From assembly GCA_905479105.1 (NCBI GenBank), contig CAJQLE010000004.1:248001-312000 (forward strand): DNA of 64,000 nt, written 5' to 3'. This document shows, one piece after another, positions 1-64,000 of this stretch. The translations under genes were made by a program, and so were the position numbers. Source of the DNA: an uncultured Flavobacteriales bacterium (lineage in GTDB: Bacteria > Bacteroidota > Bacteroidia > Flavobacteriales_G > Salibacteraceae). The first letter of the stretch is position 1. Each line of letters opens with the position of its first letter. Under the pieces are notes generated by a model that worked only from the letters and a program-made list of their open reading frames with translations, was not told the DNA's origin and did no database searches.

Positions 1-424
1 TTAGCCAGGCGTCATATCGTAAAAATCCTTCGCCTACTTCTCCTGTTTCTACAAAGTGTTTTGTTCCACCTGCTACGACATGGCCTTTGCCTTTCTTTTC
101 CCATGCTTCAAGAAGGACGGCTAGTTTGTAGCTCGGCATTATATCATCAGCATCCATTCGGTTTAACAACTCACCTTTGATGTGCTTTTGAGCAGTGATT
201 AATGCGGGATTTAGTTTTTTACCTTCGCTGAGGAAATAGTGAATTCGAGTGTCTTTAGCTTGATACTCTTTTATTATCTCAGCGGTTCTATCATTACTAT
301 GATCATCAACAGCGATGAGTTCCCAATTGTCAAATGATTGCTCAATAATACTGTCTAGGCATTCCTTTATATATGGTTCAACATTTTTAGCTGCCATTAC
401 AATGGATATCCTAGGGTTGCTCAT
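1..424 (-). CDS. Glycosyltransferase family 2, N-terminal part (cut by window edge)
   Basis: The reading frame opens at the ATG at 424 and runs without a stop past the left edge, so only about 141 residues are visible. The N-terminus has the GT-A beta strand of family 2 enzymes (ISIVMAAKN), followed by the acidic VDDHSND motif and the metal-binding RMDADD. These enzymes transfer sugar from a nucleotide donor, usually for surface polysaccharide. The acceptor cannot be told. No operon partner is visible to its right; the next gene is divergent. Confidence in the family is high. Confidence 0.88.
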   Translation of the reverse strand, partial: MSNPRISIVMAAKNVEPYIKECLDSIIEQSFDNWELIAVDDHSNDRTAEIIKEYQAKDTRIHYFLSEGKKLNPALITAQKHIKGELLNRMDADDIMPSYKLAVLLEAWEKKGKGHVVAGGTKHFVETGEVGEGFLRYDAWL

Positions 425-602
425 AGCACGAATATCTAATTTTGAACGAGTGTCTAGAATTAAAGATTGAAACTCTGGTGTTTATCTCAAGAAACGTTAA
501 GTACTTAACGAGAATAGATGTTGCTTATTTGTCAGAATATTGATTTTGTCTAGGCTCGTTAGAGTTAGATGAAGCATATTTGTGACTTCAAAAACCTACA
601 GA

Positions 603-872
603 ATGAACAAGGCTCTATTTTTCGCATCAGTTTTCGCTATAGCAACATCTATAACAATGACTTCTTGTAATAAAGATTACGATTGTAATTGTGCAGTCGA
701 TCTTCCAGAACCAGTGGGAGTTTCATTAGATTTTGACACAACATTCACCTTTGAAAAGACAACAGAGGAATTGGCAACTACACAATGCAACGCATACGAA
801 AGTGCTAGTTCAGTGTTGATTCCAAGTGGTGTTAGCTCTTCGGATGCTGATATTGTTTGTGAGCTAAAGTAA
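603..872 (+). CDS. Small predicted lipoprotein
   Basis: An 89-residue protein. The frame can be read from a GTG at 582, but the ATG at 603 gives a clean lipoprotein signal peptide: MNKALFF, a hydrophobic stretch, then a TSC lipobox at about residue 22. The mature part begins CNKDYDCNC and has further cysteines near the C-terminus, suggesting disulfides in a periplasmic or surface protein. No family is recognised. It ends 4 nt before the stop of the convergent MBL-fold gene. Confidence 0.6.
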   Translation: MNKALFFASVFAIATSITMTSCNKDYDCNCAVDLPEPVGVSLDFDTTFTFEKTTEELATTQCNAYESASSVLIPSGVSSSDADIVCELK

Positions 873-876
873 GTGG

Positions 877-1728
877 TTAGATTTCAGACAGGGAAAACGT
901 TTCACCTAGTCGAACGCCTTTTTCTGTGTGAATGACATTGCAGCATTCATTAACTGAGTCGTGCTCTAAAAATAGCACGTAGTTATTGTCGGCAGCTTCG
1001 TTTAAAAAACTTTCTTTTTCGGTCAATGTCAACAATGGCCTGGTGTCATAACCCATTACATATGGTAATGGAATATGACCTGTGCTTGGTAAAAGGTCTG
1101 CCATAAACACGACCTTTTTTCCTTTGTAATTGATGATTGGAATCATCTGCTTATCGGTGTGGCCATCAGCAAAAAAGACATCAATATCCTGAAAAGCGTT
1201 CTTGGTTCTGTTTCCATTTACATCAATCCACTTCAACTGACCGCTTTCTTGGATCGGTAAAATGTTTTCCTTCAAAAAGGAAGCTTTCTCTCTTGGATTA
1301 GGCTGAGTGGCCCATTTCCAATGGTTTTCATTGCTCCAAAATGTAGCCTTCTTGAATGCAGGGCGAAATGCATTTTTGGACGAATCAAATTCAATGGCAC
1401 CGCCACAATGATCAAAATGTAAATGGGTTAGAAATACATCCGTAATGTCATCTCTGTGGTAGCCTAGCTTTTTCAAATTACCGTCTAAACTGTCATCACC
1501 ATGCAGGTAGTAATGGCTAAAAAACTTCTCCGTCTGTTTGTTCCCAATGCCAGTATCAACGAGTATCAATCGATCTCCATCTTCAATGAGTAATGATCTC
1601 ATCGCCCATGTGCACAGATTGTTGTCGTCAGGTTGATTAGTTCTTGACCATAAGCTCTTGGGGACAACACCAAACATGGCTCCTCCATCTAACTTAAAGT
1701 ATCCAGTATTGAGTGAGTGAAGTTTCAT
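877..1728 (-). CDS. MBL-fold metallo-hydrolase
   Basis: A 283-residue metallo-beta-lactamase fold protein. The zinc motif HLHFDH is at residues 102-107, with DTG near 58-60, a later DGHTDKQ and an MADLLP segment supplying further ligands. The arrangement resembles the cytosolic MBL hydrolases that include AHL lactonase-like enzymes; there is no signal peptide. The substrate is unknown and quorum quenching should not be assumed. It lies 14 nt downstream of fbaA on the same strand, so cotranscription is likely. Confidence 0.85.
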   Translation of the reverse strand: MKLHSLNTGYFKLDGGAMFGVVPKSLWSRTNQPDDNNLCTWAMRSLLIEDGDRLILVDTGIGNKQTEKFFSHYYLHGDDSLDGNLKKLGYHRDDITDVFLTHLHFDHCGGAIEFDSSKNAFRPAFKKATFWSNENHWKWATQPNPREKASFLKENILPIQESGQLKWIDVNGNRTKNAFQDIDVFFADGHTDKQMIPIINYKGKKVVFMADLLPSTGHIPLPYVMGYDTRPLLTLTEKESFLNEAADNNYVLFLEHDSVNECCNVIHTEKGVRLGETFSLSEI

Positions 1729-1742
1729 AATTCAAATAGGGG

Positions 1743-2813
1743 TTACAATTGCCAAACTTTGTTGGCATCGACACAATTCAAGTCATCGCAAGCACTCAAA
1801 AGTCTTTTTACTGTAGCTTTTTCACCTTCTCGAAGCCATTTTCTAGGGTCGTAAAACTTCTTGTTTGGCTTTTCTTCTCCTTCAGGATTTCCAAGTTGGC
1901 CTTGCAAATAATCGTGGTTTTTAGCTACAAATGCTCGTACTCCATCCCAAAATGCCCATTGTGTATCGGTGTCAATGTTAATTTTGATTACACCATAACC
2001 AAGTGATTCGCGAATTTCTTCATGGGATGATCCAGAACCACCGTGAAATACAAAGTTTACGGGGTTGGAACGTTCAATGCTGAATTTATTACGAATAAAT
2101 TCCTGACTGTTTTTGAGGATTACGGGAGTCAGTTGCACATTTCCAGGTTTGTACACACCATGAACGTTTCCAAATGCTGCAGCTATAGTGAAGTTTGGAC
2201 TTACAGAGTTTAAAAGTTCATAGGCGTACGCTACTTCGGCAGGTTGGGTATAGAGCTTAGAACTGTCAATGCTTGTATTGTCTACCCCATCTTCTTCACC
2301 TCCAGTAACGCCAAGCTCTATCTCAAGAATCATATCGATGGCACTCATGCGCTTGTGATAATGCATGCAAGTTTCAAGATTTTCTTCAATCGGCTCTTCA
2401 CTTAAGTCGATCATATGACTTGTGAATAATGGTCTGCCGGTTTCCTTGAAATGCTGCTCTCCAGCATCCAACAAGGCATCAATCCATGGAAGTAATTTTC
2501 GAGCGGAATGATCGGTGTGAAGAATAACATCAACGCCATATAATTCAGCCATCATGTGCACATGCTTGGCACCAGATATGGCGCCAGCAATAGCTGCTTT
2601 TTCACCTTCATTGCTTACGCTTTTTCCAGCGTAATATATTGCACCACCGTTACTGAATTGAACAATGATAGGTGAATTCGCTTCTTTGGCCGTTTCTAAA
2701 ACTGCGTTTACAGATTGTGTGCTTACAACGTTTACTGCGGGAAAAGCGAACTTGTTTTTCTTCGCGATTTCAAATAATCTGAGCGCTTCTTGCGCGTTTA
2801 ATACGCCTGCCAT
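1743..2813 (-). CDS. fbaA: Class II fructose-bisphosphate aldolase
   Basis: A 356-residue aldolase that splits fructose-1,6-bisphosphate into DHAP and glyceraldehyde-3-phosphate in glycolysis and gluconeogenesis. Seen in the sequence: the HTDHSARK motif at about 99-106 (catalytic Asp and zinc His), the acidic loop ELGVTGGEEDGVDN, the second zinc His in GNVHGVYKPG, and FHGGSGSS near the phosphate site. The length matches the long class II (E. coli/yeast) type. A TACATTTG -7 box lies 22 nt upstream of the start. The MBL gene follows directly. Confidence 0.96.
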   Translation of the reverse strand: MAGVLNAQEALRLFEIAKKNKFAFPAVNVVSTQSVNAVLETAKEANSPIIVQFSNGGAIYYAGKSVSNEGEKAAIAGAISGAKHVHMMAELYGVDVILHTDHSARKLLPWIDALLDAGEQHFKETGRPLFTSHMIDLSEEPIEENLETCMHYHKRMSAIDMILEIELGVTGGEEDGVDNTSIDSSKLYTQPAEVAYAYELLNSVSPNFTIAAAFGNVHGVYKPGNVQLTPVILKNSQEFIRNKFSIERSNPVNFVFHGGSGSSHEEIRESLGYGVIKINIDTDTQWAFWDGVRAFVAKNHDYLQGQLGNPEGEEKPNKKFYDPRKWLREGEKATVKRLLSACDDLNCVDANKVWQL

Positions 2814-2835
2814 GTGGTTTGTAGTTTGTGAAGTG

Positions 2836-2843
2836 CAAATGTA
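2836..2843 (-). promoter_or_regulatory. Putative -7 promoter box of fbaA
   Basis: The minus strand reads TACATTTG, an exact match to the Bacteroidota -7 consensus TAnnTTTG, ending 22 nt before the fbaA ATG. I see no TTG at the expected 19-nt spacing, so this is a half-match. Confidence 0.45.
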
Positions 2844-2928
2844 TCAATCCAAGATTTCTAATGGGCGGTAGCGCGGTCTTGTTTTTTGAATGAGAATACA
2901 CCACTGATCTCATGAGAGTTGGTTGACG

Positions 2929-5550
2929 TTATTTTTTATTTCGGTTTCTGTAAAGTGATTTATCCGGAGAACTAGCCATAGATTCTCGGTTAAGATCCAT
3001 TCCTAAAAAATTTACAATTGTTTCAGAGATTTTGTCAGGGGAATTTATGGCCTCTGTAAAGTCAATTTCAATGACCTCGAAGTTTGGTTGTTTGTGCATC
3101 CAATCTAGGGCAGAATTATACTGCTTTTTTAAAGTTTCCTCCATTTGAACAGGATAACTATCTGATTTAGCTTTTCCAGCCCGAACAAGCATCTTATGCT
3201 GTGAATTGACGATTTCAACGATGTCTCTCTTCATAACAATCACTTTGTATGTGAAGCTCGGAGAAAGAAACCGAACAAGCGGGCTAACAACTTTTATAGC
3301 TTTACCTTTTGCATCTTTAAGCCAATTGTTTCCTTTCATAAGTGCTTTCACATTCTCATGTTCGAAGAATCCATTCGGATTGTTCTCATCCGGAGTACGC
3401 AAATTATCTTGATAGATATCAACGCCACCTGAATTCAGCATTTGCATCATCAAGGAGGTGCCTGATCGGGGTAATCCAGATACCACGACCATACTTCCGA
3501 GCTTTCGTCCTTTATATGATTTAGCACCTGAAAGCTTATCAATAGATTGACTCGCCTTTGATTTAATATTTTTCGCGTCTCCTCTTTCAACCTGAACATC
3601 TTTGAATAGGTTTTCCTTGTCAACCGTATGATTTTTGTAAATCTCATCCAATGCTATTCTGGCTGCACTGAATGAAGGTCGCATCGTTAAGGTTACCTCA
3701 AATGATCTTGCTGCCATTTCATATTCACCTAGTCCAACTAATGCTTGTCCAAGCAGAAAATGAGCTGCAGGGTATTGATAAAAGAGTTCGGTTGCTGTCA
3801 GTGATGATTCAATTGATTTTTCGTAATCCTTAAGATTTAAAAAGGCCATGGCTAATGCTTTGTGTGATGAAGCATCATGAGCATCAAGCACCAGACATTG
3901 CTGGAATGTCTTTACGGCTTCTTTCCATTTATTGAGGCTTAAATAGCAATCTCCGAGACTTTTTAGGATAGACGGGATATTACCAATTTCATTTTGAAGT
4001 TCAATTAAAATTTTAAGTGCTTCGTTATATTTCTCCTGTGATTTGAATATATCCGCCCTTGCGAGTTTTAGTGATTTAACCTTTTTATTTTCATCGTCTT
4101 CTTGTTCTATAACGTTGAGCATTTCAATGGCTTCTTCGAATCTTTTCATTCTTTTAAAGCATTCCACAATTCTTATTTGAAACCTGTACTCTGGTTTTAA
4201 GCCGTTCACTTCTAGTAAAAGTTCTAGCGCTTGCGGTGACCTTCCTGTTGATAGAAAAACTTTTGAAAGGTTGTATTTGAGTTCGATGTCGGTGTTTTCC
4301 ATTGCCTTGGCCATGTCATCTCCAAGATCTTCAACATAGCCAAGTTCTATGAGTTGCTTTACGGCTTTTTGTGCTTCTTCTTTTGACACCTCAAATGTTT
4401 TTGAATGCTCTCCAAAATGTCCATCTACATTCTCCCAACTAGAAATTGTTTTTACCGTTGGAGGTGATTTGAATGCTTGAAGTAGTGGTGTTCCATCCAT
4501 ATCTTCTCCAATAGGTAAACCAAATAGAGTGAGTAGAGTAGGTGTGATATCCAAAATGGATGATCCGTAAATGGTTTGACCTTCATTAAAATCAGGGCCA
4601 AAACAACAAATCACACCATGCTTTCTATGCTCAGCGGCCGGACCAGCAGGTTCCTTCGGAAGAGAAAGCGGTCTCATGTGGTCTGACTGAAAGCCATGAT
4701 CGCTTATGAGGATGACATTGGTATCTGGTCCAACAAGTTTTAAAGTGCGCTCTAGCATCATATCGTGAAAGCGATACATACCATCTACCGCATCTTTATA
4801 AATTTCAAAAAGATCTTCTGGCACATTGGGTAATTGAGGTGCTCTAAATTTCATAAAGGCATGACATGCATGATCAATGGCATCGTGATAAATTGCGGTG
4901 AGATCCCAGTCAGTGTTTTCTAGAGCCCAGGTTGAGGCTGAATGCACAGTGGCAGCATCTGCTATAATTTTAGATAAGGAGCCAAGTCTTTTATCTTTTT
5001 CTTGGTCGATTTTATTTGCCATTGGCAAAAAGGGAAGAATATGTTCTTCTGTAAGTTCATCGGGATGTATTCTGATGCTTTTAAAATGGTCAGCTAACTC
5101 ACTTGGATGGACTGTGCCAGCATTCATTGGCCAGCCTTTTTTCATTGATTTATTCGCGCGTTGGTATAGGTTTGATACCATTATCCCATCGATTGGTTCG
5201 GCTGGGTTGCTGGGCCACCAAGAAAATACATTGGTTTTCTTTCCTTGGTTGGTGAGAATATTCCAAAATGCTCTAGATTTCCTTGAAATAGAAGAAATAG
5301 GTCTAACTATACCCGCTTCATGATCAGGCTCTGTAAAGCCATGAATCCCATGTTTATCTGCATACTTTCCAGTTGCAATTGACGTCCATAGCATTGGCGA
5401 AAGAACAGGCTCTAGTGTGCTTAAATTTCCTCGCACACCTTTTTTCATCATGCCTTCTAGAGCTGGCATTTGCCCCTTTTCTATGAGTTGGTCTATTACT
5501 TTCCAATCAGCGGCATCCCAACCAATTAATACGACTCGTTTAGCTTTCAT
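2929..5550 (-). CDS. Three-domain protein: alkaline phosphatase-superfamily phosphodiesterase, TPR repeats, sulfotransferase
   Basis: An 873-residue fusion. Residues 1-360 are a type I phosphodiesterase/nucleotide pyrophosphatase domain: metal Asp in IGWDAADW (D12), probable Thr nucleophile in LWTSIATG (T56), then YHDAIDH (~221-227) and SDHGF (~283-287). Residues ~420-640 form TPR-like helical pairs. Residues ~685-873 are a sulfotransferase-like domain with the PAPS 5'-phosphate loop SGLPRSGTS. No signal peptide is seen, so it is probably cytosolic. It is translationally coupled to a 47-aa gene just upstream through an ATGA overlap. A role in sulfated or phosphorylated surface glycans is inference. 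Confidence 0.85.
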   Translation of the reverse strand: MKAKRVVLIGWDAADWKVIDQLIEKGQMPALEGMMKKGVRGNLSTLEPVLSPMLWTSIATGKYADKHGIHGFTEPDHEAGIVRPISSISRKSRAFWNILTNQGKKTNVFSWWPSNPAEPIDGIMVSNLYQRANKSMKKGWPMNAGTVHPSELADHFKSIRIHPDELTEEHILPFLPMANKIDQEKDKRLGSLSKIIADAATVHSASTWALENTDWDLTAIYHDAIDHACHAFMKFRAPQLPNVPEDLFEIYKDAVDGMYRFHDMMLERTLKLVGPDTNVILISDHGFQSDHMRPLSLPKEPAGPAAEHRKHGVICCFGPDFNEGQTIYGSSILDITPTLLTLFGLPIGEDMDGTPLLQAFKSPPTVKTISSWENVDGHFGEHSKTFEVSKEEAQKAVKQLIELGYVEDLGDDMAKAMENTDIELKYNLSKVFLSTGRSPQALELLLEVNGLKPEYRFQIRIVECFKRMKRFEEAIEMLNVIEQEDDENKKVKSLKLARADIFKSQEKYNEALKILIELQNEIGNIPSILKSLGDCYLSLNKWKEAVKTFQQCLVLDAHDASSHKALAMAFLNLKDYEKSIESSLTATELFYQYPAAHFLLGQALVGLGEYEMAARSFEVTLTMRPSFSAARIALDEIYKNHTVDKENLFKDVQVERGDAKNIKSKASQSIDKLSGAKSYKGRKLGSMVVVSGLPRSGTSLMMQMLNSGGVDIYQDNLRTPDENNPNGFFEHENVKALMKGNNWLKDAKGKAIKVVSPLVRFLSPSFTYKVIVMKRDIVEIVNSQHKMLVRAGKAKSDSYPVQMEETLKKQYNSALDWMHKQPNFEVIEIDFTEAINSPDKISETIVNFLGMDLNRESMASSPDKSLYRNRNKK

Positions 5551-5690
5551 CCCTTTTTTTCTTTCTTCTTATTCTTTTTAAACTCGAATTGCTTTTTTGA
5601 GCGCCAGACTTTCAATCCTTCATAACCGAGTGCCAACAGCCCTAGTGAACCTTTGAGAGGGATGTCCTTCAGTTTATCTTCTTCCTTCAT
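5547..5690 (-). CDS. Small basic protein coupled to the phosphodiesterase gene
   Basis: A 47-codon frame from the ATG at 5690. It begins MKEEDKLKDIPLKG, has a mildly hydrophobic middle (SLGLLALGYEGLKVW) and a lysine-rich tail. Its TGA stop overlaps the ATG of the next gene (ATGA), the arrangement expected for translational coupling, and this is the main support for it being real. No family is recognised. It may be a small regulator or chaperone of the downstream protein, but that is a guess. Confidence 0.5.
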   Translation of the reverse strand: MKEEDKLKDIPLKGSLGLLALGYEGLKVWRSKKQFEFKKNKKKEKKG

Positions 5691-5720
5691 TTCTTTTGTT
5701 TGAATACTTGAAATAAAAAA

Positions 5721-5742
5721 GGCACCACTATAAAGTGGTGCC
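5721..5742 (-). terminator. Rho-independent terminator of the T9SS gene
   Basis: A 9-bp perfect stem (GGCACCACT / AGTGGTGCC) with a 4-nt loop. On the minus strand it is followed by TTTTTTATTT. It starts 24 nt after the stop of the gene at 5766. Confidence 0.9.
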
Positions 5743-5765
5743 TGATAAAATTAAATTCAAATTTT

Positions 5766-6992
5766 TTATTGAATAATAATCTTGTGTGAATGTTGAACAG
5801 AATTCACATTCATAGTCACAATATATAGACCAGCAGCAAGATTCAAATTCATAGATGAATTTGCTCCAGAAACTACTTTAGAAGTAACCATTTGACCATT
5901 AGTATTGAAAATACTAAGCTGCTTGTTAGCATTGTCCGTGCTGTAGTTCGTAATGTTCAAAACATTTCCATTTGAAAAGATGCTCAAACCTGGAATGTTA
6001 CTTTCATTTAAACCTGCAGGCCACTCTAGAGTTACCTCTTCTGATGGAGCTGAGAATGAATTCAATTGCGAATCATCACAATTTGCGCCACTCCAAACAA
6101 ATATTCTGTACGTTCTGTTGCTCGCAATAGCCTCTCCATCAACATCGTTTGCCGCTGCGTCAAGTGTAAGCGTAATGTCAGCACCTGTAGGTGTTACTTC
6201 CGTATAATTTCCAGAAACAACTGCTTCTGCTGCTGCTTGATCAAAAGATGAAGCGTTTTCGGCTTTCACTGCAAATACTCGATATGCATCCACGTTAGCG
6301 TCTCCACCGGCATTGATTGTAATGCTAATTTCTAGATCTGTTCCGTTTCCTGCATCTCCGATGTCAGAACCAGATATTGCGCTTACTGCCGCTGCAGCAG
6401 TAGTAGCCATACTCGTTTGGCTACCAGCTTCTATTCCAAGACAAGCTAAAGCTTCAAAGGCATAATCTTTTAATGTTGCTTGTCCAGCAACCATGTCAAA
6501 TCTCGCCCAACCATAATGAGTTGCACCATTCAGGTCTAGACGTAATCCTAAATAACCATCAGTAACATTGATCCAATTGCCATATTCTCCAGAGAAGGAA
6601 GAAGTAAACGTCTGCCATGCCATTGTTTGAGCTGTGCTTCCACCTTGAAAAGTTTCAGCAGCATTCACGGTGTCTCCCATGTCTAAAACATATGGATACA
6701 GGTAAGATCCAGATTGAGCACCTGCCATAGCATTGTTATTCAATGCCACTCCAAACACTCTTTCCACCACTACAGCACCAGCGCTGGCGGTAAATGAATT
6801 AGCGAAAAACAGGAAATCGTCTGTTCCGTCATTATTAAGGTCTAGATAAAGCGAATCTCCAATGTTAGCCTGTTGGTCAGGATCTACATCCGTGTAAACA
6901 ACCTCTTGTGCATCGGCTGCACTAGCAGCGCCAGCAATTGCGCCTGCTGTGAGAGCGTAAGACTTAAGTCTGCTAAGTAAATTTTTATTCAT
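5766..6992 (-). CDS. Secreted protein with T9SS type A sorting domain
   Basis: A 408-residue exported protein. The N-terminus is a Sec signal peptide ending around AADAQ. Residues ~30-180 form an exported domain that starts with an acidic DLNNDGTDD segment; the middle is Ala/Ser/Thr-rich. The last ~75 residues are a T9SS sorting domain (LSIFSNGNVLNITNYS, then FNTNGQMV, ending KIIIQ). T9SS carries such proteins across the outer membrane and releases or anchors them. The function of the passenger is unknown. A -7 box lies upstream and a strong terminator downstream, so it is a single-gene unit. Confidence 0.85.
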   Translation of the reverse strand: MNKNLLSRLKSYALTAGAIAGAASAADAQEVVYTDVDPDQQANIGDSLYLDLNNDGTDDFLFFANSFTASAGAVVVERVFGVALNNNAMAGAQSGSYLYPYVLDMGDTVNAAETFQGGSTAQTMAWQTFTSSFSGEYGNWINVTDGYLGLRLDLNGATHYGWARFDMVAGQATLKDYAFEALACLGIEAGSQTSMATTAAAAVSAISGSDIGDAGNGTDLEISITINAGGDANVDAYRVFAVKAENASSFDQAAAEAVVSGNYTEVTPTGADITLTLDAAANDVDGEAIASNRTYRIFVWSGANCDDSQLNSFSAPSEEVTLEWPAGLNESNIPGLSIFSNGNVLNITNYSTDNANKQLSIFNTNGQMVTSKVVSGANSSMNLNLAAGLYIVTMNVNSVQHSHKIIIQ

Positions 6993-7011
6993 AGTAATTT
7001 ATTTATAGAAT

Positions 7012-7019
7012 CAAATGTA
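7012..7019 (-). promoter_or_regulatory. Putative -7 promoter box of the T9SS gene
   Basis: The minus strand reads TACATTTG (consensus TAnnTTTG), 19 nt before the ATG at 6992. No TTG at 19-nt spacing was found. Confidence 0.4.
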
Positions 7020-7176
7020 AATATAGTCAACGTTGGTATACTATAAATTTCTTACTCTTTATCATCTTCACCTACTCAAAACTTAACTCTTTTAAAACTT
7101 CAATTGTTGATTGAAACAATGTTTAATCAGAATTATAGTCGTCTCTTCAGAGTATTTTGGCATCAAATAAAAGAAT

Positions 7177-8532
7177 ATGCGAATTCATCTCATTGCGATT
7201 GGTGGAGCGGCCATGCATAATTTGGCCATTGCTCTTAAAGATAACGGACATGAGGTTTCGGGGTCTGATGATCAAATTTTTGAACCTTCAAGATCAAGGC
7301 TTGAAAAAAAGGGTTTATTACCTGAGAGTATGGGATGGAATGCTTCTCGAGTAAGCAATGAAATTGATGCAATCATTTTAGGGATGCACGCCAGAGAAGA
7401 TAACCCTGAATTGATTAAAGCTCAAGAGCTTGGTTTGTCGATTTATTCTTACCCAGAATTTATCTATCAGCAATCATTAAAAAAGAAGCGAATTGTTATT
7501 GCAGGCAGTCATGGTAAAACCACGATAACGTCCATGATCCTTCATGTATTGAAGAAACTGAATTTTGAGTTTGACTACCTCGTAGGGGCACAAATTGATG
7601 GGTTTGAAACCATGGTGAGATTGTCCGAGGCTCCTATAATCGTTCTTGAAGGAGATGAATACTTGAGTTCTCCTATTGATCGAAGACCGAAGTTTCACTT
7701 GTATCATCCGCACATTGCGTTGATTTCTGGAATCGCATGGGATCACATCAATGTCTTCCCATCGTTTGAGAATTATCTCGAGCAATTTGAAATATTCATT
7801 GATCAAATGAAGAAGGAATCAATTTTAATGTTTTGTCAGGCGGATGAAACATTAGTCACAACCGTGCACAAATATGGCCAGCATTTGGATTTAAGACCTT
7901 ACCAAACCCCACAGTATGAAATTCAAGATGGAAAGTCATTTATCATGAGAGGTTCCCAGAGAACCGAGGTTTCAGTTTTTGGTGATCATAATTTGCAAAA
8001 CTTGAACGGTGCTATGATGGTTTGTAAGGCGATTGGAATTGTCGAAGATGATTTTTATGCTGCCATTAGAGATTTTAAAGGTGCTGCTCGCAGACTAGAA
8101 GAAATAGCACGAAATAATCAAACTGTTGTCTATAAGGATTTTGCCCACTCACCATCAAAGCTAGAAGCAACAGTGAAGGCTGTTAAAAAACAATGGCCAG
8201 ATCGAAAGCTATTTGCATGCATGGAGCTCCATACGTTCAGTAGTTTAACCAAAGATTTCTTGCTGGAGTATGAAGGGACTATGAAGGACGCAGATGTCGC
8301 AATAGTTTTTTACAAGGAAGAGACGCTAGCTCAAAAGCGTTTAGATCCATTATCCAAAGAAGAGGTGAAGAAGGCTTTTGGCAGGATGGATGTCGAGGTG
8401 TTTACAAATTCAGATCAATTGAAGGCCAGATTGGAAGAAATAAATCTCGCTCAAGGAAATCTTCTCTTGATGAGTTCTGGAAACTTCGGAGGAATTGATG
8501 TAGATGTTTTTGGTAAGTCCTTGATAAACTAG
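7177..8532 (+). CDS. mpl: Mur ligase family protein, Mpl type (murein tripeptide ligase)
   Basis: A 451-residue Mur ligase. The N-terminal Rossmann-like domain begins RIHLIAIGGAAMHNLA and includes SGSDD. The ATP loop GSHGKTT is at 110-116, and the central domain has LEGDEYLSSPID, the long acidic segment of the Mpl subgroup. Mpl joins recycled L-Ala-gamma-D-Glu-meso-DAP tripeptide to UDP-MurNAc in cell-wall recycling. Length and motifs favour Mpl over MurC or MurE. Its TAG stop overlaps the stop of the convergent gene in a shared CTAG. Confidence 0.82.
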   Translation: MRIHLIAIGGAAMHNLAIALKDNGHEVSGSDDQIFEPSRSRLEKKGLLPESMGWNASRVSNEIDAIILGMHAREDNPELIKAQELGLSIYSYPEFIYQQSLKKKRIVIAGSHGKTTITSMILHVLKKLNFEFDYLVGAQIDGFETMVRLSEAPIIVLEGDEYLSSPIDRRPKFHLYHPHIALISGIAWDHINVFPSFENYLEQFEIFIDQMKKESILMFCQADETLVTTVHKYGQHLDLRPYQTPQYEIQDGKSFIMRGSQRTEVSVFGDHNLQNLNGAMMVCKAIGIVEDDFYAAIRDFKGAARRLEEIARNNQTVVYKDFAHSPSKLEATVKAVKKQWPDRKLFACMELHTFSSLTKDFLLEYEGTMKDADVAIVFYKEETLAQKRLDPLSKEEVKKAFGRMDVEVFTNSDQLKARLEEINLAQGNLLLMSSGNFGGIDVDVFGKSLIN

Positions 8533-9035
8533 AGCCCGAAAGCCTTTGGTTTGTAACGAAACAAAAGCGTTAAAATCAAAGTATAAAAAAAGCCAATAAC
8601 CATCAATCCGAAAAGGGTTAACGTAGAGTGAGTGAAGGCATTGAAAACGAATGATGCCGTGTTTCTTACTTGCTCAAGATCCGCTCCATTGCTTCCTGTG
8701 GCTTCAACAGCATCTACTGCAGCTTGAATCTTACTAGAAAAGTATGAAGGGTTAATCACTTTATAATAAAGAAAAGTGAAGGCTGAAATGATGATGGCAT
8801 AGATGGAAACGATTTTCATTCCACTTTTCACGTCCTCAGTAAATACAAGGTTCGGATTTTGTTGTTTCCATATTCGCAACCCGATAAATAATGCCACTAA
8901 AAAGCAAAGGAGATAGAAAAATCTCGTGTACATATCAAACGTATCATCAGGGGCGAGAAATATGAAATACAGCATTTTACCTATGATGGAAGCCATAGCC
9001 GCTGAAACGGAGATATTGATGATTGGGTTTTTCAT
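8529..9035 (-). CDS. DUF4199 family membrane protein
   Basis: A 168-residue protein with four predicted membrane segments and a soluble loop (~100-130) between the third and fourth. The pattern matches the Bacteroidota DUF4199 family, of unknown function. A longer frame starts at 9083, but the ATG at 9035 (MKNPIINISVS) leads straight into the first membrane helix and is preferred. A near-consensus -7 box (CATTTTTG) sits exactly 4 nt before this ATG, so the mRNA may be leaderless. Confidence 0.78.
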   Translation of the reverse strand: MKNPIINISVSAAMASIIGKMLYFIFLAPDDTFDMYTRFFYLLCFLVALFIGLRIWKQQNPNLVFTEDVKSGMKIVSIYAIIISAFTFLYYKVINPSYFSSKIQAAVDAVEATGSNGADLEQVRNTASFVFNAFTHSTLTLFGLMVIGFFYTLILTLLFRYKPKAFGL

Positions 9036-9109
9036 AGCACAAAAATGGCTTGTCTTTGCGAACTGCCGTTCGATGTAAGACAAGCCATTAAATTTTTCAA
9101 TTTAATATC

Positions 9110-10840
9110 CTAGCCATTCATCGAAATAAGGAACTCCTCATTCGATTTAGTATGGGCCATTTGTTGCTTCAAGAACTCCATTGCTTCAACAGTATTCATG
9201 TCTGTTAAGTGCTTTCTTAGAATCCAGATGCGTTGAAGTGTTTCTTTGTCTACCAACAAGTCGTCTCTTCTTGTACTTGATGAAACTAAGTCGATAGCTG
9301 GGAATACTCTTCTGTTGCTCAGTTTTCTATCTAACTGAAGTTCCATGTTACCGGTTCCTTTGAATTCTTCAAAGATCACTTCGTCCATTTTAGATCCAGT
9401 CTCCGTAAGAGCAGTAGCAATAATTGTTAGTGAACCTCCATGCTCGATATTTCTTGCAGCTCCAAAGAATCGTTTTGGTTTGTGAAGCGCATTTGCATCT
9501 ACACCTCCCGTCAATACCTTGCCTGAAGCTGGTGAAACGGTGTTGTAAGCTCTGGCTAAACGAGTAATTGAGTCAAGTAGAATAACCACATCGTGACCGC
9601 ATTCTACCAATCTTTTCGCTTTCTCTAATACGATGTTTGAAACGCGCACGTGTCGATCAGCTGGTTCATCAAATGTTGATGCTATAACTTCAGCATTAAC
9701 ACTTCGCTCCATATCAGTAACTTCCTCAGGACGCTCGTCAATCAATAAGATCATCAAATACACCTCTGGGTGATTCAATGCTATTGCATTTGCCACTTCC
9801 TTTAAAATCTCTGTTTTACCAGTTTTAGGTTGTGCTACAATCAATCCACGTTGTCCTTTTCCAATAGGAGTGAAGAGGTCAATGATTCTCGATGACATGG
9901 TCTGCTTTCTATGACCAGTTAGTGTGAATCTTTCTTCTGGGAATAAAGGCTTTAAGTAATCAAAAGGAACTCTATCTCTTACTTGAGCTGGATCGAGTCC
10001 GTTGATTTTCTCGATACGAATGAGAGGGTAATATTTTTCACCTTCTTTCGGAGGTCTGATGGTTCCTTTAATGGTGTCACCAGTTCGTAATCCGAATAAC
10101 TTGATTTGCGATTGAGAAACATAAACATCATCAGGCGAAGACAAATAACTGTAGTCGGCTGAACGGAGAAAGCCGTAACCTTCTTTCATGATCTCTAAAC
10201 AACCTTCGGCACTTACAATTTCATCGAAATTATAACTGTATTCAAATCGTTCTTTCTTCGGTGGGCGAGGTGCTTGTTTTTCTTTTGAATCCCCTTCAGG
10301 ACGCTCTTGAGAATCGTCAGTGTTTTGATCACTTTTCTCGTTTGAAGAATTTCGGTTATCCTCGTTTCTAGGCTTATTATGTTCTCTTGGAGCTCTAGGT
10401 TGTTTTGAATCTTGAGATTCGTTTTTCTCCTTTGGCTCGTTGTGTTCTCTTTTGGCGTGAACCGGCTTTGGATGATTAGGTTTTGGGTGAGCTGGCTTCG
10501 GATGAACAGGTTTTGCAACAGCATCAGTTTTAGCTGCTGAATCAAATTCTTTTGGTTGAGGAGCAGGTGCTGCTTTTTCGGTCGAACTCGAACTATTCTC
10601 TTCTGGCAGCACTATTCTTTTGCGCTCGCGCTTTTGCTCTGGTTTATGCTCTGGTTTGTTCTCGACAGCTTTCGGAGTGTCTTTAGAAACCTCTTTAGAT
10701 GGCAATAATGCCTGATTATCTAAGATTTGATAAATCAAATCTTGTTTTTTTAGCTTTTCGTATTTGCTAACGTTAAGACCGCTGGCGATCTCTTTTAATT
10801 CTGATACGAGTTTTTCGTTCAGTTCAATTATATCGTACAT
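9110..10840 (-). CDS. rho: Transcription termination factor Rho with long disordered insert
   Basis: A 576-residue hexameric RNA helicase that ends transcription. The Rho N-terminal helical domain is at 1-45. A charged, low-complexity insert at ~50-198 includes repeats of HPKP (112-127). The RNA-binding cold-shock-like domain begins near 205 ([15 protein letters not shown]). The ATPase has Walker A QPKTGKTE (337-344), Walker B VVILLDS (418-424) and [13 protein letters not shown] around the Q/R loops. The insert makes it about 150 residues longer than E. coli Rho, as is common in Bacteroidota. It is monocistronic, with divergent and convergent neighbours. Confidence 0.97.
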
Positions 10841-11032
10841 AAATGTAATTCTTGATCTTTAAATCAATCAATAAGTAAAATTTTGAGAACCCATTTCGAA
10901 GTCAAGACCTTGATTAAGAAATCGAATAGTGGGTGTAAATGGACAGTTGCGTAGAACCGCACTGCAATAATAGAATAGTTTTTAATATATGTAGCGATTG
11001 ATTTACAATTTTTGCAATCAATTTAATTACAC

Positions 11033-11485
11033 ATGATTCAAAGAATTCAATCATTATATCTCTTTCTGAGCTTACTCTTAGGCCTGATATCTCTATTTAT
11101 TCCATGGGCTACATATGAGCATGGAGAAGTCGCTTACGTTTTTGAGGCATTTCATTTCAATGCGGAATTGATCAATACAACGGCAACCAGTTTGTTGATT
11201 ATCCTTCTTTCAGCGTTGGTTGCTGTCGGCTTAATATCCTTTAAGAATAGAAAATTACAAATGAGATTGATTAAGACCGCGATGTTTTTGTCAATGATGC
11301 TTCTATTGGGTTTTGCCTTTGATCACTATCAAAACATTGAACGTTTGAAGGCCTTAGGTGAGGTAACGATGTCTTATGGCTTTCCCATCATCTTTCCAGT
11401 GGTTAATCTGATATTGCTCTGGCTTGCACATCGCGGAGTTAAAAAGGATGAAGATTTGATTCGGTCAGTAGACCGTTTGAGATGA
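11033..11485 (+). CDS. DUF4293 family membrane protein
   Basis: A 150-residue protein beginning MIQRIQSLYLFLS, the hallmark start of DUF4293, with four predicted membrane helices and a short charged tail. The family is found next to rho in many Bacteroidota; its function is unknown. Its 3' end overlaps the convergent phosphoesterase gene by 21 nt. A 7-bp inverted repeat, ATTGATT/AATCAAT (10,997-11,022), lies just upstream and may be regulatory. Confidence 0.82.
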   Translation: MIQRIQSLYLFLSLLLGLISLFIPWATYEHGEVAYVFEAFHFNAELINTTATSLLIILLSALVAVGLISFKNRKLQMRLIKTAMFLSMMLLLGFAFDHYQNIERLKALGEVTMSYGFPIIFPVVNLILLWLAHRGVKKDEDLIRSVDRLR

Positions 11486-11974
11486 TCTAGAACCCAGTTC
11501 TATGGCTTCCATATTCTGAATTTCCCCTTCTACAATATCAAAACGGCAAAGCGTTCGGATATGATGAAACCCGCTTCTTCCTGCCGCGCCAGGATTGAGG
11601 TAGAGCAGTTTATTGTCAGAATCAAACTTGATTTTAAGGATGTGTGAATGTCCACATATTAAAAGCCCTGGATTGTGCGCTTGAATAATTTCTTTCGTTT
11701 GAGTATTATACTTTCCAAATGATCCTGCAATGTGAATCATGGCGATTTTTAACCCTTGACGCTCTTCAATGATGCATTCAGGAGTTCTTTTTCTGACGTC
11801 AGTGCCATCAATGTTGCCATATACTGCATGCACGGGAGCCAGTAATTCTAATTCATCTAAAACGGAGGATTTACCAATATCTCCTGCATGCCATATTTCA
11901 TCACAATACTCTAAGTGGTGAGCAATGCGTTCATCCATATGGCCGTGTGTGTCACTTATCAGTCCTATCTTCAT
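11465..11974 (-). CDS. YfcE/MJ0936-type metallophosphoesterase
   Basis: A 169-residue calcineurin-like phosphoesterase. All family metal motifs are visible: SDTHGH (residues 7-12), HAGDIG, GNIDG, and CGHSH followed by LNPGAAG. Members cleave phosphodiesters in vitro, and the physiological substrate is usually unknown. There is no signal peptide, so it is cytosolic. It overlaps the convergent DUF4293 gene by 21 nt. Confidence 0.9.
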   Translation of the reverse strand: MKIGLISDTHGHMDERIAHHLEYCDEIWHAGDIGKSSVLDELELLAPVHAVYGNIDGTDVRKRTPECIIEERQGLKIAMIHIAGSFGKYNTQTKEIIQAHNPGLLICGHSHILKIKFDSDNKLLYLNPGAAGRSGFHHIRTLCRFDIVEGEIQNMEAIELGSRSSQTVY

Positions 11975-12063
11975 GTTTTACTTTTTCACATTCCACCTGT
12001 CGGCAACTATTCAATGCAACTATTATTTCCCCTAAAGGACGTCTTACATTTGGCCTTAACATT

Positions 12064-12774
12064 ATGAAATCTATCGTATCAATTACCAACTGCAATATTT
12101 ACATCGATAAACACTTGGTCTTATCAGATGTAAATTTCGATATCAACAAAGGCGAGTTCATTTACCTGATCGGGAAAACCGGAACAGGAAAAAGCAGCCT
12201 GCTTAAAACATTGTATGGTGAACTTCCTATGACCGATGGCGGTGGAAGAATAGGGGAGTTTGACCTCAGAAAGCTCAAAAGAAAGCAAGTTCCATTTTTA
12301 AGAAGAAATTTGGGGATTGTCTTTCAAGATTTTCAATTATTGACGGATAGGACTGTAGCCGAGAATCTAATCTTTGTGATGAAGGCCACTGGATGGAAAG
12401 ACAAGCAGTTGATGAAGGAGCGTATTGAGGAAGTGCTTGAAAAAGTGGAGCTTGGTACAAAAGGTTTCAAAATGCCATATGAATTGAGTGGAGGAGAGCA
12501 ACAGCGCGTGGCTATTGCGCGGGCTCTCATCAACGATCCAGACTTGATTTTGGCGGATGAGCCTACAGGAAATCTCGACCCCGAGACTTCAGATAATATA
12601 TTGAAGTTGCTATACGACATTAGTCAGTCGGGTAGGGCGATTCTAATGGCCACTCATGATTACACGCTCATGAGTAAATATGGCAATAGAACATTGCGTT
12701 GCGATGCAGGAAGGGTAATTGATTCATTGATTGAATCTTCTCCGCAAAAGCCACCATTACAAGAAACAGACTAA
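12064..12774 (+). CDS. ftsE: FtsE-like ABC transporter ATP-binding protein
   Basis: A 236-residue ABC ATPase. It has Walker [10 protein letters not shown], the Q-loop in VFQDFQLL, signature LSGGEQQR, Walker B LILADEPT and H-loop ATHD. The sequence around the signature matches FtsE, which with FtsX drives septal peptidoglycan hydrolysis. No ftsX is adjacent; in Bacteroidota it is often elsewhere. The frame extends upstream to 11,947, but that part is not FtsE-like and the ATG at 12,064 is preferred. The glycosyltransferase starts 2 nt after its stop. Confidence 0.8.
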
Positions 12775-12776
12775 GC

Positions 12777-13667
12777 ATGCTGAGCATACTTATTCCTATT
12801 CATGAATTTGATGTAAGGGAGTTCGTTAAAGATTTGTCCTTATTGAGTGTAGCGCTTGATCAGCCCTGCGAAATCATTTGCTTGGATGATAAAAGCTCCG
12901 ATGAATATCGGGCGCTAAATTCGTCCATAGCAGCGTTGGAAAACGTTTCATACCAACAATCCGAAATTAATCTTGGCAGAAGTGCCGTGAGAAACGCCTT
13001 AGCAGATCTCGCGCAGTTTGATAACCTAATATTTTTAGACTGTGATGGTAAGGTTGTTCGTGAAGATTACTTAGAAAAGTATGCAGCCATAAGCGCATAC
13101 GATGTTGTGTACGGAGGTCGCATCTATCAAGAAGATCGTCCGGTAGCGGCTGAATTAAACTTTCATTGGTATTGCGGAATGGCCAGAGAAGAAATACCAG
13201 TTTCTATTAGAATTCAGGCGCCTTATAAGTCGTTTATGACCAATAACTTCATGGTGAAAAAGTCGGTGTATGAAGACATCAGAATGGACGAAAAGGTCAA
13301 AGGCTATGGTCATGAAGACACCTTGTTTGCGATGAATCTAAAGCGCAAAGGGTATAGCATCACTCATATCGACAATCCAATAGAACACATTGGTATTGAA
13401 GATGTGGATGTGTTTTTAGAAAAATCAGCCAATGCTGTTGCCAATCTCGCGCAGTTAATGACTCAAAAACAAGTAGATGAGAGTATCAAACTTGTTCGGT
13501 ACTACCGAAAGCTCGAGCGCATAGGTTTGGTTGCCTTAGCGTCTAAAGTCATCATGGCATTTGAGCGTCCGATAATGAGAAGCTTGAAAAGCGCTGCGCC
13601 CAATTTACTCTGGTTTGACCTTTGGAAACTGGCGTTGCTTAGCAAGGAAATGCAAAAGCTAGGCTAA
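12777..13667 (+). CDS. Glycosyltransferase family 2
   Basis: A 296-residue GT-A fold enzyme. It begins LSILIPIHEFD, has the acidic CLDDKSSDEY, the metal motif FLDCDGKV, and a later GYGHEDTLF segment in the ED(x)(L) position typical of family 2 catalytic bases. The donor and acceptor are unknown. It is 2 nt downstream of the FtsE-like gene, so the two are almost certainly cotranscribed, perhaps linking it to envelope assembly. It ends 3 nt from the convergent TPM gene. Confidence 0.87.
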   Translation: MLSILIPIHEFDVREFVKDLSLLSVALDQPCEIICLDDKSSDEYRALNSSIAALENVSYQQSEINLGRSAVRNALADLAQFDNLIFLDCDGKVVREDYLEKYAAISAYDVVYGGRIYQEDRPVAAELNFHWYCGMAREEIPVSIRIQAPYKSFMTNNFMVKKSVYEDIRMDEKVKGYGHEDTLFAMNLKRKGYSITHIDNPIEHIGIEDVDVFLEKSANAVANLAQLMTQKQVDESIKLVRYYRKLERIGLVALASKVIMAFERPIMRSLKSAAPNLLWFDLWKLALLSKEMQKLG

Positions 13668-13670
13668 GTA

Positions 13671-14441
13671 TTACCAACCTCCGCTGGCACCGCCTCCGCC
13701 AAATCCGCCTCCACCGAAGCCTCCAAAACCTCCGCCTCCGCCAAATCCGCCTCCACCGAAGCCGCCTGATCCGCCACCGAATCCACCTCCGATAAAAGGG
13801 CCGCCATAAAAGCGTCTTCCGCTATTGTCGTATCCAGTATAGCTTCTTTTTCTTCCGAAAATGCTGTACAGAATGAAGATTCCGATAAAAATCAGAATGC
13901 CGAACGGGAAGCCGCGTTTTTCCTCTTTAGGCTGCGCAGTGTATTCTCCAGCCAAGGCTTGCATCATAGCATTGGTGCCACTATTTAACCCCGCAAAGTA
14001 ATCTCCAGCTTTAAAAGCAGGTTTTATCTCGTTTTCAATGATGCGTTTAGATATCGCATCCGGAAGAGCACCTTCTGTGCCCAGACCTGTATGGATTCTG
14101 ATTTTCCGATCGTCTATTGAGATGAGTAACAATACGCCATTGTCATTCTCGCCACCGCCAATTCCCCACGACTCCGCTAGCCTTTGTGAGTAATCGAATA
14201 AATCATCTCCTTTGAGCGATTTGATAGTTACTACAGCGATTTGAGTAGAGGTTTCGCTATCATATTGAATGAGCTTTTGCTCGATCTCATTGGCTTGTGC
14301 TTTGCTCAAAACATTCGCGTAGTCATTTACTAATTGATTCGGCTTCTTCGGGATTTCAAGCGCAAACGAAGACAATGCCAATAGCAGAGCGCTGAATATA
14401 AGTGTGATGTATTTATTGATTTTCCCCATAACTGATATCAT
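13671..14441 (-). CDS. TPM domain membrane protein with glycine-rich tail (YgcG type)
   Basis: A 256-residue protein: signal peptide, TPM domain (~30-170, with NDYANVLSKAQ and WGIGGGENDNGVLLLIS), one membrane helix (FGILIFIGIFILYSIF), and a Gly/Phe-rich tail. TPM proteins are implicated in envelope stress, photosystem repair and phosphatase activity, but the bacterial role is unclear. An internal ATG at 14,429 is an alternative start. It overlaps the end of the second TPM gene, in the order lemA - TPM - TPM. The tail DNA contains a perfect 32-bp repeat. Confidence 0.87.
   Translation of the reverse strand: MISVMGKINKYITLIFSALLLALSSFALEIPKKPNQLVNDYANVLSKAQANEIEQKLIQYDSETSTQIAVVTIKSLKGDDLFDYSQRLAESWGIGGGENDNGVLLLISIDDRKIRIHTGLGTEGALPDAISKRIIENEIKPAFKAGDYFAGLNSGTNAMMQALAGEYTAQPKEEKRGFPFGILIFIGIFILYSIFGRKRSYTGYDNSGRRFYGGPFIGGGFGGGSGGFGGGGFGGGGGFGGFGGGGFGGGGASGGW
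13690..13763. repeat. 32-bp direct repeat encoding the Gly-rich tail
   Basis: Two exact 32-bp copies, at 13,690-13,721 and 13,732-13,763, sit within the Gly/Phe-rich coding region. They could allow slippage that changes tail length. Confidence 0.85.
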
Positions 14442-14856
14442 CGCTTAATTCATTTTCGTCATTTTTCTGATAAGGGAAGTATTTCTGAAGCTGAAGTCCA
14501 GCGTCATCAATACCTTCTACTATTCCATCTGCAATTCGCCCTTCTTTGAAATGACCAATCATGAGGTTTTTGGTCTGCTGCCAGAAGTTTTCAGGCACTT
14601 TTTCATTGATGCCTTTATCGCCAATGATGGCTAACTTCTTATCTTTCATAGCCACAAAAATCAGCACGCCATTGCGCTGTTCTGTAGCTGTCATTTTTAA
14701 CTTTTCGAAGATCTCTACAGCCTTCGTGTAGGCATCTGCTTTGCAGTGCTGCTCAATATGGATTTTTATTTCTCCGGATGTATTCTTCTCAGCGGCTTTA
14801 ATGGCCGTGACAATTTTATCTTCTTGATCCTTTGAAAATGGGGGCTTTTCAAACAT
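14413..14856 (-). CDS. TPM domain protein (soluble)
   Basis: A 147-residue TPM domain protein without a signal peptide. The domain is seen from FSKDQEDKIVTAIKAAEKNTSGEIKIH through RNGVLIFVAMKDKKLAIIGDKG. This short cytosolic form normally accompanies a LemA and a membrane TPM protein, as here. Its ATG overlaps the lemA stop by one base (TAATG), and its end overlaps the next gene, so the three are translationally coupled. Confidence 0.85.
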   Translation of the reverse strand: MFEKPPFSKDQEDKIVTAIKAAEKNTSGEIKIHIEQHCKADAYTKAVEIFEKLKMTATEQRNGVLIFVAMKDKKLAIIGDKGINEKVPENFWQQTKNLMIGHFKEGRIADGIVEGIDDAGLQLQKYFPYQKNDENELSDDISYGENQ

Positions 14857-15434
14857 TAAAATTCAACTTTTGGTGCGTTTTCTGTTCCGGCATCCGCCTC
14901 AAAATAGCCTTTCTTTTCAAAATCAAACCATCCTGCATAGATTACTCTTGGGAAGCTTCTGATGTAGCTGTTATAATCCTGAACTGAACCGTTGAACTTT
15001 TGTCTTGAAACAGAAATCCTATTCTCTGTGCCTTCTAGCTGAGCTTGAAGCTCTAAGAAGTTTTGATTGGCTTTCAAGTCAGGGTATCTTTCTACAGTTA
15101 CTAATAGTCTAGAAAGAGCACCACTCAACTGAGACTGTGCAGATTGAAATTTAGCGATGTTTTCAGGTGTGATTTCATCCGCGTTGATGTTCATGCTCGT
15201 AGCTCTTGATCTAGCTTCAATCACATCCGTCAATGTCTTTTGCTCAAAATCGGCATAACCTTTAACGGTGCTAACCAAATTAGGGATGAGGTCTGATCTT
15301 CTTTGATATTGCGTTTGAACGTCAGCCCAAGACTTACTTACTGTTTCGTCTCTGTCTACCATTCCGTTGTAACCACATGAAGATAGAAGTACTGTGATTA
15401 AACCTAAGTAAAAGGGGATTCTTAATGATTTCAT
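14856..15434 (-). CDS. lemA: LemA family lipoprotein
   Basis: A 192-residue LemA protein. From the ATG at 15,434 there is a lipoprotein signal peptide (MKSLRIPFYLGLITVLLSSC). The family core follows: SWADVQTQYQRRSDLIPNLV, then long helices, NRISVSRQKFN and NSYIRSFP. LemA proteins form helical bundles at membranes; the function is unknown but they are linked to TPM proteins. A longer frame from 15,497 lacks the signal and is rejected. Confidence 0.9.
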   Translation of the reverse strand: MKSLRIPFYLGLITVLLSSCGYNGMVDRDETVSKSWADVQTQYQRRSDLIPNLVSTVKGYADFEQKTLTDVIEARSRATSMNINADEITPENIAKFQSAQSQLSGALSRLLVTVERYPDLKANQNFLELQAQLEGTENRISVSRQKFNGSVQDYNSYIRSFPRVIYAGWFDFEKKGYFEADAGTENAPKVEF

Positions 15435-15509
15435 TGTGTTTTTGCTTTGTTTGAATTCATAAGAGTGAAAATCGTTCCAAACATAATTGGGCGACATTAT
15501 GGCATAAAA

Positions 15510-15536
15510 AAGCCGTCACATCAGATGTAACGGCTT
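15510..15536 (-). terminator. Rho-independent terminator of the frameshifted T9SS gene
   Basis: A 27-nt inverted repeat with arms AAGCCGTCACATC and GATGTAACGGCTT (one mismatch). On the minus strand it is followed by TTTTTTATG. It lies 28 nt after the stop at 15,564. Confidence 0.85.
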
Positions 15537-15563
15537 CGCGTAGCATGCAATTTGTCTTTATTT

Positions 15564-17890
15564 CTATTCTATAACAAGCTTTTGTGTTTGACTGCTCGTT
15601 GCGTCAGAAACTTCGATGAAGTAAATCCCTTTGTTTAAATGAGATAAATCCAATTGTGTTTCCTGCTGTTCAAGGTTTGATGCCAACACAAGTCTTCCGC
15701 TTACATCTAGAATTATCAACTTCTGACTTCCATCAGCCTGTTGCACGCTGATGTTGATGGACCCATCGGTTGGATTTGGGTAAACACGGAACTCATTGTT
15801 GTCGATGGGTTCTACTCCAACAAACAGTATTGGAATTTCTAATTCTGACTCATCATAACATCCGTTTTGATCTTTTTGGGTAACATATATGCTTCCAGAA
15901 GGACCTGCGCGCCACAGCACTTCTACTACATTGTTGACGTTTGATAGAATATCACCTCCTTCAACTGTCCATTCGTAATCAGATCCAGCGGCTTGCTGAA
16001 TTGAATAGACGTATGACGTCCATGCTTGAACAGAGCTTGTTTGCCCTTGTACTTCACCAACAACTGGGTCTTGATGAATCCTGTTTTCCACAATTTCTGC
16101 AGAAGCAACAGCAGATTGTGATTCGTTGTCAGTTACCGTCACAGAATATGTTCCTGCGCTGAGGTCTTCTTGCGAACCTTGCGTTGATCCATTGCTCCAA
16201 GCATATGAGTAGGGTGGATTACCGCTGGTTACAGATAGCTCTAATGATCCATTATCGCTGTTCAAGCACGTAACGTTTGTTGAAGCTAAATCAATGAACA
16301 GATCCTCTAAAATAGGTTCGGCATACAGTGTGTTGATGGCTGTATTGGTAATGATTGGAGCATTGTAGTCGAAATAAATGTAGGCGGTGTTTTCAATGGT
16401 AGTGCCTATCGGGAGGTTTTCGACCAAGTCTAGCTCTATGTCAATGTATCCTTTTGATTCCTCTTCATTGCTGAGGCTATCAGGCAAGTAGATATTTGTA
16501 AAATCAAACCTGATACGATTATCGCCTTGGTAGAGCATGCTGAATTTGGTAGGATGCGAAACTCCAAGTACCCTGAGCGATTTCAAATCGAAGTGATCGC
16601 TTATGGAGTCCGTAACATAGATGTTACGCGCTGACGCAGTGCCTGTATTTTGGAAGTTGATGCGGTAGCTAATGGTTTGAGTAGAAGTATCGATTTTGCC
16701 CAATGGACCGACACCAGATGGTAAATTGATCTTGTTATTGGGGTCGTACGAAACATTTACCTCTCGGCAATACGCACGACTGTTGTTTGCGTGTGCAATG
16801 TCGCTAATCGGGGGAGTGATGCTTGCATTGAAGCATGCTGAATCTCCTAATGAAGCCGAGGTATCGGTAATGGTGTGAAATTTAACAAATGGTAGGTAAC
16901 CGAAAGTGTTGTTCACAAAAGTTGCCCATGTCAAATACCAAGTAAGGGTATTTCCACTGATTACATCAGGGCTGGGCAGGCCAGGGTACATCGATAGATA
17001 AGAGACCAGCGTGTCCAAGGTTATTATCAACGTGTCAACAGTTCCTATAACTGGGTTGGGATTGCTGCATGAAGAAGAATAAGGATTTGCTCTTACCCAA
17101 CCGGTATCTCCGGGTAAAGCAACAAATGCATTAGAAAAAACAAAGTTGTCGAAAGTGTTTGCTGTGCATTCAACTCCAAAATCAAACGATTGATTAGATG
17201 TTGAATTAAAGGTGTAAAAACCTTGAGCAGGACATGTGGTTTGCATTCCTTGCCACCAGTTTGATGTGTAAATCTTTAAGTTGGTTAACCCAAGGGGCAC
17301 AGTGAGGCTGTACTGAGAATAAGAACCATAACCCCAAGAATATCCGTAAGCAATAATATTTCCAGAGTTGTCTTCTACGTATACAGTTCCTGACAGTGTA
17401 TCATCTGAGGCATCGAGATTGCAATTGGTGTTGAGGTCTTCGTAAATATATCCGGTAATGGTAACACAGGAATTATGAACGGTAACACTGTCTAATGGGC
17501 TTACTGTATCAGATATCATATTTGGAGCGAAGGCCATCAACACAGGGTAATAGGTGCCTGCACTGGCATAGGAATGAGAAAAGTAGTTGCTGAAATAGTT
17601 GGTGCCCGCCCCAGGCCAGCTCCATAATTCACTTAGTAAGGTATCGCTCATTCCATCACCCCAGTGCACTATAAGATTTATACTGTCTGTAGCTGGATTA
17701 TAATTTATTGCTTCTCCTGAGAAGGTGAGTCCTGCGATAGAAGGTGAGGTGCTGGGCAAGGTGAGTAATATACATATAGAGAGTCTGTATTAATTTCGAC
17801 TGACTGCTGCGCACTAAGCGATCCAGCAGTAAAAAACATTGCTATGATAAGTAGCAATTTGTAATTCAAGTTGAGTTTTAATGATTTCAT
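15564..17890 (-). pseudogene. T9SS-secreted multidomain protein, frameshifted near its N-terminus
   Basis: The ATG at 17,890 starts a clean signal peptide (MKSLKLNLNYKLLLIIAMFF) and mature sequence up to about 17,770. That frame stops at 17,705 while the rest of the protein is open in the -1 frame from about 17,759. Downstream: a PKD-like segment (HWGDGMSDT), a prealbumin/SdrD-like region (GYIYEDLNTNCNLDASDD), a DUF11-like repeat (YRINFQNTGTASARNIYVTDS), an SprB-like repeat (PPYSYAWSNGST) and a T9SS tail (FRVYPNPTDGSINIS). The shift could be a real mutation or a sequencing error. The long intact remainder favours recent damage or error. Confidence 0.75.
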
Positions 17891-18020
17891 AGTTGTAGCG
17901 TTTAATCCACTAACGAGATATAGAAACCGTTTGTTGGGTTGTCTGGAGAAAAAAAATAATGGCACGACAAAATTGCCAATCACACGCTAATCAGAAATCA
18001 TCAATTGGAAACAGAAGGAA

Positions 18021-20309
18021 TTATTTCGCCTTCTGCATTGGATTAGGCTCATCACCTCTAGAATATCGGCCTCGGTTTTTGTAAAGCTCGAATCGGCTTT
18101 GCTCAATTCTCTCGGGCCAATAATTGTCTGTTCTATCAATATCTGCCGTTTGCAGATTAGGATCAAGAATAACCTCTTTCAACTTTTTCTTGGAGTAGAA
18201 AACCTTGCTCACTTGTTTAGCATCCATCTTCCAAATTTCAGCAGGAATGTAATGTCTTTCTTTCGAGTTGTCTTCGTAAATAAACTCCAAAATTATAGGC
18301 ATTGGAAGTCCACCTTCATTAGAGAATTTGATCTGGTAATAATTCCAATCGTAACCTAAAACTTCCTTCTCTTCTTCAGTCAATCCTTTCAATAGATTCT
18401 GGTATTGTTCTCTGTCATATGAGGTTGCTTCGTATCGGTCCCAGCTGTTGTAAAAGTCCTTAAGCTCAGGCTTTTGATTAACTATAGGTGAAGTAATGGT
18501 TTTAGCGTTGATTTGCTCCCCCAAGAATTCAGGTTCAGCATCATTGAGTGCTCTTTTGAAGGCTAATTCTTTGTCTGGGTTTTTGCTGTCAATCTTGTAA
18601 AGCTTTACCTCGTCAATTGAAATATCCACTGGATCAGTTCCATAGAACCAACCTCTCCAAAACCAATCGAGATCAACTCCAGAAGCGTCTTCCATTGTTC
18701 TGAAAAAATCTGCAGGTGTTGGATGTTTGTAAGCCCAGCGTTCAGCATAGGTTTTGAATGCGAAGTCAAATAGCTCTCGTCCAAGAATGGTTTCTCGTAG
18801 GATGTTTAGCGCAGTAGCAGGTTTTCCGTAGGCGTTGTTGCCAAATTGAAAGATGCTCTCGCTATTGGTCATGATGGGCGAAATCATAGCTTGGTCGCCT
18901 TTCATGTAATCCACAATCTTAGCAGGATTTCCTCTTCGAGAGGGGTAGTTGGGATCCCATTCAACCTCCGTTAGGTATTGCACGAAGGTGTTGAGTCCTT
19001 CATCCATCCACGTCCATTGGCGCTCGTCAGAGTTGATAATCATTGGGAAGAAGTTATGTCCCACCTCGTGAATGATCACGCCTAACATGCCGTATTTCGT
19101 GCCTTCAGAGTAAGTCCCGTCTGCTTCTGGTCTTCCGCCATTAAAACAGATCATAGGATATTCCATTCCGATTCTGTCTGTATGCACTGAAATGGCAACT
19201 GGATATGCGTATGGTATGGTGTAGTGGCTGTAAGTCTTAATGGTGTGCGCTACTACTTCTGTGCTGTACTTCTCCCAAAGAGGGTTTCCTTCCTTAGGGT
19301 AGTAGCTCATGCACATGATTGTCTTTCCATCCACTTCAACACCCATGGCATCCCAAATGAATTTACGAGAAGATGCAAAGGCAAAATCCCTTACGTTTTC
19401 TGCTTTGAAAGTCCATGTCTTCGTGCCACTTGGTTTTCCTTTTTCTGCTTTTAGGGCTTCTTTAGGATTTACAATCATTACCGGAGCAGTCGCTGTTTTG
19501 GATTCTTCAAAACGGTCGATTTGAGTTTGACTAAGAACATCTTTCGGGTTTTGAAGTGTTCCTGTAGATCCAACTACGTGATCATCTGGTACAGTGATGT
19601 TTACAGTATAGTCTCCAAAAGGCAAGGTAAACTCTCCTCGTCCTAAAAATTGTTTGTTTTGCCAGCCTTCTACTTCATTGTAAACACACATTCTTGGGAA
19701 GAACTGAGCGATGGTGTAGAGGTAATTATCTTCTTCCTCAAAGTACTCTAATCCAGATCGTCCTCCGATTTCTTTTCGGTTGTTGATGTTATACCAATAT
19801 TCAATTTTCAGTGAAGTTGACTCGCCCGTTTTTAATGGTTTTTCGAGGTCAATTCTCATCATTGTTTTTACAATGGTGTATGAGATGTTATTGCCTTCAA
19901 TATCTGTCACCTTCATGAGTTTAAAGCCACCATCAAAATCATTATGAAGTCCTTTTATATCATCATAGCTTGCTCCTTCATCCAATGACATTGTTCTAAT
20001 TTTCTTGGTGTCAGAATCTTTAGCGCGCATGTTTTGATCGAGCTGTAGCCACAAATAAGAAAGCTGATCAGGGGAGTTATTGGTATACGTAATAGTCTCC
20101 TTTCCATCAATGCGTTGCTGGTTATCATCCAACACTATATCCATCTCATAGTCTGCCTTTTGCTGATAGTATTCATGTCCTGGTGCTCCAGAAGCTGTTC
20201 GATAGCTATTGGGAGTTGGAAGGGTTGTGCCTAGCTGTGAGAAATCGGTTTGAGCTTGCAAAAAGCTTGTAGTGAACGCTAGGGCGAAAAGAAGACTGCA
20301 GTTTTTCAT
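18021..20309 (-). CDS. M1 family metallopeptidase, exported
   Basis: A 762-residue zinc aminopeptidase-like protein. The ATG at 20,309 gives a signal peptide (MKNCSLLFALAFTTSFLQAQ), whereas the longer frame from 20,498 runs into hupE. The catalytic zinc motif HEVGH is followed 18 residues later by the third ligand Glu (WMDEGLNTF). The exopeptidase motif appears as GMEYP rather than GAMEN, as in many Bacteroidota M1 proteins. It is probably periplasmic. Its ATG overlaps the HupE stop (ATGA), so the two are cotranscribed. Confidence 0.92.
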   Translation of the reverse strand: MKNCSLLFALAFTTSFLQAQTDFSQLGTTLPTPNSYRTASGAPGHEYYQQKADYEMDIVLDDNQQRIDGKETITYTNNSPDQLSYLWLQLDQNMRAKDSDTKKIRTMSLDEGASYDDIKGLHNDFDGGFKLMKVTDIEGNNISYTIVKTMMRIDLEKPLKTGESTSLKIEYWYNINNRKEIGGRSGLEYFEEEDNYLYTIAQFFPRMCVYNEVEGWQNKQFLGRGEFTLPFGDYTVNITVPDDHVVGSTGTLQNPKDVLSQTQIDRFEESKTATAPVMIVNPKEALKAEKGKPSGTKTWTFKAENVRDFAFASSRKFIWDAMGVEVDGKTIMCMSYYPKEGNPLWEKYSTEVVAHTIKTYSHYTIPYAYPVAISVHTDRIGMEYPMICFNGGRPEADGTYSEGTKYGMLGVIIHEVGHNFFPMIINSDERQWTWMDEGLNTFVQYLTEVEWDPNYPSRRGNPAKIVDYMKGDQAMISPIMTNSESIFQFGNNAYGKPATALNILRETILGRELFDFAFKTYAERWAYKHPTPADFFRTMEDASGVDLDWFWRGWFYGTDPVDISIDEVKLYKIDSKNPDKELAFKRALNDAEPEFLGEQINAKTITSPIVNQKPELKDFYNSWDRYEATSYDREQYQNLLKGLTEEEKEVLGYDWNYYQIKFSNEGGLPMPIILEFIYEDNSKERHYIPAEIWKMDAKQVSKVFYSKKKLKEVILDPNLQTADIDRTDNYWPERIEQSRFELYKNRGRYSRGDEPNPMQKAK

Positions 20310-20872
20310 AAATAGGGCCAATTTGAAGCGGCTAAAAATATAGATATCACAACACCTACAACTGAAATAATGTTTTGAGTTCTGTGAATGGCGTTTTTTA
20401 ATGTGAACTGCGCGAGAAGAATAAAGGCGATAATAATTCCTGAGAAAACAAATTGACCTGTTTCTACTCCAAGGTTGAAAGACAGCAGAGGTTGCCAAAT
20501 TGAACTCTCTTTAGGCAGAAGGCTAGAAAGGTAGCTGGCAAACCCCATACCGTGAATAAGCCCAAAGGAAGTGGTGATGGAAAGCTTTAGTTTAATGTTT
20601 GATTCTTTGGCAGTTAGATTATATATGCCGGTGAGCATGATGGTGATAGGTATTAAAAACTCTACCAACTTTGAGGGGAGTACTGGCTGATAGATGGTCG
20701 CAATTGCAAGAGTGATTGAATGTCCTAAGGTAAATGCGGTGATAAGTGCAAATAATTGCTTCCACTTGTTTACATTTATACCAGCTATCAAGAGCAGCAA
20801 GAAGAGCATGTGGTCGTAGCCTTGTAAATCAAGAATATGAGTGAGTCCAAGAGTGAAATATGCGTAAAACAA
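20306..20872 (-). CDS. HupE/UreJ family membrane protein
   Basis: A 188-residue protein with about six membrane helices and the HupE/UreJ signatures GYDHMLFLLLL, FTLGHSITLA and GLIHGMGFA, whose histidines may bind a metal. Relatives are nickel or cobalt permeases, or unknown. The frame begins at a TTG (20,872) preceded by AAAAGG, with no in-frame ATG before the first helix. It is coupled to the M1 peptidase by an ATGA overlap, a combination often seen in Bacteroidota. Confidence 0.82.
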   Translation of the reverse strand: MFYAYFTLGLTHILDLQGYDHMLFLLLLIAGINVNKWKQLFALITAFTLGHSITLAIATIYQPVLPSKLVEFLIPITIMLTGIYNLTAKESNIKLKLSITTSFGLIHGMGFASYLSSLLPKESSIWQPLLSFNLGVETGQFVFSGIIIAFILLAQFTLKNAIHRTQNIISVVGVVISIFLAASNWPYL

Positions 20873-20908
20873 AACCTTTTAGTCTAAAAATTCGTTTAAC
20901 AAACATAG

Positions 20909-21910
20909 ATGCTTAATCAAATCAAAAATACTGTGAAGACTGTACTTGCCTTATTAGGTCTGGTTTTTTCATTTTTTGTCTCTCAGGCTCAAGAGTGTTT
21001 GTCGTTAGGGACATCTACATGGGGGGATACAGCCAATTGGAGTTGCGATGGAGTAAACAGATTGCCAACCTGTGGAGATACTGTGAAAATACAGACGGGA
21101 GATACGGTGACTGTAGATAATCAATATAATCTTTTGGGTTGTGGGCCTGCTATGATTGCAGATGTAACCGGAACTCTTCAATTCACAACAGGTAATAAAT
21201 TGGATCTTCCGTGCGGATCTATTTTCAGCATTCAAACGGGTGGTGTTGTCAGGAAAAGCACTGTAGGCGGAGGGAATTCAACACTCATTAGCATCTGTGG
21301 AAGTAATATTTGGACAGCAGGAATGGGGGAATTGAATACCCCTCAATCTTTTGGTGGTGAAATTTTACCAGTCGAGCTGATAGGTTTCGAAGGAGAGTTG
21401 ATTGATCAGAACGCCCATCTTACTTGGTCTACGGCTACTGAACAGAAGAGTGATTATTATTCTCTTTACCGTTCTGATGAGGGCTCTGACTGGGAGTTTG
21501 TGAAGGATGTTATGGCTAGTGGTAATTCTAACATTAGAAAAGATTATTCGTATATCGTTTATGGCCTTGAGGGAAAGACGTTATTTAAATTAGAACAAAC
21601 TGATTGGGATGGGACTACGAAACCTCTTGCAATAGTTGAATTGAATGGAGCACCCGAAGAAAACTATCAAAAGATTAATGTATATCCAAATCCTACTTCC
21701 AGTATAATTAACTTTCAAGGTCTTCCAAGTCAGTTTAAGGGGGTTTTCAGCCTTTTTGACATCACTGGCAATTTGGTTTATCAAACTTCAATAGGACAAT
21801 CGTTAAACAATCTTGATCTCAGAGAACAAGGTTTGAAATCAGGTATATATTCAGGGGTGCTCAGTTGTGAGGCAGGAGTATCAACATTTTTAATTAGCCT
21901 TTCCCGCTAG
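20909..21910 (+). CDS. Secreted protein with T9SS type A sorting domain
   Basis: A 333-residue exported protein: signal peptide to about residue 27 (SQAQ), a G8-like beta-rich region (TWGDTANWSC, PTCGDTVKIQTGDTVTVDN) to ~140, then the common PVELIGFEGELIDQNAHLTWSTATE segment (~153) that precedes many sorting domains, and a T9SS tail (INVYPNPTSSIINFQ). Its role may be adhesion or matrix; unknown. Its stop overlaps that of the next gene in a shared CTAG. Confidence 0.83.
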   Translation: MLNQIKNTVKTVLALLGLVFSFFVSQAQECLSLGTSTWGDTANWSCDGVNRLPTCGDTVKIQTGDTVTVDNQYNLLGCGPAMIADVTGTLQFTTGNKLDLPCGSIFSIQTGGVVRKSTVGGGNSTLISICGSNIWTAGMGELNTPQSFGGEILPVELIGFEGELIDQNAHLTWSTATEQKSDYYSLYRSDEGSDWEFVKDVMASGNSNIRKDYSYIVYGLEGKTLFKLEQTDWDGTTKPLAIVELNGAPEENYQKINVYPNPTSSIINFQGLPSQFKGVFSLFDITGNLVYQTSIGQSLNNLDLREQGLKSGIYSGVLSCEAGVSTFLISLSR

Positions 21911-22773
21911 TTGCCCGATTTGATCAATTTGAAATTTATTAAACCTTCCGCTTGCTGAATGCTTAAAAAATAGGCTCCATTTTGAAGGTGACCTATATCG
22001 ATACTTGTTGAAGAAGATTGAGTGCTGTAAACCTTCATACCCTGGATATCATATATTGAAAGTTCGTAAGGTTCGGTTAGTCCTTTGAAATTCACAACAT
22101 CACTTACAGGATTAGGGTAGAAAGCTATTGATGAAACTGATGATGAAGCGTAGATTCCATTGATATTAGAGCTGTCAGTAACAAGCATTAATTGAGGCCT
22201 TCTGCTGGCTTGTGATTGATTGTATGAATAGATCTGAACTTCCTGGTTGATTGAGTCTAGAATCGGCTCAGAGGGCTCGATAATGAAGTTAGCACCTGAT
22301 GTTGTGCTCCAATTTTGTTTACTAAGCAATTGATTGATTAAAGTACTTAAGTCTGGAGATACGATTTGCTCCCCTTTTGAGGCACTTTCAATAACCCATA
22401 AAATTGGATCTGAATAGAAATTCCTTCCTTGTTTAAGTGGAAGGCTGTCATTGTATGTCGCTGGATGGGTCTCGTCTTCTAGAAAAATATAAAATGATTG
22501 AGCGCTATCGAGGTCTTCTTGCAGAGTTAGAATGATTATCGCGCTATCAGCGTTGCTACCCGATTCTAAGGCGACTGATCTGAAGTAAAGACCTATGAGA
22601 CTTTGCTCTCCATTGCTTTTTCCTAAGTCTAATTCAAGATCGTCAATATCAATGAAACTTCCTTCTTGTTCTGCATCATCACTAGAGTTGGTTATAGTGA
22701 TAAAATGATTGACAGTCTGAGCATTGCAAACTGAAGCGATCGACAAGAGTGAAATGAAAAGAAACTTGCGCAT
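21907..22773 (-). CDS. Secreted protein with T9SS sorting domain
   Basis: A 288-residue protein. The ATG at 22,773 (MRKFLFISLLSIASVCNAQ) gives a good signal peptide; the frame extends to 22,803 without adding one. The passenger (~20-200) is acidic and resembles no family I know. The T9SS tail starts near IAFYPNPVSDVVNFKG and ends KLIKSGN. It is convergent with the T9SS gene on its left, sharing CTAG stops, but the two passengers are unrelated. Confidence 0.78.
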   Translation of the reverse strand: MRKFLFISLLSIASVCNAQTVNHFITITNSSDDAEQEGSFIDIDDLELDLGKSNGEQSLIGLYFRSVALESGSNADSAIIILTLQEDLDSAQSFYIFLEDETHPATYNDSLPLKQGRNFYSDPILWVIESASKGEQIVSPDLSTLINQLLSKQNWSTTSGANFIIEPSEPILDSINQEVQIYSYNQSQASRRPQLMLVTDSSNINGIYASSSVSSIAFYPNPVSDVVNFKGLTEPYELSIYDIQGMKVYSTQSSSTSIDIGHLQNGAYFLSIQQAEGLINFKLIKSGN

Positions 22774-22853
22774 TGGAATGAATTTAACTGCAATTCTCAA
22801 CATTCTGTTTGATAAACAGTGAAGATTGCTTCGCTAAATGTCTGAAAAACGAA

Positions 22854-23357
22854 TTAAAACTCTGGGTTGCTCAAAGAGTTGCGCATTTGACGATAGTGCA
22901 GCCTCGTGCTGATCCAATATTTTTCACTGTAATCAAATACACCATCAATAACGTCAAATTCTACTATTGCGGATGGAAAGTCAGTTACGAAATCAGAGTT
23001 TTCATATTTCGCATACTTGCTTTGATGTTCTAATTCGATGATGAATACAAATCTGTTGTCTAGGATTTCAGTGACTTCTTTAGATACATGCGTATAAATG
23101 CCTACACGTTTACTAATGAACTTGTCATATGCGATTTCAATGGTTTAGTAACTGTCTGATTCCAGCTTCCAAGTAATTTTAGCCGGGGCGTTTTCTTTGA
23201 TTCCGATAAGCTTATTCTTATCGTAGATGCTGATTGTAGTACCTTTTATGGATTTACCATTTTCATCCATAACCTTGAATTTGACTTTCACAGGAATTGC
23301 AACAGATTGAAAGGCAATTAGAATCAACGATAGTAGAGTAATTAGTCTTTTTATTAT
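22854..23357 (-). pseudogene. Degraded small exported protein (in-frame stop, no ATG)
   Basis: One continuous minus-strand frame from about 23,357 to the stop at 22,854 is interrupted once, by TAA at 23,145-23,147. The first part reads as a signal peptide (KRLITLLSLILIAFQSVA) then KVKFKVMDENGKSIKG, a carboxypeptidase-regulatory-like beta sandwich. After the stop it resumes TIEIAYDKFISKRVGIYTHV and continues about 95 residues to NPEF. Family members typically read YYTIEI at this spot, so the stop probably replaced a Tyr codon. The expected start codon is ATA. Confidence 0.65.
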
Positions 23358-23502
23358 TCCTATATTAAGTACTACTCAAAAATATGATAATCAGTTTGTT
23401 AAGTCTTATTTTTTCAGTTGAGATAGGTCATGTTTATATATGATTCAGAAGGCACTTTTAAATGCTGCTTATTACCTCTATTTTTAGCAAAATTTAGTGA
23501 AG

Positions 23503-24261
23503 ATGAAATTGATTTCATGGAATGTTAATGGTGTTCGGGCTGCGGTAAGCAAAGGCTTTGTTTCAAAACTTGAAGAGTTGGATCCGGATATTATGTGTTT
23601 GCAAGAAACAAAAGCCCAAGATGATCAAGTGAGAGAAACTTTATTTGGGATTGGCTATCACCTCTACAGCAATAGTGCGGTTAAGAAAGGTTATTCAGGA
23701 ACCGCCATTTTGACAAAAACAGAACCTCTGCAGGTTATCAATGATATGGGGATTGAGGAACACGATCAGGAGGGTCGGTTAATAGCGGCAGAATTTGAAG
23801 ATTATTGGGTGGTTACTGTGTACACTCCTAATTCAAAAAATGAATTGCTTCGACTTGACTACAGAGTCGAGTGGGATAGAGATTTTTTAAAGTATGTTTC
23901 AAATTTGAATAAGAGCAAGCCTGTCATTGTATGTGGTGACTTGAATGTAGCTCATAAACCACTTGATATAAAAAATGATAAAAGCAATTACGATAAATCA
24001 CCCGGCTACACACAAAAGGAGATTGACGGAATGGATAATTTGATCAGTGCGGGTTTTACAGACTCCTTCAGACAGTTTTATCCTGATCAGGAGAAATTTT
24101 CGTGGTGGAGTTTTAGAGCAAACGCCCGCGCAAGAAACATTGGCTGGAGAATCGATTACTTTTTGGTAAGCGAATCGTTATCACCAAAACTCGAGGATGC
24201 ATTTATTTTGGATGAGGTAGAAGGCAGCGACCATTGTCCTGTTGGAGTTTCGTTTAAATAA
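23503..24261 (+). CDS. xth: Exodeoxyribonuclease III
   Basis: A 252-residue AP endonuclease/exonuclease III for base-excision repair. Seen: MKLISWNVNGVRAAV, LQETKAQ, VVTVYTPNS, GDLNVAHKPLDI, and the C-terminal SWWSFRANARARNIGWRIDYF and GSDHCPVG with the catalytic Asp-His. The frame also opens at a GTG at 23,497; the ATG at 23,503 matches the usual N-terminus. Its stop overlaps the convergent selD end by 8 nt. Confidence 0.95.
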   Translation: MKLISWNVNGVRAAVSKGFVSKLEELDPDIMCLQETKAQDDQVRETLFGIGYHLYSNSAVKKGYSGTAILTKTEPLQVINDMGIEEHDQEGRLIAAEFEDYWVVTVYTPNSKNELLRLDYRVEWDRDFLKYVSNLNKSKPVIVCGDLNVAHKPLDIKNDKSNYDKSPGYTQKEIDGMDNLISAGFTDSFRQFYPDQEKFSWWSFRANARARNIGWRIDYFLVSESLSPKLEDAFILDEVEGSDHCPVGVSFK

Positions 24262-25309
24262 CGGTAACTAGTTCACTACTGGGAGCTTTAAATGAGCCGA
24301 TTGGTGCGTAGAAGCAGTCATTTTTCTTTAAGAGGCTCTCGATATCATCTTTGCTTTTAGGGTTTACTGCAATGAGCAACCCACCGCTGGTTTGAGGGTC
24401 ACACAATAACTGTAATTGACGGGCATTGAGCTTTGATACTTTGCTTGAAAAAGCCTTGAAATTCCGCATTGTATTGTCAGGCATCACAAATTTGGTGAGG
24501 TATTCCTGCAGAATAGCATCGTCAATGAGAGGAACTTTATCGAAGTTTATTTCTGCACTGAGTTCCGCCCCTTCACACATTTCGATTAAATGTCCTAGCA
24601 ATCCAAAGCCCGTTACATCAGTAATTGAGTTCACGCCTTTTTCAGCGCCAAGCAATTCTCCGACCTTATTCAATTTGGTCATAGTGGATGTCGCAAGTTT
24701 AACTTCTTCAGAACTCGCTAATCCACGTTTTAAGGCCGTTGCTATTATTCCAACACCAATTGGTTTAGTGATGTAGATTAAATCACCGGATTGAGCTCCT
24801 GCGTTGGTTTTAATTTGGTCATGAGAAATCAGGCCGGTTACGCACAAGCCGAAAAATGGTTCTTTGCTCTCAATGCTATGACCTCCAGAAAGACTTATTT
24901 CAGCTTCTTTGCAAATTTCTCTCGCTCCGGCTATTACTTCTGCTGCCAGATCTGCACCAAGCATTTCCAGCGGCCAGCCGAGAATGGCGATGGCGGTAAT
25001 TGGTTTTCCGCCCATAGCATATACATCACTTATGGCATTTGCAGCGGCTATTTTTCCAAATTCATATGCGTCATCAACAATGGGCATGAAGAAATCTGTG
25101 GTGGAAATTATCGCTTGACCATTTCCAATGTCTATCACTGCGGCATCATCCGAGGTGTGGTTGCCAATAAGTAAATTGGCTTCGCTAGAAGATGTTCGAG
25201 CATTTTTTAAAATGCGTTCGAGGTCAGCAGGTGCTATTTTGCATCCGCATCCAGATCCATGACTAAATTGCGTTAAGCGAACAGGCTCGATTTGTTTTCC
25301 TTCATCCAT
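24254..25309 (-). CDS. selD: Selenide, water dikinase
   Basis: A 351-residue enzyme that makes selenophosphate from selenide and ATP. The catalytic segment GSGCGCK is at 18-24, with Cys at position 21, so this SelD is not itself a selenoprotein. Also visible: the AIR synthase-like core, TSDDAAVIDIG, DFFMPIVDD, SGGHSIESKEP, TDVTGFGLLGHL and CDPQTSGGLL. It overlaps mnmH by 37 nt, which ties its product to selenouridine in tRNA. Confidence 0.96.
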   Translation of the reverse strand: MDEGKQIEPVRLTQFSHGSGCGCKIAPADLERILKNARTSSSEANLLIGNHTSDDAAVIDIGNGQAIISTTDFFMPIVDDAYEFGKIAAANAISDVYAMGGKPITAIAILGWPLEMLGADLAAEVIAGAREICKEAEISLSGGHSIESKEPFFGLCVTGLISHDQIKTNAGAQSGDLIYITKPIGVGIIATALKRGLASSEEVKLATSTMTKLNKVGELLGAEKGVNSITDVTGFGLLGHLIEMCEGAELSAEINFDKVPLIDDAILQEYLTKFVMPDNTMRNFKAFSSKVSKLNARQLQLLCDPQTSGGLLIAVNPKSKDDIESLLKKNDCFYAPIGSFKAPSSELVTVI

Positions 25310-26301
25310 GTGATCAATATTTCAGCACCTTCTTCAGGTGTTTTGTCTTTTAAGCTGAGTGTAAGAATAGGCGTGCGTTTCACTTTTCCCATGCTGTTCA
25401 TATAAGCCTTATCGTAATAGCGGACAGCAATTCTAGCAGCCGCCTCTAAGTTTCCTTCATCTATGTATTGGTATGCCGCGATTAAGTATTGACCACCTAT
25501 TCTTTTTTCAATTTTCTTGAATGAGTGTTTCAGATCGCCAATTTCCCCCTCACCGTATAAAGCACATAGGATTTGTATGCGCTCTTCTTTAGGGCGATTA
25601 ACTATGATAAGTGGAGCCTGTTTCACGCTTTGGTGAAAATTCATGTTGAGGTAAACATGGCCAATTAATTTACTCTCGTCTTCAATCCAAATGGGTTCTG
25701 AAGTGTCAAAGTTTAATAATTGATGGGCGAGTCGGTTTTCGAACTCTTCTGAACTCGGTTGTTTCCTGCCTGAAGGACTGAACGCTGAACCTCTATGATT
25801 GGCAATACCTTCTAAATCAATGACTTGCTGTCCATTTTTTTTCAATTCATCAAGAAGGTCTGTTTTTCCCACTCCTGTAAAACCGCCTATCGTCAATAGC
25901 GGATACTCTGCTTCCAAAAGCGACATTACTTCATTGCGCCAAGCCTTATACCCACCAACGATTGTGTTTACGTTGAATCCAGCTGTTTTCAGCAGCCAAG
26001 ACATTGACCCACTTCGCATACCGCCTCTCCAACAGTAAATGTTTAATGCTCTATCAGGAGCGATTTCATTTGCTTGATCAATAAATGAGCTCATTTTTGG
26101 GCCAACGAAATCAAGACCTAATTTGATTGCCTCTTCTTGTCCTTTGGTTTTGTAAAGCAATCCAACCTCGTGTCTTTCTTCATCACTGAACAAAGGCAGT
26201 GATTGTGCGCCTAATACATGACCTTTTTCAAACTCACTGGGCGATCGCACATCGATAATTGGCAGTCCATTAAATAATATTTTCGAGGGGTTTTCGGCCA
26301 T
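25273..26301 (-). CDS. mnmH: tRNA 2-selenouridine synthase
   Basis: A 342-residue rhodanese-P-loop protein (SelU/YbbB). The rhodanese domain (1-125) has IDVRSPSEFEKGH and the catalytic Cys90 in IYCWRGGMRSGSM. The C-terminal domain has Walker A GGFTGVGKT (139-147). It replaces sulfur by selenium at wobble 2-thiouridine of tRNAs for Lys, Glu and Gln, using selenophosphate from SelD, whose gene overlaps it. A TACATTTG promoter box lies only 4 nt before the ATG, suggesting a leaderless mRNA. Confidence 0.95.
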   Translation of the reverse strand: MAENPSKILFNGLPIIDVRSPSEFEKGHVLGAQSLPLFSDEERHEVGLLYKTKGQEEAIKLGLDFVGPKMSSFIDQANEIAPDRALNIYCWRGGMRSGSMSWLLKTAGFNVNTIVGGYKAWRNEVMSLLEAEYPLLTIGGFTGVGKTDLLDELKKNGQQVIDLEGIANHRGSAFSPSGRKQPSSEEFENRLAHQLLNFDTSEPIWIEDESKLIGHVYLNMNFHQSVKQAPLIIVNRPKEERIQILCALYGEGEIGDLKHSFKKIEKRIGGQYLIAAYQYIDEGNLEAAARIAVRYYDKAYMNSMGKVKRTPILTLSLKDKTPEEGAEILITWMKENKSSLFA

Positions 26302-26305
26302 TGCT

Positions 26306-26313
26306 CAAATGTA
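26306..26313 (-). promoter_or_regulatory. -7 promoter box of mnmH, 4 nt from the ATG
   Basis: The minus strand reads TACATTTG-AGCA-ATG. Transcription from a Bacteroidota -7 box this close would start at or next to the start codon. Confidence 0.45.
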
Positions 26314-26362
26314 CTTTCATTATTGAGTTTTGGAGAGATCTTGTTTAAAACTAGCGGTGATA

Positions 26363-26392
26363 AAATGGTCAAATCACGTGATTTCACCATTT
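26363..26392. promoter_or_regulatory. 30-bp dyad in the mnmH-fhs intergenic region (operator candidate)
   Basis: Two 15-nt arms with a single mismatch and no spacer, centred on AAATCACGTGATTT and flanked by ATGGT/ACCAT. It sits between divergent mnmH and fhs, 32 nt upstream of the fhs ATG. It has the size and symmetry of a dimeric regulator site. There is no T-run, so it is not a terminator. Confidence 0.6.
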
Positions 26393-26424
26393 CAAATACT
26401 AGATTTACAAAACAAATACTAACC

Positions 26425-28092
26425 ATGACAGATTTAGATATTGCAAGAAAAGCAACGATTCAACCCGTAAATTCTATCGCTCAAAAATTAGGTCTAGATG
26501 TTGATTTGATTGAACCGTATGGTAGGTTTAAGGCTAAGCTTCCATTAGATTATATCGATAATAAGAAACTGGATAAGTCCAATTTAATTTTGGTTTCTGC
26601 TATTTCTCCGACACCTGCAGGTGAAGGGAAAACAACTGTTTCTATTGGGCTTTCGGAGGGAATGAATAGGATTGGCAAACAAACAACGGTCGTTCTTAGA
26701 GAACCTTCCTTAGGACCCGTTTTTGGAATTAAAGGCGGAGCTACGGGTGGTGGTTACAGTCAAGTGCTTCCTATGGAGGATATCAACTTGCATTTTACGG
26801 GAGATTTTTCTGCGATTGAAAAGGCTCATAACCTCCTATCTGCGCTTATTGACAATACGATTCAAAACAAGAAGAGTGAAATTAAATTGGATCCTCGAAC
26901 GATCGCTTGGAAGCGCGTAATGGATATGAACGATCGTGCCTTGCGCAAGATTATTGTTGGGTTAGGAGGAACTGCGATGGGAGTGCCTCGTGAGACAGGC
27001 TTTGATATTACCGCAGCGTCTGAGATCATGGCAATTTTATGTTTGTCTGAAAACCTCGAGGATTTGAAGAATAGAATGGGGAATATTTTTATTGGATATA
27101 CCTATGATAAGCAACCCATTTATGCGCGAGATTTAAAAGCTCACGGTGCAATGGCCGCCTTGATGAAGGATGCGATCAAACCGAATCTGGTGCAAACATT
27201 GGAGGGTAATCCAGCGATAATACACGGTGGTCCTTTTGCGAATATTGCTCAAGGAACGAACTCGGTTATCGCAACGAAAATGGGCATGTCTTTGAGCGAT
27301 TATGTTGTTACGGAGGCTGGATTTGGGTTTGATTTAGGAGCCGAGAAGTTTTTGGACATCAAATGCCGAGCTGCGGGTTTAAGTCCAAAAGCATTGGTGC
27401 TCGTGGCAACGCTTCGTGCTTTAAAATATCATGGAGGAAAATCATTGAAAGAATTGAACGATTCTGATCCTGAAGCGGTAAGAAGGGGATTGCCGAACAT
27501 GGAAAAGCATTTGGAGAATGCTAAAAACTTCTGTTTGCCCGTGGTAGTAGCCATTAATCAATTCACATTTGATACACCTGAAGAAATAGAAGTAGTAAAA
27601 AACGCATGCGATAAACTCGGTGTAAAAGCAGTTCTAGCGAATGTCTGGGGTGAAGGTGGGAAAGGAGCTGAAGAGCTAGCCCATGCAGTTTCAGATGCCG
27701 TTGATGCATGCACCGGTGCATTTATTCCAACTTACCAGTTAGAAGATTCGGTAGAATCAAAAATGGAGCAAATCGCCATGAAAATCTATGGAGCAGACGG
27801 AATCAAAATTTTGGCAGGTGCCCAAAAGGATTTGAAAAAGATCAAAGATTTGGGATTGGAAGGACTACCAATTTGCATGGCAAAAACTCAGAAATCATTA
27901 TCTGATGATCCGAAGCTTCTCGGCAGGCCAACTGGTTTTACGTTGACCATACGCGAAATAGAAATTGCAGCTGGGGCGGGCTTTTTGGTGCCAATAACTG
28001 GTGATATGATGAGAATGCCCGGCTTGCCTTCACAACCAGCCGCAGAGCGAATAGATATTGATAAGGACGGAAATATTAGTGGCTTGTTTTAA
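26425..28092 (+). CDS. fhs: Formate-tetrahydrofolate ligase
   Basis: A 555-residue enzyme, the usual length, making 10-formyl-THF from formate, ATP and THF in one-carbon metabolism. Seen: the nucleotide loop SPTPAGEGKTT, REPSLGPVFGIKGGATGGGY, HLHFTGDFSAIEKAHNLLSA-like FTGDFSAI segment, ALKYHGG, and GFLVPITGDMMRMPGLP at the C-terminus. The frame continues upstream to 26,323 across the 30-bp dyad; the ATG at 26,425 gives the family N-terminus. Its TAA overlaps the stop of the convergent methyltransferase in a shared TTAA. Confidence 0.97.
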   Translation: MTDLDIARKATIQPVNSIAQKLGLDVDLIEPYGRFKAKLPLDYIDNKKLDKSNLILVSAISPTPAGEGKTTVSIGLSEGMNRIGKQTTVVLREPSLGPVFGIKGGATGGGYSQVLPMEDINLHFTGDFSAIEKAHNLLSALIDNTIQNKKSEIKLDPRTIAWKRVMDMNDRALRKIIVGLGGTAMGVPRETGFDITAASEIMAILCLSENLEDLKNRMGNIFIGYTYDKQPIYARDLKAHGAMAALMKDAIKPNLVQTLEGNPAIIHGGPFANIAQGTNSVIATKMGMSLSDYVVTEAGFGFDLGAEKFLDIKCRAAGLSPKALVLVATLRALKYHGGKSLKELNDSDPEAVRRGLPNMEKHLENAKNFCLPVVVAINQFTFDTPEEIEVVKNACDKLGVKAVLANVWGEGGKGAEELAHAVSDAVDACTGAFIPTYQLEDSVESKMEQIAMKIYGADGIKILAGAQKDLKKIKDLGLEGLPICMAKTQKSLSDDPKLLGRPTGFTLTIREIEIAAGAGFLVPITGDMMRMPGLPSQPAAERIDIDKDGNISGLF

Positions 28093-28889
28093 GGCTTGGT
28101 TGCTTGGAAGGTATATACCATTGGAATTTTGTTTCCGTATTTCTTAAAACGGAATTTACCTTTTTCGAACTCTTCTAACCCTTTGAAGCAATCGTAAGGG
28201 GAGTAGTCAATTTCCTGTAATGATGCTATGGTCATTTCTTTGGAAACGAGAGCAGTGAAAACCTCTGCAATAGAATGATTCCAGGTTATTTCTTCCAGGT
28301 TCACTTCAGCCTCATTGTCAGCGTATGTGTTCTCGTTGTTTTCAATGATGGGAGCGTCTTTGAAATAGTTGTAGACAATTGAATTTATGTCTTGATCAAA
28401 CATCCAAATTATGGGGTGAAATTCAACAAATACAAATTTCCCTCCTGGTTTTAAGAATTGGTCTATTATAGACGCCCATTTATCCAAATCAGGTAACCAT
28501 CCTATGGTACCATATGAAGTGAAAACAATATCAAATTGTTGATCAAGATGCTGCGGTAAATCATAGATATTACAGCAGATGAATGTGGCGTTGGCTTCTG
28601 TTTGACTGGCAAGTTTGCGGGCTTCATCAATAGCTGCGTCTGATAGGTCAACACCCACTGCTTCAGCGCCCATGCGAGCTAAAGAGATCGTGTCTTGACC
28701 AAAATGACATTGTAAATGAAGAATGCTTTTACCCTTTACATCACCCAATAATTCCAATTCAATGGAATTGAGCGATGATCTTCCCTCAATAAAACTAGGA
28801 TTATCGTAAAAGTCAGAATCTATATGGAACGAAGTTTTCTTGTTCCATAGATTCTTGTTGATGTGGGCGAAATCTTCTTGAGGATTCAT
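28089..28889 (-). CDS. Class I SAM-dependent methyltransferase
   Basis: A 266-residue methyltransferase. Motif I is ILHLQCHFGQDTISLARMGAEAVGVDLS (the SAM pocket, ~55-82), then CCNIYDLP, FDIVFTSYGTIGWLPDL (motif IV region) and LKPGGKFVFVEFHP (motif VI). The early part (NKKTSFHIDSDFYD) resembles Bacteroidota small-molecule methyltransferases. The substrate is unknown. The cold-shock gene lies 18 nt upstream on the same strand. Confidence 0.88.
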   Translation of the reverse strand: MNPQEDFAHINKNLWNKKTSFHIDSDFYDNPSFIEGRSSLNSIELELLGDVKGKSILHLQCHFGQDTISLARMGAEAVGVDLSDAAIDEARKLASQTEANATFICCNIYDLPQHLDQQFDIVFTSYGTIGWLPDLDKWASIIDQFLKPGGKFVFVEFHPIIWMFDQDINSIVYNYFKDAPIIENNENTYADNEAEVNLEEITWNHSIAEVFTALVSKEMTIASLQEIDYSPYDCFKGLEEFEKGKFRFKKYGNKIPMVYTFQATKP

Positions 28890-28907
28890 TTTCGCCCATT
28901 TCGAATA

Positions 28908-29363
28908 TTAAGAAGTTCGTTTCACACGAACTGCGTTCATTCCTTTAGGTCCTCTTTCGACCTCAAACTCAACGCTGTCTCCTTCTTGAATGTTATCTAT
29001 TAATTCGCTCACGTGTACAAAGTACTTTTCTTGAGTATCAGTTTCTTTGATGAAACCAAAACCTTTAGAATCGTTGAAAAATTCAACTTTTCCTTTACGT
29101 TCTGCTGGCATTGCTTCTTCAGCTTCCTTTTTAGGAACGCTTACTTCAATGCTCTCAATATCAATTTCTACCTTCTTCTTTGTTGGATCTGGTTGTTCGT
29201 CAACAATTTGACCATTCTCATCAACCCAAGCAATCATATTATCAAGGCCACCTCCTGAAGAATTACTTTTTCTCTCTTCTTTTTTAAGAAGCTTATCTTG
29301 TTTTTTCTTAAGACGTTTTTTCTCTTTTTCTTTCTTGTTGAAGGTTTCTTGCGATCTCGCCAT
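28908..29363 (-). CDS. Cold-shock domain protein with lysine-rich N-terminus
   Basis: A 151-residue protein. Residues 1-35 are strongly basic (KEKEKKRLKKKQDKLLKKEE) and the middle is acidic and probably disordered. The last ~65 residues are a cold-shock domain with both RNA-binding motifs, KGFGFI and KYFVHV, ending VRVKRTS. It likely acts as an RNA chaperone. Two DEAD-box helicase genes follow upstream on the same strand, making a local RNA-remodelling cluster. Confidence 0.9.
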   Translation of the reverse strand: MARSQETFNKKEKEKKRLKKKQDKLLKKEERKSNSSGGGLDNMIAWVDENGQIVDEQPDPTKKKVEIDIESIEVSVPKKEAEEAMPAERKGKVEFFNDSKGFGFIKETDTQEKYFVHVSELIDNIQEGDSVEFEVERGPKGMNAVRVKRTS

Positions 29364-29517
29364 TATGTGTTTTTAGTTTTAAATTTACTCTAGGTGATAT
29401 ATTAGATTACCTAAAGCTATCCTTTTCGAGGTGGCAAAGATATCAGATTATTATTAATTTGATATTACTATCTAAGTGAAGTAGGGCTGAGTGAGGGTCT
29501 TAGGGATTTTTTAAATG

Positions 29518-30660
29518 CTAAAATCCATGCAGGTCAAGGTCGTCTGTGTAAGTTAGTTTAATCCATTTACCCATTTTCTTTTGGATCACCTTAAAATGGT
29601 GCAGCTCGTCTTTTGTCACGAAAGTGATCGCCTTACCCGGAGATTCTGCACGTCCAGTTCTTCCGATGCGATGGATGAAATCCTTTGGTGATCGCGGTAA
29701 TTCGTAATTAATGACAACAGGGAGAAATTCAATATCAATTCCCCGAGAAAGTAAATCTGTTGCAACCAAAACTCGAAGCTTGCCAGATTTGAAATCTGCT
29801 AAAGCAACAGTTCTGGCTCTTTGGCTCTTTTTGCTGTGGGTAGCTTGAGCTTCGATTCCATTTTTTGTCAATTTCTCAGCGACCTGATCTGCCTTGTAGA
29901 CAGTTGACGTGAATATGAGAACTTGTTTTAGTTCTTGTGACTTAATCAAATACCTCAATATTGGACCTTTTTGCTCGTCCAACACTAAGTACGCAGATTG
30001 ATCAATTAAATCAATGGCATCTTTTTCCTCTTCTATTTTTATCTCAACGGGCTGTTTGAGAATAAGTCGGTTTATCCCATCTATTTCTTTGTTGAGCGTG
30101 GCTGAGAAGAGTAAGTTTTGTCTTTGCTTGGGTAAAAAGGAAAGTATTTTATCCATTTCCTCTTTGAATCCAAGGTTGAGCATTTTATCAGCTTCATCCA
30201 AAACGAAAACATCGACTTCGCCTAGATTCATTGCATTTGATTCCTTGAGCTCTATCAGTCGACCAGGCGTAGCAATGAGGATTCGCACTCCTTGCATTTG
30301 GATCATTTGGGGGTTGATGGATGCCCCACCAAATACTGCCAAACTTTTTATGGGAGAGCGCAGGGCAGATGAGAACAACTTAAAAGTCTCAAAAACCTGA
30401 ACCGCCAATTCACGTGTAGGAACTAATACAAGCGCTTGAATGTGCCTGTTTTTGGGCTCCGGCTTATTCTGCAGATTCGCGAGAATTGGGAGCACATAAC
30501 TTGCTGTTTTCCCTGATCCCGTTTTGGCTATTCCAAGTACATCTTTTTCGTCTAGAATGGCTGGAATAGCCTGTGATTGAATAGGGTAGGGCTTTGTGTA
30601 GCCTTCTTTAGAAAGAGCTTTAACGAGTGCGTTAGGAAGGCCTAAAGAATCAAATGTCAT
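29518..30660 (-). CDS. DEAD-box RNA helicase
   Basis: A 380-residue RhlE/DbpA-like helicase with no C-terminal extension. Motifs in order: Q motif (FDSLGLPNALVKAL...PIQSQAIP), I (AKTGSGKT), Ia (PTRELA), II (DEAD), III (SAT), and V-VI (ATDLLSRGID, HRIGRTGR). It unwinds short RNA duplexes, for example in ribosome assembly or mRNA decay. It lies 28 nt downstream of a second DEAD-box gene; the two are only distantly similar, so this is not a recent duplication. Confidence 0.94.
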   Translation of the reverse strand: MTFDSLGLPNALVKALSKEGYTKPYPIQSQAIPAILDEKDVLGIAKTGSGKTASYVLPILANLQNKPEPKNRHIQALVLVPTRELAVQVFETFKLFSSALRSPIKSLAVFGGASINPQMIQMQGVRILIATPGRLIELKESNAMNLGEVDVFVLDEADKMLNLGFKEEMDKILSFLPKQRQNLLFSATLNKEIDGINRLILKQPVEIKIEEEKDAIDLIDQSAYLVLDEQKGPILRYLIKSQELKQVLIFTSTVYKADQVAEKLTKNGIEAQATHSKKSQRARTVALADFKSGKLRVLVATDLLSRGIDIEFLPVVINYELPRSPKDFIHRIGRTGRAESPGKAITFVTKDELHHFKVIQKKMGKWIKLTYTDDLDLHGF

Positions 30661-30688
30661 GGTTGAAATGGAGCTTAGAATTCAGTGG

Positions 30689-31909
30689 CTAGTTTCTCTT
30701 CTTAAAGAATTTCTTTCCCTTTCCGCCTTTTGATGAATTTCTCTTATCGGTAGCGTTCGGACTCCATTTTGGACTTTCTCCAATATGCTCAGGAATTGGG
30801 ACTTTTAGAATTTCACGTTCTATGAGTCTCTCTATGCGTAAAAACTTATACATATCATCAGGATTCACCAAGGTAACTGCAATACCAGTGGTTTCAGCTC
30901 TAGCCGTTCTTCCAACTCGGTGCACATAATCTTCGGCATCGCTAGGAACATTGTAATTGATGACCAGATTGATATCCTTAATGTCGATACCTCTACTCAT
31001 AACATCAGTAGCTACTAATACTCTTGTTTCTTTTGACCTGAATCTATTTAATACGGCCTCTCTTTCAGATTGAACCAAATCAGAGGATATGCCTTCAACT
31101 TGATATTCTTTGTTTCGCAAAGTTCTTACGGTATCGCTTACTTCTCTTTTGGTGGAGCTGAATATGATAATGCTCTTGCATGATGGCTTGTCATTGATTA
31201 ACCACTTGATAAATTCTGCTTTTTTCGTGTCATAGCAGAGGTAAACCGCTTGCATAACACCTTCAGCTGGTTTAGAAATAGCGATCGTAATTTCTTCTGG
31301 TGACTTGAGGATTTTTGAAGCTAAATCTCGAATTTTTGATGGCATCGTAGCGCTAAACATCAGTGTTTGCCTTTGCTTCGGCATATAGCTGAAGATGCGG
31401 AGAATGTCATCATGAAAACCAATATCCAACATTCTGTCTGCTTCATCAAGAATTACATGTCCTACTTGAGTCAGGTTCATATAACCCATGTTAAGGTGAG
31501 CTATAAACTTGCCTGGGGTTGCTACAATAATGTCGACACCATTGGTGATGGCTTTTTTCTGTTCTTCCCAATTATCGCCATCTCCACCGCCATAGATGGC
31601 AATAGAAGCGATATCTGTAAAGTAACTAAAGCCTTGAATTTGTTGGTCTATTTGGATGGCTAATTCCCTTGTAGGAACGATTACTACAGTGCTAATAATA
31701 TGGTTTCTCTCTCCTTCAAGTAGTTGATGGATCACAGGGAGAATAAAGGCTGCAGTTTTACCAGTACCTGTTTGAGCACAGGCAATAAGGTCTATGCCGT
31801 TGAGTATTTGAGGTATCGCCCTTTCTTGTATTGGCGTTGCTTGATCAAACCCCATATATGAGATTGATTCTATAAGCTGTTCGTTGAGTCCGAGTTCTTT
31901 AAAATTCAC
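30689..31909 (-). CDS. DEAD-box RNA helicase with basic tail
   Basis: A 406-residue helicase: Q motif (FKELGLNEQLIESI), AQTGTGKTA, PTRELA, DEAD, SAT, ATDVMSRGID and HRVGRTAR. A short lysine-rich tail (KGGKGKKFFKKRN) probably aids RNA binding, as in RhlE proteins. The start is a GTG (31,909) that overlaps the TGA of the upstream hydrolase gene (GTGA), so translation is coupled to it. Confidence 0.94.
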   Translation of the reverse strand: MNFKELGLNEQLIESISYMGFDQATPIQERAIPQILNGIDLIACAQTGTGKTAAFILPVIHQLLEGERNHIISTVVIVPTRELAIQIDQQIQGFSYFTDIASIAIYGGGDGDNWEEQKKAITNGVDIIVATPGKFIAHLNMGYMNLTQVGHVILDEADRMLDIGFHDDILRIFSYMPKQRQTLMFSATMPSKIRDLASKILKSPEEITIAISKPAEGVMQAVYLCYDTKKAEFIKWLINDKPSCKSIIIFSSTKREVSDTVRTLRNKEYQVEGISSDLVQSEREAVLNRFRSKETRVLVATDVMSRGIDIKDINLVINYNVPSDAEDYVHRVGRTARAETTGIAVTLVNPDDMYKFLRIERLIEREILKVPIPEHIGESPKWSPNATDKRNSSKGGKGKKFFKKRN

Positions 31910-32862
31910 GTGGTAAAGTTGGCTATAAAATCAATGGCTTTTTGTTCGTGCCAAAATTGTTTGCGCATTAGTGTGTCAGAAGCAAACCCTACGTGACCTC
32001 CAAACTCGGGAGTGAGAAGCGTTGTAAAGGCGTTTTGATCACAGTCATCATAGGGGTAGCAACTGTCCGAAAGAAAGCTGTCGTTTAGCGCATTGATGAT
32101 CAAGGCTGGCTTTTGAATTGATTTTAAAAACTGCTTAGAACTTGATTTTTGATAGTAATCACCAGCGCTGTCAAACCCATGTGCAGGAGCGGTATAGGCA
32201 TCATCAAAATCATGAAAAGTACGCGCTGATTTTATTTGGTGTGGGTTTATTCCTGATTTGGGAAATCGTTTGCCTTTGTCCAGCGCTTTGCTTTTTAATT
32301 GCCTTAAAAACCGTGATAGGTAAAGGGCGTTTTCTGTGGTTGATAATACGGATGACGAACCTGCTAAATCAACCGGTGTGCTGATCGCAACGCAGCTTTT
32401 GACTCGCGGGTCTGTATTGCCTTCACCCATATATTTTAATGCAACATTTCCTCCAAGACTGAATCCAATGAGATGAATGGATTCGTAGTTTTGAAACTCG
32501 CTCATTAACAATGCTAAGTCGTCTGTTTTTCCGCTGTGATAGGATTGGAAAGTAGAGTTTGGTCTTCCGCTACACCCTCTGAAATTCATGCAAAGCGTAT
32601 CAAAACCATTCACTTGAATGGCTTGAGCCATGCCCTGGATATATTTAGAAGTGCTGTTCCCTTCTAAGCCATGCAAAAGGACAACAGCCGTTGAAGATTT
32701 GTTGGAAAGAATATCGACATCAAAGAAATCTCCGTCAGGAGTAATTATAGTTCTGCGTTTGAAGTTTTGCCTTTTGGTTGGCCTTAGCTTGTTTGGTAGG
32801 ATGGTTGCCAGATGCCCATTAGAATGTAGAAATGGAGGGCGGTAATCAACCATTTCGAGCAA
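31906..32862 (-). CDS. YheT-type alpha/beta hydrolase
   Basis: A 318-residue hydrolase of the YheT (ABHD1/3) family. Seen: the N-terminal PPFLHSNGHLATILP, oxyanion region LLHGLEGNSTSKY, NFRGCSGRPN, nucleophile elbow GFSLGGN, the late Asp in NALNDSFL and His in GGHVGF. The substrate is unknown, probably short-chain esters or lipids. ATGs at 32,862 and 32,853 are both possible. The gene overlaps the DUF3820 gene by 17 nt and the helicase by 4 nt. Confidence 0.9.
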   Translation of the reverse strand: MLEMVDYRPPFLHSNGHLATILPNKLRPTKRQNFKRRTIITPDGDFFDVDILSNKSSTAVVLLHGLEGNSTSKYIQGMAQAIQVNGFDTLCMNFRGCSGRPNSTFQSYHSGKTDDLALLMSEFQNYESIHLIGFSLGGNVALKYMGEGNTDPRVKSCVAISTPVDLAGSSSVLSTTENALYLSRFLRQLKSKALDKGKRFPKSGINPHQIKSARTFHDFDDAYTAPAHGFDSAGDYYQKSSSKQFLKSIQKPALIINALNDSFLSDSCYPYDDCDQNAFTTLLTPEFGGHVGFASDTLMRKQFWHEQKAIDFIANFTT

Positions 32863-33232
32863 CTTTTTTAAGTCCGTAAATGACTTCTTCCATGCCGTTG
32901 CTTTTGAGGGTCAAAACCAATGATAGTTGAGTGCCTAAGCTTCCTTTTGGGAAACCTTTCCGATTGAACCACTCTAAATATGAAACAGGCAAATCAGCTA
33001 GGATTCGGCCTTCGTATTTTCCAAAAGGCATTTTGGTGGTTACGATTTTCAGCAGCTGTTCTTGATCCTTGGTCACCTTAAAATTATGGATTGACTGAAG
33101 TAAGAACCCTCTGTTTTTAATAATAACTGATAGACTCCTGGATTGAGGTTCAATGAGAAGGTGATGCATTCTTTCATGGTGAGAGGTATCATTATTTGTT
33201 AAATTAATATCCATTACATTTTTACAACTCAA
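32846..33232 (-). CDS. DUF3820 family protein
   Basis: The conserved part is the C-terminal ~65 residues: KMPFGKYEGRILADLPVSYL, then EWFNRKGFPKGSLG and TLKSNGMEEV, the hallmark of DUF3820, a small putative nucleic-acid-associated family. The full frame gives 128 residues, but the first half does not look like the family. A GTG at 33,076 would give a more typical 77-residue protein, and I think this start more likely. It is the last core gene before the AT-rich accessory patch. Confidence 0.75.
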   Translation of the reverse strand: MSCKNVMDINLTNNDTSHHERMHHLLIEPQSRSLSVIIKNRGFLLQSIHNFKVTKDQEQLLKIVTTKMPFGKYEGRILADLPVSYLEWFNRKGFPKGSLGTQLSLVLTLKSNGMEEVIYGLKKVARNG

Positions 33233-33384
33233 ACTTCCAATTTTTTGTTTTGATTGACATTTATTACATAAGGTTATAAACTAAACAGCCAAACGATATT
33301 TGAATGATTGCTTTTAGGAGTAGTTTAATTCGGTATCTTTTTCTTCCCGTTGAAATCCCTGCGTAAATAATGCTAATAAAAGAA
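33233..33384. other. AT-rich intergenic region, nothing recognised
   Basis: No coding frame or RNA element was recognised. It marks the border between core chromosome and accessory patch, and probably holds the DUF3820 promoter. Confidence 0.4.
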
Positions 33385-33537
33385 CTAAAGAGTAATTGCA
33401 TAATAATATCCCCCTACACCATCTAAATATGGTTTGTGGCGATGGCTGGCATATGGTGTCAAAGCCTTGTATATTGCATCATATACTACTATCAATAAAT
33501 TTGACAGAAAATAAGAGATTAAAATTTTTGTAATCAT
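33385..33537 (-). CDS. Possible 50-aa small protein
   Basis: An ATG-to-TAG frame of 50 residues with one predicted membrane segment (ILISYFLSNLLIVVY) followed by a polar, aromatic tail (HRHKPYLDGVGGYYY). It lies 34 nt past the attC-like repeat on the same strand as the DoxX pair, where a gene cassette would start. No family is recognised, and AT-rich DNA gives short frames by chance. Confidence 0.3.
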   Translation of the reverse strand: MITKILISYFLSNLLIVVYDAIYKALTPYASHRHKPYLDGVGGYYYAITL

Positions 33538-33570
33538 TTTTAATATCTCTGAGTCAAATGTCCCCTGTTT

Positions 33571-33622
33571 GTCTAACGCTTTGTATAAGAGGCGTTTTAA
33601 TGCCTTTTATACATTGTTGGGT
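33571..33622. repeat. attC-like hairpin repeat, copy 1
   Basis: A 52-bp element. The ends GTCTAAC (33,571-33,577) and GTTGGGT (33,616-33,622) fit RYYYAAC and GTTRRRY, the R'' and R' boxes of integron attC sites. Inside is an 11-bp stem (GTATAAGAGGC / GCCTTTTATAC, one mismatch) with loop GTTTTAAT. The unpaired spacers differ in length (5 and 3 nt), as in attC. Two relatives lie at 35,954 and 36,935. No integron integrase is in the window. Confidence 0.5.
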
Positions 33623-33673
33623 GTAGTTTTATAATATTCTAATAATTTATCTAAGCTGATATAAATACCTCTT

Positions 33674-34021
33674 TTATTTCTGAATAATTATTGACGTCCA
33701 AAATATAAATGCATTTAAAACCATTAAAAGAAAAGCTGGCAAAGAAATCCAAACGCTATCTTTTAAATTTATTCTAACAATGAGGCCAGCGAACATAAGT
33801 AATGCAAGACCCAGAGATGAAATGATAAGAAAAAAATTAAATTTAAGGCCCACTAATAAACCTAGAGCTCCAATAATTTCTAGCAAAACGGTTGTTAATC
33901 CTATTTTCTCTAAACCAAACCTCTTAAACTCGTCTTTCATATGTGGTGTCCTAAAATATGCAAAAGCATATGCGAAAAAGGAGAAACTTGATATTAAAGC
34001 AGCTATCGTAATCAAAGACAT
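33674..34021 (-). CDS. DoxX-like small membrane protein
   Basis: A 115-residue protein with four predicted membrane helices and a DoxX-like short polar loop after the first helix (MKDEFKRFGLEKIG). DoxX-type proteins are associated with redox or thiol stress; the role here is unknown. A paralogue lies 9 nt upstream on the same strand with the same layout (a KEFEQFGLSDL loop), so the two probably form a heteromeric pair in one operon. Confidence 0.7.
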   Translation of the reverse strand: MSLITIAALISSFSFFAYAFAYFRTPHMKDEFKRFGLEKIGLTTVLLEIIGALGLLVGLKFNFFLIISSLGLALLMFAGLIVRINLKDSVWISLPAFLLMVLNAFIFWTSIIIQK

Positions 34022-34030
34022 CCTTATTTA

Positions 34031-34366
34031 TTAAATTGAATAATATGCTATAAAAGCACTCAGAACCAAAAGAATAAGAGATGGTAAATGTTTAATAAAT
34101 GGATTACTTATTTTTAAATGAAAATATTGAGCACCAATCATTAATAGACCCATAAGAATAGAAGGAATAAGAACTAATGAGGAATACCAAACACCCACAA
34201 TAAGCAGTGTAGCTAAAGATATTTTTGTTGCTCCTACAATATTTCGCGTTAAATCGCTCAATCCGAATTGTTCGAACTCTTTTAAAACATTATGAAATCT
34301 AAAAGTCCAAACATATACAACAGACATTGCAACAATAATTTGGGATAAATTTATTAAACTTTCCAT
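34031..34366 (-). CDS. DoxX-like small membrane protein (paralogue)
   Basis: A 111-residue, four-helix membrane protein with the loop FHNVLKEFEQFGLSDLTRN after helix 1, paralogous to the next gene. The lengths and helix positions match, but the sequences are well diverged, so the duplication is old or the pair was acquired together. It is first in a two-gene operon inside the AT-rich accessory patch. Confidence 0.7.
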   Translation of the reverse strand: MESLINLSQIIVAMSVVYVWTFRFHNVLKEFEQFGLSDLTRNIVGATKISLATLLIVGVWYSSLVLIPSILMGLLMIGAQYFHLKISNPFIKHLPSLILLVLSAFIAYYSI

Positions 34367-34457
34367 TTTTCTTTTGTTTCGTTTTTTATCAGGTATTTAA
34401 GTCCTTTAAATTTACACATTTAAATTAGAATTTGTCTTTTTTGAAGTGGTGTTTTAT

Positions 34458-34657
34458 TCAACAGAAGCTAACACCAAAAGTGTGTTCGGTTTTGTTTAGT
34501 ATGTGGGTGCTGCTTGTCACGCGTTGTCGCATTTGACGCAGCACATCTTCGGTATCGCAAACCTCGTCTACCGTATAACCACTAATCAACTCAACGCACT
34601 GAGCGCAATAGGTTTTAACACAAGATGTTAGCCCTGCCAATATCAAAACAAGAACAT
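34458..34657 (-). CDS. Small lipoprotein, likely frameshifted in its signal peptide
   Basis: The open frame (62 residues from a TTG at 34,646) reads ILAGLTSCVKTYCAQC, a lipobox and cysteine pairs, followed by ELISGYTVDEVCDTEDV. It resembles small flavobacterial lipoproteins with a CxxC-VE-SGY core. An ATG at 34,657 reads MFLF then hits TGA; one extra T in the TTTT run would join it to ILAGLTSC as a full signal peptide. So it is either recently damaged, a sequencing error, or started at the TTG. Confidence 0.5.
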
Positions 34658-34699
34658 TTTATTTGGAGGTTAAAGTAACGGCAACGCATAACAGGAATT

Positions 34700-34804
34700 G
34701 GATATAAGTTAAAGAAGGCGATGGGTCATTCAAGCCTGAATGTGTCCCTGACTTACTTAAGGCGCATAGAGGTAGCTGAATTAACCGAGGAGTACATGTT
34801 AGCA
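34700..34804 (+). pseudogene. C-terminal remnant of a tyrosine recombinase
   Basis: About 30 codons read LKKAMGHSSLNVSLTYLRR followed by IEVAELTEEYM. This is the last part of a tyrosine recombinase: the LGH-type histidine and the catalytic Tyr in TYLR. The rest of the enzyme is absent, and the frame then runs on through DNA antisense to the hydrolase gene. It is a scar of an earlier mobile element in this patch, distinct from the complete integrase at 49,325. Confidence 0.65.
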
Positions 34805-34814
34805 AATATTTTTT

Positions 34815-35930
34815 TTATTGGATCACTATTTTCAAGCCTTCTTGCTGTCCTAAATTCAAAAAGTATATACCACTTGGAAGGCCTTCAATATTTATCACAT
34901 CACCTGAACTTATAGTTCCACGTTTAACTTTCTGCCCAAATGAATCATGTATTATGTATTCGATATTGTGACTTTCCGAAAACTCAACTTGAAAATAACC
35001 TGTGGCTGGGTTAGGGATAATCTTGGTTTTTAAATCAGAATACTCTTTATTAGCAATGGATAATGTTGGACAATCAAGATTCGTTTGATATGTTGATGCC
35101 GTTGAATTTTGATTTAGTGAATCAGTAAGGAGCATATTGCAATAACAAGGATTATTATCTGCATATAGGGTTAACCATGCATAAGCAACATTTCCAATAT
35201 CTCCATTTACTGTATTTGGATTTAAAACGTTGTAATGGTCACCACCTGAAATTTCAAACAGTAATTTGTGGGTTGAACTTGGCGTATAATCATAATGTAA
35301 ATCTGCGTGTTGAAATGGTGGGGCTACTTGGTCAAATTGACCGCTAAATATTAAAACAGGTACTGAATGATCAAGGTCGGACTGAATTAAAGTAGCTGCG
35401 TTTAACCAAGGAGTAAAAACAATTATCGATTCTATAGTAGTATCCATTTTTGCTGCTAATTGTGCACCTCCTCCCCCCATAGACCAACCTCCAACGGAAA
35501 TATTACTAGTGTCAATATGTTGATACAAAGGTGAGTTTACTCTGTTGTTTTCTTTTCTAATAGATTTCATCCCATCTAAAAGTGCCAGTGCTCTCAGATT
35601 TGGAAGTTCATATATACTGTTTGTTCCGATTGTCATGCATATAAATCCTCTAGTAGCAAAATATCTCGCCCATTTTGAAACAGATTCCTGTGTTGCGGTA
35701 AAACCTGGTACTAAAACAATACTTTTCAGATTAGATTTTCCATTAAGAGGATAATATAATGTTGCACCCAAATAATCAGGTCCATCTCGAAGACCATCGG
35801 ATTCAAATAATGAGTCTATGGGTAAAGGAGTGAAATTTGAAACAGTTTGAACTGATATTGATTCACATTGACTATATGCATATTGCGATAAAGTCAAAAT
35901 TAGTAGAAGCGAAATTGTTTTTTCCTTCAT
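34815..35930 (-). CDS. Secreted polyester (PET) hydrolase-like serine hydrolase with T9SS tail
   Basis: A 371-residue protein: signal peptide (1-20), alpha/beta hydrolase (~25-290), T9SS sorting domain (~300-371, IIPNPATGYFQVEF). The catalytic domain resembles bacterial cutinase/PET hydrolases: oxyanion segment VPGFTATQESVSKWA (Phe77 where IsPETase has Tyr), nucleophile GWSMGGGG (Ser150, Met151), TPW (Trp175), acid SGQFDQVAPP (Asp200) and GGDHYN (His232). CYC (262-264) and Cys287 may form disulfides. Known Bacteroidota PET esterases also carry a T9SS tail. Activity on a polyester is inference; dienelactone-hydrolase family is the safe label. It sits alone in the accessory patch. Confidence 0.85.
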   Translation of the reverse strand: MKEKTISLLLILTLSQYAYSQCESISVQTVSNFTPLPIDSLFESDGLRDGPDYLGATLYYPLNGKSNLKSIVLVPGFTATQESVSKWARYFATRGFICMTIGTNSIYELPNLRALALLDGMKSIRKENNRVNSPLYQHIDTSNISVGGWSMGGGGAQLAAKMDTTIESIIVFTPWLNAATLIQSDLDHSVPVLIFSGQFDQVAPPFQHADLHYDYTPSSTHKLLFEISGGDHYNVLNPNTVNGDIGNVAYAWLTLYADNNPCYCNMLLTDSLNQNSTASTYQTNLDCPTLSIANKEYSDLKTKIIPNPATGYFQVEFSESHNIEYIIHDSFGQKVKRGTISSGDVINIEGLPSGIYFLNLGQQEGLKIVIQ

Positions 35931-35953
35931 TTTTTTTGATGTTAAAGGTTAGG

Positions 35954-35979
35954 GTAAAATGCGTTTAATGCATTTTTAC
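35954..35979. repeat. Hairpin repeat related to the attC-like element, copy 2
   Basis: Arms GTAAAATGC and GCATTTTTAC (one bulged T) around loop GTTTAAT. The loop and its GC/GC closing pairs match those of the elements at 33,583 and 36,935, but the outer attC-like boxes are not recognisable. It lies 24 nt upstream of the hydrolase start. Confidence 0.4.
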
Positions 35980-36588
35980 ATAGTGAAAATTGTAAATGAT
36001 GTTTATTGAGATGAGGCTCATTTCTTAATAAAAGTTACATCCTAGACGTCATATTTTGAACATTACAGGCATCGACAATCTGTAATTTGGAAAGTGTAAA
36101 CTTAGTTAGACATATTTATATCATCTAGGAGCTATGCTTACACTTTTTGATTTCATAAAAACAAATGACACCAAATTGCATCTTTTTCACCTTTTTTTGA
36201 TCTTTTTTTAGTGGTTTTTAGCTCAAAATACATCAATTCTCACACCAAACCAACTAAAACCTGAAATCTAAAAGCTAAACCATCAAATCACATCAGAGGG
36301 TGGGTTGTTCTAAATCGGCTTCCTGTTTTAGATATGGTTTCAAGGGTATAAATATATCCCTTTTTTAGTTGTTGAGCGCACCCTTGGTGAAAACCTTCTC
36401 TGCGCTTCTATCATCATAAACATTGATTAATAGTGTATTTGGTTTGAAAGATAAAACGTGAATGTACAGCGTTTACGGAGCATATTTTTAAGCTGTTGTT
36501 AGCGGTGGTACACTATTTTTAGATTAAAAATTGCTTTTTTTGCTCAAAATATATTTATAATCACATATTTAATAGTCAACTTCATAGA
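35980..36588. other. AT-rich gene-poor stretch
   Basis: No gene recognised. A terminator-like hairpin (AAGGG...CCCTT followed by TTTTTT) lies at 36,343-36,367 on the plus strand without an obvious gene before it. Near 36,460-36,503, GTACAGC...GCTGTTGTTAGC pairs weakly and may be another decayed cassette border. Confidence 0.35.
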
Positions 36589-36849
36589 ATGAAACCAAAC
36601 GAAATTGCCACTCTATTTTCAGAGTACTTAGAAGAAGGGACCACGCCAAAAGGGATGAAGGTTCAGTCCTTTTTTAGTCATCTATCATCTTCGCAAAAGC
36701 GCTTGTTAGCGAATAATATTTCAAAGTCTTATGCTTTAAATTTACAAGCCGAGAAAGAGAAAGCTATATTACAAAGTGAAAAGAAAAAGGAGATATCCCA
36801 GCTCAAAAAGAGAGCTAAGGAATTAGGACTAATTATTTCAGCAAAATAG
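36589..36849 (+). CDS. Hypothetical 86-aa protein, basic helical tail
   Basis: A clear ATG frame of 86 residues with no recognised family. The first half (MKPNEIATLFSEYLEEGTT) looks helical; the second half (LQAEKEKAILQSEKKKEIS) is charged, probably a coiled coil, and ends in a basic segment. There is no signal peptide. It lies between two hairpin repeats like a one-gene cassette. A hairpin at 36,877-36,895 (CACC.TCC/GGA.GGTG) follows it, without a T-run. Confidence 0.5.
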   Translation: MKPNEIATLFSEYLEEGTTPKGMKVQSFFSHLSSSQKRLLANNISKSYALNLQAEKEKAILQSEKKKEISQLKKRAKELGLIISAK

Positions 36850-36923
36850 CAAAATAGTCGCTTTTAGATTTTGAGTCACCCTCCGTTGGAAGGTGTCGGA
36901 CTTTCGTATGTTTTTGAATTATC

Positions 36924-36975
36924 GTCAAAGGTTTGTATAAAAGGTCGGTTTAATGCCTTTTATACTTTGTTATAT
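36924..36975. repeat. attC-like hairpin repeat, copy 3
   Basis: A perfect 10-bp stem (GTATAAAAGG / CCTTTTATAC) with loop TCGGTTTAATG. The core and the following TTGTT are nearly identical to copy 1 at 33,583. The right box reads GTTATAT (GTTRRRY with one mismatch); the left box is degenerate. Confidence 0.5.
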
Positions 36976-37106
36976 GCTGGTTCTTCTTTTCGAATCAAAT
37001 CGCTAATAGCATCACAAAGTAAAAATAGAGTTTTACTCATCTATTAATAATGATATAGGGGGTTTTAAGTCTTTTAGTAGTGGTTTTGTAATCCTTTATT
37101 TATCGG

Positions 37107-37127
37107 TGGTTACTTTCCGATACAAAA
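37107..37127. other. Left attachment site (21-bp direct repeat)
   Basis: Contains TTACTTTCCGATACAAAA, identical over 21 bp to 50,648-50,668 at the end of mnmE. The matching copy encodes the last codons of MnmE, so this is the duplicated target left by integration. Confidence 0.85.
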
Positions 37128-37162
37128 AGTAATGCTGACTGAAAATCAGTTAGTTAATATAA

Positions 37163-37177
37163 AAAGGTACAAATAAG
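37163..37177. promoter_or_regulatory. Putative integrase arm site, left end
   Basis: AAAGGTACAAATAAG, an exact 15-bp match to 50,509-50,523 inside the other end of the island. Confidence 0.55.
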
Positions 37178-37203
37178 GGGCATTTGAGGCTAAAAAGCCT
37201 GTC

Positions 37204-37425
37204 CTAACAATTGCATCCAGAGCCGCCTGATTCCTGGATAGGTGGACAAGGATTCGTTCCATAACTGCAGTATACACAGCAATCACCCGCTTTTGGCTTG
37301 AGTATAGTTTTGCAGTTCTCGCATTCATAGAAGAATTGGCAAGAATCCGTTGGCATAGTTTCCAACTTTTGATGTCCACATTCAGGACAAGTAAGGGTCG
37401 TTTCTAAAGCTATCCTAACGTCCAT
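37204..37425 (-). CDS. Small Cys-rich protein of metal-resistance operons
   Basis: A 73-residue protein with CPECGH and CENC (a zinc-ribbon-like set), then GDCCVYCSYGTNPCPP, a motif I recognise from small proteins that recur in mercury and other metal resistance operons, and a Cys-rich end (GCNC). It probably binds metal in the cytosol; no enzyme activity is known. Its ATG touches the end of merTP (shared base 37,425), so it is the last gene of the arsR-merTP operon. A short AGGCT/AGCCT hairpin follows. Confidence 0.75.
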   Translation of the reverse strand: MDVRIALETTLTCPECGHQKLETMPTDSCQFFYECENCKTILKPKAGDCCVYCSYGTNPCPPIQESGGSGCNC

Positions 37426-38054
37426 CAGTCTTTAATTTTAATATCAGTTACAGTGTATCCTGTTTCAACCTCAATCGCTCTCTTCAACTCTTCTGGGCTT
37501 ATTTGCTCAGGGTCATATGTTGCGAACGCTGAACCCATCTCATAATTTGCTGATGCTGAGTCAACTGCTCCAGTCAATAAAAGCGCTGATTGGACATGAT
37601 TCTCGCAGCCAGTGCAAGTCATGCCCTCAATATTTATCGTTGCCTTTAGGTGATTTGACGAATTAGCAAACACATATTCCGATGATGGAGCTGGAAGCAG
37701 AGCGCCTGAATAATATGGGAAGGAAAACATCACAACCGATAGAGCAGCAATCGTCCACACAAATGATTTGGTTTGAAAGAATTTCTTCTTCGCTGGCACC
37801 TCGCAATTGCAATCATCCACAGCGGTTGGCTTATACGCCTCTCGAAAAGCAAAAGCTAATGCCAGGCCAGAGCCAATCATCAACCAGGGCCGCACAGGTT
37901 CGATCCATGAGAAAGTACTTGCAACTCCAGAAACTCCACTCAATAGAGCAACTAAAGGCCCTATACAGCAAAGAGACGAAGCAACTGCCGCTGTCAATCC
38001 AGCAATCGAAAGCATATTGCTTGTATGGTTATTCTCAGACTTTAGCTGCTTCAT
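37425..38054 (-). CDS. merTP: MerTP-like mercuric (metal) transporter
   Basis: A 209-residue fusion of MerT-like and MerP-like parts. Membrane helix 1 carries the vicinal cysteines SSLCCIGPL, two more helices follow, and the C-terminal HMA domain has MTCTGCENHVQ. Such proteins pass Hg(II) from the periplasm to the cytosol for reduction. No mercuric reductase (merA) is in the island, so the metal may differ or MerA may be elsewhere. The ATG at 38,054 overlaps the end of the arsR gene; the longer frame is rejected. Confidence 0.85.
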   Translation of the reverse strand: MKQLKSENNHTSNMLSIAGLTAAVASSLCCIGPLVALLSGVSGVASTFSWIEPVRPWLMIGSGLALAFAFREAYKPTAVDDCNCEVPAKKKFFQTKSFVWTIAALSVVMFSFPYYSGALLPAPSSEYVFANSSNHLKATINIEGMTCTGCENHVQSALLLTGAVDSASANYEMGSAFATYDPEQISPEELKRAIEVETGYTVTDIKIKD

Positions 38055-38406
38055 GATTGTTATGTTCAATGAACCTATCCAAGTAATCGACACATTTTTC
38101 GTCCAGGAAGTAGAATATAGTTTGAGCAACTCGTTTCTTTCTGACCAATCCGCCTTCGCTCAGTTTTTTAAGCTGTTGTGAAACCGCTGGAATGCTAATG
38201 TCCAAGACATCACTTAAATCACATACGCACATCTGGTTTCGGCTATGTAGCGTGTAGAGCAATTTTAGTCGTGTCTCATTGCCAAGTAATGAATATACCT
38301 CGGCAGCTGATTTAACCTGTCGGGTAATCGATTTCAAATCCTCCTTGCAATTGTCTATCAGCTCAGTGTCTGCATAAACCCTGATGCATGAGTTGTTCAG
38401 ATCCAT
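38035..38406 (-). CDS. ArsR/SmtB family metal-responsive repressor
   Basis: A 123-residue winged-helix repressor. The HTH region is NETRLKLLYTLHSR, with the metal site MCVCDL on the recognition-helix side (alpha3 type) and ISIPAVSQQLKKL as recognition helix. An extra N-terminal Cys (CIRVY) and DNCKEDL suggest the CadC/CmtR-like alpha3N set, which senses soft metals such as Cd, Pb or Hg. It heads the merTP operon and probably represses it from the inverted repeat at 38,428. Confidence 0.9.
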   Translation of the reverse strand: MDLNNSCIRVYADTELIDNCKEDLKSITRQVKSAAEVYSLLGNETRLKLLYTLHSRNQMCVCDLSDVLDISIPAVSQQLKKLSEGGLVRKKRVAQTIFYFLDEKCVDYLDRFIEHNNHEAAKV

Positions 38407-38427
38407 TGTCCAAAGATGGTAAAATGA

Positions 38428-38449
38428 TATTTAAGTAATTGCTTAAATA
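38428..38449. promoter_or_regulatory. Inverted-repeat operator upstream of arsR
   Basis: TATTTAAG-N6-CTTAAATA, perfect 8-bp arms 22 nt upstream of the arsR ATG. Size and AT content match ArsR-family operators. A second, wider pair, CCAAAGAT/ATCTTTGG (38,410 and 38,454), encloses it. Confidence 0.65.
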
Positions 38450-38491
38450 ACTAATCTTTGGTGTTATTGGAATACTGTTTTCATCAGCTGC

Positions 38492-38602
38492 CTAAAGTCT
38501 AAGATTGACCCCTCCATTAATCAGAAAGCCTTCGAGAGGTGCATAGATGTCTCTGAAAACAGGATTTGTAACAGTGGCTGAATAAACTGTGTTAAAGCGG
38601 GT
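38492..38602 (-). pseudogene. C-terminal fragment of a TonB-dependent receptor
   Basis: 36 codons and a stop read TRFNTVYSATVTNPVF then RDIYAPLEGFLINGGVNLRL. The ending (GGVNLRL-stop) and alternating pattern look like the last beta strands of a TonB-dependent outer-membrane receptor. A TAA precedes it immediately and nothing upstream continues it. It is probably debris from rearrangement inside the island. Confidence 0.4.
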
Positions 38603-38672
38603 TTATCTCTCATCAAGGAAGTTCTCGAAATTCAATTAGAACGAGAAATTCATTTTCCTCTACATTTGCCTC

Positions 38673-39149
38673 GTGCATCTGAAAAAGGCGCTTATATCAT
38701 CTATGCTGCTATTGGTTTACACCTTTAGTTTTGCACACGAGCTTATACCTCACTGCCATCATACATTTGGTAATGTGGGTAAATCGCATGTTCATGTCAT
38801 GAAGCATGAGCATCATGGTGAAGATGACCATCATCATGGTGAAGATGACCATTCGCACATTTCGCATAACGGACACCATGACGAAGGTTTAATCGATTTA
38901 TTGGTGTGTGTGTTGATTGAGACCGAGCACCCTGGCTCGGAAGGTGATCAACTCTTTTTTCTGCCCAAGACCGAGAACAATAAGCTCAATGATCGCTTGA
39001 AGGTGCAGTTTGCGAGTATCTTGACGATACTTTTCGATTTTTACGAGGACAACTCTGAGGTTACACCTCAACCAGACGTTAATGACTTCTATTCTTCGCC
39101 TTTTCTGGCGCATACTCCGCATCGCGGACCTCCCTCTATTTCTTGTTAA
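38673..39149 (+). CDS. Exported histidine-rich protein of the metal-efflux operon
   Basis: A 158-residue protein. From the GTG at 38,673 there is a signal peptide (HLKKALISSMLLLVYTFSFA) and then a His/Asp-rich stretch (HHGEDDHHHGEDDH, encoded by a near-perfect tandem repeat around 38,811-38,850). The rest is not recognised. Similar His-rich exported proteins precede CusA/CzcA genes in Bacteroidota and probably buffer metal in the periplasm. It lies 99 nt upstream of the pump gene. Confidence 0.7.
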   Translation: MHLKKALISSMLLLVYTFSFAHELIPHCHHTFGNVGKSHVHVMKHEHHGEDDHHHGEDDHSHISHNGHHDEGLIDLLVCVLIETEHPGSEGDQLFFLPKTENNKLNDRLKVQFASILTILFDFYEDNSEVTPQPDVNDFYSSPFLAHTPHRGPPSISC

Positions 39150-39248
39150 TAATCCGCGCTTGATCAGCTGATCAAGACGACCTATTCATGTTTTCTTTTC
39201 GGTCTACCGGAGAGAAGTTTTTCCATTCCTTTTAACAAGAAATTTATC

Positions 39249-42200
39249 ATGATTAATCAGCTTATCTCATTTTCGATCAATAATAAATTGATCATTGGTT
39301 TGCTCACCCTCGCCCTCATTTTTGCTGGGCTATGGAGCATAACCAAGGTTCCACTGGATGCCGTACCGGACATCACCAACAACCAGGTACAGGTCATTAC
39401 CCAAGCCCCAAATTTGGGCACGGAAGACATTGAGCAGTTTGTAACGTATCCAGTGGAAGTTGCGATGGCAAACCTTCCCGGAGTCGTTGAAATACGCTCA
39501 ATTTCTCGCTTCGGGCTTTCTGTGGTCACTATCGTTTTTGAAGACGATATGGACACCTATCTGCCGCGCCAGCTGGTATCCGAAAAACTCAATGAGGTCA
39601 AAGAAGAAATTCCACAAGGATTTGGGGAACTTTCATTAGGCCCGATTTCAACTGGATTGGGTGAGATCTATCAATACACGTTGAAGGTCGATTCTGCGCA
39701 CCAAAATGATTATTCCTTGTCTGAACTGCGAACTATGCAAGACTGGATCGTGGCCAGACAAATGGCGATGGTTCAGGGTGTAGTTGAAATCAATGCCATT
39801 GGTGGCAAGATCAAGCAATATGAAGTAGCGGTTGATCCCGATGAACTTAAAGCCATTGGCCTTACTATTTCCGACATCTACGCTGCCCTTGAAAAGAACA
39901 ACCAAAATACGGGAGGAGCTTACATTGAAAAAGACCATTACGCCAATTTCATTCGTGGTGAAGGGCTGGCGCGCACTCTGAGCGATATTGAAAACATCGT
40001 GGTGAAAAACACGAATGGACTTCCTATTTCTATCAAGGATGTGGCTACGGTACAATTTGGGTCTGCAGTGCGCTATGGTGCATTGACCCAAGATGGTGAG
40101 GGCGAAGTCGTAGGCGGATTAATCATGATGCTTAAAGGTGCCAATTCCAATGATGTGATCACTCGTGTGAAGGATCGTATGGAGGAAATTCAGAAATCAC
40201 TGCCTGAAGGCGTCATCATCGAACCATTGCTTGATCGAAGCAAGTTAATCGCCAAAACCACTGGCACAGTTAGTACCAACCTGATGGAAGGCGCATTGAT
40301 CGTTATTTTCATTTTGGTTTTTTTACTTGGCAATTGGAGGGGTGGATTGATTGTGGCATCGACCATTCCCCTTTCCCTGTTGTTCGCGTTTATCCTGATG
40401 AACGTATTTGACGTGTGGGCAAATCTGATGAGTCTCGGAGCGATTGACTTTGGGATCATCGTGGATGGGGCGGTAATTATTGTTGAAGGCACCGTTTTTC
40501 TGCTGCACGGAAAGCTCGTGAACAATCCATCAATTGCTGCTGGTGACCGCGACAGGATCGCTTTCACCGCTTCCAGCAAAATGATGAACTCTGCCTTTTT
40601 TGGACAACTTATCATTCTCATTGTTTTTGTCCCCATTCTGGCTTTACAGGGCGTGGAAGGAAAGATGTTTAAACCAATGGCACTCACCTTTATGTTTGCC
40701 ATGATCGGTGTTATGCTCTTGTGCTTGACCTATGTTCCGATGATGTCGGCCTGGTTTCTTAGAGTGAATAAAAAGGAATCGTCCTCTTGGGGTGATCGTT
40801 TTGTGATCTGGATAGAGAATCTTTATGCGCCAACTTTGGGCAATGCCTTGAAACATGCAAAATGGGTAGTTGCCTCTGCTATGGTCTTGTTCGGTATCGC
40901 AGCCTTTACCTTTTCTAAGATGGGCGGGGAATTTGTTCCTCAGCTCGATGAAGGGGACATTGCCTTTCATGCCATTCTCAAGCCGGGTAGTTCCTTGTCT
41001 GAAATGATCGAAACCACGACCAAGATTGAGGGAATCGTAAAAGAGAAATTTCCAGAGGTGCAGAAGATCGTGAGCAGAATAGGTGTAGCAGAAGTGCCTA
41101 CCGACCCCATGCCGATGGACTTAGCTGATATTTTCGTGATCCTCGCCCCTCAGGAAGAATGGGTGACCACCGATTCAAAGGAAGAGTTGGTGGAAAGGAT
41201 GAAGGAAGAGTTGGAGAAAATCCCCGGAGTCAACTACGAGTTTACCCAGCCCATTGAAATGCGATTCAATGAACTACTCGAAGGGGTGCGAGAAGACATC
41301 GCCATCAAGCTGTATGGAGAGGACATAAACACGCTGGCAACAAAGGCAGAAGAAATCTCAAAAATTATCGCTGGAACACAGGGTATCGGAGATATGCGCG
41401 TGGAAGCGACTACAGGGCTACCCCAAATTTCGGTGGTTTATAACCGACACAAGCTCGCGCAGTACGGCATTGATGTGGAAAGCCTAAACACCCTTATCCA
41501 AACGGCTTTTGCAGGAGGTAAGGCAGGCGTGATTTTTGAAGGTGAAAAACGGTTTGATCTTGTTGTCAGGCTGGAAGCGGAACACCGAAAGAGCATTGAC
41601 AACCTAAAAAATCTCTATGTCAATTTACCCAATGGCTCGCAGATACCACTTCGTGAGGTGGCCGACATAAGCTATCAACCCGGCCCGATGCAGATCAGCC
41701 GGGACAATACGAATCGGAGAACGTACGTTGGGATTAATGTACGTGGACGCGACATCGAATCGCTGGTTCAAGAGATTCAGAAAAAGTTGGATGCTGAGCT
41801 TGAACTTCCTTCAGGTTATTACATCCGTTACGGGGGTGCTTTTGAAAACCTTGAACGTGCCAACAAGCGATTGCAGGTGGTAGTTCCGGTGGCTTTGGCG
41901 CTAATCTTCCTGCTCATCTTTTTCGCATTGAAATCATTTAAACAATCCATTATGATCTACATGGCTATTCCTCTTGCCGCTATCGGTGGTGTCTTCTCGC
42001 TGTGGCTGCGTGATATGCCGTTTAGTATATCTGCTGGTGTCGGTTTTATTGTACTCTTTGGCGTGGCTGTGTTGAATGGCCTGGTCCTGATCAGCGCATG
42101 GAATGAATTGAAAGCAGATGGCATCGCAGAGTTAAATGAGCGTATTCAGTTAGGTGCAAAAAGACGTATCCGCCCTATTCTATTAACTGCTTTAACGGAT

Positions 42201-43622
42201 GTATTGGGCTTCTTACCAATGGCTATCTCTACTTCAGCAGGAGCAGAGGTTCAACAACCACTTGCCACCGTGGTGATTGGAGGAATGATCACCGCTACGT
42301 TGCTCACCCTTTTTGTTCTCCCAATCTTATACCATTGGGTAGAAACGAGAAGTGCAAGAGTTCCGCTGTCAAACGCCGTGGCAACGTTGCTCTTGCTGAT
42401 TTGTATGTCTACACTTTCAACTATGGAATTGAATGCGCAAACGGGATCAGCCAATACTGTCACTTCAGTTGAGGAAGCGCTTGAAATAGGTTTGGCAAAC
42501 AATGGCCACATTAGGATAGCCAAAGCCAACATCGAGTTACAACGACAGAGCAAAAAGGCCGCATTGGACATTGATAAAACCGATGTGGAGATTATATACG
42601 GACAATACAACAGTTTTGAGAATGATCTGGCTATAAATGTCAATCAACGCATTGCATTTCCAACGGTTTATCAAAATCAGCGGCAACTGGCCAATGAAAA
42701 TACTACGGGAGGACAATTGCAGCTCAACGTAAAACAAAATGAACTGAAGCGAAACATTCGAGAAAGCTGGTATGAACTGGCTTACCTGAATGAAAGAATG
42801 CAATTGCTTTTATATCAGGATTCCATTTTTGCGAAATTCCTACATGCAGCAACCATTCGCTATGAGACGAAGGCTACGAGCTACCTCGAAAAAGCGGCTG
42901 CCGAAACCCGTGTTATGGAGTTGGAGAACTCGCTGAAGATGCTTGATGCGGACATTATTATTCAGGAGCAGCAACTACGTGTATTGTTGAACGAGACCAC
43001 GGGCACGGTCTTTACTCCTGATCGTTTGGATGAGAGGTCGATTTCTGAAGAACAAGGTTCTAAAGCAATATCCTCCAATCCATTGTTGGCTTATGCAAAT
43101 CAACAAATTCAGATTGCAGAGGCTGGAAAAAAGCTACAGTCTTCTAAAATGCTTCCTGACCTTACATTGGGTTACTTTAACCAATCCTTAATAGGGAGTC
43201 CCTTGTCCGACCAACGTGGTGTTGCCACGTCTTTGGATCGTTTTTCAGGGGTTCAAGCTGGACTTTCCATTCCCTTGTTTTTTGGCTCATACAAGGCCGA
43301 TGTTCAATCAGCCAAATTGCTGACTGAGATGGCGCAATTCAATGCGGACTATTATCAAACAGTTCTTCAAGGAAGCCTGGACCAGCAACTTCAGGAAGTA
43401 CTAAAGCAACGCAATAGCTTGAATTACTATAAAAGCAAAGCAGTTCCTCAAGCTGAATTAATTATTGAAAACGCTCAAAGAAGCTTAGAAAGTGGAGCCA
43501 TTAACTACGTGGAATACTTCCAAAACCTTAATCAAGGTCTGGAACTAAAATTTAACTACCTCAACACACTAAACGAATACAACCAAGCAATTATAGACTT
43601 GGAATACCTCATTGGACAATAA
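39249..43622 (+). CDS. cusA: CusA/CzcA heavy-metal RND pump fused to a TolC-like channel
   Basis: 1457 residues. Residues 1-~1040 form an HME-RND pump: first helix ~10-30, two periplasmic loops, and TM4 motif DFGIIVDGAVIIVEG (~400-414) carrying the proton-relay acids. A hydrophobic stretch (~1045-1060, ending LNAQ) leads to a TolC/OMF-like coiled-coil region (~1065-1457, SVEEALEIGLANNGHIRIA; LNETTGTVFTPD). So inner-membrane pump and outer-membrane channel are one polypeptide, a layout known in Bacteroidota. It exports Cu/Ag or Zn/Co/Cd with the adaptor encoded 11 nt downstream. Confidence 0.93.
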   Translation: MINQLISFSINNKLIIGLLTLALIFAGLWSITKVPLDAVPDITNNQVQVITQAPNLGTEDIEQFVTYPVEVAMANLPGVVEIRSISRFGLSVVTIVFEDDMDTYLPRQLVSEKLNEVKEEIPQGFGELSLGPISTGLGEIYQYTLKVDSAHQNDYSLSELRTMQDWIVARQMAMVQGVVEINAIGGKIKQYEVAVDPDELKAIGLTISDIYAALEKNNQNTGGAYIEKDHYANFIRGEGLARTLSDIENIVVKNTNGLPISIKDVATVQFGSAVRYGALTQDGEGEVVGGLIMMLKGANSNDVITRVKDRMEEIQKSLPEGVIIEPLLDRSKLIAKTTGTVSTNLMEGALIVIFILVFLLGNWRGGLIVASTIPLSLLFAFILMNVFDVWANLMSLGAIDFGIIVDGAVIIVEGTVFLLHGKLVNNPSIAAGDRDRIAFTASSKMMNSAFFGQLIILIVFVPILALQGVEGKMFKPMALTFMFAMIGVMLLCLTYVPMMSAWFLRVNKKESSSWGDRFVIWIENLYAPTLGNALKHAKWVVASAMVLFGIAAFTFSKMGGEFVPQLDEGDIAFHAILKPGSSLSEMIETTTKIEGIVKEKFPEVQKIVSRIGVAEVPTDPMPMDLADIFVILAPQEEWVTTDSKEELVERMKEELEKIPGVNYEFTQPIEMRFNELLEGVREDIAIKLYGEDINTLATKAEEISKIIAGTQGIGDMRVEATTGLPQISVVYNRHKLAQYGIDVESLNTLIQTAFAGGKAGVIFEGEKRFDLVVRLEAEHRKSIDNLKNLYVNLPNGSQIPLREVADISYQPGPMQISRDNTNRRTYVGINVRGRDIESLVQEIQKKLDAELELPSGYYIRYGGAFENLERANKRLQVVVPVALALIFLLIFFALKSFKQSIMIYMAIPLAAIGGVFSLWLRDMPFSISAGVGFIVLFGVAVLNGLVLISAWNELKADGIAELNERIQLGAKRRIRPILLTALTDVLGFLPMAISTSAGAEVQQPLATVVIGGMITATLLTLFVLPILYHWVETRSARVPLSNAVATLLLLICMSTLSTMELNAQTGSANTVTSVEEALEIGLANNGHIRIAKANIELQRQSKKAALDIDKTDVEIIYGQYNSFENDLAINVNQRIAFPTVYQNQRQLANENTTGGQLQLNVKQNELKRNIRESWYELAYLNERMQLLLYQDSIFAKFLHAATIRYETKATSYLEKAAAETRVMELENSLKMLDADIIIQEQQLRVLLNETTGTVFTPDRLDERSISEEQGSKAISSNPLLAYANQQIQIAEAGKKLQSSKMLPDLTLGYFNQSLIGSPLSDQRGVATSLDRFSGVQAGLSIPLFFGSYKADVQSAKLLTEMAQFNADYYQTVLQGSLDQQLQEVLKQRNSLNYYKSKAVPQAELIIENAQRSLESGAINYVEYFQNLNQGLELKFNYLNTLNEYNQAIIDLEYLIGQ

Positions 43623-43633
43623 CATAAACAAAC

Positions 43634-44851
43634 ATGAAAACATATATAAAATTACTCGCGTTATTCATCATCACAGGACTATTGCTGGTGAGATGCAATA
43701 ATTCAGAACCTCAAGGCGAACACGATCACAAAGAGGCTGAACAACATGGACATCACGATCATGAACACGGAGAGGGTAGTGAAGAAGTAGTGCATTTATC
43801 GGAGGCACAATTTCATTCCCTTGGTTTGAAAGTGGATACCCTTCCTATGCGCTACATAGGTTCGTATGTAGAAGCCAACGGACAGTTGGAAGTCCCTCCG
43901 CAAAATGAAGCTGCCATCACTGCAATCATTGGTGCGAATATCACCAGAATAGAAGTTATCGAAGGAGATAAGGTAAACAAAGGGCAGGTTTTGGCTTACC
44001 TGAGTCATCCCGATCTGATTCGATTGCAAACCGACTATATCAATATCTGGAACCAACTACAATACCTCGAGAAAGAATATGAACGACAGAGTCGCCTTTT
44101 TGATGAAAAAGTGGGGTCGGGAAAAGAGCTGCAAAAAACAAAAGCAGATTATAAATCCGCCAAAGGAATGGTTAAAGGCCATGAAGCACAACTAAGACTG
44201 ATGGGAATTAGTCTGGATAAAATTCAGGAAGGTGAGATTTACGAACAGGTTGCAGTCGTGAGTCCTTTGGAAGGACATGTCAGATCGGTTGAGATTAAAA
44301 CGGGTCAGTACGTGCAACCACAAACCGAAATGTTTGAGGTGGTCAACATCGAGCACATCCATGCTGACCTGATGGTGTTCGAGAAAGATGTCCACAAGGT
44401 CAAAGAGGGTCAAAAAGTGCGATTTTCAGTGGAGTCGCTTCCAGGAAAACAAATGGAGGCGGTGATATATGCCGTGGGCAAATCGTTCGAGCAAGACCCG
44501 AAGGCCATTCACCTCCATGCAGAAATTGAAAACAAAGAAGGGCTGTTGCTTCCCGGTATGTATGTTCGGGGTCAAATTTTATCTGAAACGCATAGTGGAT
44601 TTGCACTACCTGAAACTGGTGTGGTCAGGGAAGGTAAAAAGCATTTCATATTCACCGCCCATTTGGAGGACAACAAAAATAGAACAGAATGGACCTTTGA
44701 GCCCGTGGAGGTTAGTATTGGGGCGAAGGAAGATGGTTGGGTGCAAATAAATCTAATGGAATCGCTATCAAAAGGTTCCAAAACCGCATGGAACAACGCC
44801 TACTATCTTATTGCTGAAATGAAGAAAGGCGAAGCTGAACACGAACATTAA
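43634..44851 (+). CDS. cusB: RND efflux periplasmic adaptor (CusB/CzcB)
   Basis: A 405-residue membrane-fusion protein. A lipoprotein signal (LLLVRC) is followed by a His-rich segment (HDHKEAEQHGHHDHEHGEG) that likely binds metal. The adaptor follows: barrel-sandwich halves (GANITRIEVIEGDKVNKGQ and SPLEGHVRSVEIKTGQYVQ) around a coiled coil, then beta-barrel and membrane-proximal domains. It bridges the pump domain to the channel domain of the preceding fusion protein. The spacing of 11 nt indicates one operon. Confidence 0.93.
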   Translation: MKTYIKLLALFIITGLLLVRCNNSEPQGEHDHKEAEQHGHHDHEHGEGSEEVVHLSEAQFHSLGLKVDTLPMRYIGSYVEANGQLEVPPQNEAAITAIIGANITRIEVIEGDKVNKGQVLAYLSHPDLIRLQTDYINIWNQLQYLEKEYERQSRLFDEKVGSGKELQKTKADYKSAKGMVKGHEAQLRLMGISLDKIQEGEIYEQVAVVSPLEGHVRSVEIKTGQYVQPQTEMFEVVNIEHIHADLMVFEKDVHKVKEGQKVRFSVESLPGKQMEAVIYAVGKSFEQDPKAIHLHAEIENKEGLLLPGMYVRGQILSETHSGFALPETGVVREGKKHFIFTAHLEDNKNRTEWTFEPVEVSIGAKEDGWVQINLMESLSKGSKTAWNNAYYLIAEMKKGEAEHEH

Positions 44852-44867
44852 TTTAAGTCTATCAAGT

Positions 44868-45467
44868 ATGAGTTTCTATCAAATAATACTGCCAATATTC
44901 ACCATAGTATATCTGCTTCAGGTATTTGTGATTCAAAGTTGGATTCAATGGAAAAAAACGGGGATCAAACCATATGTCTTTGGTAATACTGATAGCCCAC
45001 ATGACTATTGCGGTAAAATGTATCGCTTAATGGTAATCGGAACATGGGTGTCAATCGCATTGTATTCATTTTTCCCAGATCAGTATAGCTACATTCTGCC
45101 ATTCTGGTACTTGGAGTTTGAATGGATGCAGCATTTAGGAGCTGGCTTAGCGATTTTATCATTTATATGGATAATAATTGCTCAGAATCAAATGGCTAAA
45201 TCCTGGCGAATAGGCATAGACTACTCTGAAACAACAACGCTCAAGACTAATGGCCTTTTTAAAGTATCTCGGAATCCAATATTTCTTGGGGTTGTTGTTT
45301 CATACTTAGGTACTTTCTTGATTATTCCAAACTCGCTGAGTCTTACTATACTTCTTGTTACATATGTCGTAATTCAGATTCAAGTTAGGCTCGAAGAGGA
45401 GTATTTGAAAACCTCCCATGGGAAGGCGTATTCAGACTACATGGATGATGTAAGGCGATGGATTTGA
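44868..45467 (+). CDS. Isoprenylcysteine carboxyl methyltransferase-like membrane protein
   Basis: A 199-residue integral membrane protein of the ICMT/PEMT superfamily: several helices, then GLFKVSRNPIFLGVV and RLEEEYLKTSHGKAYSDYM, the conserved SAM-site region of the family. In bacteria the substrate is mostly unknown; members recur in metal-efflux operons, as here between cusB (16 nt) and czcD (34 nt). Confidence 0.8.
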   Translation: MSFYQIILPIFTIVYLLQVFVIQSWIQWKKTGIKPYVFGNTDSPHDYCGKMYRLMVIGTWVSIALYSFFPDQYSYILPFWYLEFEWMQHLGAGLAILSFIWIIIAQNQMAKSWRIGIDYSETTTLKTNGLFKVSRNPIFLGVVVSYLGTFLIIPNSLSLTILLVTYVVIQIQVRLEEEYLKTSHGKAYSDYMDDVRRWI

Positions 45468-45501
45468 TGATTGAGACGGTAAGAAACATTATTGTATAGC
45501 C

Positions 45502-46377
45502 ATGGGACATAATCATTCACACAATCACAGCACGGGTAATATCAAGGTTGCATTTTTCATCAATCTCGCTTTTACCGTTATCGAATTGGTTGGTGGAATG
45601 TTCACCAATAGCATTGCTATTGTTTCCGATGCATTGCACGACCTGGGCGACAGCATCGCATTGGGTTTAGCTTGGTATTTGGAAAAAAAAGCTTCAAGTG
45701 AAAATGCCAGCGCAACATTCACGTTTGGATACGCACGTTTCCGATTACTCGGAGCCTTGATCAATGCCTTGATTCTTGTCGGAGGTTCCATTTACATCAT
45801 CATCGAAGCCGTGGGTCGTTTTCAAAACCCAGAACCTGTCAAATCACTTTGGATGATGGGAATAGCTATCATAGGCGTGGCCGCGAACAGCTATGCCGCA
45901 TGGCGTACAAGCGGTTCAAAATCGCTGAACGAAAAGGTAATTAGTTGGCACCTGCTTGAGGATGTTTTGGGATGGGTTGCTGTATTGATCGTGTCGATTA
46001 TTCTTCAATTTAAAGACTGGTATTTTCTCGACCCAGCCCTTTCTATTGGAGTAACGGTATTCATCCTTGTTGGTGTGGGTCGCAGGTTGTGGGAGACAAT
46101 CCATTTGCTTTTACAAGGTGTGCCGTCCAATATTAAGTTGGCTGAAATAGAATCCCTCCTTAGTAATGTTGAACAAGTGAAGTCTGTACATCATACACAC
46201 GTGTGGTCGCTTGACGGCGAGCAACACGTCTTGACAACCCATATTGTTATTGACGGGGGCACCGAGTTATCTGTTGCGAATGAAGTCAGGGAAAATTGTA
46301 TTTCAGTCTTGCATCAATTCAATTTTACTCATCATACGATCCAAGTTGAATCCGCAGGAGTAGAGTGCATGAACTGA
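45502..46377 (+). CDS. czcD: Cation diffusion facilitator (CzcD/ZitB type)
   Basis: A 291-residue CDF transporter. A His-rich start (MGHNHSHNHS), six membrane helices with the TM2 metal site SDALHDLGDS and the TM5 region (DPALSIGV), then a cytosolic domain with HHTHVWSLDGEQHV. It exports Zn2+, Co2+ or Cd2+ from cytosol to periplasm in exchange for protons, complementing the trans-envelope pump. It is the last gene of the plus-strand cargo operon. Confidence 0.93.
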   Translation: MGHNHSHNHSTGNIKVAFFINLAFTVIELVGGMFTNSIAIVSDALHDLGDSIALGLAWYLEKKASSENASATFTFGYARFRLLGALINALILVGGSIYIIIEAVGRFQNPEPVKSLWMMGIAIIGVAANSYAAWRTSGSKSLNEKVISWHLLEDVLGWVAVLIVSIILQFKDWYFLDPALSIGVTVFILVGVGRRLWETIHLLLQGVPSNIKLAEIESLLSNVEQVKSVHHTHVWSLDGEQHVLTTHIVIDGGTELSVANEVRENCISVLHQFNFTHHTIQVESAGVECMN

Positions 46378-46481
46378 AAGCTATACCCATTGATTAATAG
46401 TATAGTATTATTTGGACAATCGCTTTTATGAATTTAAAATGTGTTAATCAAATTCCAGAATGAATGATCCACTCAAACAAT

Positions 46482-47576
46482 TCAGGAGAGTTTAGTGTTT
46501 ATACACTCTTCGAGTAAATGTCTCAGATGCATAGGAAGTGCATAACCTGTTAAAGTTTCACCTGTCGATTCATTAACCCAATCGCATGCTTGAGTTGAAT
46601 ACTCCCACTTCTCATAATTATTGACCCAATTAGATAGGGTTGATTTATTAGTTTGGTTAAGAACGTTAAATCCAAATCGATCAAATAGTCTTTTTCCTTG
46701 CATTGCTGAAAAGATGTTGTGCAACGCACTGGCGTAGATCGTATGATCTTCTGGCAGACGACTCTTTTTTTTCAGGTCGGGTTCTGTGAAAATCTTACTT
46801 CCATATTTGATGGTTTCAATAAGTGCGTGTTCAAGATCATTAATCTTACGGATGTCTTGAGCTGCTGGGTTAGTGTACTTGTATTTATTGTAGTTACAAT
46901 TCGCTTTTTGGATTGGTCTCCATTGCTCAATCCATTCTTTTCGTAATAGGTGAGCCACTTCAGCATTTGGAACTATAATATGGAAGTGAGGGTTGTACGT
47001 CTTCTTGATCGGGTTGAAGTTGCATTCCAAAGATTTTACACCGATTAGTTTAATCTCGTTTCCACGTTGATGCCGTTTTTTGCATCGTCCATGAATAAGG
47101 TTGAAGGCCTTGTACATTTTCTTCACCCATTCATCTAATTTTTCTGCCTTACAGGCCTTAACGGTGAGGGTGACAAAATGTGGGTCTTCCCATTGAGAAA
47201 TTGTGGTATAGTACTTATTAATTATTTCAGCTTTTCTTATGGCAGCGCAGATGGTACAAAATCTGTTTTTGCAATACTTTCCATAGATCCTATTATTGGA
47301 AATCGTCACTTCATTTTGACAGTGAAATGCGTTCCAGTACTGTTTCGCCCTATCATATTCTCCATTTGCATTTGCTATGTCAATCAGACTAAGGACCATT
47401 CTATTTGTTATGGTCTTCCTCTTGGCCCTCTTATTCAAAGATGCATTGTCGTTCAAATCAGTTCCATTCCCTAAAATCAGTGTATAGGGCAGAGTAGAGG
47501 CACTCTTTGCTGTCCCACTTTGTGCTAATGTATAGATTGATCCTTCCGAAGAGGACCTATTATCCTGATGTCTCAA
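46482..47576 (-). CDS. HUH-type (rolling-circle) replication initiator, Rep_1-like
   Basis: A 364-residue protein. A Cys cluster (YCKNRFCTICAAIRKAE, 101-117) is followed by the three HUH motifs: HFVTLTVKA (133-141), the HxH in YNPHFHIIVP (197-199), and a probable nicking Tyr in IETIKYGSKI (Y258, K261). Such proteins nick an origin to start rolling-circle replication. In the island it could amplify the excised circle or nick for mobilisation. The HTH gene lies 3 nt upstream. Confidence 0.82.
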   Translation of the reverse strand: MRHQDNRSSSEGSIYTLAQSGTAKSASTLPYTLILGNGTDLNDNASLNKRAKRKTITNRMVLSLIDIANANGEYDRAKQYWNAFHCQNEVTISNNRIYGKYCKNRFCTICAAIRKAEIINKYYTTISQWEDPHFVTLTVKACKAEKLDEWVKKMYKAFNLIHGRCKKRHQRGNEIKLIGVKSLECNFNPIKKTYNPHFHIIVPNAEVAHLLRKEWIEQWRPIQKANCNYNKYKYTNPAAQDIRKINDLEHALIETIKYGSKIFTEPDLKKKSRLPEDHTIYASALHNIFSAMQGKRLFDRFGFNVLNQTNKSTLSNWVNNYEKWEYSTQACDWVNESTGETLTGYALPMHLRHLLEECINTKLS

Positions 47577-47579
47577 AAC

Positions 47580-47906
47580 CTATCGCTTAGTTTTCTGCAG
47601 ATAGGAATCTGCTTCCTGGTCTAACTCAGAATTGGTTTTGATGCGACCCTGCTTCAGGTAGTCCATCAGCTCGTAATTAGAGAAGTAGAGACGTTTACTG
47701 CGTTTCATTACAGGTAACTCGCCTTTATTCACTTTGCTGTAAATTGTTGGGACAGAAAGACTGAGAAACGCAGCTGCCTCTTGGACAGTTAGCAGTTCTT
47801 CTTTTTCTGGATTGGAATCAGTCTCAACGTTTTTTTCGTTGAGCGTAATCAGTAGGCTTTCGATGCTACCTAATCGCTCTTCAATACTTTGAAATGGATT
47901 TTCCAT
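47580..47906 (-). CDS. Excisionase-like helix-turn-helix protein
   Basis: A 108-residue protein. The N-terminal ~35 residues are a predicted coiled coil (QSIEERLGSIESLLITLNEK). The core LLTVQEAAAFLSLSVPTIYS and NKGELPVMKRSKRLYF is an HTH_17/MerR-like excisionase fold. It probably binds island DNA to direct excision or control rep, whose gene is 3 nt downstream. Confidence 0.85.
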   Translation of the reverse strand: MENPFQSIEERLGSIESLLITLNEKNVETDSNPEKEELLTVQEAAAFLSLSVPTIYSKVNKGELPVMKRSKRLYFSNYELMDYLKQGRIKTNSELDQEADSYLQKTKR

Positions 47907-48005
47907 TGCTCAATAATTTTGTTTTATTGGGCAATTCTATAGCTGGAAATTACGGGTAAAAAGGTGGGTAAAAAGGTATTTGGATTTGTTACCTCTTTGT
48001 TTATA

Positions 48006-49328
48006 TCAGCGTTTTAGAGCCTTTGCTAAATCGGGCGAATTTTCAAAGTCTTTAATGCATCGTACAATGGTTAGAAAATCCTCATCAGTGGAAAATTGCT
48101 TTTCTGACAGATCTCGATGAATTTCACCCAATACAATGGCAGTTCTTGTCTTAGTTCTCTTACGCAATCGAATGAGTTTAAGGGGCAAATCATAAGGTTG
48201 ATCCTCAAAGTAAGACGCGATTAGATTACAAATACAATGCAAATCGCGTTCGCTCCTAAAGGTGTACTTCCAACCTTTGTTTTTGTCCATAGATTCAAAT
48301 CTCTTTCTGATTTGGTCATACATTGATGATAATTCGGTTTGGTCATCTGCCTTTTCTGAGCCAGTTGCAGCTTGGACTATCGGTGTAATAAGGCCAATGA
48401 ATCTTATTTCATCGCGCAACCATTGCTTGACCATTTTTCGGTACTGGGTTTGCTCGTCCCTTGCATTACTTGCGTATCCTTCTGATAGCTGAACTTTGCG
48501 TTCTTCCATTATCATCTCCAGCCTAAGTCTATCAGGTTCATTGAGCTGTCCAGATTTCTTCAATGAATATGTATTAATCTCTGTGAGCAGTTTATTCGTG
48601 ACCGCGATCAGAGCATCCACTAACGACTCTTTCGTATGAAAGGTTACAGTGGTCTTTCCTGAGTACTTGTTTTTATGGTGGACTTCTTTAATTATTGGTA
48701 ATTGCTTTTCAAACTTCTCTTTCAATGGCTGAAATACGGAAAGATCAAATGGAAAGGCTGAAATCCACTTTTGATAAGCGGAATGCAGAACATTAAGATC
48801 AGTTTGCGAACCTACTTCTGAGGTGGAATAGTACCGCTCATTAATCTCTTGGAGCAAAGTGGCTCTTTTTTCTTTGGATTGAATGCATGATGAATCTGAA
48901 ATGAAGTGAACTACATGGTTCATGTATCGTTCTGCTCCAAGATTAGGATGACCGAAACTGTCATTGTTATGATCTATGTAGTCAATGATCTCTTGTTGCC
49001 ATTTTTCGGAGTCTATCTGCGACTCAATAAAGTGTTCAGTCTGTATCGACTGAATCAAAATTTTATGGACTAAATCTGGATAGGCCTTATGCTTATCCCA
49101 ACCTCTTGTTTCAAACAGTTTGCGATGCTGCTCACAACAGTTTGGCAGTTTCTCATACCAATCTTGAACCCGATGTTGAAGGTCACTATGTGCCTCGCAA
49201 CATTCTGGAAACCGCTTTCCTGTTTCTTCATCTTCTGGGAGTTTGAATCCATCCAAAGGTTTGACTGTATAATGACCCACGAATAAATTGTCGCCACTAA
49301 ATTTCATGAAAGGCTCTTTATGACTCAT
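48006..49328 (-). CDS. Unknown 440-aa island protein with paired CCExH motifs
   Basis: A 440-residue soluble protein of no family I can name. The N-terminal region has two similar segments, FPECCEAHSDLQHRVQDWYE and LPNCCEQHRKLFETRGW, each with CCExH, suggesting metal binding. The rest looks alpha-helical and charged, with a basic patch (KLIRLRKRTKTRT) near the C-terminus. Its ATG overlaps the integrase stop (ATGA), so it is coupled to the integrase. It may assist recombination or maintenance; that is inference from position. Confidence 0.8.
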   Translation of the reverse strand: MSHKEPFMKFSGDNLFVGHYTVKPLDGFKLPEDEETGKRFPECCEAHSDLQHRVQDWYEKLPNCCEQHRKLFETRGWDKHKAYPDLVHKILIQSIQTEHFIESQIDSEKWQQEIIDYIDHNNDSFGHPNLGAERYMNHVVHFISDSSCIQSKEKRATLLQEINERYYSTSEVGSQTDLNVLHSAYQKWISAFPFDLSVFQPLKEKFEKQLPIIKEVHHKNKYSGKTTVTFHTKESLVDALIAVTNKLLTEINTYSLKKSGQLNEPDRLRLEMIMEERKVQLSEGYASNARDEQTQYRKMVKQWLRDEIRFIGLITPIVQAATGSEKADDQTELSSMYDQIRKRFESMDKNKGWKYTFRSERDLHCICNLIASYFEDQPYDLPLKLIRLRKRTKTRTAIVLGEIHRDLSEKQFSTDEDFLTIVRCIKDFENSPDLAKALKR

Positions 49329-50467
49329 AGGTCAATTTTGATTTTGTCGACTGCCTCTCGTTTCATTTTGTCGATCACTTTCGCGTAGATCTGTGTGGTC
49401 TTAAGTTCTTTGTGTCCTAATAGTTTTGAGACTGTGTATATATCTGTGCCATTAGCCAGTTGCAGAATGGCATAGGTATGACGAAAGCAGTGAAATGTTA
49501 TGTCCTTGGTAATCCCAGCTGCCCCAATCCATTGAAATAAATGTTTGTTACTATAAGCGGAGTACTTAAGTCCTTCAAATACCTTGTCATCGAGGTTGCC
49601 CTGCTCTCCTAATAGTTTGGCAGCTTGATCCGAAATGGGTAAAACTTCTGCTCCTTTCGTCTTCCGCTGTCTGAATACAATAGAATATCCTTGACCTTTT
49701 TCAAATCTGATTTCTCTCCAAATCAATTTTTCAATATCTGAAAAGCGAAGTCCAGTAAGAGCGGAAAACATTGCAGCTCTTTTTAGAATTGGATTATTGC
49801 ACGGAGTACTTGCTAATGAGTTGAGTTCTTCAATTGTCAAATAGTCTCTATGCGTTTCTTCAGGCTTTATTCCTGAAACACTTGCATTTAGATCGGAACG
49901 TAGATACTCATCTTGATACGCCTGTTTTAGTGCGGCTTTGAACTTGTTGAAGTAGGATACCGCACTGTTCACCTTGAGTTTTGACTTGGCACTTTTTCTG
50001 CTCTTAGTATTGAGTAAGTAATCTTTGAACTCTTCGCAAAACTCTTTGTCCAATTGATTGAATCGAATTTCATCTCCAGCGAAGGCCTTTAAGTAATTCA
50101 TTGAGGATACCCAGTTATCATGATTTGAACTTTGCCGTTTTGCAGTCAGCTTGGTAAAGTACTCAACGAAGTTCTCTTCTCCTTTTTGATTTAACAGAAG
50201 TCGCTCACGTTCGTAATCGGCATAGACCTCTGGCTTGTTGAGTTCATTGTGCCTTTTGCTTGCAATTTGCTCTGCTATCTTTTGAGTTTGCGAATTGCTC
50301 TTTTTGTCGATGGGGTTTTTTGGCTTTGAAACCTTGTACAGGCCTAAAAACTCTCTCCTGGTTGTCTTGCCTGTCTCAGGGTCTGTGATAGCGGGGTAGA
50401 AGTCCAGATACAAACTCACCCGTCCTTTGGAAATTGCCCTTTCTCTCAGTGTAACTTTTGTTCCCAT
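49325..50467 (-). CDS. int: Tyrosine recombinase/integrase of the island
   Basis: A 380-residue phage-type integrase. It has an N-terminal arm-binding region, a SAM-like core-binding domain (~105-200), and a catalytic domain with Arg in ALTGLRFSDI, the H-x-x-R box HCFRHTYAILQL, GH in LLGHKELKTT and the nucleophile in QIYAKV. It lies 180 nt from attR and is the obvious enzyme for the 37,107/50,648 recombination. GGTACAA repeats just upstream of its start may be its arm sites. Confidence 0.95.
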   Translation of the reverse strand: MGTKVTLRERAISKGRVSLYLDFYPAITDPETGKTTRREFLGLYKVSKPKNPIDKKSNSQTQKIAEQIASKRHNELNKPEVYADYERERLLLNQKGEENFVEYFTKLTAKRQSSNHDNWVSSMNYLKAFAGDEIRFNQLDKEFCEEFKDYLLNTKSRKSAKSKLKVNSAVSYFNKFKAALKQAYQDEYLRSDLNASVSGIKPEETHRDYLTIEELNSLASTPCNNPILKRAAMFSALTGLRFSDIEKLIWREIRFEKGQGYSIVFRQRKTKGAEVLPISDQAAKLLGEQGNLDDKVFEGLKYSAYSNKHLFQWIGAAGITKDITFHCFRHTYAILQLANGTDIYTVSKLLGHKELKTTQIYAKVIDKMKREAVDKIKIDL

Positions 50468-50480
50468 ATCTATGAAATGC

Positions 50481-50539
50481 GGTACAATAATTTGTACCTC
50501 GTTTCACGAAAGGTACAAATAAGAAGAGAATCGGTACAA
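50481..50539. promoter_or_regulatory. GGTACAA repeat cluster (integrase arm sites or promoter control)
   Basis: GGTACAA occurs at 50,481, 50,512 and 50,533, plus inverted TTGTACC at 50,492, making a perfect palindrome GGTACAA-TAAT-TTGTACC. The copy at 50,509-50,523 (AAAGGTACAAATAAG) is repeated at the other end of the island. It lies between the integrase gene and attR. Confidence 0.6.
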
Positions 50540-50647
50540 AATAAACAACCAACAACGATGACTAAACAATCAGGTGTAAATTTATTGTGCTATAGAACCC
50601 ATTGTTTGTAGTGGTTTTAGCTTGTTTTTTATTGTTGATGTTTTGCT

Positions 50648-50668
50648 TGGTTACTTTCCGATACAAAA
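50648..50668. other. Right attachment site within mnmE 3' end
   Basis: The 21-bp repeat identical to 37,107-37,127. It contains the mnmE stop and the codons for the C-terminal CIGK motif, so mnmE stays intact after integration. Confidence 0.85.
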
Positions 50669-52021
50669 CTTCCCAAATATGTTCCCTAATAAATCATCGG
50701 TTGAAATCTCTCCAGTTATGGATCCTAAGTGATGCAATGCTTGGCGAATATCTGCAGCGACCAAATCGCCTGATATTCCGGTTTCGATTCCTTCCAAGGA
50801 ATTATTCAAAGCAGCTTGCGTTGCCTTAAGTGCTTGCACATGACGCGCATTCGTAATTACAATATCGCCTGTACCCAAATTTCCAATATGCATCGCCTCT
50901 TTAAGCGCTTCATTCAATTGCTCCATGCCGTTTCCGGTTTTGGCGGAGACAAATATTTCTTTGATTCCTTCTATCAAACTTCCCGCGGGTGGGGTAGTGG
51001 CAAGGTCACTTTTATTACCAACAGCAATAACCACCGCTTGCAATGAGTCAATTTGAGTAATCAAATCAGCCAATACCTTTTTGTGATCTTCTCTTGATTC
51101 TCGCGTGTCATATAAATAGATTACGATGGAGGCGCTTTTCATTCGCTCCAGGCTTTTCTTCACGCCCATGGCTTCTATGGTGTCTTCTGTTTCGCGAATG
51201 CCTGCCGTATCAATGAATCTATAGCGAATACCGTTGATTACAGCAATGTCCTCAATGGCATCTCTCGTGGTTCCTGCTATATCTGAAACTATGGCTCTAT
51301 CTTCATTTAGAAGCAAGTTCAGTAATGTGGATTTACCTGCGTTTGGTTTTCCGATGATGGCCACAGGAACCCCATTTTTCATTGCATTTCCATAACGGAA
51401 AGAATCAACCAATCTAGAAATGAACCCGAGTATTTTTTCAATCAAGGCTACCAATTGTACTCGGTTGGCGAATTCAACATCTTCTTCTGAAAAATCAAGT
51501 TCTAATTCTATAAGACTAGCGAAGTGGATGAGCTCTTCACGCAAAATGGCAATTTCTTTCGAAAATCCACCTCTCATTTGGTGCATTGCCAGTCTATGTT
51601 CTGCCTGCGATTCAGAGGCAATTAGATCTGCTACAGCTTCTGCTTGACTGAGGTCTAATTTTCCATTTAGAAAAGCGCGCTGAGTAAATTCACCTGGTGC
51701 GGCAAGTATAGCACCTGAAGCGATTAAGGCATTTAAGGCTTGATTAAGAATATATGAAGAACCATGAAATGAAAGCTCCACTATATCTTCACCAGTGTAA
51801 GACTTTGGAGACTTAAATATGGTTGCAACAACTTCATCTAAAACTATATCATCTATTTTAAAGGAAGAAAAATGCACCGTATTGGCATTTAATTTTTCAA
51901 CACCTTTTGTAAGGTGCTTTCCTACTATTTCAATGGCATGACTTCCTGAAAGACGAATCACTCCTATAGCGCCTATACCTTGAGGTGTGCTTAATGCTAC
52001 AATACTATCAAGATTTATCAT
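50651..52021 (-). CDS. mnmE: tRNA uridine-5-carboxymethylaminomethyl(34) synthesis GTPase MnmE
   Basis: A 456-residue GTPase. The N-terminal folate-binding domain (~1-120, DSIVALSTPQGIGAIGVIRL), a helical domain, and an embedded G domain with GKPNAGKST, DTAG and NKSD. The C-terminus is the conserved CIGK. With MnmG it makes the cmnm5 group on wobble U34 of several tRNAs, the same base that MnmH further left selenates. Its 3' end is the island's integration target. A TACATTTG box lies 4 nt before the ATG. Confidence 0.97.
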   Translation of the reverse strand: MINLDSIVALSTPQGIGAIGVIRLSGSHAIEIVGKHLTKGVEKLNANTVHFSSFKIDDIVLDEVVATIFKSPKSYTGEDIVELSFHGSSYILNQALNALIASGAILAAPGEFTQRAFLNGKLDLSQAEAVADLIASESQAEHRLAMHQMRGGFSKEIAILREELIHFASLIELELDFSEEDVEFANRVQLVALIEKILGFISRLVDSFRYGNAMKNGVPVAIIGKPNAGKSTLLNLLLNEDRAIVSDIAGTTRDAIEDIAVINGIRYRFIDTAGIRETEDTIEAMGVKKSLERMKSASIVIYLYDTRESREDHKKVLADLITQIDSLQAVVIAVGNKSDLATTPPAGSLIEGIKEIFVSAKTGNGMEQLNEALKEAMHIGNLGTGDIVITNARHVQALKATQAALNNSLEGIETGISGDLVAADIRQALHHLGSITGEISTDDLLGNIFGKFCIGK

Positions 52022-52025
52022 TGTG

Positions 52026-52033
52026 CAAATGTA
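52026..52033 (-). promoter_or_regulatory. -7 promoter box of mnmE, 4 nt from the ATG
   Basis: The minus strand reads TACATTTG-CACA-ATG, the same spacing as at mnmH. Confidence 0.45.
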
Positions 52034-52063
52034 TGTGCTTTAAACAACCAAATTAATTTTGAA

Positions 52064-52108
52064 ATTTAATCGTTTCATCGATTAAATAAATATTTCAAAC
52101 TAAATATT
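52064..52108. promoter_or_regulatory. Two inverted repeats between mnmE and the T9SS gene
   Basis: ATTTAATCG-N6-CGATTAAAT (52,064-52,087) and AATATTT-N6-AAATATT (52,089-52,108), both perfect with 6-nt spacers. The region is very AT-rich, so chance is possible, especially for the second. Confidence 0.4.
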
Positions 52109-52142
52109 TTTCTAATTATCTAAAATGAAAGATTTAAATGAT

Positions 52143-52150
52143 TAAATTTG
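52143..52150 (+). promoter_or_regulatory. Putative -7 promoter box of the first giant T9SS gene
   Basis: TAAATTTG matches TAnnTTTG and lies 23 nt before the ATG at 52,174. Confidence 0.4.
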
Positions 52151-52173
52151 GATTACATTAATTAAACAACAAC

Positions 52174-54561
52174 ATGAAAAAAAATCTACTCCGCCCATTT
52201 TTTGGCCTACTATTTTTGGGTTTTGCATTTAGTACCCAAGCTCAGTTGACTTGTTCACAGTCTGCTTCAACTTCTGGAACTGATTGCACTAACCCCACAG
52301 CAACAATAACTCCGCCCTGCGGTTTTGGTAATGTATCAGCGGTGACTATGAACGCTGGAAGTGGCTTCACAACCTGGTGTCCAAATTGGTACGATTATGA
52401 CTTAATCATCGACGGTGCTACTGTTGTAACGGGGCTATGTTCTGAAACAGGATATAACCTTATGGCTTACTGGCCATTTACAACTATCGCTGTTGCAGCT
52501 CAGGATAATGATGGTTTTTGTGACTTTGTTACAATGAACTTAACCATAAACATGACTTATTTGCCATTGTTAACGGCAATTATTGATGATACAATTCCTG
52601 TCCCATGTTTCGGTGATACTACTGCTAATTTGGTTCCTGTTGTTGTAGGAGGCACTGGACCTTACACGTTAGCTTGGTCTACGGGTAGTGTTGATACTGC
52701 ATTGTACAACTTAGGCGCAGGTAGCTATTCTGTGACTGTAACGGATGCGGTAGGTGATATGGATACTGCGTATATAGAAGTTACTCAACCAGACGCTATA
52801 GTAACATCAACTACTGTAATTCAAGATCTTATTTGTGATTATGACGTAGGAATTGGCAGTGTTTCAGCTTCAGGTGGTACAGCTATTCCTGAATCATATG
52901 TTTGGGATACTGCAGCTGTTAATTTTTCTCCTGACACCTCAATGGTGGGCACTCCTTTAACGCTTGGTGATGATCAAACATCTGGTCTCCTTAACATTGG
53001 TTTTGATTTTGTATTCTTTGGAGACACTCATTCAACATTCAGTATTTCTTCTAATGGATTTATTGCTCTTGATGGACCTAGTACTCCAAACGGATGCTGT
53101 TCTGGTCAAAACATCCCTAATGCATCTACTCCAAACAATCTCATCTCTGTAGTTTGGGATGATTTATGGGGTACTAATGGCGGTGGAATGATTAACTATT
53201 ATACTATTGGAACAGCTCCATTCAGAACCTTAATCGTAAACTTCACTGATGTTTCATATTGTTGCAGTGCGACCCAATCGGTCACTGCGCAAGCGAAACT
53301 TTTCGAAACGACTAACTGCATCGAAATTCATACCGTTGATGTAATCAATGCTAATCCAGCGACTCAAGGTATTGAGAATCAAAATGGAACGGAGGCATAT
53401 ACTTATCCTGGTAGAAATCAAAGCTCTTGGTCATCTGTTGGCACCTTCATTAGTTTTTGTGCTCCAGTTGGCGGCCTGAGCTATGAGTGGAATAATGGTG
53501 GTACAGACACATTAAATCTTGCTTTGGCCATTGGTGACAATACAGTTACTGTAACAGATGGTAATGGTTGTCAAGCGAGCGATACGATTACAATTAACCC
53601 TCCCATTTCGCAATTGGCCCTTGACCCAGATGTAATCGACATTTCATGCTTTGGATTCAATGATGGCTCAATCGTTTCTAATGAGACAGGTGGTGTATCT
53701 CCAGTTTCATATGGTTGGAATTCAGGCCAAACATCTGCTAACATCTCTGGTTTACTAGCTGGAACTTACAGCGTAACGGCTACGGATGCTGTTGGTTGTA
53801 TTGATAGTGTAGGCAGTATGACTATTGTTGAGCCAGCTATCCTATTAGGTAATGTATATGATGTACAAAATACTATTTGCTCTAACGATGAGAATGGTGC
53901 TGCTTCTATAATTGTTTCAGGAGGTATTCCTCCTTACAGCCCAGTTTGGTCTAATGGCGAAATCGCTTACACAGCAACTAATTTGCCAGCAGGTAATAAC
54001 TACGTTGTTGTTACTGACGCAAATGGATGTGAAGTTTTCTTTAGTGTGAACGTTCTTTCAGAATTTGATAGCCCAACTCCTTATATTGGAAACAACTTAA
54101 TCAGTGCAAATGGTGCTGGTGTTACTTTGAATACTAATCCTTCTACGTATAGCAGTTACCTTTGGAATACTGGAGCTACGTCTGCATCTCTTCTTGCTGC
54201 TAATACTGGTTATTATTGGGTTGAAGTGACAAACTCTGCTGGTTGTGTAGGTTCTGATACAGCTTATGTAGAGGTTTGGCCTACAGGAATCAATGATATT
54301 GTTGATAACGCAAAGTTTGCGCTTTATCCTAATCCTGCTACTACCAATCTGATGATGTTACTTGATGCAAACACTAATTTGACAAATGTTAATGTGAGCA
54401 TTACTAATATTCACGGTCAGACAGTTCTATCTCAATCATTCAACTCTATTTCTGCCTCTGAGCAGGTGGAATTGGATGTGAAAGACATCGCTACAGGAAT
54501 CTATAACTTATCAGTTCAATCTGATGAATACAGTGCTGTAAAGAACTTTGTGAAGCAATAA
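52174..54561 (+). CDS. Large secreted T9SS protein with SprB-like repeats (paralogue A)
   Basis: A 795-residue exported protein: signal peptide (1-24, ending TQAQ), a Cys-rich N-terminal domain, an SprB-like repeat (GGTGPYTLAWSTGSVDTALY), a middle domain marked FDFVFFGDTHSTFSISSNGF and QGIENQNGTEAYTYPGRN, then further SprB-like repeats (PVSYGWNSGQTSANISG; PPYSPVWSNGEI) and a T9SS tail (FALYPNPATTNLMML). SprB repeats are known from the gliding adhesin SprB, so a surface or matrix role is likely. It is homologous over most of its length to the next gene. Confidence 0.85.
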   Translation: MKKNLLRPFFGLLFLGFAFSTQAQLTCSQSASTSGTDCTNPTATITPPCGFGNVSAVTMNAGSGFTTWCPNWYDYDLIIDGATVVTGLCSETGYNLMAYWPFTTIAVAAQDNDGFCDFVTMNLTINMTYLPLLTAIIDDTIPVPCFGDTTANLVPVVVGGTGPYTLAWSTGSVDTALYNLGAGSYSVTVTDAVGDMDTAYIEVTQPDAIVTSTTVIQDLICDYDVGIGSVSASGGTAIPESYVWDTAAVNFSPDTSMVGTPLTLGDDQTSGLLNIGFDFVFFGDTHSTFSISSNGFIALDGPSTPNGCCSGQNIPNASTPNNLISVVWDDLWGTNGGGMINYYTIGTAPFRTLIVNFTDVSYCCSATQSVTAQAKLFETTNCIEIHTVDVINANPATQGIENQNGTEAYTYPGRNQSSWSSVGTFISFCAPVGGLSYEWNNGGTDTLNLALAIGDNTVTVTDGNGCQASDTITINPPISQLALDPDVIDISCFGFNDGSIVSNETGGVSPVSYGWNSGQTSANISGLLAGTYSVTATDAVGCIDSVGSMTIVEPAILLGNVYDVQNTICSNDENGAASIIVSGGIPPYSPVWSNGEIAYTATNLPAGNNYVVVTDANGCEVFFSVNVLSEFDSPTPYIGNNLISANGAGVTLNTNPSTYSSYLWNTGATSASLLAANTGYYWVEVTNSAGCVGSDTAYVEVWPTGINDIVDNAKFALYPNPATTNLMMLLDANTNLTNVNVSITNIHGQTVLSQSFNSISASEQVELDVKDIATGIYNLSVQSDEYSAVKNFVKQ

Positions 54562-54581
54562 GCTGATTAATTTCTTAAAGG

Positions 54582-54620
54582 AAAAGGGCTGATCTCCAAA
54601 TGGAGTTCAGCCCTTTTTAT
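54582..54620 (+). terminator. Rho-independent terminator
   Basis: AAAAGGGCTGA / TCAGCCCTTTT with an inner CTCCA/TGGAG stem, then TTTTTATTTT. It starts 20 nt after the stop of paralogue A. Confidence 0.92.
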
Positions 54621-54744
54621 TTTGCATTCACGAAGCTTATCTATGTTAGTCTTAAAGTGAAGTTAATCAGGTGTTTAAGGCAGGCTGCAGAGATTGGTCG
54701 ATAAAAAATACATATTAGTCGAAGGGAATAAGCATTTTGTTTCT

Positions 54745-54752
54745 TAGATTTG
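54745..54752 (+). promoter_or_regulatory. Putative -7 promoter box of the second giant T9SS gene
   Basis: TAGATTTG matches TAnnTTTG, 21 nt before the ATG at 54,774, and supports that start. Confidence 0.4.
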
Positions 54753-54773
54753 TCCAAACTTTATTTTATCAAT

Positions 54774-57389
54774 ATGAAAAAAAATATACTCTTAACTATT
54801 GCTTTGGGATTGTTTGGGTTTGGGCTGCAAGCTCAGATTTCCACCTTTCCATGGAACGAAGACTTTGAATCACAAAACCAATGTCCAACAGGATGCTCTT
54901 CTGCTTGCCCTTTGTCAGGTGCGGGCTTTACGAATGATCTAGGAGACCAATATGACTGGATCGTTGACGTTGGAGGAACCGGTTCATCTAATACAGGTCC
55001 AGGTGGGTTTTCAGGTCAAGGAACGGATCACAATCCGGGTACAGCGCAGGGAAAATATTTATACACTGAGTCTTCGGGTTGTGCTAACTCATCAAGTAAC
55101 TTGGTTTCTCCAATGTTTGATTTCACCAACGTATCAACTCCAGCTGTTACTTTTTGGTATCACATGTATGGAAACACCATGGGAACGATGCAATTTGATG
55201 TTGAATCAGGAGGCGTATGGACATTGAATGTGATTCCAGGTTGGACAGATAATGTAAATCTCTGGCAAGAGCAAACAGTTGATTTAGCGGCTTACGGAGG
55301 AATGAACAACATTCGTTTCAGAGTAAGAGGAACAAGAGGATATTCTTTTGGAAGTGATATGGCTGTGGATGATTTTTCTGTTTTTAATGCAACGTATCAA
55401 ATTATTCCTATTGCTGTAGTGGATCCTTCTTGTCCTGGCGATACTGATGGAAGTATTGAAGTGGATGCTCTTTTTGGAACACCTCCTTTTACATATGCTT
55501 GGTCTAATGGATCTACTGGCACTTTGCTTACTGGTCTAGGAGGTGGAACATACTGTGGAACTGTTACTGATGCAAATGGTGACACCACGTCTACTTGTTA
55601 TGTATTAACATCGGGTGATTCTGTTTCTGTGGCAACCAACATTTCACAAACTAGAATTTGTAAGTATGATGTGTTTACTGCAGAAGCTATTGGTTCTGGC
55701 GGTAACGGAGGGGAAGCGTATTCTTGGGATACTACAGTTGCAAATTATGCTTGGGATACTTCTGGGGTTCCTACTGTCGTTCCTATGGGCAATAACTCTG
55801 TGAGTTCAGCACAAAGTATCGGTTTTGACTTTGTATTCTTCGGGGATACATTTAACGAGTTTTTAATCGGAGCGAATGGTTTTATATCTTTCAATCCAAC
55901 TAGTCCAACAGGATGTTGTGATGGGGACCCAATTCCTAACGCCAACATTAATGAACCAAGAAATGCGATTTATGCTATGTGGGATTACCACACAGCTACT
56001 GCATCGGTTTACAGCTATTTCGTAACTGGAATAGCTCCTCAACGTAAATTAGTGATGAGCTTTGAGAACTTACCAGTTTGTTGTGGTGCCTCACCAAACA
56101 GAGGATCTGTTCAAGTCGTATTGCATGAGACATCAAACTGCATTGAAATAAATCAAGAATTTGCTCTTCCTCCAACGTTTGGTTCTCAAACTCAAGGTAT
56201 TCAAAATGCTGATGGAACTATAGCGTTTGCTTATCCTGGAAGAAATGGAACACTATGGCAAGCTGCTGGTAATACTCACATTTCATTCTGCCCTACAGAT
56301 TCTTTAGGCTTATCTTATAATTGGTCTAACGGTGTTGTGGGTCCAAATGCCATTAATTTCCCAATTGGAACATATACGGTGACGGTTACAGATCAAAATG
56401 GTTGTGAAGGAACTGCTGCACTTACAGTTGATCCTGCGGTTTCAGAATTGACTCTAAATCCATCTATTTCTGATATATCTTGCCATGGCTTTAATGATGG
56501 AATGATAGAGTCTGATCAAACAGGAGGCATTTCTCCAATTAACTACACTTGGAGCAGTGGGCAAACATCTGCTGATATTACAGCATTGTCTCAAGGTACC
56601 TTTGATGTGGTAGCAGAAGATGCTGTAGGTTGTCTAGATAGTGTGAGTGAAATGGTGATCGCAGAGCCAGATCTATTAGTAAGCTCTGTATATTCCCTAG
56701 AACAAACACAGTGTCCTGAAGATGAGAACGGATCGATATCCATTGTTATTTCGGGAGGAGCCGCACCTTACAATGTTCTTTGGAGCGATGGACAAATTGG
56801 TCCTATGGCAACGAATCTACCTGCAGGGCTTTACCAAGCGCAAATTACTGATGCATCAGGATGCTTAAGTATTCAATCTGCGAGTGTATTTGCTCAGTTC
56901 AACTCTCCAAATGTTGATTTAGGTGCGAACATAACTCAGCCTAATGGCGCTGTAGCTACCTTGAATGCTGGCCCACAAACTGGTTACCTATGGAGCACTG
57001 GTGCAACTTCTCAAATAGTTCAAGTTTCTGCAACTGGAGCCTATTGGGTGGAAGTTTACAACGGAAATGGTTGTGCAGCTACTGACTCAATTTATGTGGA
57101 GATCTGGCCAACAGGAATCATTGACATATCTGATGATAGCAAGTTTAGTTTATATCCAAATCCAGCAACAAGCAATTTAGTGCTGAAATTGGAAGGAAGC
57201 CAAAACTTGAGCGATGTTCGTGTGAATATTATAAATGTTCAAGGACAAAACGTAATGGAAACAATGTTGACTTCTATTTCGGCTTCTGAGCAAGTTGAAT
57301 TGAATGTTCAGGAATTGGCTCCAGGTATGTATAATCTTTCTATTCAATCTGAATCTTTCAAAGCAGTCAAGAGCTTTGTGAAGCAATAA
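54774..57389 (+). CDS. Large secreted T9SS protein with SprB-like repeats (paralogue B)
   Basis: An 871-residue exported protein. The ATG at 54,774 gives MKKNILLTIALGLFGFGLQAQ; the frame opens at a TTG at 54,750. Domains: a MAM/jelly-roll-like module (~25-205, WNEDFESQNQCPTGC; PAVTFWYHMYG) absent from paralogue A, an SprB-like repeat (PPFTYAWSNGST), the shared FDFVFFGDTFNEFLIGANGF and QGIQNADGTIAFAYPGRN domain, two or three more SprB-like repeats, and a T9SS tail (FSLYPNPATSNLVLKL) very close to that of A. Likely an adhesin or matrix protein. Confidence 0.85.
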   Translation: MKKNILLTIALGLFGFGLQAQISTFPWNEDFESQNQCPTGCSSACPLSGAGFTNDLGDQYDWIVDVGGTGSSNTGPGGFSGQGTDHNPGTAQGKYLYTESSGCANSSSNLVSPMFDFTNVSTPAVTFWYHMYGNTMGTMQFDVESGGVWTLNVIPGWTDNVNLWQEQTVDLAAYGGMNNIRFRVRGTRGYSFGSDMAVDDFSVFNATYQIIPIAVVDPSCPGDTDGSIEVDALFGTPPFTYAWSNGSTGTLLTGLGGGTYCGTVTDANGDTTSTCYVLTSGDSVSVATNISQTRICKYDVFTAEAIGSGGNGGEAYSWDTTVANYAWDTSGVPTVVPMGNNSVSSAQSIGFDFVFFGDTFNEFLIGANGFISFNPTSPTGCCDGDPIPNANINEPRNAIYAMWDYHTATASVYSYFVTGIAPQRKLVMSFENLPVCCGASPNRGSVQVVLHETSNCIEINQEFALPPTFGSQTQGIQNADGTIAFAYPGRNGTLWQAAGNTHISFCPTDSLGLSYNWSNGVVGPNAINFPIGTYTVTVTDQNGCEGTAALTVDPAVSELTLNPSISDISCHGFNDGMIESDQTGGISPINYTWSSGQTSADITALSQGTFDVVAEDAVGCLDSVSEMVIAEPDLLVSSVYSLEQTQCPEDENGSISIVISGGAAPYNVLWSDGQIGPMATNLPAGLYQAQITDASGCLSIQSASVFAQFNSPNVDLGANITQPNGAVATLNAGPQTGYLWSTGATSQIVQVSATGAYWVEVYNGNGCAATDSIYVEIWPTGIIDISDDSKFSLYPNPATSNLVLKLEGSQNLSDVRVNIINVQGQNVMETMLTSISASEQVELNVQELAPGMYNLSIQSESFKAVKSFVKQ

Positions 57390-57411
57390 GATAGAAAATA
57401 TCAAATCTTTG

Positions 57412-57444
57412 AAAGCCGATCTCGAAAGAGGTCGGCTTTTTTTT
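57412..57444 (+). terminator. Rho-independent terminator
   Basis: AAGCCGATCTC-GAAA-GAGGTCGGCTT followed by a run of T, 22 nt after the stop of paralogue B. Confidence 0.92.
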
Positions 57445-57475
57445 ATTCCCTCATTTTTTGAAGTTCTTTCTCCAT

Positions 57476-57483
57476 TAGTTTTG
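57476..57483 (+). promoter_or_regulatory. -7 promoter box 4 nt from the lipoprotein ATG
   Basis: TAGTTTTG-AAGT-ATG: a consensus -7 box with the same 4-nt gap as mnmE and mnmH. Confidence 0.4.
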
Positions 57484-57487
57484 AAGT

Positions 57488-58447
57488 ATGCTTAAGCAGC
57501 TTTATAAGAGCATTTCTTTATTGACCATATTGTTGGCTACCCTTGGGTGTGAAAGGTTTAATCAAGAGATTGATTATGAGCTTATCTCCTTGCCCATTCA
57601 AGAGGAAGCACGCTGTATTTTAGTTCAAGGCGATTCCATAATGATCGGAGGAGGAAACACGAATTCAACGGGATACTTTATCCAAAGTGATTTGGGTTTG
57701 ACTGATTTTTCGATCATCACTGAAGGTTTGAAGGGAGAGTTGTACAGTTTTTCGAACTTTCAAAATCGATGGTATTTTGGACTTGATTCGGTCTACTTAT
57801 TCTTCAGCGATAGTCTGCCGATTATCGAAGAATATTACTGGAATGAGGCTGATTGGGTAAGTGACCTGAGCAAACATCCGATGAGAAGGTTTGTAAAAAC
57901 TGAAACCAGCTTATTGGCTATAGCGGGAGGTAAGCTATCATTTGGAGTGATCTATGAAACAATGGATGGCAAGCGATGGAATCCTTTGGAATATGACAAT
58001 GAGCTGCGCGCTTTGGCTTCTTTTGGAGGAATAACTTGGGCTGGAGGCAATGGAAGACTAATGCGCAAGGAAGGAGCGTCAGATTGGCAACGAATTGACC
58101 TAAAGAAAAAGTTCATCGTTGATATGGCATTCGTTTCAGAAAAAATTGGATTTGCCGTAACCGATGGTGGTGAAATCTTGAAATCTTCAGACAGCGGTTT
58201 TACATGGAAGAAAATCGAAAAAGGCAGAGCAAGTCTTATCCACAGAATGAAAATTGATAATGATTGGATTATTGCGGTCGGTGCTGATGGAGTAATCGCG
58301 GCTTCAGATAATTTAGGAGAAGACTGGAGGTGGTTTCAGATGGATGAAAAATATGACTTAAACGACTTTGTTATTTTGAATGGCGAGTGTTTAATTGCTG
58401 CTGAGCAAGGCTTTATTGTTCGGATTAGCCTTGTTTCTTTGAAATAA
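57488..58447 (+). CDS. Lipoprotein with BNR/Ycf48-like beta-propeller repeats
   Basis: A 319-residue protein with a lipoprotein signal (LTILLATLGC, residue ~21). The body has propeller-like repeats: FVSEKIGFAVTDGGEILKSS and DSGFTWKKI are Asp-box/Ycf48 motifs, repeated later as GADGVIAASDNLGEDWRW. Such lipoproteins may act in assembly or binding at the envelope; no substrate is evident. It overlaps the convergent PagL-like gene by 23 nt. Confidence 0.68.
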   Translation: MLKQLYKSISLLTILLATLGCERFNQEIDYELISLPIQEEARCILVQGDSIMIGGGNTNSTGYFIQSDLGLTDFSIITEGLKGELYSFSNFQNRWYFGLDSVYLFFSDSLPIIEEYYWNEADWVSDLSKHPMRRFVKTETSLLAIAGGKLSFGVIYETMDGKRWNPLEYDNELRALASFGGITWAGGNGRLMRKEGASDWQRIDLKKKFIVDMAFVSEKIGFAVTDGGEILKSSDSGFTWKKIEKGRASLIHRMKIDNDWIIAVGADGVIAASDNLGEDWRWFQMDEKYDLNDFVILNGECLIAAEQGFIVRISLVSLK

Positions 58448-59588
58448 GACATCCAACACCAATTTCCATAAAGTCAGCTTGACCCAAGTTTGATTTTACT
58501 CCCAGTTGAATAAATGTTCCTGCCATACTGTTCTCTGGTAAATTGAAATAGTAACGCACGGCAAATCTTCCTGGAACATATCGCTTACTTACGCTAGAAA
58601 AGCTTCGCTGCTCTACTTCATTGATGATTCTATCAAGCGTTGGGTTATATAGGTTAACCCCAGCGTTGACGATCCAACCAAAACGACCATAGATAAACTC
58701 ATGACCTACCATCAGCATGACAGCAGAAGACTCCAATATTGCGTTTCCATCGCTCCATTCCATGGTTTCATTCCAAAGCCTGTACGCTTCATCATAATAG
58801 CCTTCAACACTAAGACTAACACGATGAATGGTCCTGAAGCGATATGTGCCTCCTACAGCAAATAGGTTTTTATTGTAAGTGCTTCCGTTTGTTGGCCTCA
58901 CTGTTCCACCAGCTTCATTCAGACCTAAGGCACCGTAGATCATTAGTCCCAAACGAGGATCTATTTTAAAAGGCTCTTGGTCATCAATTCTGTTTATGTC
59001 TTCGATGTAAAAGAACCTCTCTAAAGAAAGCATTACCATCGGTACGTTCATGCCTACGTTTGGTAATGCCGTATGCGCGTTGGAGCTGTGCCAATAAGAT
59101 GCTTGTAGGGCAACGGCATTGTTGCGGAACCTGTACTTAACTCCAGCCGAGATGGAGAGCAAAGCAGAAATCGGAGAGCCAAATACATTATTGTCAGGAT
59201 TGTCAATAAAGTCGTAGGGCTTCGTGACATAAATACCTCCAACATTAAAACGCTGAAATGTCCTCAGTCTTTTGGTATGGTATTGATCAAACGTTACTTG
59301 ATACTGCGCTCCAATGGCATACCCAAGCACTGCGTTGTTTCCGAGGTTGTGATAGGATAATTGAATCCCAGACTCTGGAGCTCCATAAAAACTTCTGTAG
59401 CTGCTTTTATCACCCCATCTCAACGATGCAAATCCACCAACTTGGGTGTTATGATCAGGCATGTTAGGATAAATATCTAGCATATTTCCAGCAAGCGCAC
59501 CTGCTTCAATACTTCTCACCTGAGCGTTTGCGCCTGCCGATAATATCAGCAGTAACAGGGGCGTAAGTATGAATGAGCGAAAATGCAT
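58425..59588 (-). CDS. PagL-like acyloxyacyl hydrolase / outer-membrane beta-barrel
   Basis: A 387-residue outer-membrane protein from the ATG at 59,588 (signal MHFRSFILTPLLLLILSAGANAQ). The alternating strand pattern indicates a beta-barrel. YWHSSNAHTALPNVGMN corresponds to the PagL catalytic His-x-Ser region (HSSNA), as in Bacteroidota proteins labelled acyloxyacyl hydrolase. PagL removes a 3-O acyl chain from lipid A. It is about twice the length of Pseudomonas PagL, so activity is uncertain. Confidence 0.65.
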   Translation of the reverse strand: MHFRSFILTPLLLLILSAGANAQVRSIEAGALAGNMLDIYPNMPDHNTQVGGFASLRWGDKSSYRSFYGAPESGIQLSYHNLGNNAVLGYAIGAQYQVTFDQYHTKRLRTFQRFNVGGIYVTKPYDFIDNPDNNVFGSPISALLSISAGVKYRFRNNAVALQASYWHSSNAHTALPNVGMNVPMVMLSLERFFYIEDINRIDDQEPFKIDPRLGLMIYGALGLNEAGGTVRPTNGSTYNKNLFAVGGTYRFRTIHRVSLSVEGYYDEAYRLWNETMEWSDGNAILESSAVMLMVGHEFIYGRFGWIVNAGVNLYNPTLDRIINEVEQRSFSSVSKRYVPGRFAVRYYFNLPENSMAGTFIQLGVKSNLGQADFMEIGVGCLISKKQG

Positions 59589-59641
59589 TTGGCGAAAATA
59601 CAGCATCAAATAGCGCTGTTATTATTTCATATAAAATAGAC

Positions 59642-59671
59642 TTGCTTCGGGTTGTGAGATGTCTATTTTTG
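59642..59671 (+). promoter_or_regulatory. Consensus Bacteroidota promoter of sucD
   Basis: TTG (59,642-59,644), exactly 19 nt, then TATTTTTG (59,664-59,671): a full match to TTG-N19-TAnnTTTG. The sucD ATG at 59,695 is 23 nt downstream, and the longer frame starting at 59,659 would overlap the promoter. Confidence 0.8.
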
Positions 59672-59694
59672 GCGCACGAAAAAAAATCTGGAAA

Positions 59695-60576
59695 ATGAGT
59701 GTACTAGTAAATAAAAATTCGAAGGTGATCGTTCAAGGATTCACTGGAAGCGAAGGAACCTTTCATGCCGGTCAAATGATTGAATACGGAACTAACGTGG
59801 TTGGTGGTGTCACTCCGAACAAAGGTGGACAAACACACCTAGATCGTCCAGTGTTTAATACTGTTGCTGACGCTGTGAAGACTACTGGTGCAGATGTGTC
59901 TATCATTTTTGTGCCGCCAGCTTTTGCTGCGGATGCAATTATGGAAGCTGCTGAGGCGGGTATCAAGGTAATCGTTGCGATTACAGAAGGTATTCCAGTG
60001 AATGATATGGTGAAAGTGAAATCTTACATCTCTGACAGAGATTGCACATTGATCGGCCCTAACTGCCCAGGAGTTATTACTCCAGGTGAAGCGAAGGTTG
60101 GAATCATGCCAGGATTTGTATTCAAGAAAGGAAACATCGGTATCGTTTCTAAGTCTGGAACATTGACTTATGAAGCAGCTGATCAAGTAGTGAAAGCTGG
60201 AATGGGAATTTCTTCTGCCATTGGTATAGGTGGTGATCCAATTATTGGAACTACAACCAAACAAGCGGTTGAGCTATTCATGAACGATCCTGAAACTGCA
60301 GGTATCGTAATGATTGGTGAGATTGGTGGAAACCTTGAAGCGGAAGCTGCCAATTGGATCAAAGACAATGGCAACAAGAAACCAGTAGTTGGTTTCATCG
60401 CAGGACAAACAGCACCAAAAGGACGCACCATGGGTCACGCTGGAGCGATTGTTGGCGGTGAAGAAGATACTGCTGCAGCCAAAATGAAAATCTTAGCTGC
60501 TTGTGGCATTCACGTTGTGGACTCTCCTGCTACTATTGGCTTGGTTATGGCTAAGGTGATGGGCGTAACAGCTTAA
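59695..60576 (+). CDS. sucD: Succinate-CoA ligase, alpha subunit
   Basis: A 293-residue TCA-cycle enzyme subunit that binds CoA and carries the phosphorylated His. Seen: the CoA-binding Rossmann start [60 protein letters not shown], and the active-site His in [11 protein letters not shown]. The beta subunit sucC is not adjacent. The ATG at 59,695 matches the family start and the upstream promoter. It is a single-gene unit with its own terminator. Confidence 0.97.
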
Positions 60577-60595
60577 TCAAAATAAAATAGAAATA

Positions 60596-60627
60596 AAAAA
60601 GCCTCGCTATCAGCGGGGCTTTTTTTG
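60596..60627 (+). terminator. Rho-independent terminator of sucD
   Basis: AAAAAGCCTCGCT-ATC-AGCGGGGCTTTTTTT, 20 nt after the sucD stop. Confidence 0.93.
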
Positions 60628-60739
60628 TACCTCAACCTATGAATATTTAGTTTGTTTTTTATTGCTGTTGGCAATTCTATCAATGATTGGCCGATTTCCT
60701 TAGAACTATTTACTTTATTTGAACATCAATTAGAAAAGC

Positions 60740-61486
60740 ATGAAATTACTCGAGAACAAAGTTTCCATCATTACAGGCGCGACAAGAGGAATTGGAAAAG
60801 GTATTGCTGAGCTATTCGCAGACCAGGGATCTCATATCATCTTTACGTATGTATCATCCGATGAAAAGGCGCGCGCTCTTGAATCAGAATTGCAAGCAAA
60901 AGGAGTAAAGGCAAAGGGATATAAATTCAATGTCGCTGATTTTGCTGCGTGTGAAGAGATGGCGAATGATGTTGTGAAAGAGTTCGGAAGCATCGATGTA
61001 GTAGTTAACAATGCTGGAATTACACGTGACAACCTATTGATGCGCATGAGCGAAGAACAATGGGATGAGGTGATCAATACCAATTTGAAGTCTGTTTTTA
61101 ACATGACTAAAGCTGTGCAACGCACCATGCTTAAACAACGCAAAGGCTCGATTGTAAATATGAGTTCGGTAGTAGGTGTAAAAGGAAATGCAGGTCAAGC
61201 AAATTATGCTGCTTCAAAAGCAGGTTTGCTTGGGTTCACTAAGTCTGTCGCTTTGGAGCTTGGGTCTAGAAACATACGTTGTAATGCCATTGCTCCTGGT
61301 TTTATCGAAACAGAGATGACGGGTGCTTTAGATGAGGCTACTGTGCAAGGTTGGAGAAATGCTATTCCTTTGAAAAGAGGCGGCACGACAGAAGATGTAG
61401 CAAACCTTGCGCTTTTCTTAGCCAGCGACATGTCGGCTTACATTACAGGGCAAACAATAAACGTTGACGGTGGCATGCTTACCTAA
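60740..61486 (+). CDS. fabG: 3-oxoacyl-ACP reductase
   Basis: A 248-residue SDR enzyme of fatty-acid elongation, reducing 3-oxoacyl-ACP with NADPH. Seen: cofactor motif TGATRGIGKG (12-21), NNAG, catalytic Ser in NMSSVVG, YAASK, and the C-terminal FLASDMSAYITGQTINVDGG typical of FabG. No other fab genes are adjacent. The downstream membrane-protein gene starts 27 nt later and may be cotranscribed. Confidence 0.95.
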   Translation: MKLLENKVSIITGATRGIGKGIAELFADQGSHIIFTYVSSDEKARALESELQAKGVKAKGYKFNVADFAACEEMANDVVKEFGSIDVVVNNAGITRDNLLMRMSEEQWDEVINTNLKSVFNMTKAVQRTMLKQRKGSIVNMSSVVGVKGNAGQANYAASKAGLLGFTKSVALELGSRNIRCNAIAPGFIETEMTGALDEATVQGWRNAIPLKRGGTTEDVANLALFLASDMSAYITGQTINVDGGMLT

Positions 61487-61513
61487 TATCTTCGCAAAAT
61501 ATTACAGGTAAAC

Positions 61514-63574
61514 TTGAGTATATCATTTGAACATTCTTGGGCGTGGTTGCTATTGGCTATTCCATTAGCAATTGTCATAGTTTGGTGGCTTTATTTCTAT
61601 AAAAGTCGCCAAGAAGAATGGTCAGTGCGACTGAAATCTTTTTTATCTAGCCTAAGGTTCATTGCCTTGCTCATTATTGCCATATTACTTCTCAAGCCAT
61701 TCATCATTCAAATCATTGAAGAAGAGGAGAAGCCCAGGTTACTGATTTACTCGGATCAATCAGCTTCCGTTTCCCAAGTCGAAAAAGACCAGGTTGCTGA
61801 ATTCATTTTAAAGGCTCAGTTAGATCTAAGTGAAAAGTATGAGGTTGAAGGGTTATCATTTGCTTCAGCTGTAAATACCAGTCCTGATTCAGCCGCATTA
61901 GATCCACTTTACACAGATTTGGGTGAAGTGATGAATTCTGTGAATGATGATTTTTATGGCGAGAACATCGGTGCAGTTGTAGTTGCAAGTGATGGAATTC
62001 AGAATAAAGGTTCAGATCCGCGCTATGTTTCACTCAAGAGTGGAGCTAACGTGTTTACGATCGCCTTGGGTGATACAAGCATCCGTTCGGATATAGAATT
62101 GTCTCAAGTACTAAGTAATCGCTTGGCATTCTTGAATAACGATATTGAGATAAAATGCCGCGTTCTTGCCTCAAAACTCAAAGGGAAATCATCTATTGTT
62201 CGGCTAATCAAGGATGGTAAAGAGCTGGAGACAAAGACGCTTTCTATCGATCAGAATGATTTCAGTGTGGAGTACAGTTTCGTTACCCAAGCGAATAAGA
62301 TTGGGCTGAATAAATATTCAATATCTATTGATGTGCTTGAAAGTGAGGTAAATAAGTTAAATAACAGCAGTGACCTTTACGTTGAAGTTTTGGACAACCG
62401 CACGCGAGTTAAAATATTAGCGCATGCCCCTCATCCTGATATAGCGGCTATGAAAAGAGCTATTGAACAAAGTGATCAATATGAAGTGGAGGTGACGTTG
62501 TTGTCTGACTGGGATGAAAAAATAAAGACAGCTGATCTTTACATTTTTCATGGCTTACCCGCTGATGGAAATGACCTCAATAAAATCAAACCAATTTTAA
62601 AAGAGGGCATTCAAACACTCTCAATTGTCACTACTGCGGTAAGTATTCGGCATTTCAATCAACTTGAGCTGGGCTTTACCATTGAAGCTGCAAGAAATAA
62701 GTCTGATGAGGTCAATGGAAGTATTAACGATCAGTTCAACCTCTTTAACCTAGAGAAAAACAACGATTTGAGACGTTTTCCTCCGCTAATAGCTCCTTTT
62801 GGTAATTATATTTTTAATGCAAGTCATCAAATAGCTCTTTTTCAAAAAGTTGGGAATATTCAAACTGAAAACCCTTTGCTATTATTCACAGAACAAGATG
62901 GTTTGAAGAACGGTGCATTGCTGGCAGAAGGTTGGTGGAGGTGGAGAATGTTTGAAGCCAGTATTTCTAATGATCATTGGGTAGATATGGTTTTTCAGAA
63001 GGCCGTTCAGTTTTTGGCGATTACGCAAAAAAGAACGCGAATAAATGTGGCTGCTCCGCGTCAGTTGCAAGAAAGAGAAGAAGTTATTTTTAATGCAGAG
63101 TATTATAACGAGTCTTTTGAATTGAACAATGATCCCCAAATGGAATTAAGCGTGACTGATTCTTTGGGGAATACCATTGATTATCGATTCAAGAATAATG
63201 CAAATGCTTACCGAACATCACTTGGTGCATTGCCTCCAGGTTCATATGATTGGAAGGCTACAGTCTCTGTGAATGCTGATTTATTTGAAGAAAAGGGGAC
63301 GTTTACCGTAAAAGAAAATCGGTCTGAATTTGTCAACCTCGTTGCCAATCATTCCCTTTTAGCTGATTTATCAGATAAGAAGGGTGGTAGCATGTTTCAG
63401 TTATCTGAGAGCAATGTCTTGTTGCAAAATCTGGCCAGTTTAGAAGGTGCTAAACCCATTGTTCGATCTTCGAAATTATGGACGAGCGTTATCGAATGGA
63501 AACTCATCCTGTTTATCATTGTTATCCTTCTTGCAATTGAATGGTTCATTAGAAAATACACAGGTTATGTATAG
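61514..63574 (+). CDS. VWA-like membrane protein
   Basis: A 686-residue protein. Two N-terminal helices (SWAWLLLAIPLAIVIVWWLY and LRFIALLIIAILLLKPFII) precede a VWA-like domain: LIYSDQSASVS (a D-x-S-x-S MIDAS-like site) and VVVASDGIQNKGSDP. A large periplasmic part and a last helix near the C-terminus (LILFIIVILLAIEWFI) follow. The layout recalls BatA/BatB and related Bacteroidota proteins with a glutamine-amidotransferase-like fold; function unknown. The frame starts with TTG at 61,514, preceded by AGG. It overlaps the next gene by 8 nt. Confidence 0.75.
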   Translation: MSISFEHSWAWLLLAIPLAIVIVWWLYFYKSRQEEWSVRLKSFLSSLRFIALLIIAILLLKPFIIQIIEEEEKPRLLIYSDQSASVSQVEKDQVAEFILKAQLDLSEKYEVEGLSFASAVNTSPDSAALDPLYTDLGEVMNSVNDDFYGENIGAVVVASDGIQNKGSDPRYVSLKSGANVFTIALGDTSIRSDIELSQVLSNRLAFLNNDIEIKCRVLASKLKGKSSIVRLIKDGKELETKTLSIDQNDFSVEYSFVTQANKIGLNKYSISIDVLESEVNKLNNSSDLYVEVLDNRTRVKILAHAPHPDIAAMKRAIEQSDQYEVEVTLLSDWDEKIKTADLYIFHGLPADGNDLNKIKPILKEGIQTLSIVTTAVSIRHFNQLELGFTIEAARNKSDEVNGSINDQFNLFNLEKNNDLRRFPPLIAPFGNYIFNASHQIALFQKVGNIQTENPLLLFTEQDGLKNGALLAEGWWRWRMFEASISNDHWVDMVFQKAVQFLAITQKRTRINVAAPRQLQEREEVIFNAEYYNESFELNNDPQMELSVTDSLGNTIDYRFKNNANAYRTSLGALPPGSYDWKATVSVNADLFEEKGTFTVKENRSEFVNLVANHSLLADLSDKKGGSMFQLSESNVLLQNLASLEGAKPIVRSSKLWTSVIEWKLILFIIVILLAIEWFIRKYTGYV

Positions 63575-64000
63575 ATATATTGCGCTGCTTGTGGTTTCGA
63601 CTTTTTTAATGTCATGCAATTCAACACGGGTTGTTAAGACTTTGGATAAGGGCGAGCAACAGATTACAGGTTCTTTTGGAGGACCAGCCATAATTTTCGG
63701 AGGAGCGCCAATTCCTATTCCGCTTTCATCAGTGGGATATGCCGTAGGACTTGATACTGGATTGACCTTTGCTGGAGGTGTGCATACTACTTCTCTATTG
63801 TTTGGAAATGCTGAAGTTGATTTGAATATGGGTATCAATGCCTTTAAAACCAAGAGCAATAAATTCGGAATTACCGTTTCACCAGGACTTCACATGATCT
63901 ATGGATTTAATGGAGGTGATTTCAGCATTTATCCTCAGCTCGAAGGAATTGCCTGGAAAGAATATGGAAATAAGAACAACCTCATTTTTGGTGGATTGGG
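63567..64000 (+). CDS. Lipoprotein, partial (runs off the right edge)
   Basis: Begins at the ATG at 63,567, overlapping the end of the VWA-like gene by 8 nt, and is open to the window edge (about 144 residues visible). The signal peptide ends in a lipobox (STFLMSCNS). The visible part is Gly-rich with alternating strands (SFGGPAIIFGGAPIPIP; GITVSPGLHMIYGFNGGDFS), like a small outer-membrane beta-barrel. No family can be named from this part. Confidence 0.7.
   Translation, partial: MYRYIALLVVSTFLMSCNSTRVVKTLDKGEQQITGSFGGPAIIFGGAPIPIPLSSVGYAVGLDTGLTFAGGVHTTSLLFGNAEVDLNMGINAFKTKSNKFGITVSPGLHMIYGFNGGDFSIYPQLEGIAWKEYGNKNNLIFGGL

Follow-up and report, generated by a model that had tools for sequence, protein, structure and literature searches.

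The closest described relatives of the enzyme reported here are PET27 (Aequorivita sp.) and PET30 (Kaistella jeonii; PDB entry 7PZJ, deposited as ‘Lipase’), two bacteroidetal PET esterases with a T9SS domain (PMC8767016). All of PET27–PET30 hydrolyse PCL, BHET and Impranil, while within this set PET is depolymerised by PET27 and PET30 only (PMC8767016). The substrate motif Phe-Met-Trp has been described in PET27 and Cut190, and its counterpart in PET30 is Phe-Met-Tyr; PET28 and PET29 do not depolymerise PET even though their motif is that of PET27 (PMC8767016). Activity of IsPETase lies 4.7-fold above that of PET27 and about 253-fold above that of PET30.

Clusters of attC sites without an integrase are termed CALINs. 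Integrons are listed for Bacteroidota (PMC8618304), and a large survey names one complete integron in Bacteroidetes proper, that of Salinibacter ruber (PMC9024848). A literature search of limited extent, and hence weak as evidence, found nothing linking integron cassettes with PETases or polyesterases. Here we describe a bacteroidetal esterase gene in a 64-kb window (the whole stretch of 64,000 nucleotides that was analysed) and compare both the enzyme and its surroundings with these systems.

A T9SS-tailed esterase of the PET30-type clade

An initial annotation had read the gene as a PET-hydrolase-like secreted esterase with a T9SS tail, and profile searches bear this out. The protein (Table 1) comprises a probable signal peptide (about residues 1–20), a PF12740 ‘PETase’ domain (Pfam, residues 53–279, 6.7e-44, 150.7 bits against a cut-off of 28, covering profile positions 39–256 of 263) and a T9SS type A sorting domain (residues 304–371), the last matching Por_Secre_tail (Pfam, 1.2e-9, residues 304–365) and TIGR04183 (NCBIfam, 3.7e-10). 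The top phmmer match among all PDB sequences is 7PZJ/PET30 (1.9e-88), and since this alignment spans residues 12–368, the T9SS tail is aligned too. Foldseek comparison of an AF2 model with the PDB returned 7PZJ first (3.5e-26) and IsPETase next, the model itself being mediocre (mean pLDDT 61.7, from a five-sequence alignment). The host genome holds a single copy of the esterase, all remaining matches to the query being T9SS tails alone; because it also encodes several T9SS-tailed proteins and a GldM homologue, we infer that T9SS export of the esterase is plausible.

For residue-level comparison, the esterase was aligned with 7PZJ, IsPETase, LCC, Ple628, CtPL and LipIAF5-2, among others; the IsPETase and LCC sequences used are identical to the PDB chains. 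Alignment with 7PZJ, IsPETase and LCC gives the catalytic triad as S150, D200 and H232. Every motif of the initial annotation, which named no strand, occurs in the order and at the position that it gave: the oxyanion segment GFT (G76-F77-T78), the nucleophile segment GWSMGGGG (G148-W-S150-M151-G-G-G-G, in which GWSMGG represents the G-x-S-x-G motif), TPW (T173-P174-W175), Asp200, His232 and the late cysteines (C262, C264 and C287), which are common to PET30. F77 occupies the alignment column of the IsPETase oxyanion Tyr, a replacement that had also been proposed, and F77, M151 and W175 make up a Phe-Met-Trp substrate motif, in line with the Phe-Met-(Trp/Tyr/Ala) pattern of the PET27/PET30 clade. 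The second disulfide of IsPETase (C203–C239, beside the active site) is absent, Gly197 and Asn234 standing at those columns.

Identity is 44% to PET30 and 29% to IsPETase, with a range of 28–29% over IsPETase and LCC. An unrooted tree of 12 sequences, from which PET27 was left out, places the esterase, PET30 and four Bacteroidota homologues in one group (100/100), split from IsPETase, LCC, Ple628 and CtPL. This agrees with the proposal that T9SS-tailed bacteroidetal enzymes are its closest kin; by Pfam score, the esterase does not belong to the dienelactone-hydrolase family. The comparison by alignment and structure that had been suggested covers PET30 and IsPETase directly and PET27 through its published motif. 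Judged by its sequence, the esterase is a new member of the known T9SS-exported PET30-type clade, and it enlarges a small clade of exported polyesterases with few characterised members.

With PET30 the esterase shares whole-length homology including the T9SS tail, the triad, the Phe oxyanion residue, the CYC...C cysteines and the lack of an IsPETase-type active-site disulfide, but it has Trp175, as does PET27, where PET30 has Tyr178; the Phe-Met-Trp pocket is common to the esterase and PET27. Moreover, Tyr233 stands where PET30 and IsPETase have Ser after the catalytic His, and the loop after Trp175 is five residues longer than in PET30. These two differences suggest that substrate specificity may differ from that of PET30. 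Both are found also in the nearest homologue, from MOX_bin70 (57% identity in the catalytic region), which the tree joins to the esterase at 100/99; the pair forms a sub-branch with an altered cleft that should be useful for specificity tests. IsPETase, LCC and the other type I–II PET hydrolases (PF12740) share fold family and catalytic residues with the esterase but differ in their low identity to it, its T9SS tail, its Phe for Tyr and its separate clade. PET93 and PET94 (Maribacter/Arenibacter) are, like the clade considered here, secreted Bacteroidota esterases, with some PET activity, but they are not part of the PET27/PET30 cluster and carry no PorC domain (PMC13188925). In the MOX_bin70 protein (L009:6001–7113), His replaces the family Tyr/Phe at the oxyanion/aromatic position (Phe77 column; PGHSAT), a possible change of specificity.

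Table 1 Features of the esterase locus and of the neighbouring 13.5-kb element, in window coordinates
Feature	Position	Strand	Basis
PET-hydrolase-like secreted esterase, 371 aa	34815..35930	-	ORF with ATG start; Pfam, NCBIfam and PDB matches
Probable Sec signal peptide, codons 1-20, MKEKTISLLLILTLSQYAYS followed by QC	35871..35930	-	read from sequence by inspection
T9SS sorting domain (Por_Secre_tail/TIGR04183; PNPATG...), codons 304-371 and stop	34815..35021	-	HMM
attC-like site 1, 36 nt past the DoxX-pair stop codon; AAC/GTT core and hairpin, conserved TTTTAATG loop	33563..33638	+	leave-out covariance model R2, E=4.8e-9 in 1.1 Mb; covariation
attC-like site 2, weak and decayed, ending 2 nt from the esterase start codon	35932..36004	+	R2, E=0.041 in 1.1 Mb, 3.7e-4 in surrounding 10 kb
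attC-like site 3	36915..36991	+	leave-out model R2, E=1.1e-5 in 1.1 Mb
attC-like half-core, 9 nt, GTTAGCAAA (TTTGCTAAC in gene direction, right after the esterase stop)	34798..34806	+	sequence match
C-terminal fragment (~33 codons) of 302-aa tyrosine integrase	34691..34798	+	congener homology search
Dispersed repeat, ~190 nt	36167..36359	+	nhmmer 6.6e-52 (copy itself among training sequences); alignment
DoxX_2-like membrane protein, second of tandem pair	33674..34021	-	PF13564 6.6e-7
DoxX_2-like membrane protein, first of tandem pair	34031..34366	-	PF13564 2.5e-10
Left att repeat of 13.5-kb element, TGGTTACTTTCCGATACAAAA	37107..37127	+	perfect 21-bp direct repeat
Right att repeat, at 3' end of mnmE (50651-52021)	50648..50668	+	perfect 21-bp direct repeat

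attC-like sites and an integron-like locus

The esterase sits in an AT-rich patch (33.5–37.0 kb) bounded by attC-like hairpins, in which the AAC and GTT cores and the loop are conserved and the stems vary by compensatory changes. Across seven sequences of the family, 93.8% of cells are paired, double changes occur in 7 of 16 pairs, and the covariation score is 0.443 as against 0.156 in shuffled alignments (0/500 shuffles). The covariance model R2 was built only from sites outside the window; besides the sites in the patch, it detects an untrained site between two secreted esterase genes elsewhere in the genome (L021:16602–16692, 1.1e-5), and it found no site in 400 kb of control sequence from the same genome. 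In four arrays, most sites either overlap the stop codon of the preceding gene or come shortly after it, and they precede the following start by 2–48 nt; polarity is constant except at two genes (the ORF at 36589–36849 and L065:1729–2283). Counts of attC-like sites and of the repeat described below cover about 0.9–1.3 Mb of the 2.79-Mb genome. Two simpler searches were discarded: a core/stem-rule scan gave 78 matches in 64 kb, too many by chance, and was replaced by the homology and covariance models, and a near-exact hairpin pattern matched only the window copy in the genome and was too strict. An Rfam search of the patch gave no match. The ORF at 36589–36849 (plus strand, 86 aa) has no Pfam match and runs opposite in polarity to the other patch genes.

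At C3:231.6–236.1 kb (L021:14645–19121), a Xer/IntI-like integrase of 405 aa precedes two genes for secreted PHB-depolymerase-like esterases and one for a T9SS protein, with attC-like sites between the genes. One of these esterases has a clear PHB-depolymerase match (3.5e-10), and the other, which carries a T9SS tail, a weak one (0.0024). The integrase passes NF040815 ‘site-specific tyrosine recombinase/integron integrase’; against TIGR02249 it reaches 223.6 bits, under the cut-off of 265, and it has 14 residues where the model has about 56, so that the IntI-specific extra domain is absent (about 40 residues short).

The likeness to integron cassettes and CALIN arrays therefore lies in structured attC-like sites with AAC/GTT cores at the 3' ends of genes, in their fixed polarity and in an array that adjoins a tyrosine recombinase elsewhere in the genome, whereas the differences are that this sole candidate integrase falls below the IntI family cut-off and has no IntI-specific domain, and that no integrase is found at the esterase locus itself. 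It is quite possible, although we put this forward tentatively, that we are dealing with a Bacteroidota genus whose integron-like system, with short (~60–75 nt) attC-like sites and a Xer-type integrase devoid of the IntI-specific domain, gathers genes for secreted hydrolases, namely the T9SS polyester-hydrolase-like gene described here and the two PHB-depolymerase-like esterases beside the C3 integrase. If true, extracellular (poly)esterases would have a means of capture that surveys based on IntI overlook. The attC-like packaging is less expected than the enzyme itself, and it offers a testable route by which such genes could pass between Bacteroidota, a phylum with hardly any complete integrons reported.

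Origin of the esterase gene

The esterase was not found in any of 12 congeners, and within the order 4 of 42 genomes carry it, counting this one; scans across the class and the phylum gave 3/395 and 1/395, both including this genome and both lower bounds, few candidates having been scored per genome. As the patch is bounded by attC-like sites and the esterase is absent from the 12 congeners, the gene is probably an integron-type cassette with fragments of decayed mobile elements next to it. Horizontal acquisition is well supported, and in this the initial annotation, which had placed the gene in a horizontally acquired patch, was right, except that the patch is not the integrase-bearing island described below. 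Its further suggestion that the trait is mobile holds for past acquisition; as a cassette, the gene may still be mobile.

Several details speak against the cassette reading. The site on the start side is weak, and on the 3' side of the esterase the DoxX pair comes before the next clear attC-like site is reached. A complete attC site of its own was not found after the gene, where the 9-nt half-core, at best a half-site, is cut by the integrase fragment. In gene direction this half-core is the core that also opens the attC-like site L021:14645–14720 of the chromosomal integron-like locus. Each strand of the window holds one copy of this 9-mer, the reverse-complement copy lying at 10763, and the half-core coincides with the point at which homology to the integrase fragment starts.

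That fragment belongs to a 302-aa tyrosine integrase that is intact at C3:175.0–175.9 kb of the same genome and in congeners. Searches for an integrase remnant with Pfam, PHROGs and plasmid tblastn gave nothing convincing, and it was identified instead through the intact copies in congeners. There the ~190-nt repeat directly follows the integrase gene; here the esterase separates the two. The integrase and its 3' repeat recur genus-wide, at C3:161–176 kb (L065, L113), L066 and L068–L074, with many truncated copies between accessory genes.

An alternative interpretation is that this integrase/repeat family brought the esterase, the attC-like hairpins being incidental. A gap of 17 nt separates the end of the integrase 3' fragment from the esterase stop, the distance from the esterase start to the repeat upstream is 237 nt, the two blocks are adjacent in congeners, and at one locus (L068) a single gene is flanked by two copies of the integrase 3' end. 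We consider this unlikely, though worth keeping in mind, because the hairpins recur beside the Xer/IntI-like integrase, where no copy of the 302-aa element was detected, because they show cassette-like spacing and polarity, and because the junction with the integrase end coincides with an attC-like core. On the preferred reading, the gene would have arrived horizontally, probably as an integron-type cassette, at a hot spot beside mnmE and apart from the metal island, and the patch would be a CALIN-like cluster whose arrangement a second mobile-element family disturbed and which adjoins that island, in an order of events that we reconstruct.

We caution against extending this origin to the enzyme family. 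In another genus of the same bacterial family, the esterase homologues of two genomes (G031, G033) share flanking genes and show no mobile features, with no matches to the repeat models around them, and no convincing attC-like sites lie near the other PETase homologues (L009, L055–L057); these observations argue that the enzyme family is not generally tied to mobility or cassettes. Carriage of the esterase by phages or plasmids was also considered and set aside: no relatives were found on viral contigs, and five plasmid records hold only partial relatives (58–64% of the query, tail uncovered) that are distant (29–34% identical).

Predicted function

We are fairly confident that, as a whole, the locus is best explained as encoding an exported serine esterase that was probably acquired as a cassette. 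The enzyme is most likely a promiscuous exported hydrolase of esters and aliphatic polyesters, whether natural or soft, a substrate range that we infer from PET27 and PET30. Export would proceed by the Sec signal peptide as far as the periplasm, and by the C-terminal T9SS signal across the outer membrane. T9SS signals are normally removed, and the enzyme is then anchored or released. In the mature alpha/beta-hydrolase domain, Ser150-His232-Asp200 would act with an oxyanion hole of Phe77 and Met151 and a Phe-Met-Trp substrate cleft on accessible ester bonds, both in short to medium esters and in soft aliphatic polyesters (cutin-, PCL- or PHA-like); by analogy with PET27 and PET30, PET might be a side substrate that is cleaved very slowly.

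An ordinary dienelactone-hydrolase or feruloyl-type esterase with no activity on polymers would account for the weak, sub-threshold Pfam matches to DLH and other alpha/beta hydrolases. This seems improbable, since DLH (PF01738) scores only 14.2 bits, under its cut-off of 21, against 150.7 bits for PF12740, and since the clade includes PET30, which is active on PCL, BHET and Impranil.

More improbable still is a true PET hydrolase whose selected role, as in Ideonella, would be the degradation of PET or other aromatic polyesters. Family membership, secretion and the Phe-Met-Trp pocket, as in PET27 and Cut190, would fit such an enzyme, but PET hydrolysis is not predictable from this motif because PET28 and PET29 share it and did not depolymerise PET, PET film included. 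The weak activities of PET27 and PET30 further lead us to judge that PET is not the preferred substrate, and a genome search, run without a positive control, gave no tannase-family (MHETase-type) match.

Integration hot spot and metal-efflux island

Congeners keep the same backbone around the locus, with mnmE on one side and a QSregVF_b gene, a YheT-like hydrolase and a DEAD helicase on the other, while the content of the mnmE to YheT interval differs per congener species (L048–L052). Related integrases lie downstream of mnmE in two congeners (64% identical to that of the window, and 76% identical over a 106-aa fragment). Conserved backbone, variable content and related integrases together mark the stretch following mnmE as a hot spot of integration throughout the genus.

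In the window, the interval holds an island (37107–50668) with a tyrosine integrase (49325–50467) and a Rep_1 replication protein (Pfam). That the esterase is cargo of this 13.5-kb metal-efflux island is highly improbable: a mere 1.2 kb separates the gene from the left end, and both are species-specific as far as sampled, but the 21-bp att repeats that bound the island exclude it, no third att copy occurs in the window with up to 5 mismatches allowed, and base composition is unlike (esterase GC3 0.215, the lowest among window genes >120 aa, against about 0.38–0.48 for island genes). Codon-usage deviation of the esterase is likewise high (z 4.3). By inspection, the island encodes an ArsR-type regulator, a MerT/HMA-like protein, a CzcA-type RND pump, a membrane-fusion protein and a CDF transporter. 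Within it, a 1457-aa ORF (39249–43622) seems to fuse, in one frame, an RND heavy-metal pump (CzcA/CusA-like) and a TolC-like outer-membrane channel.
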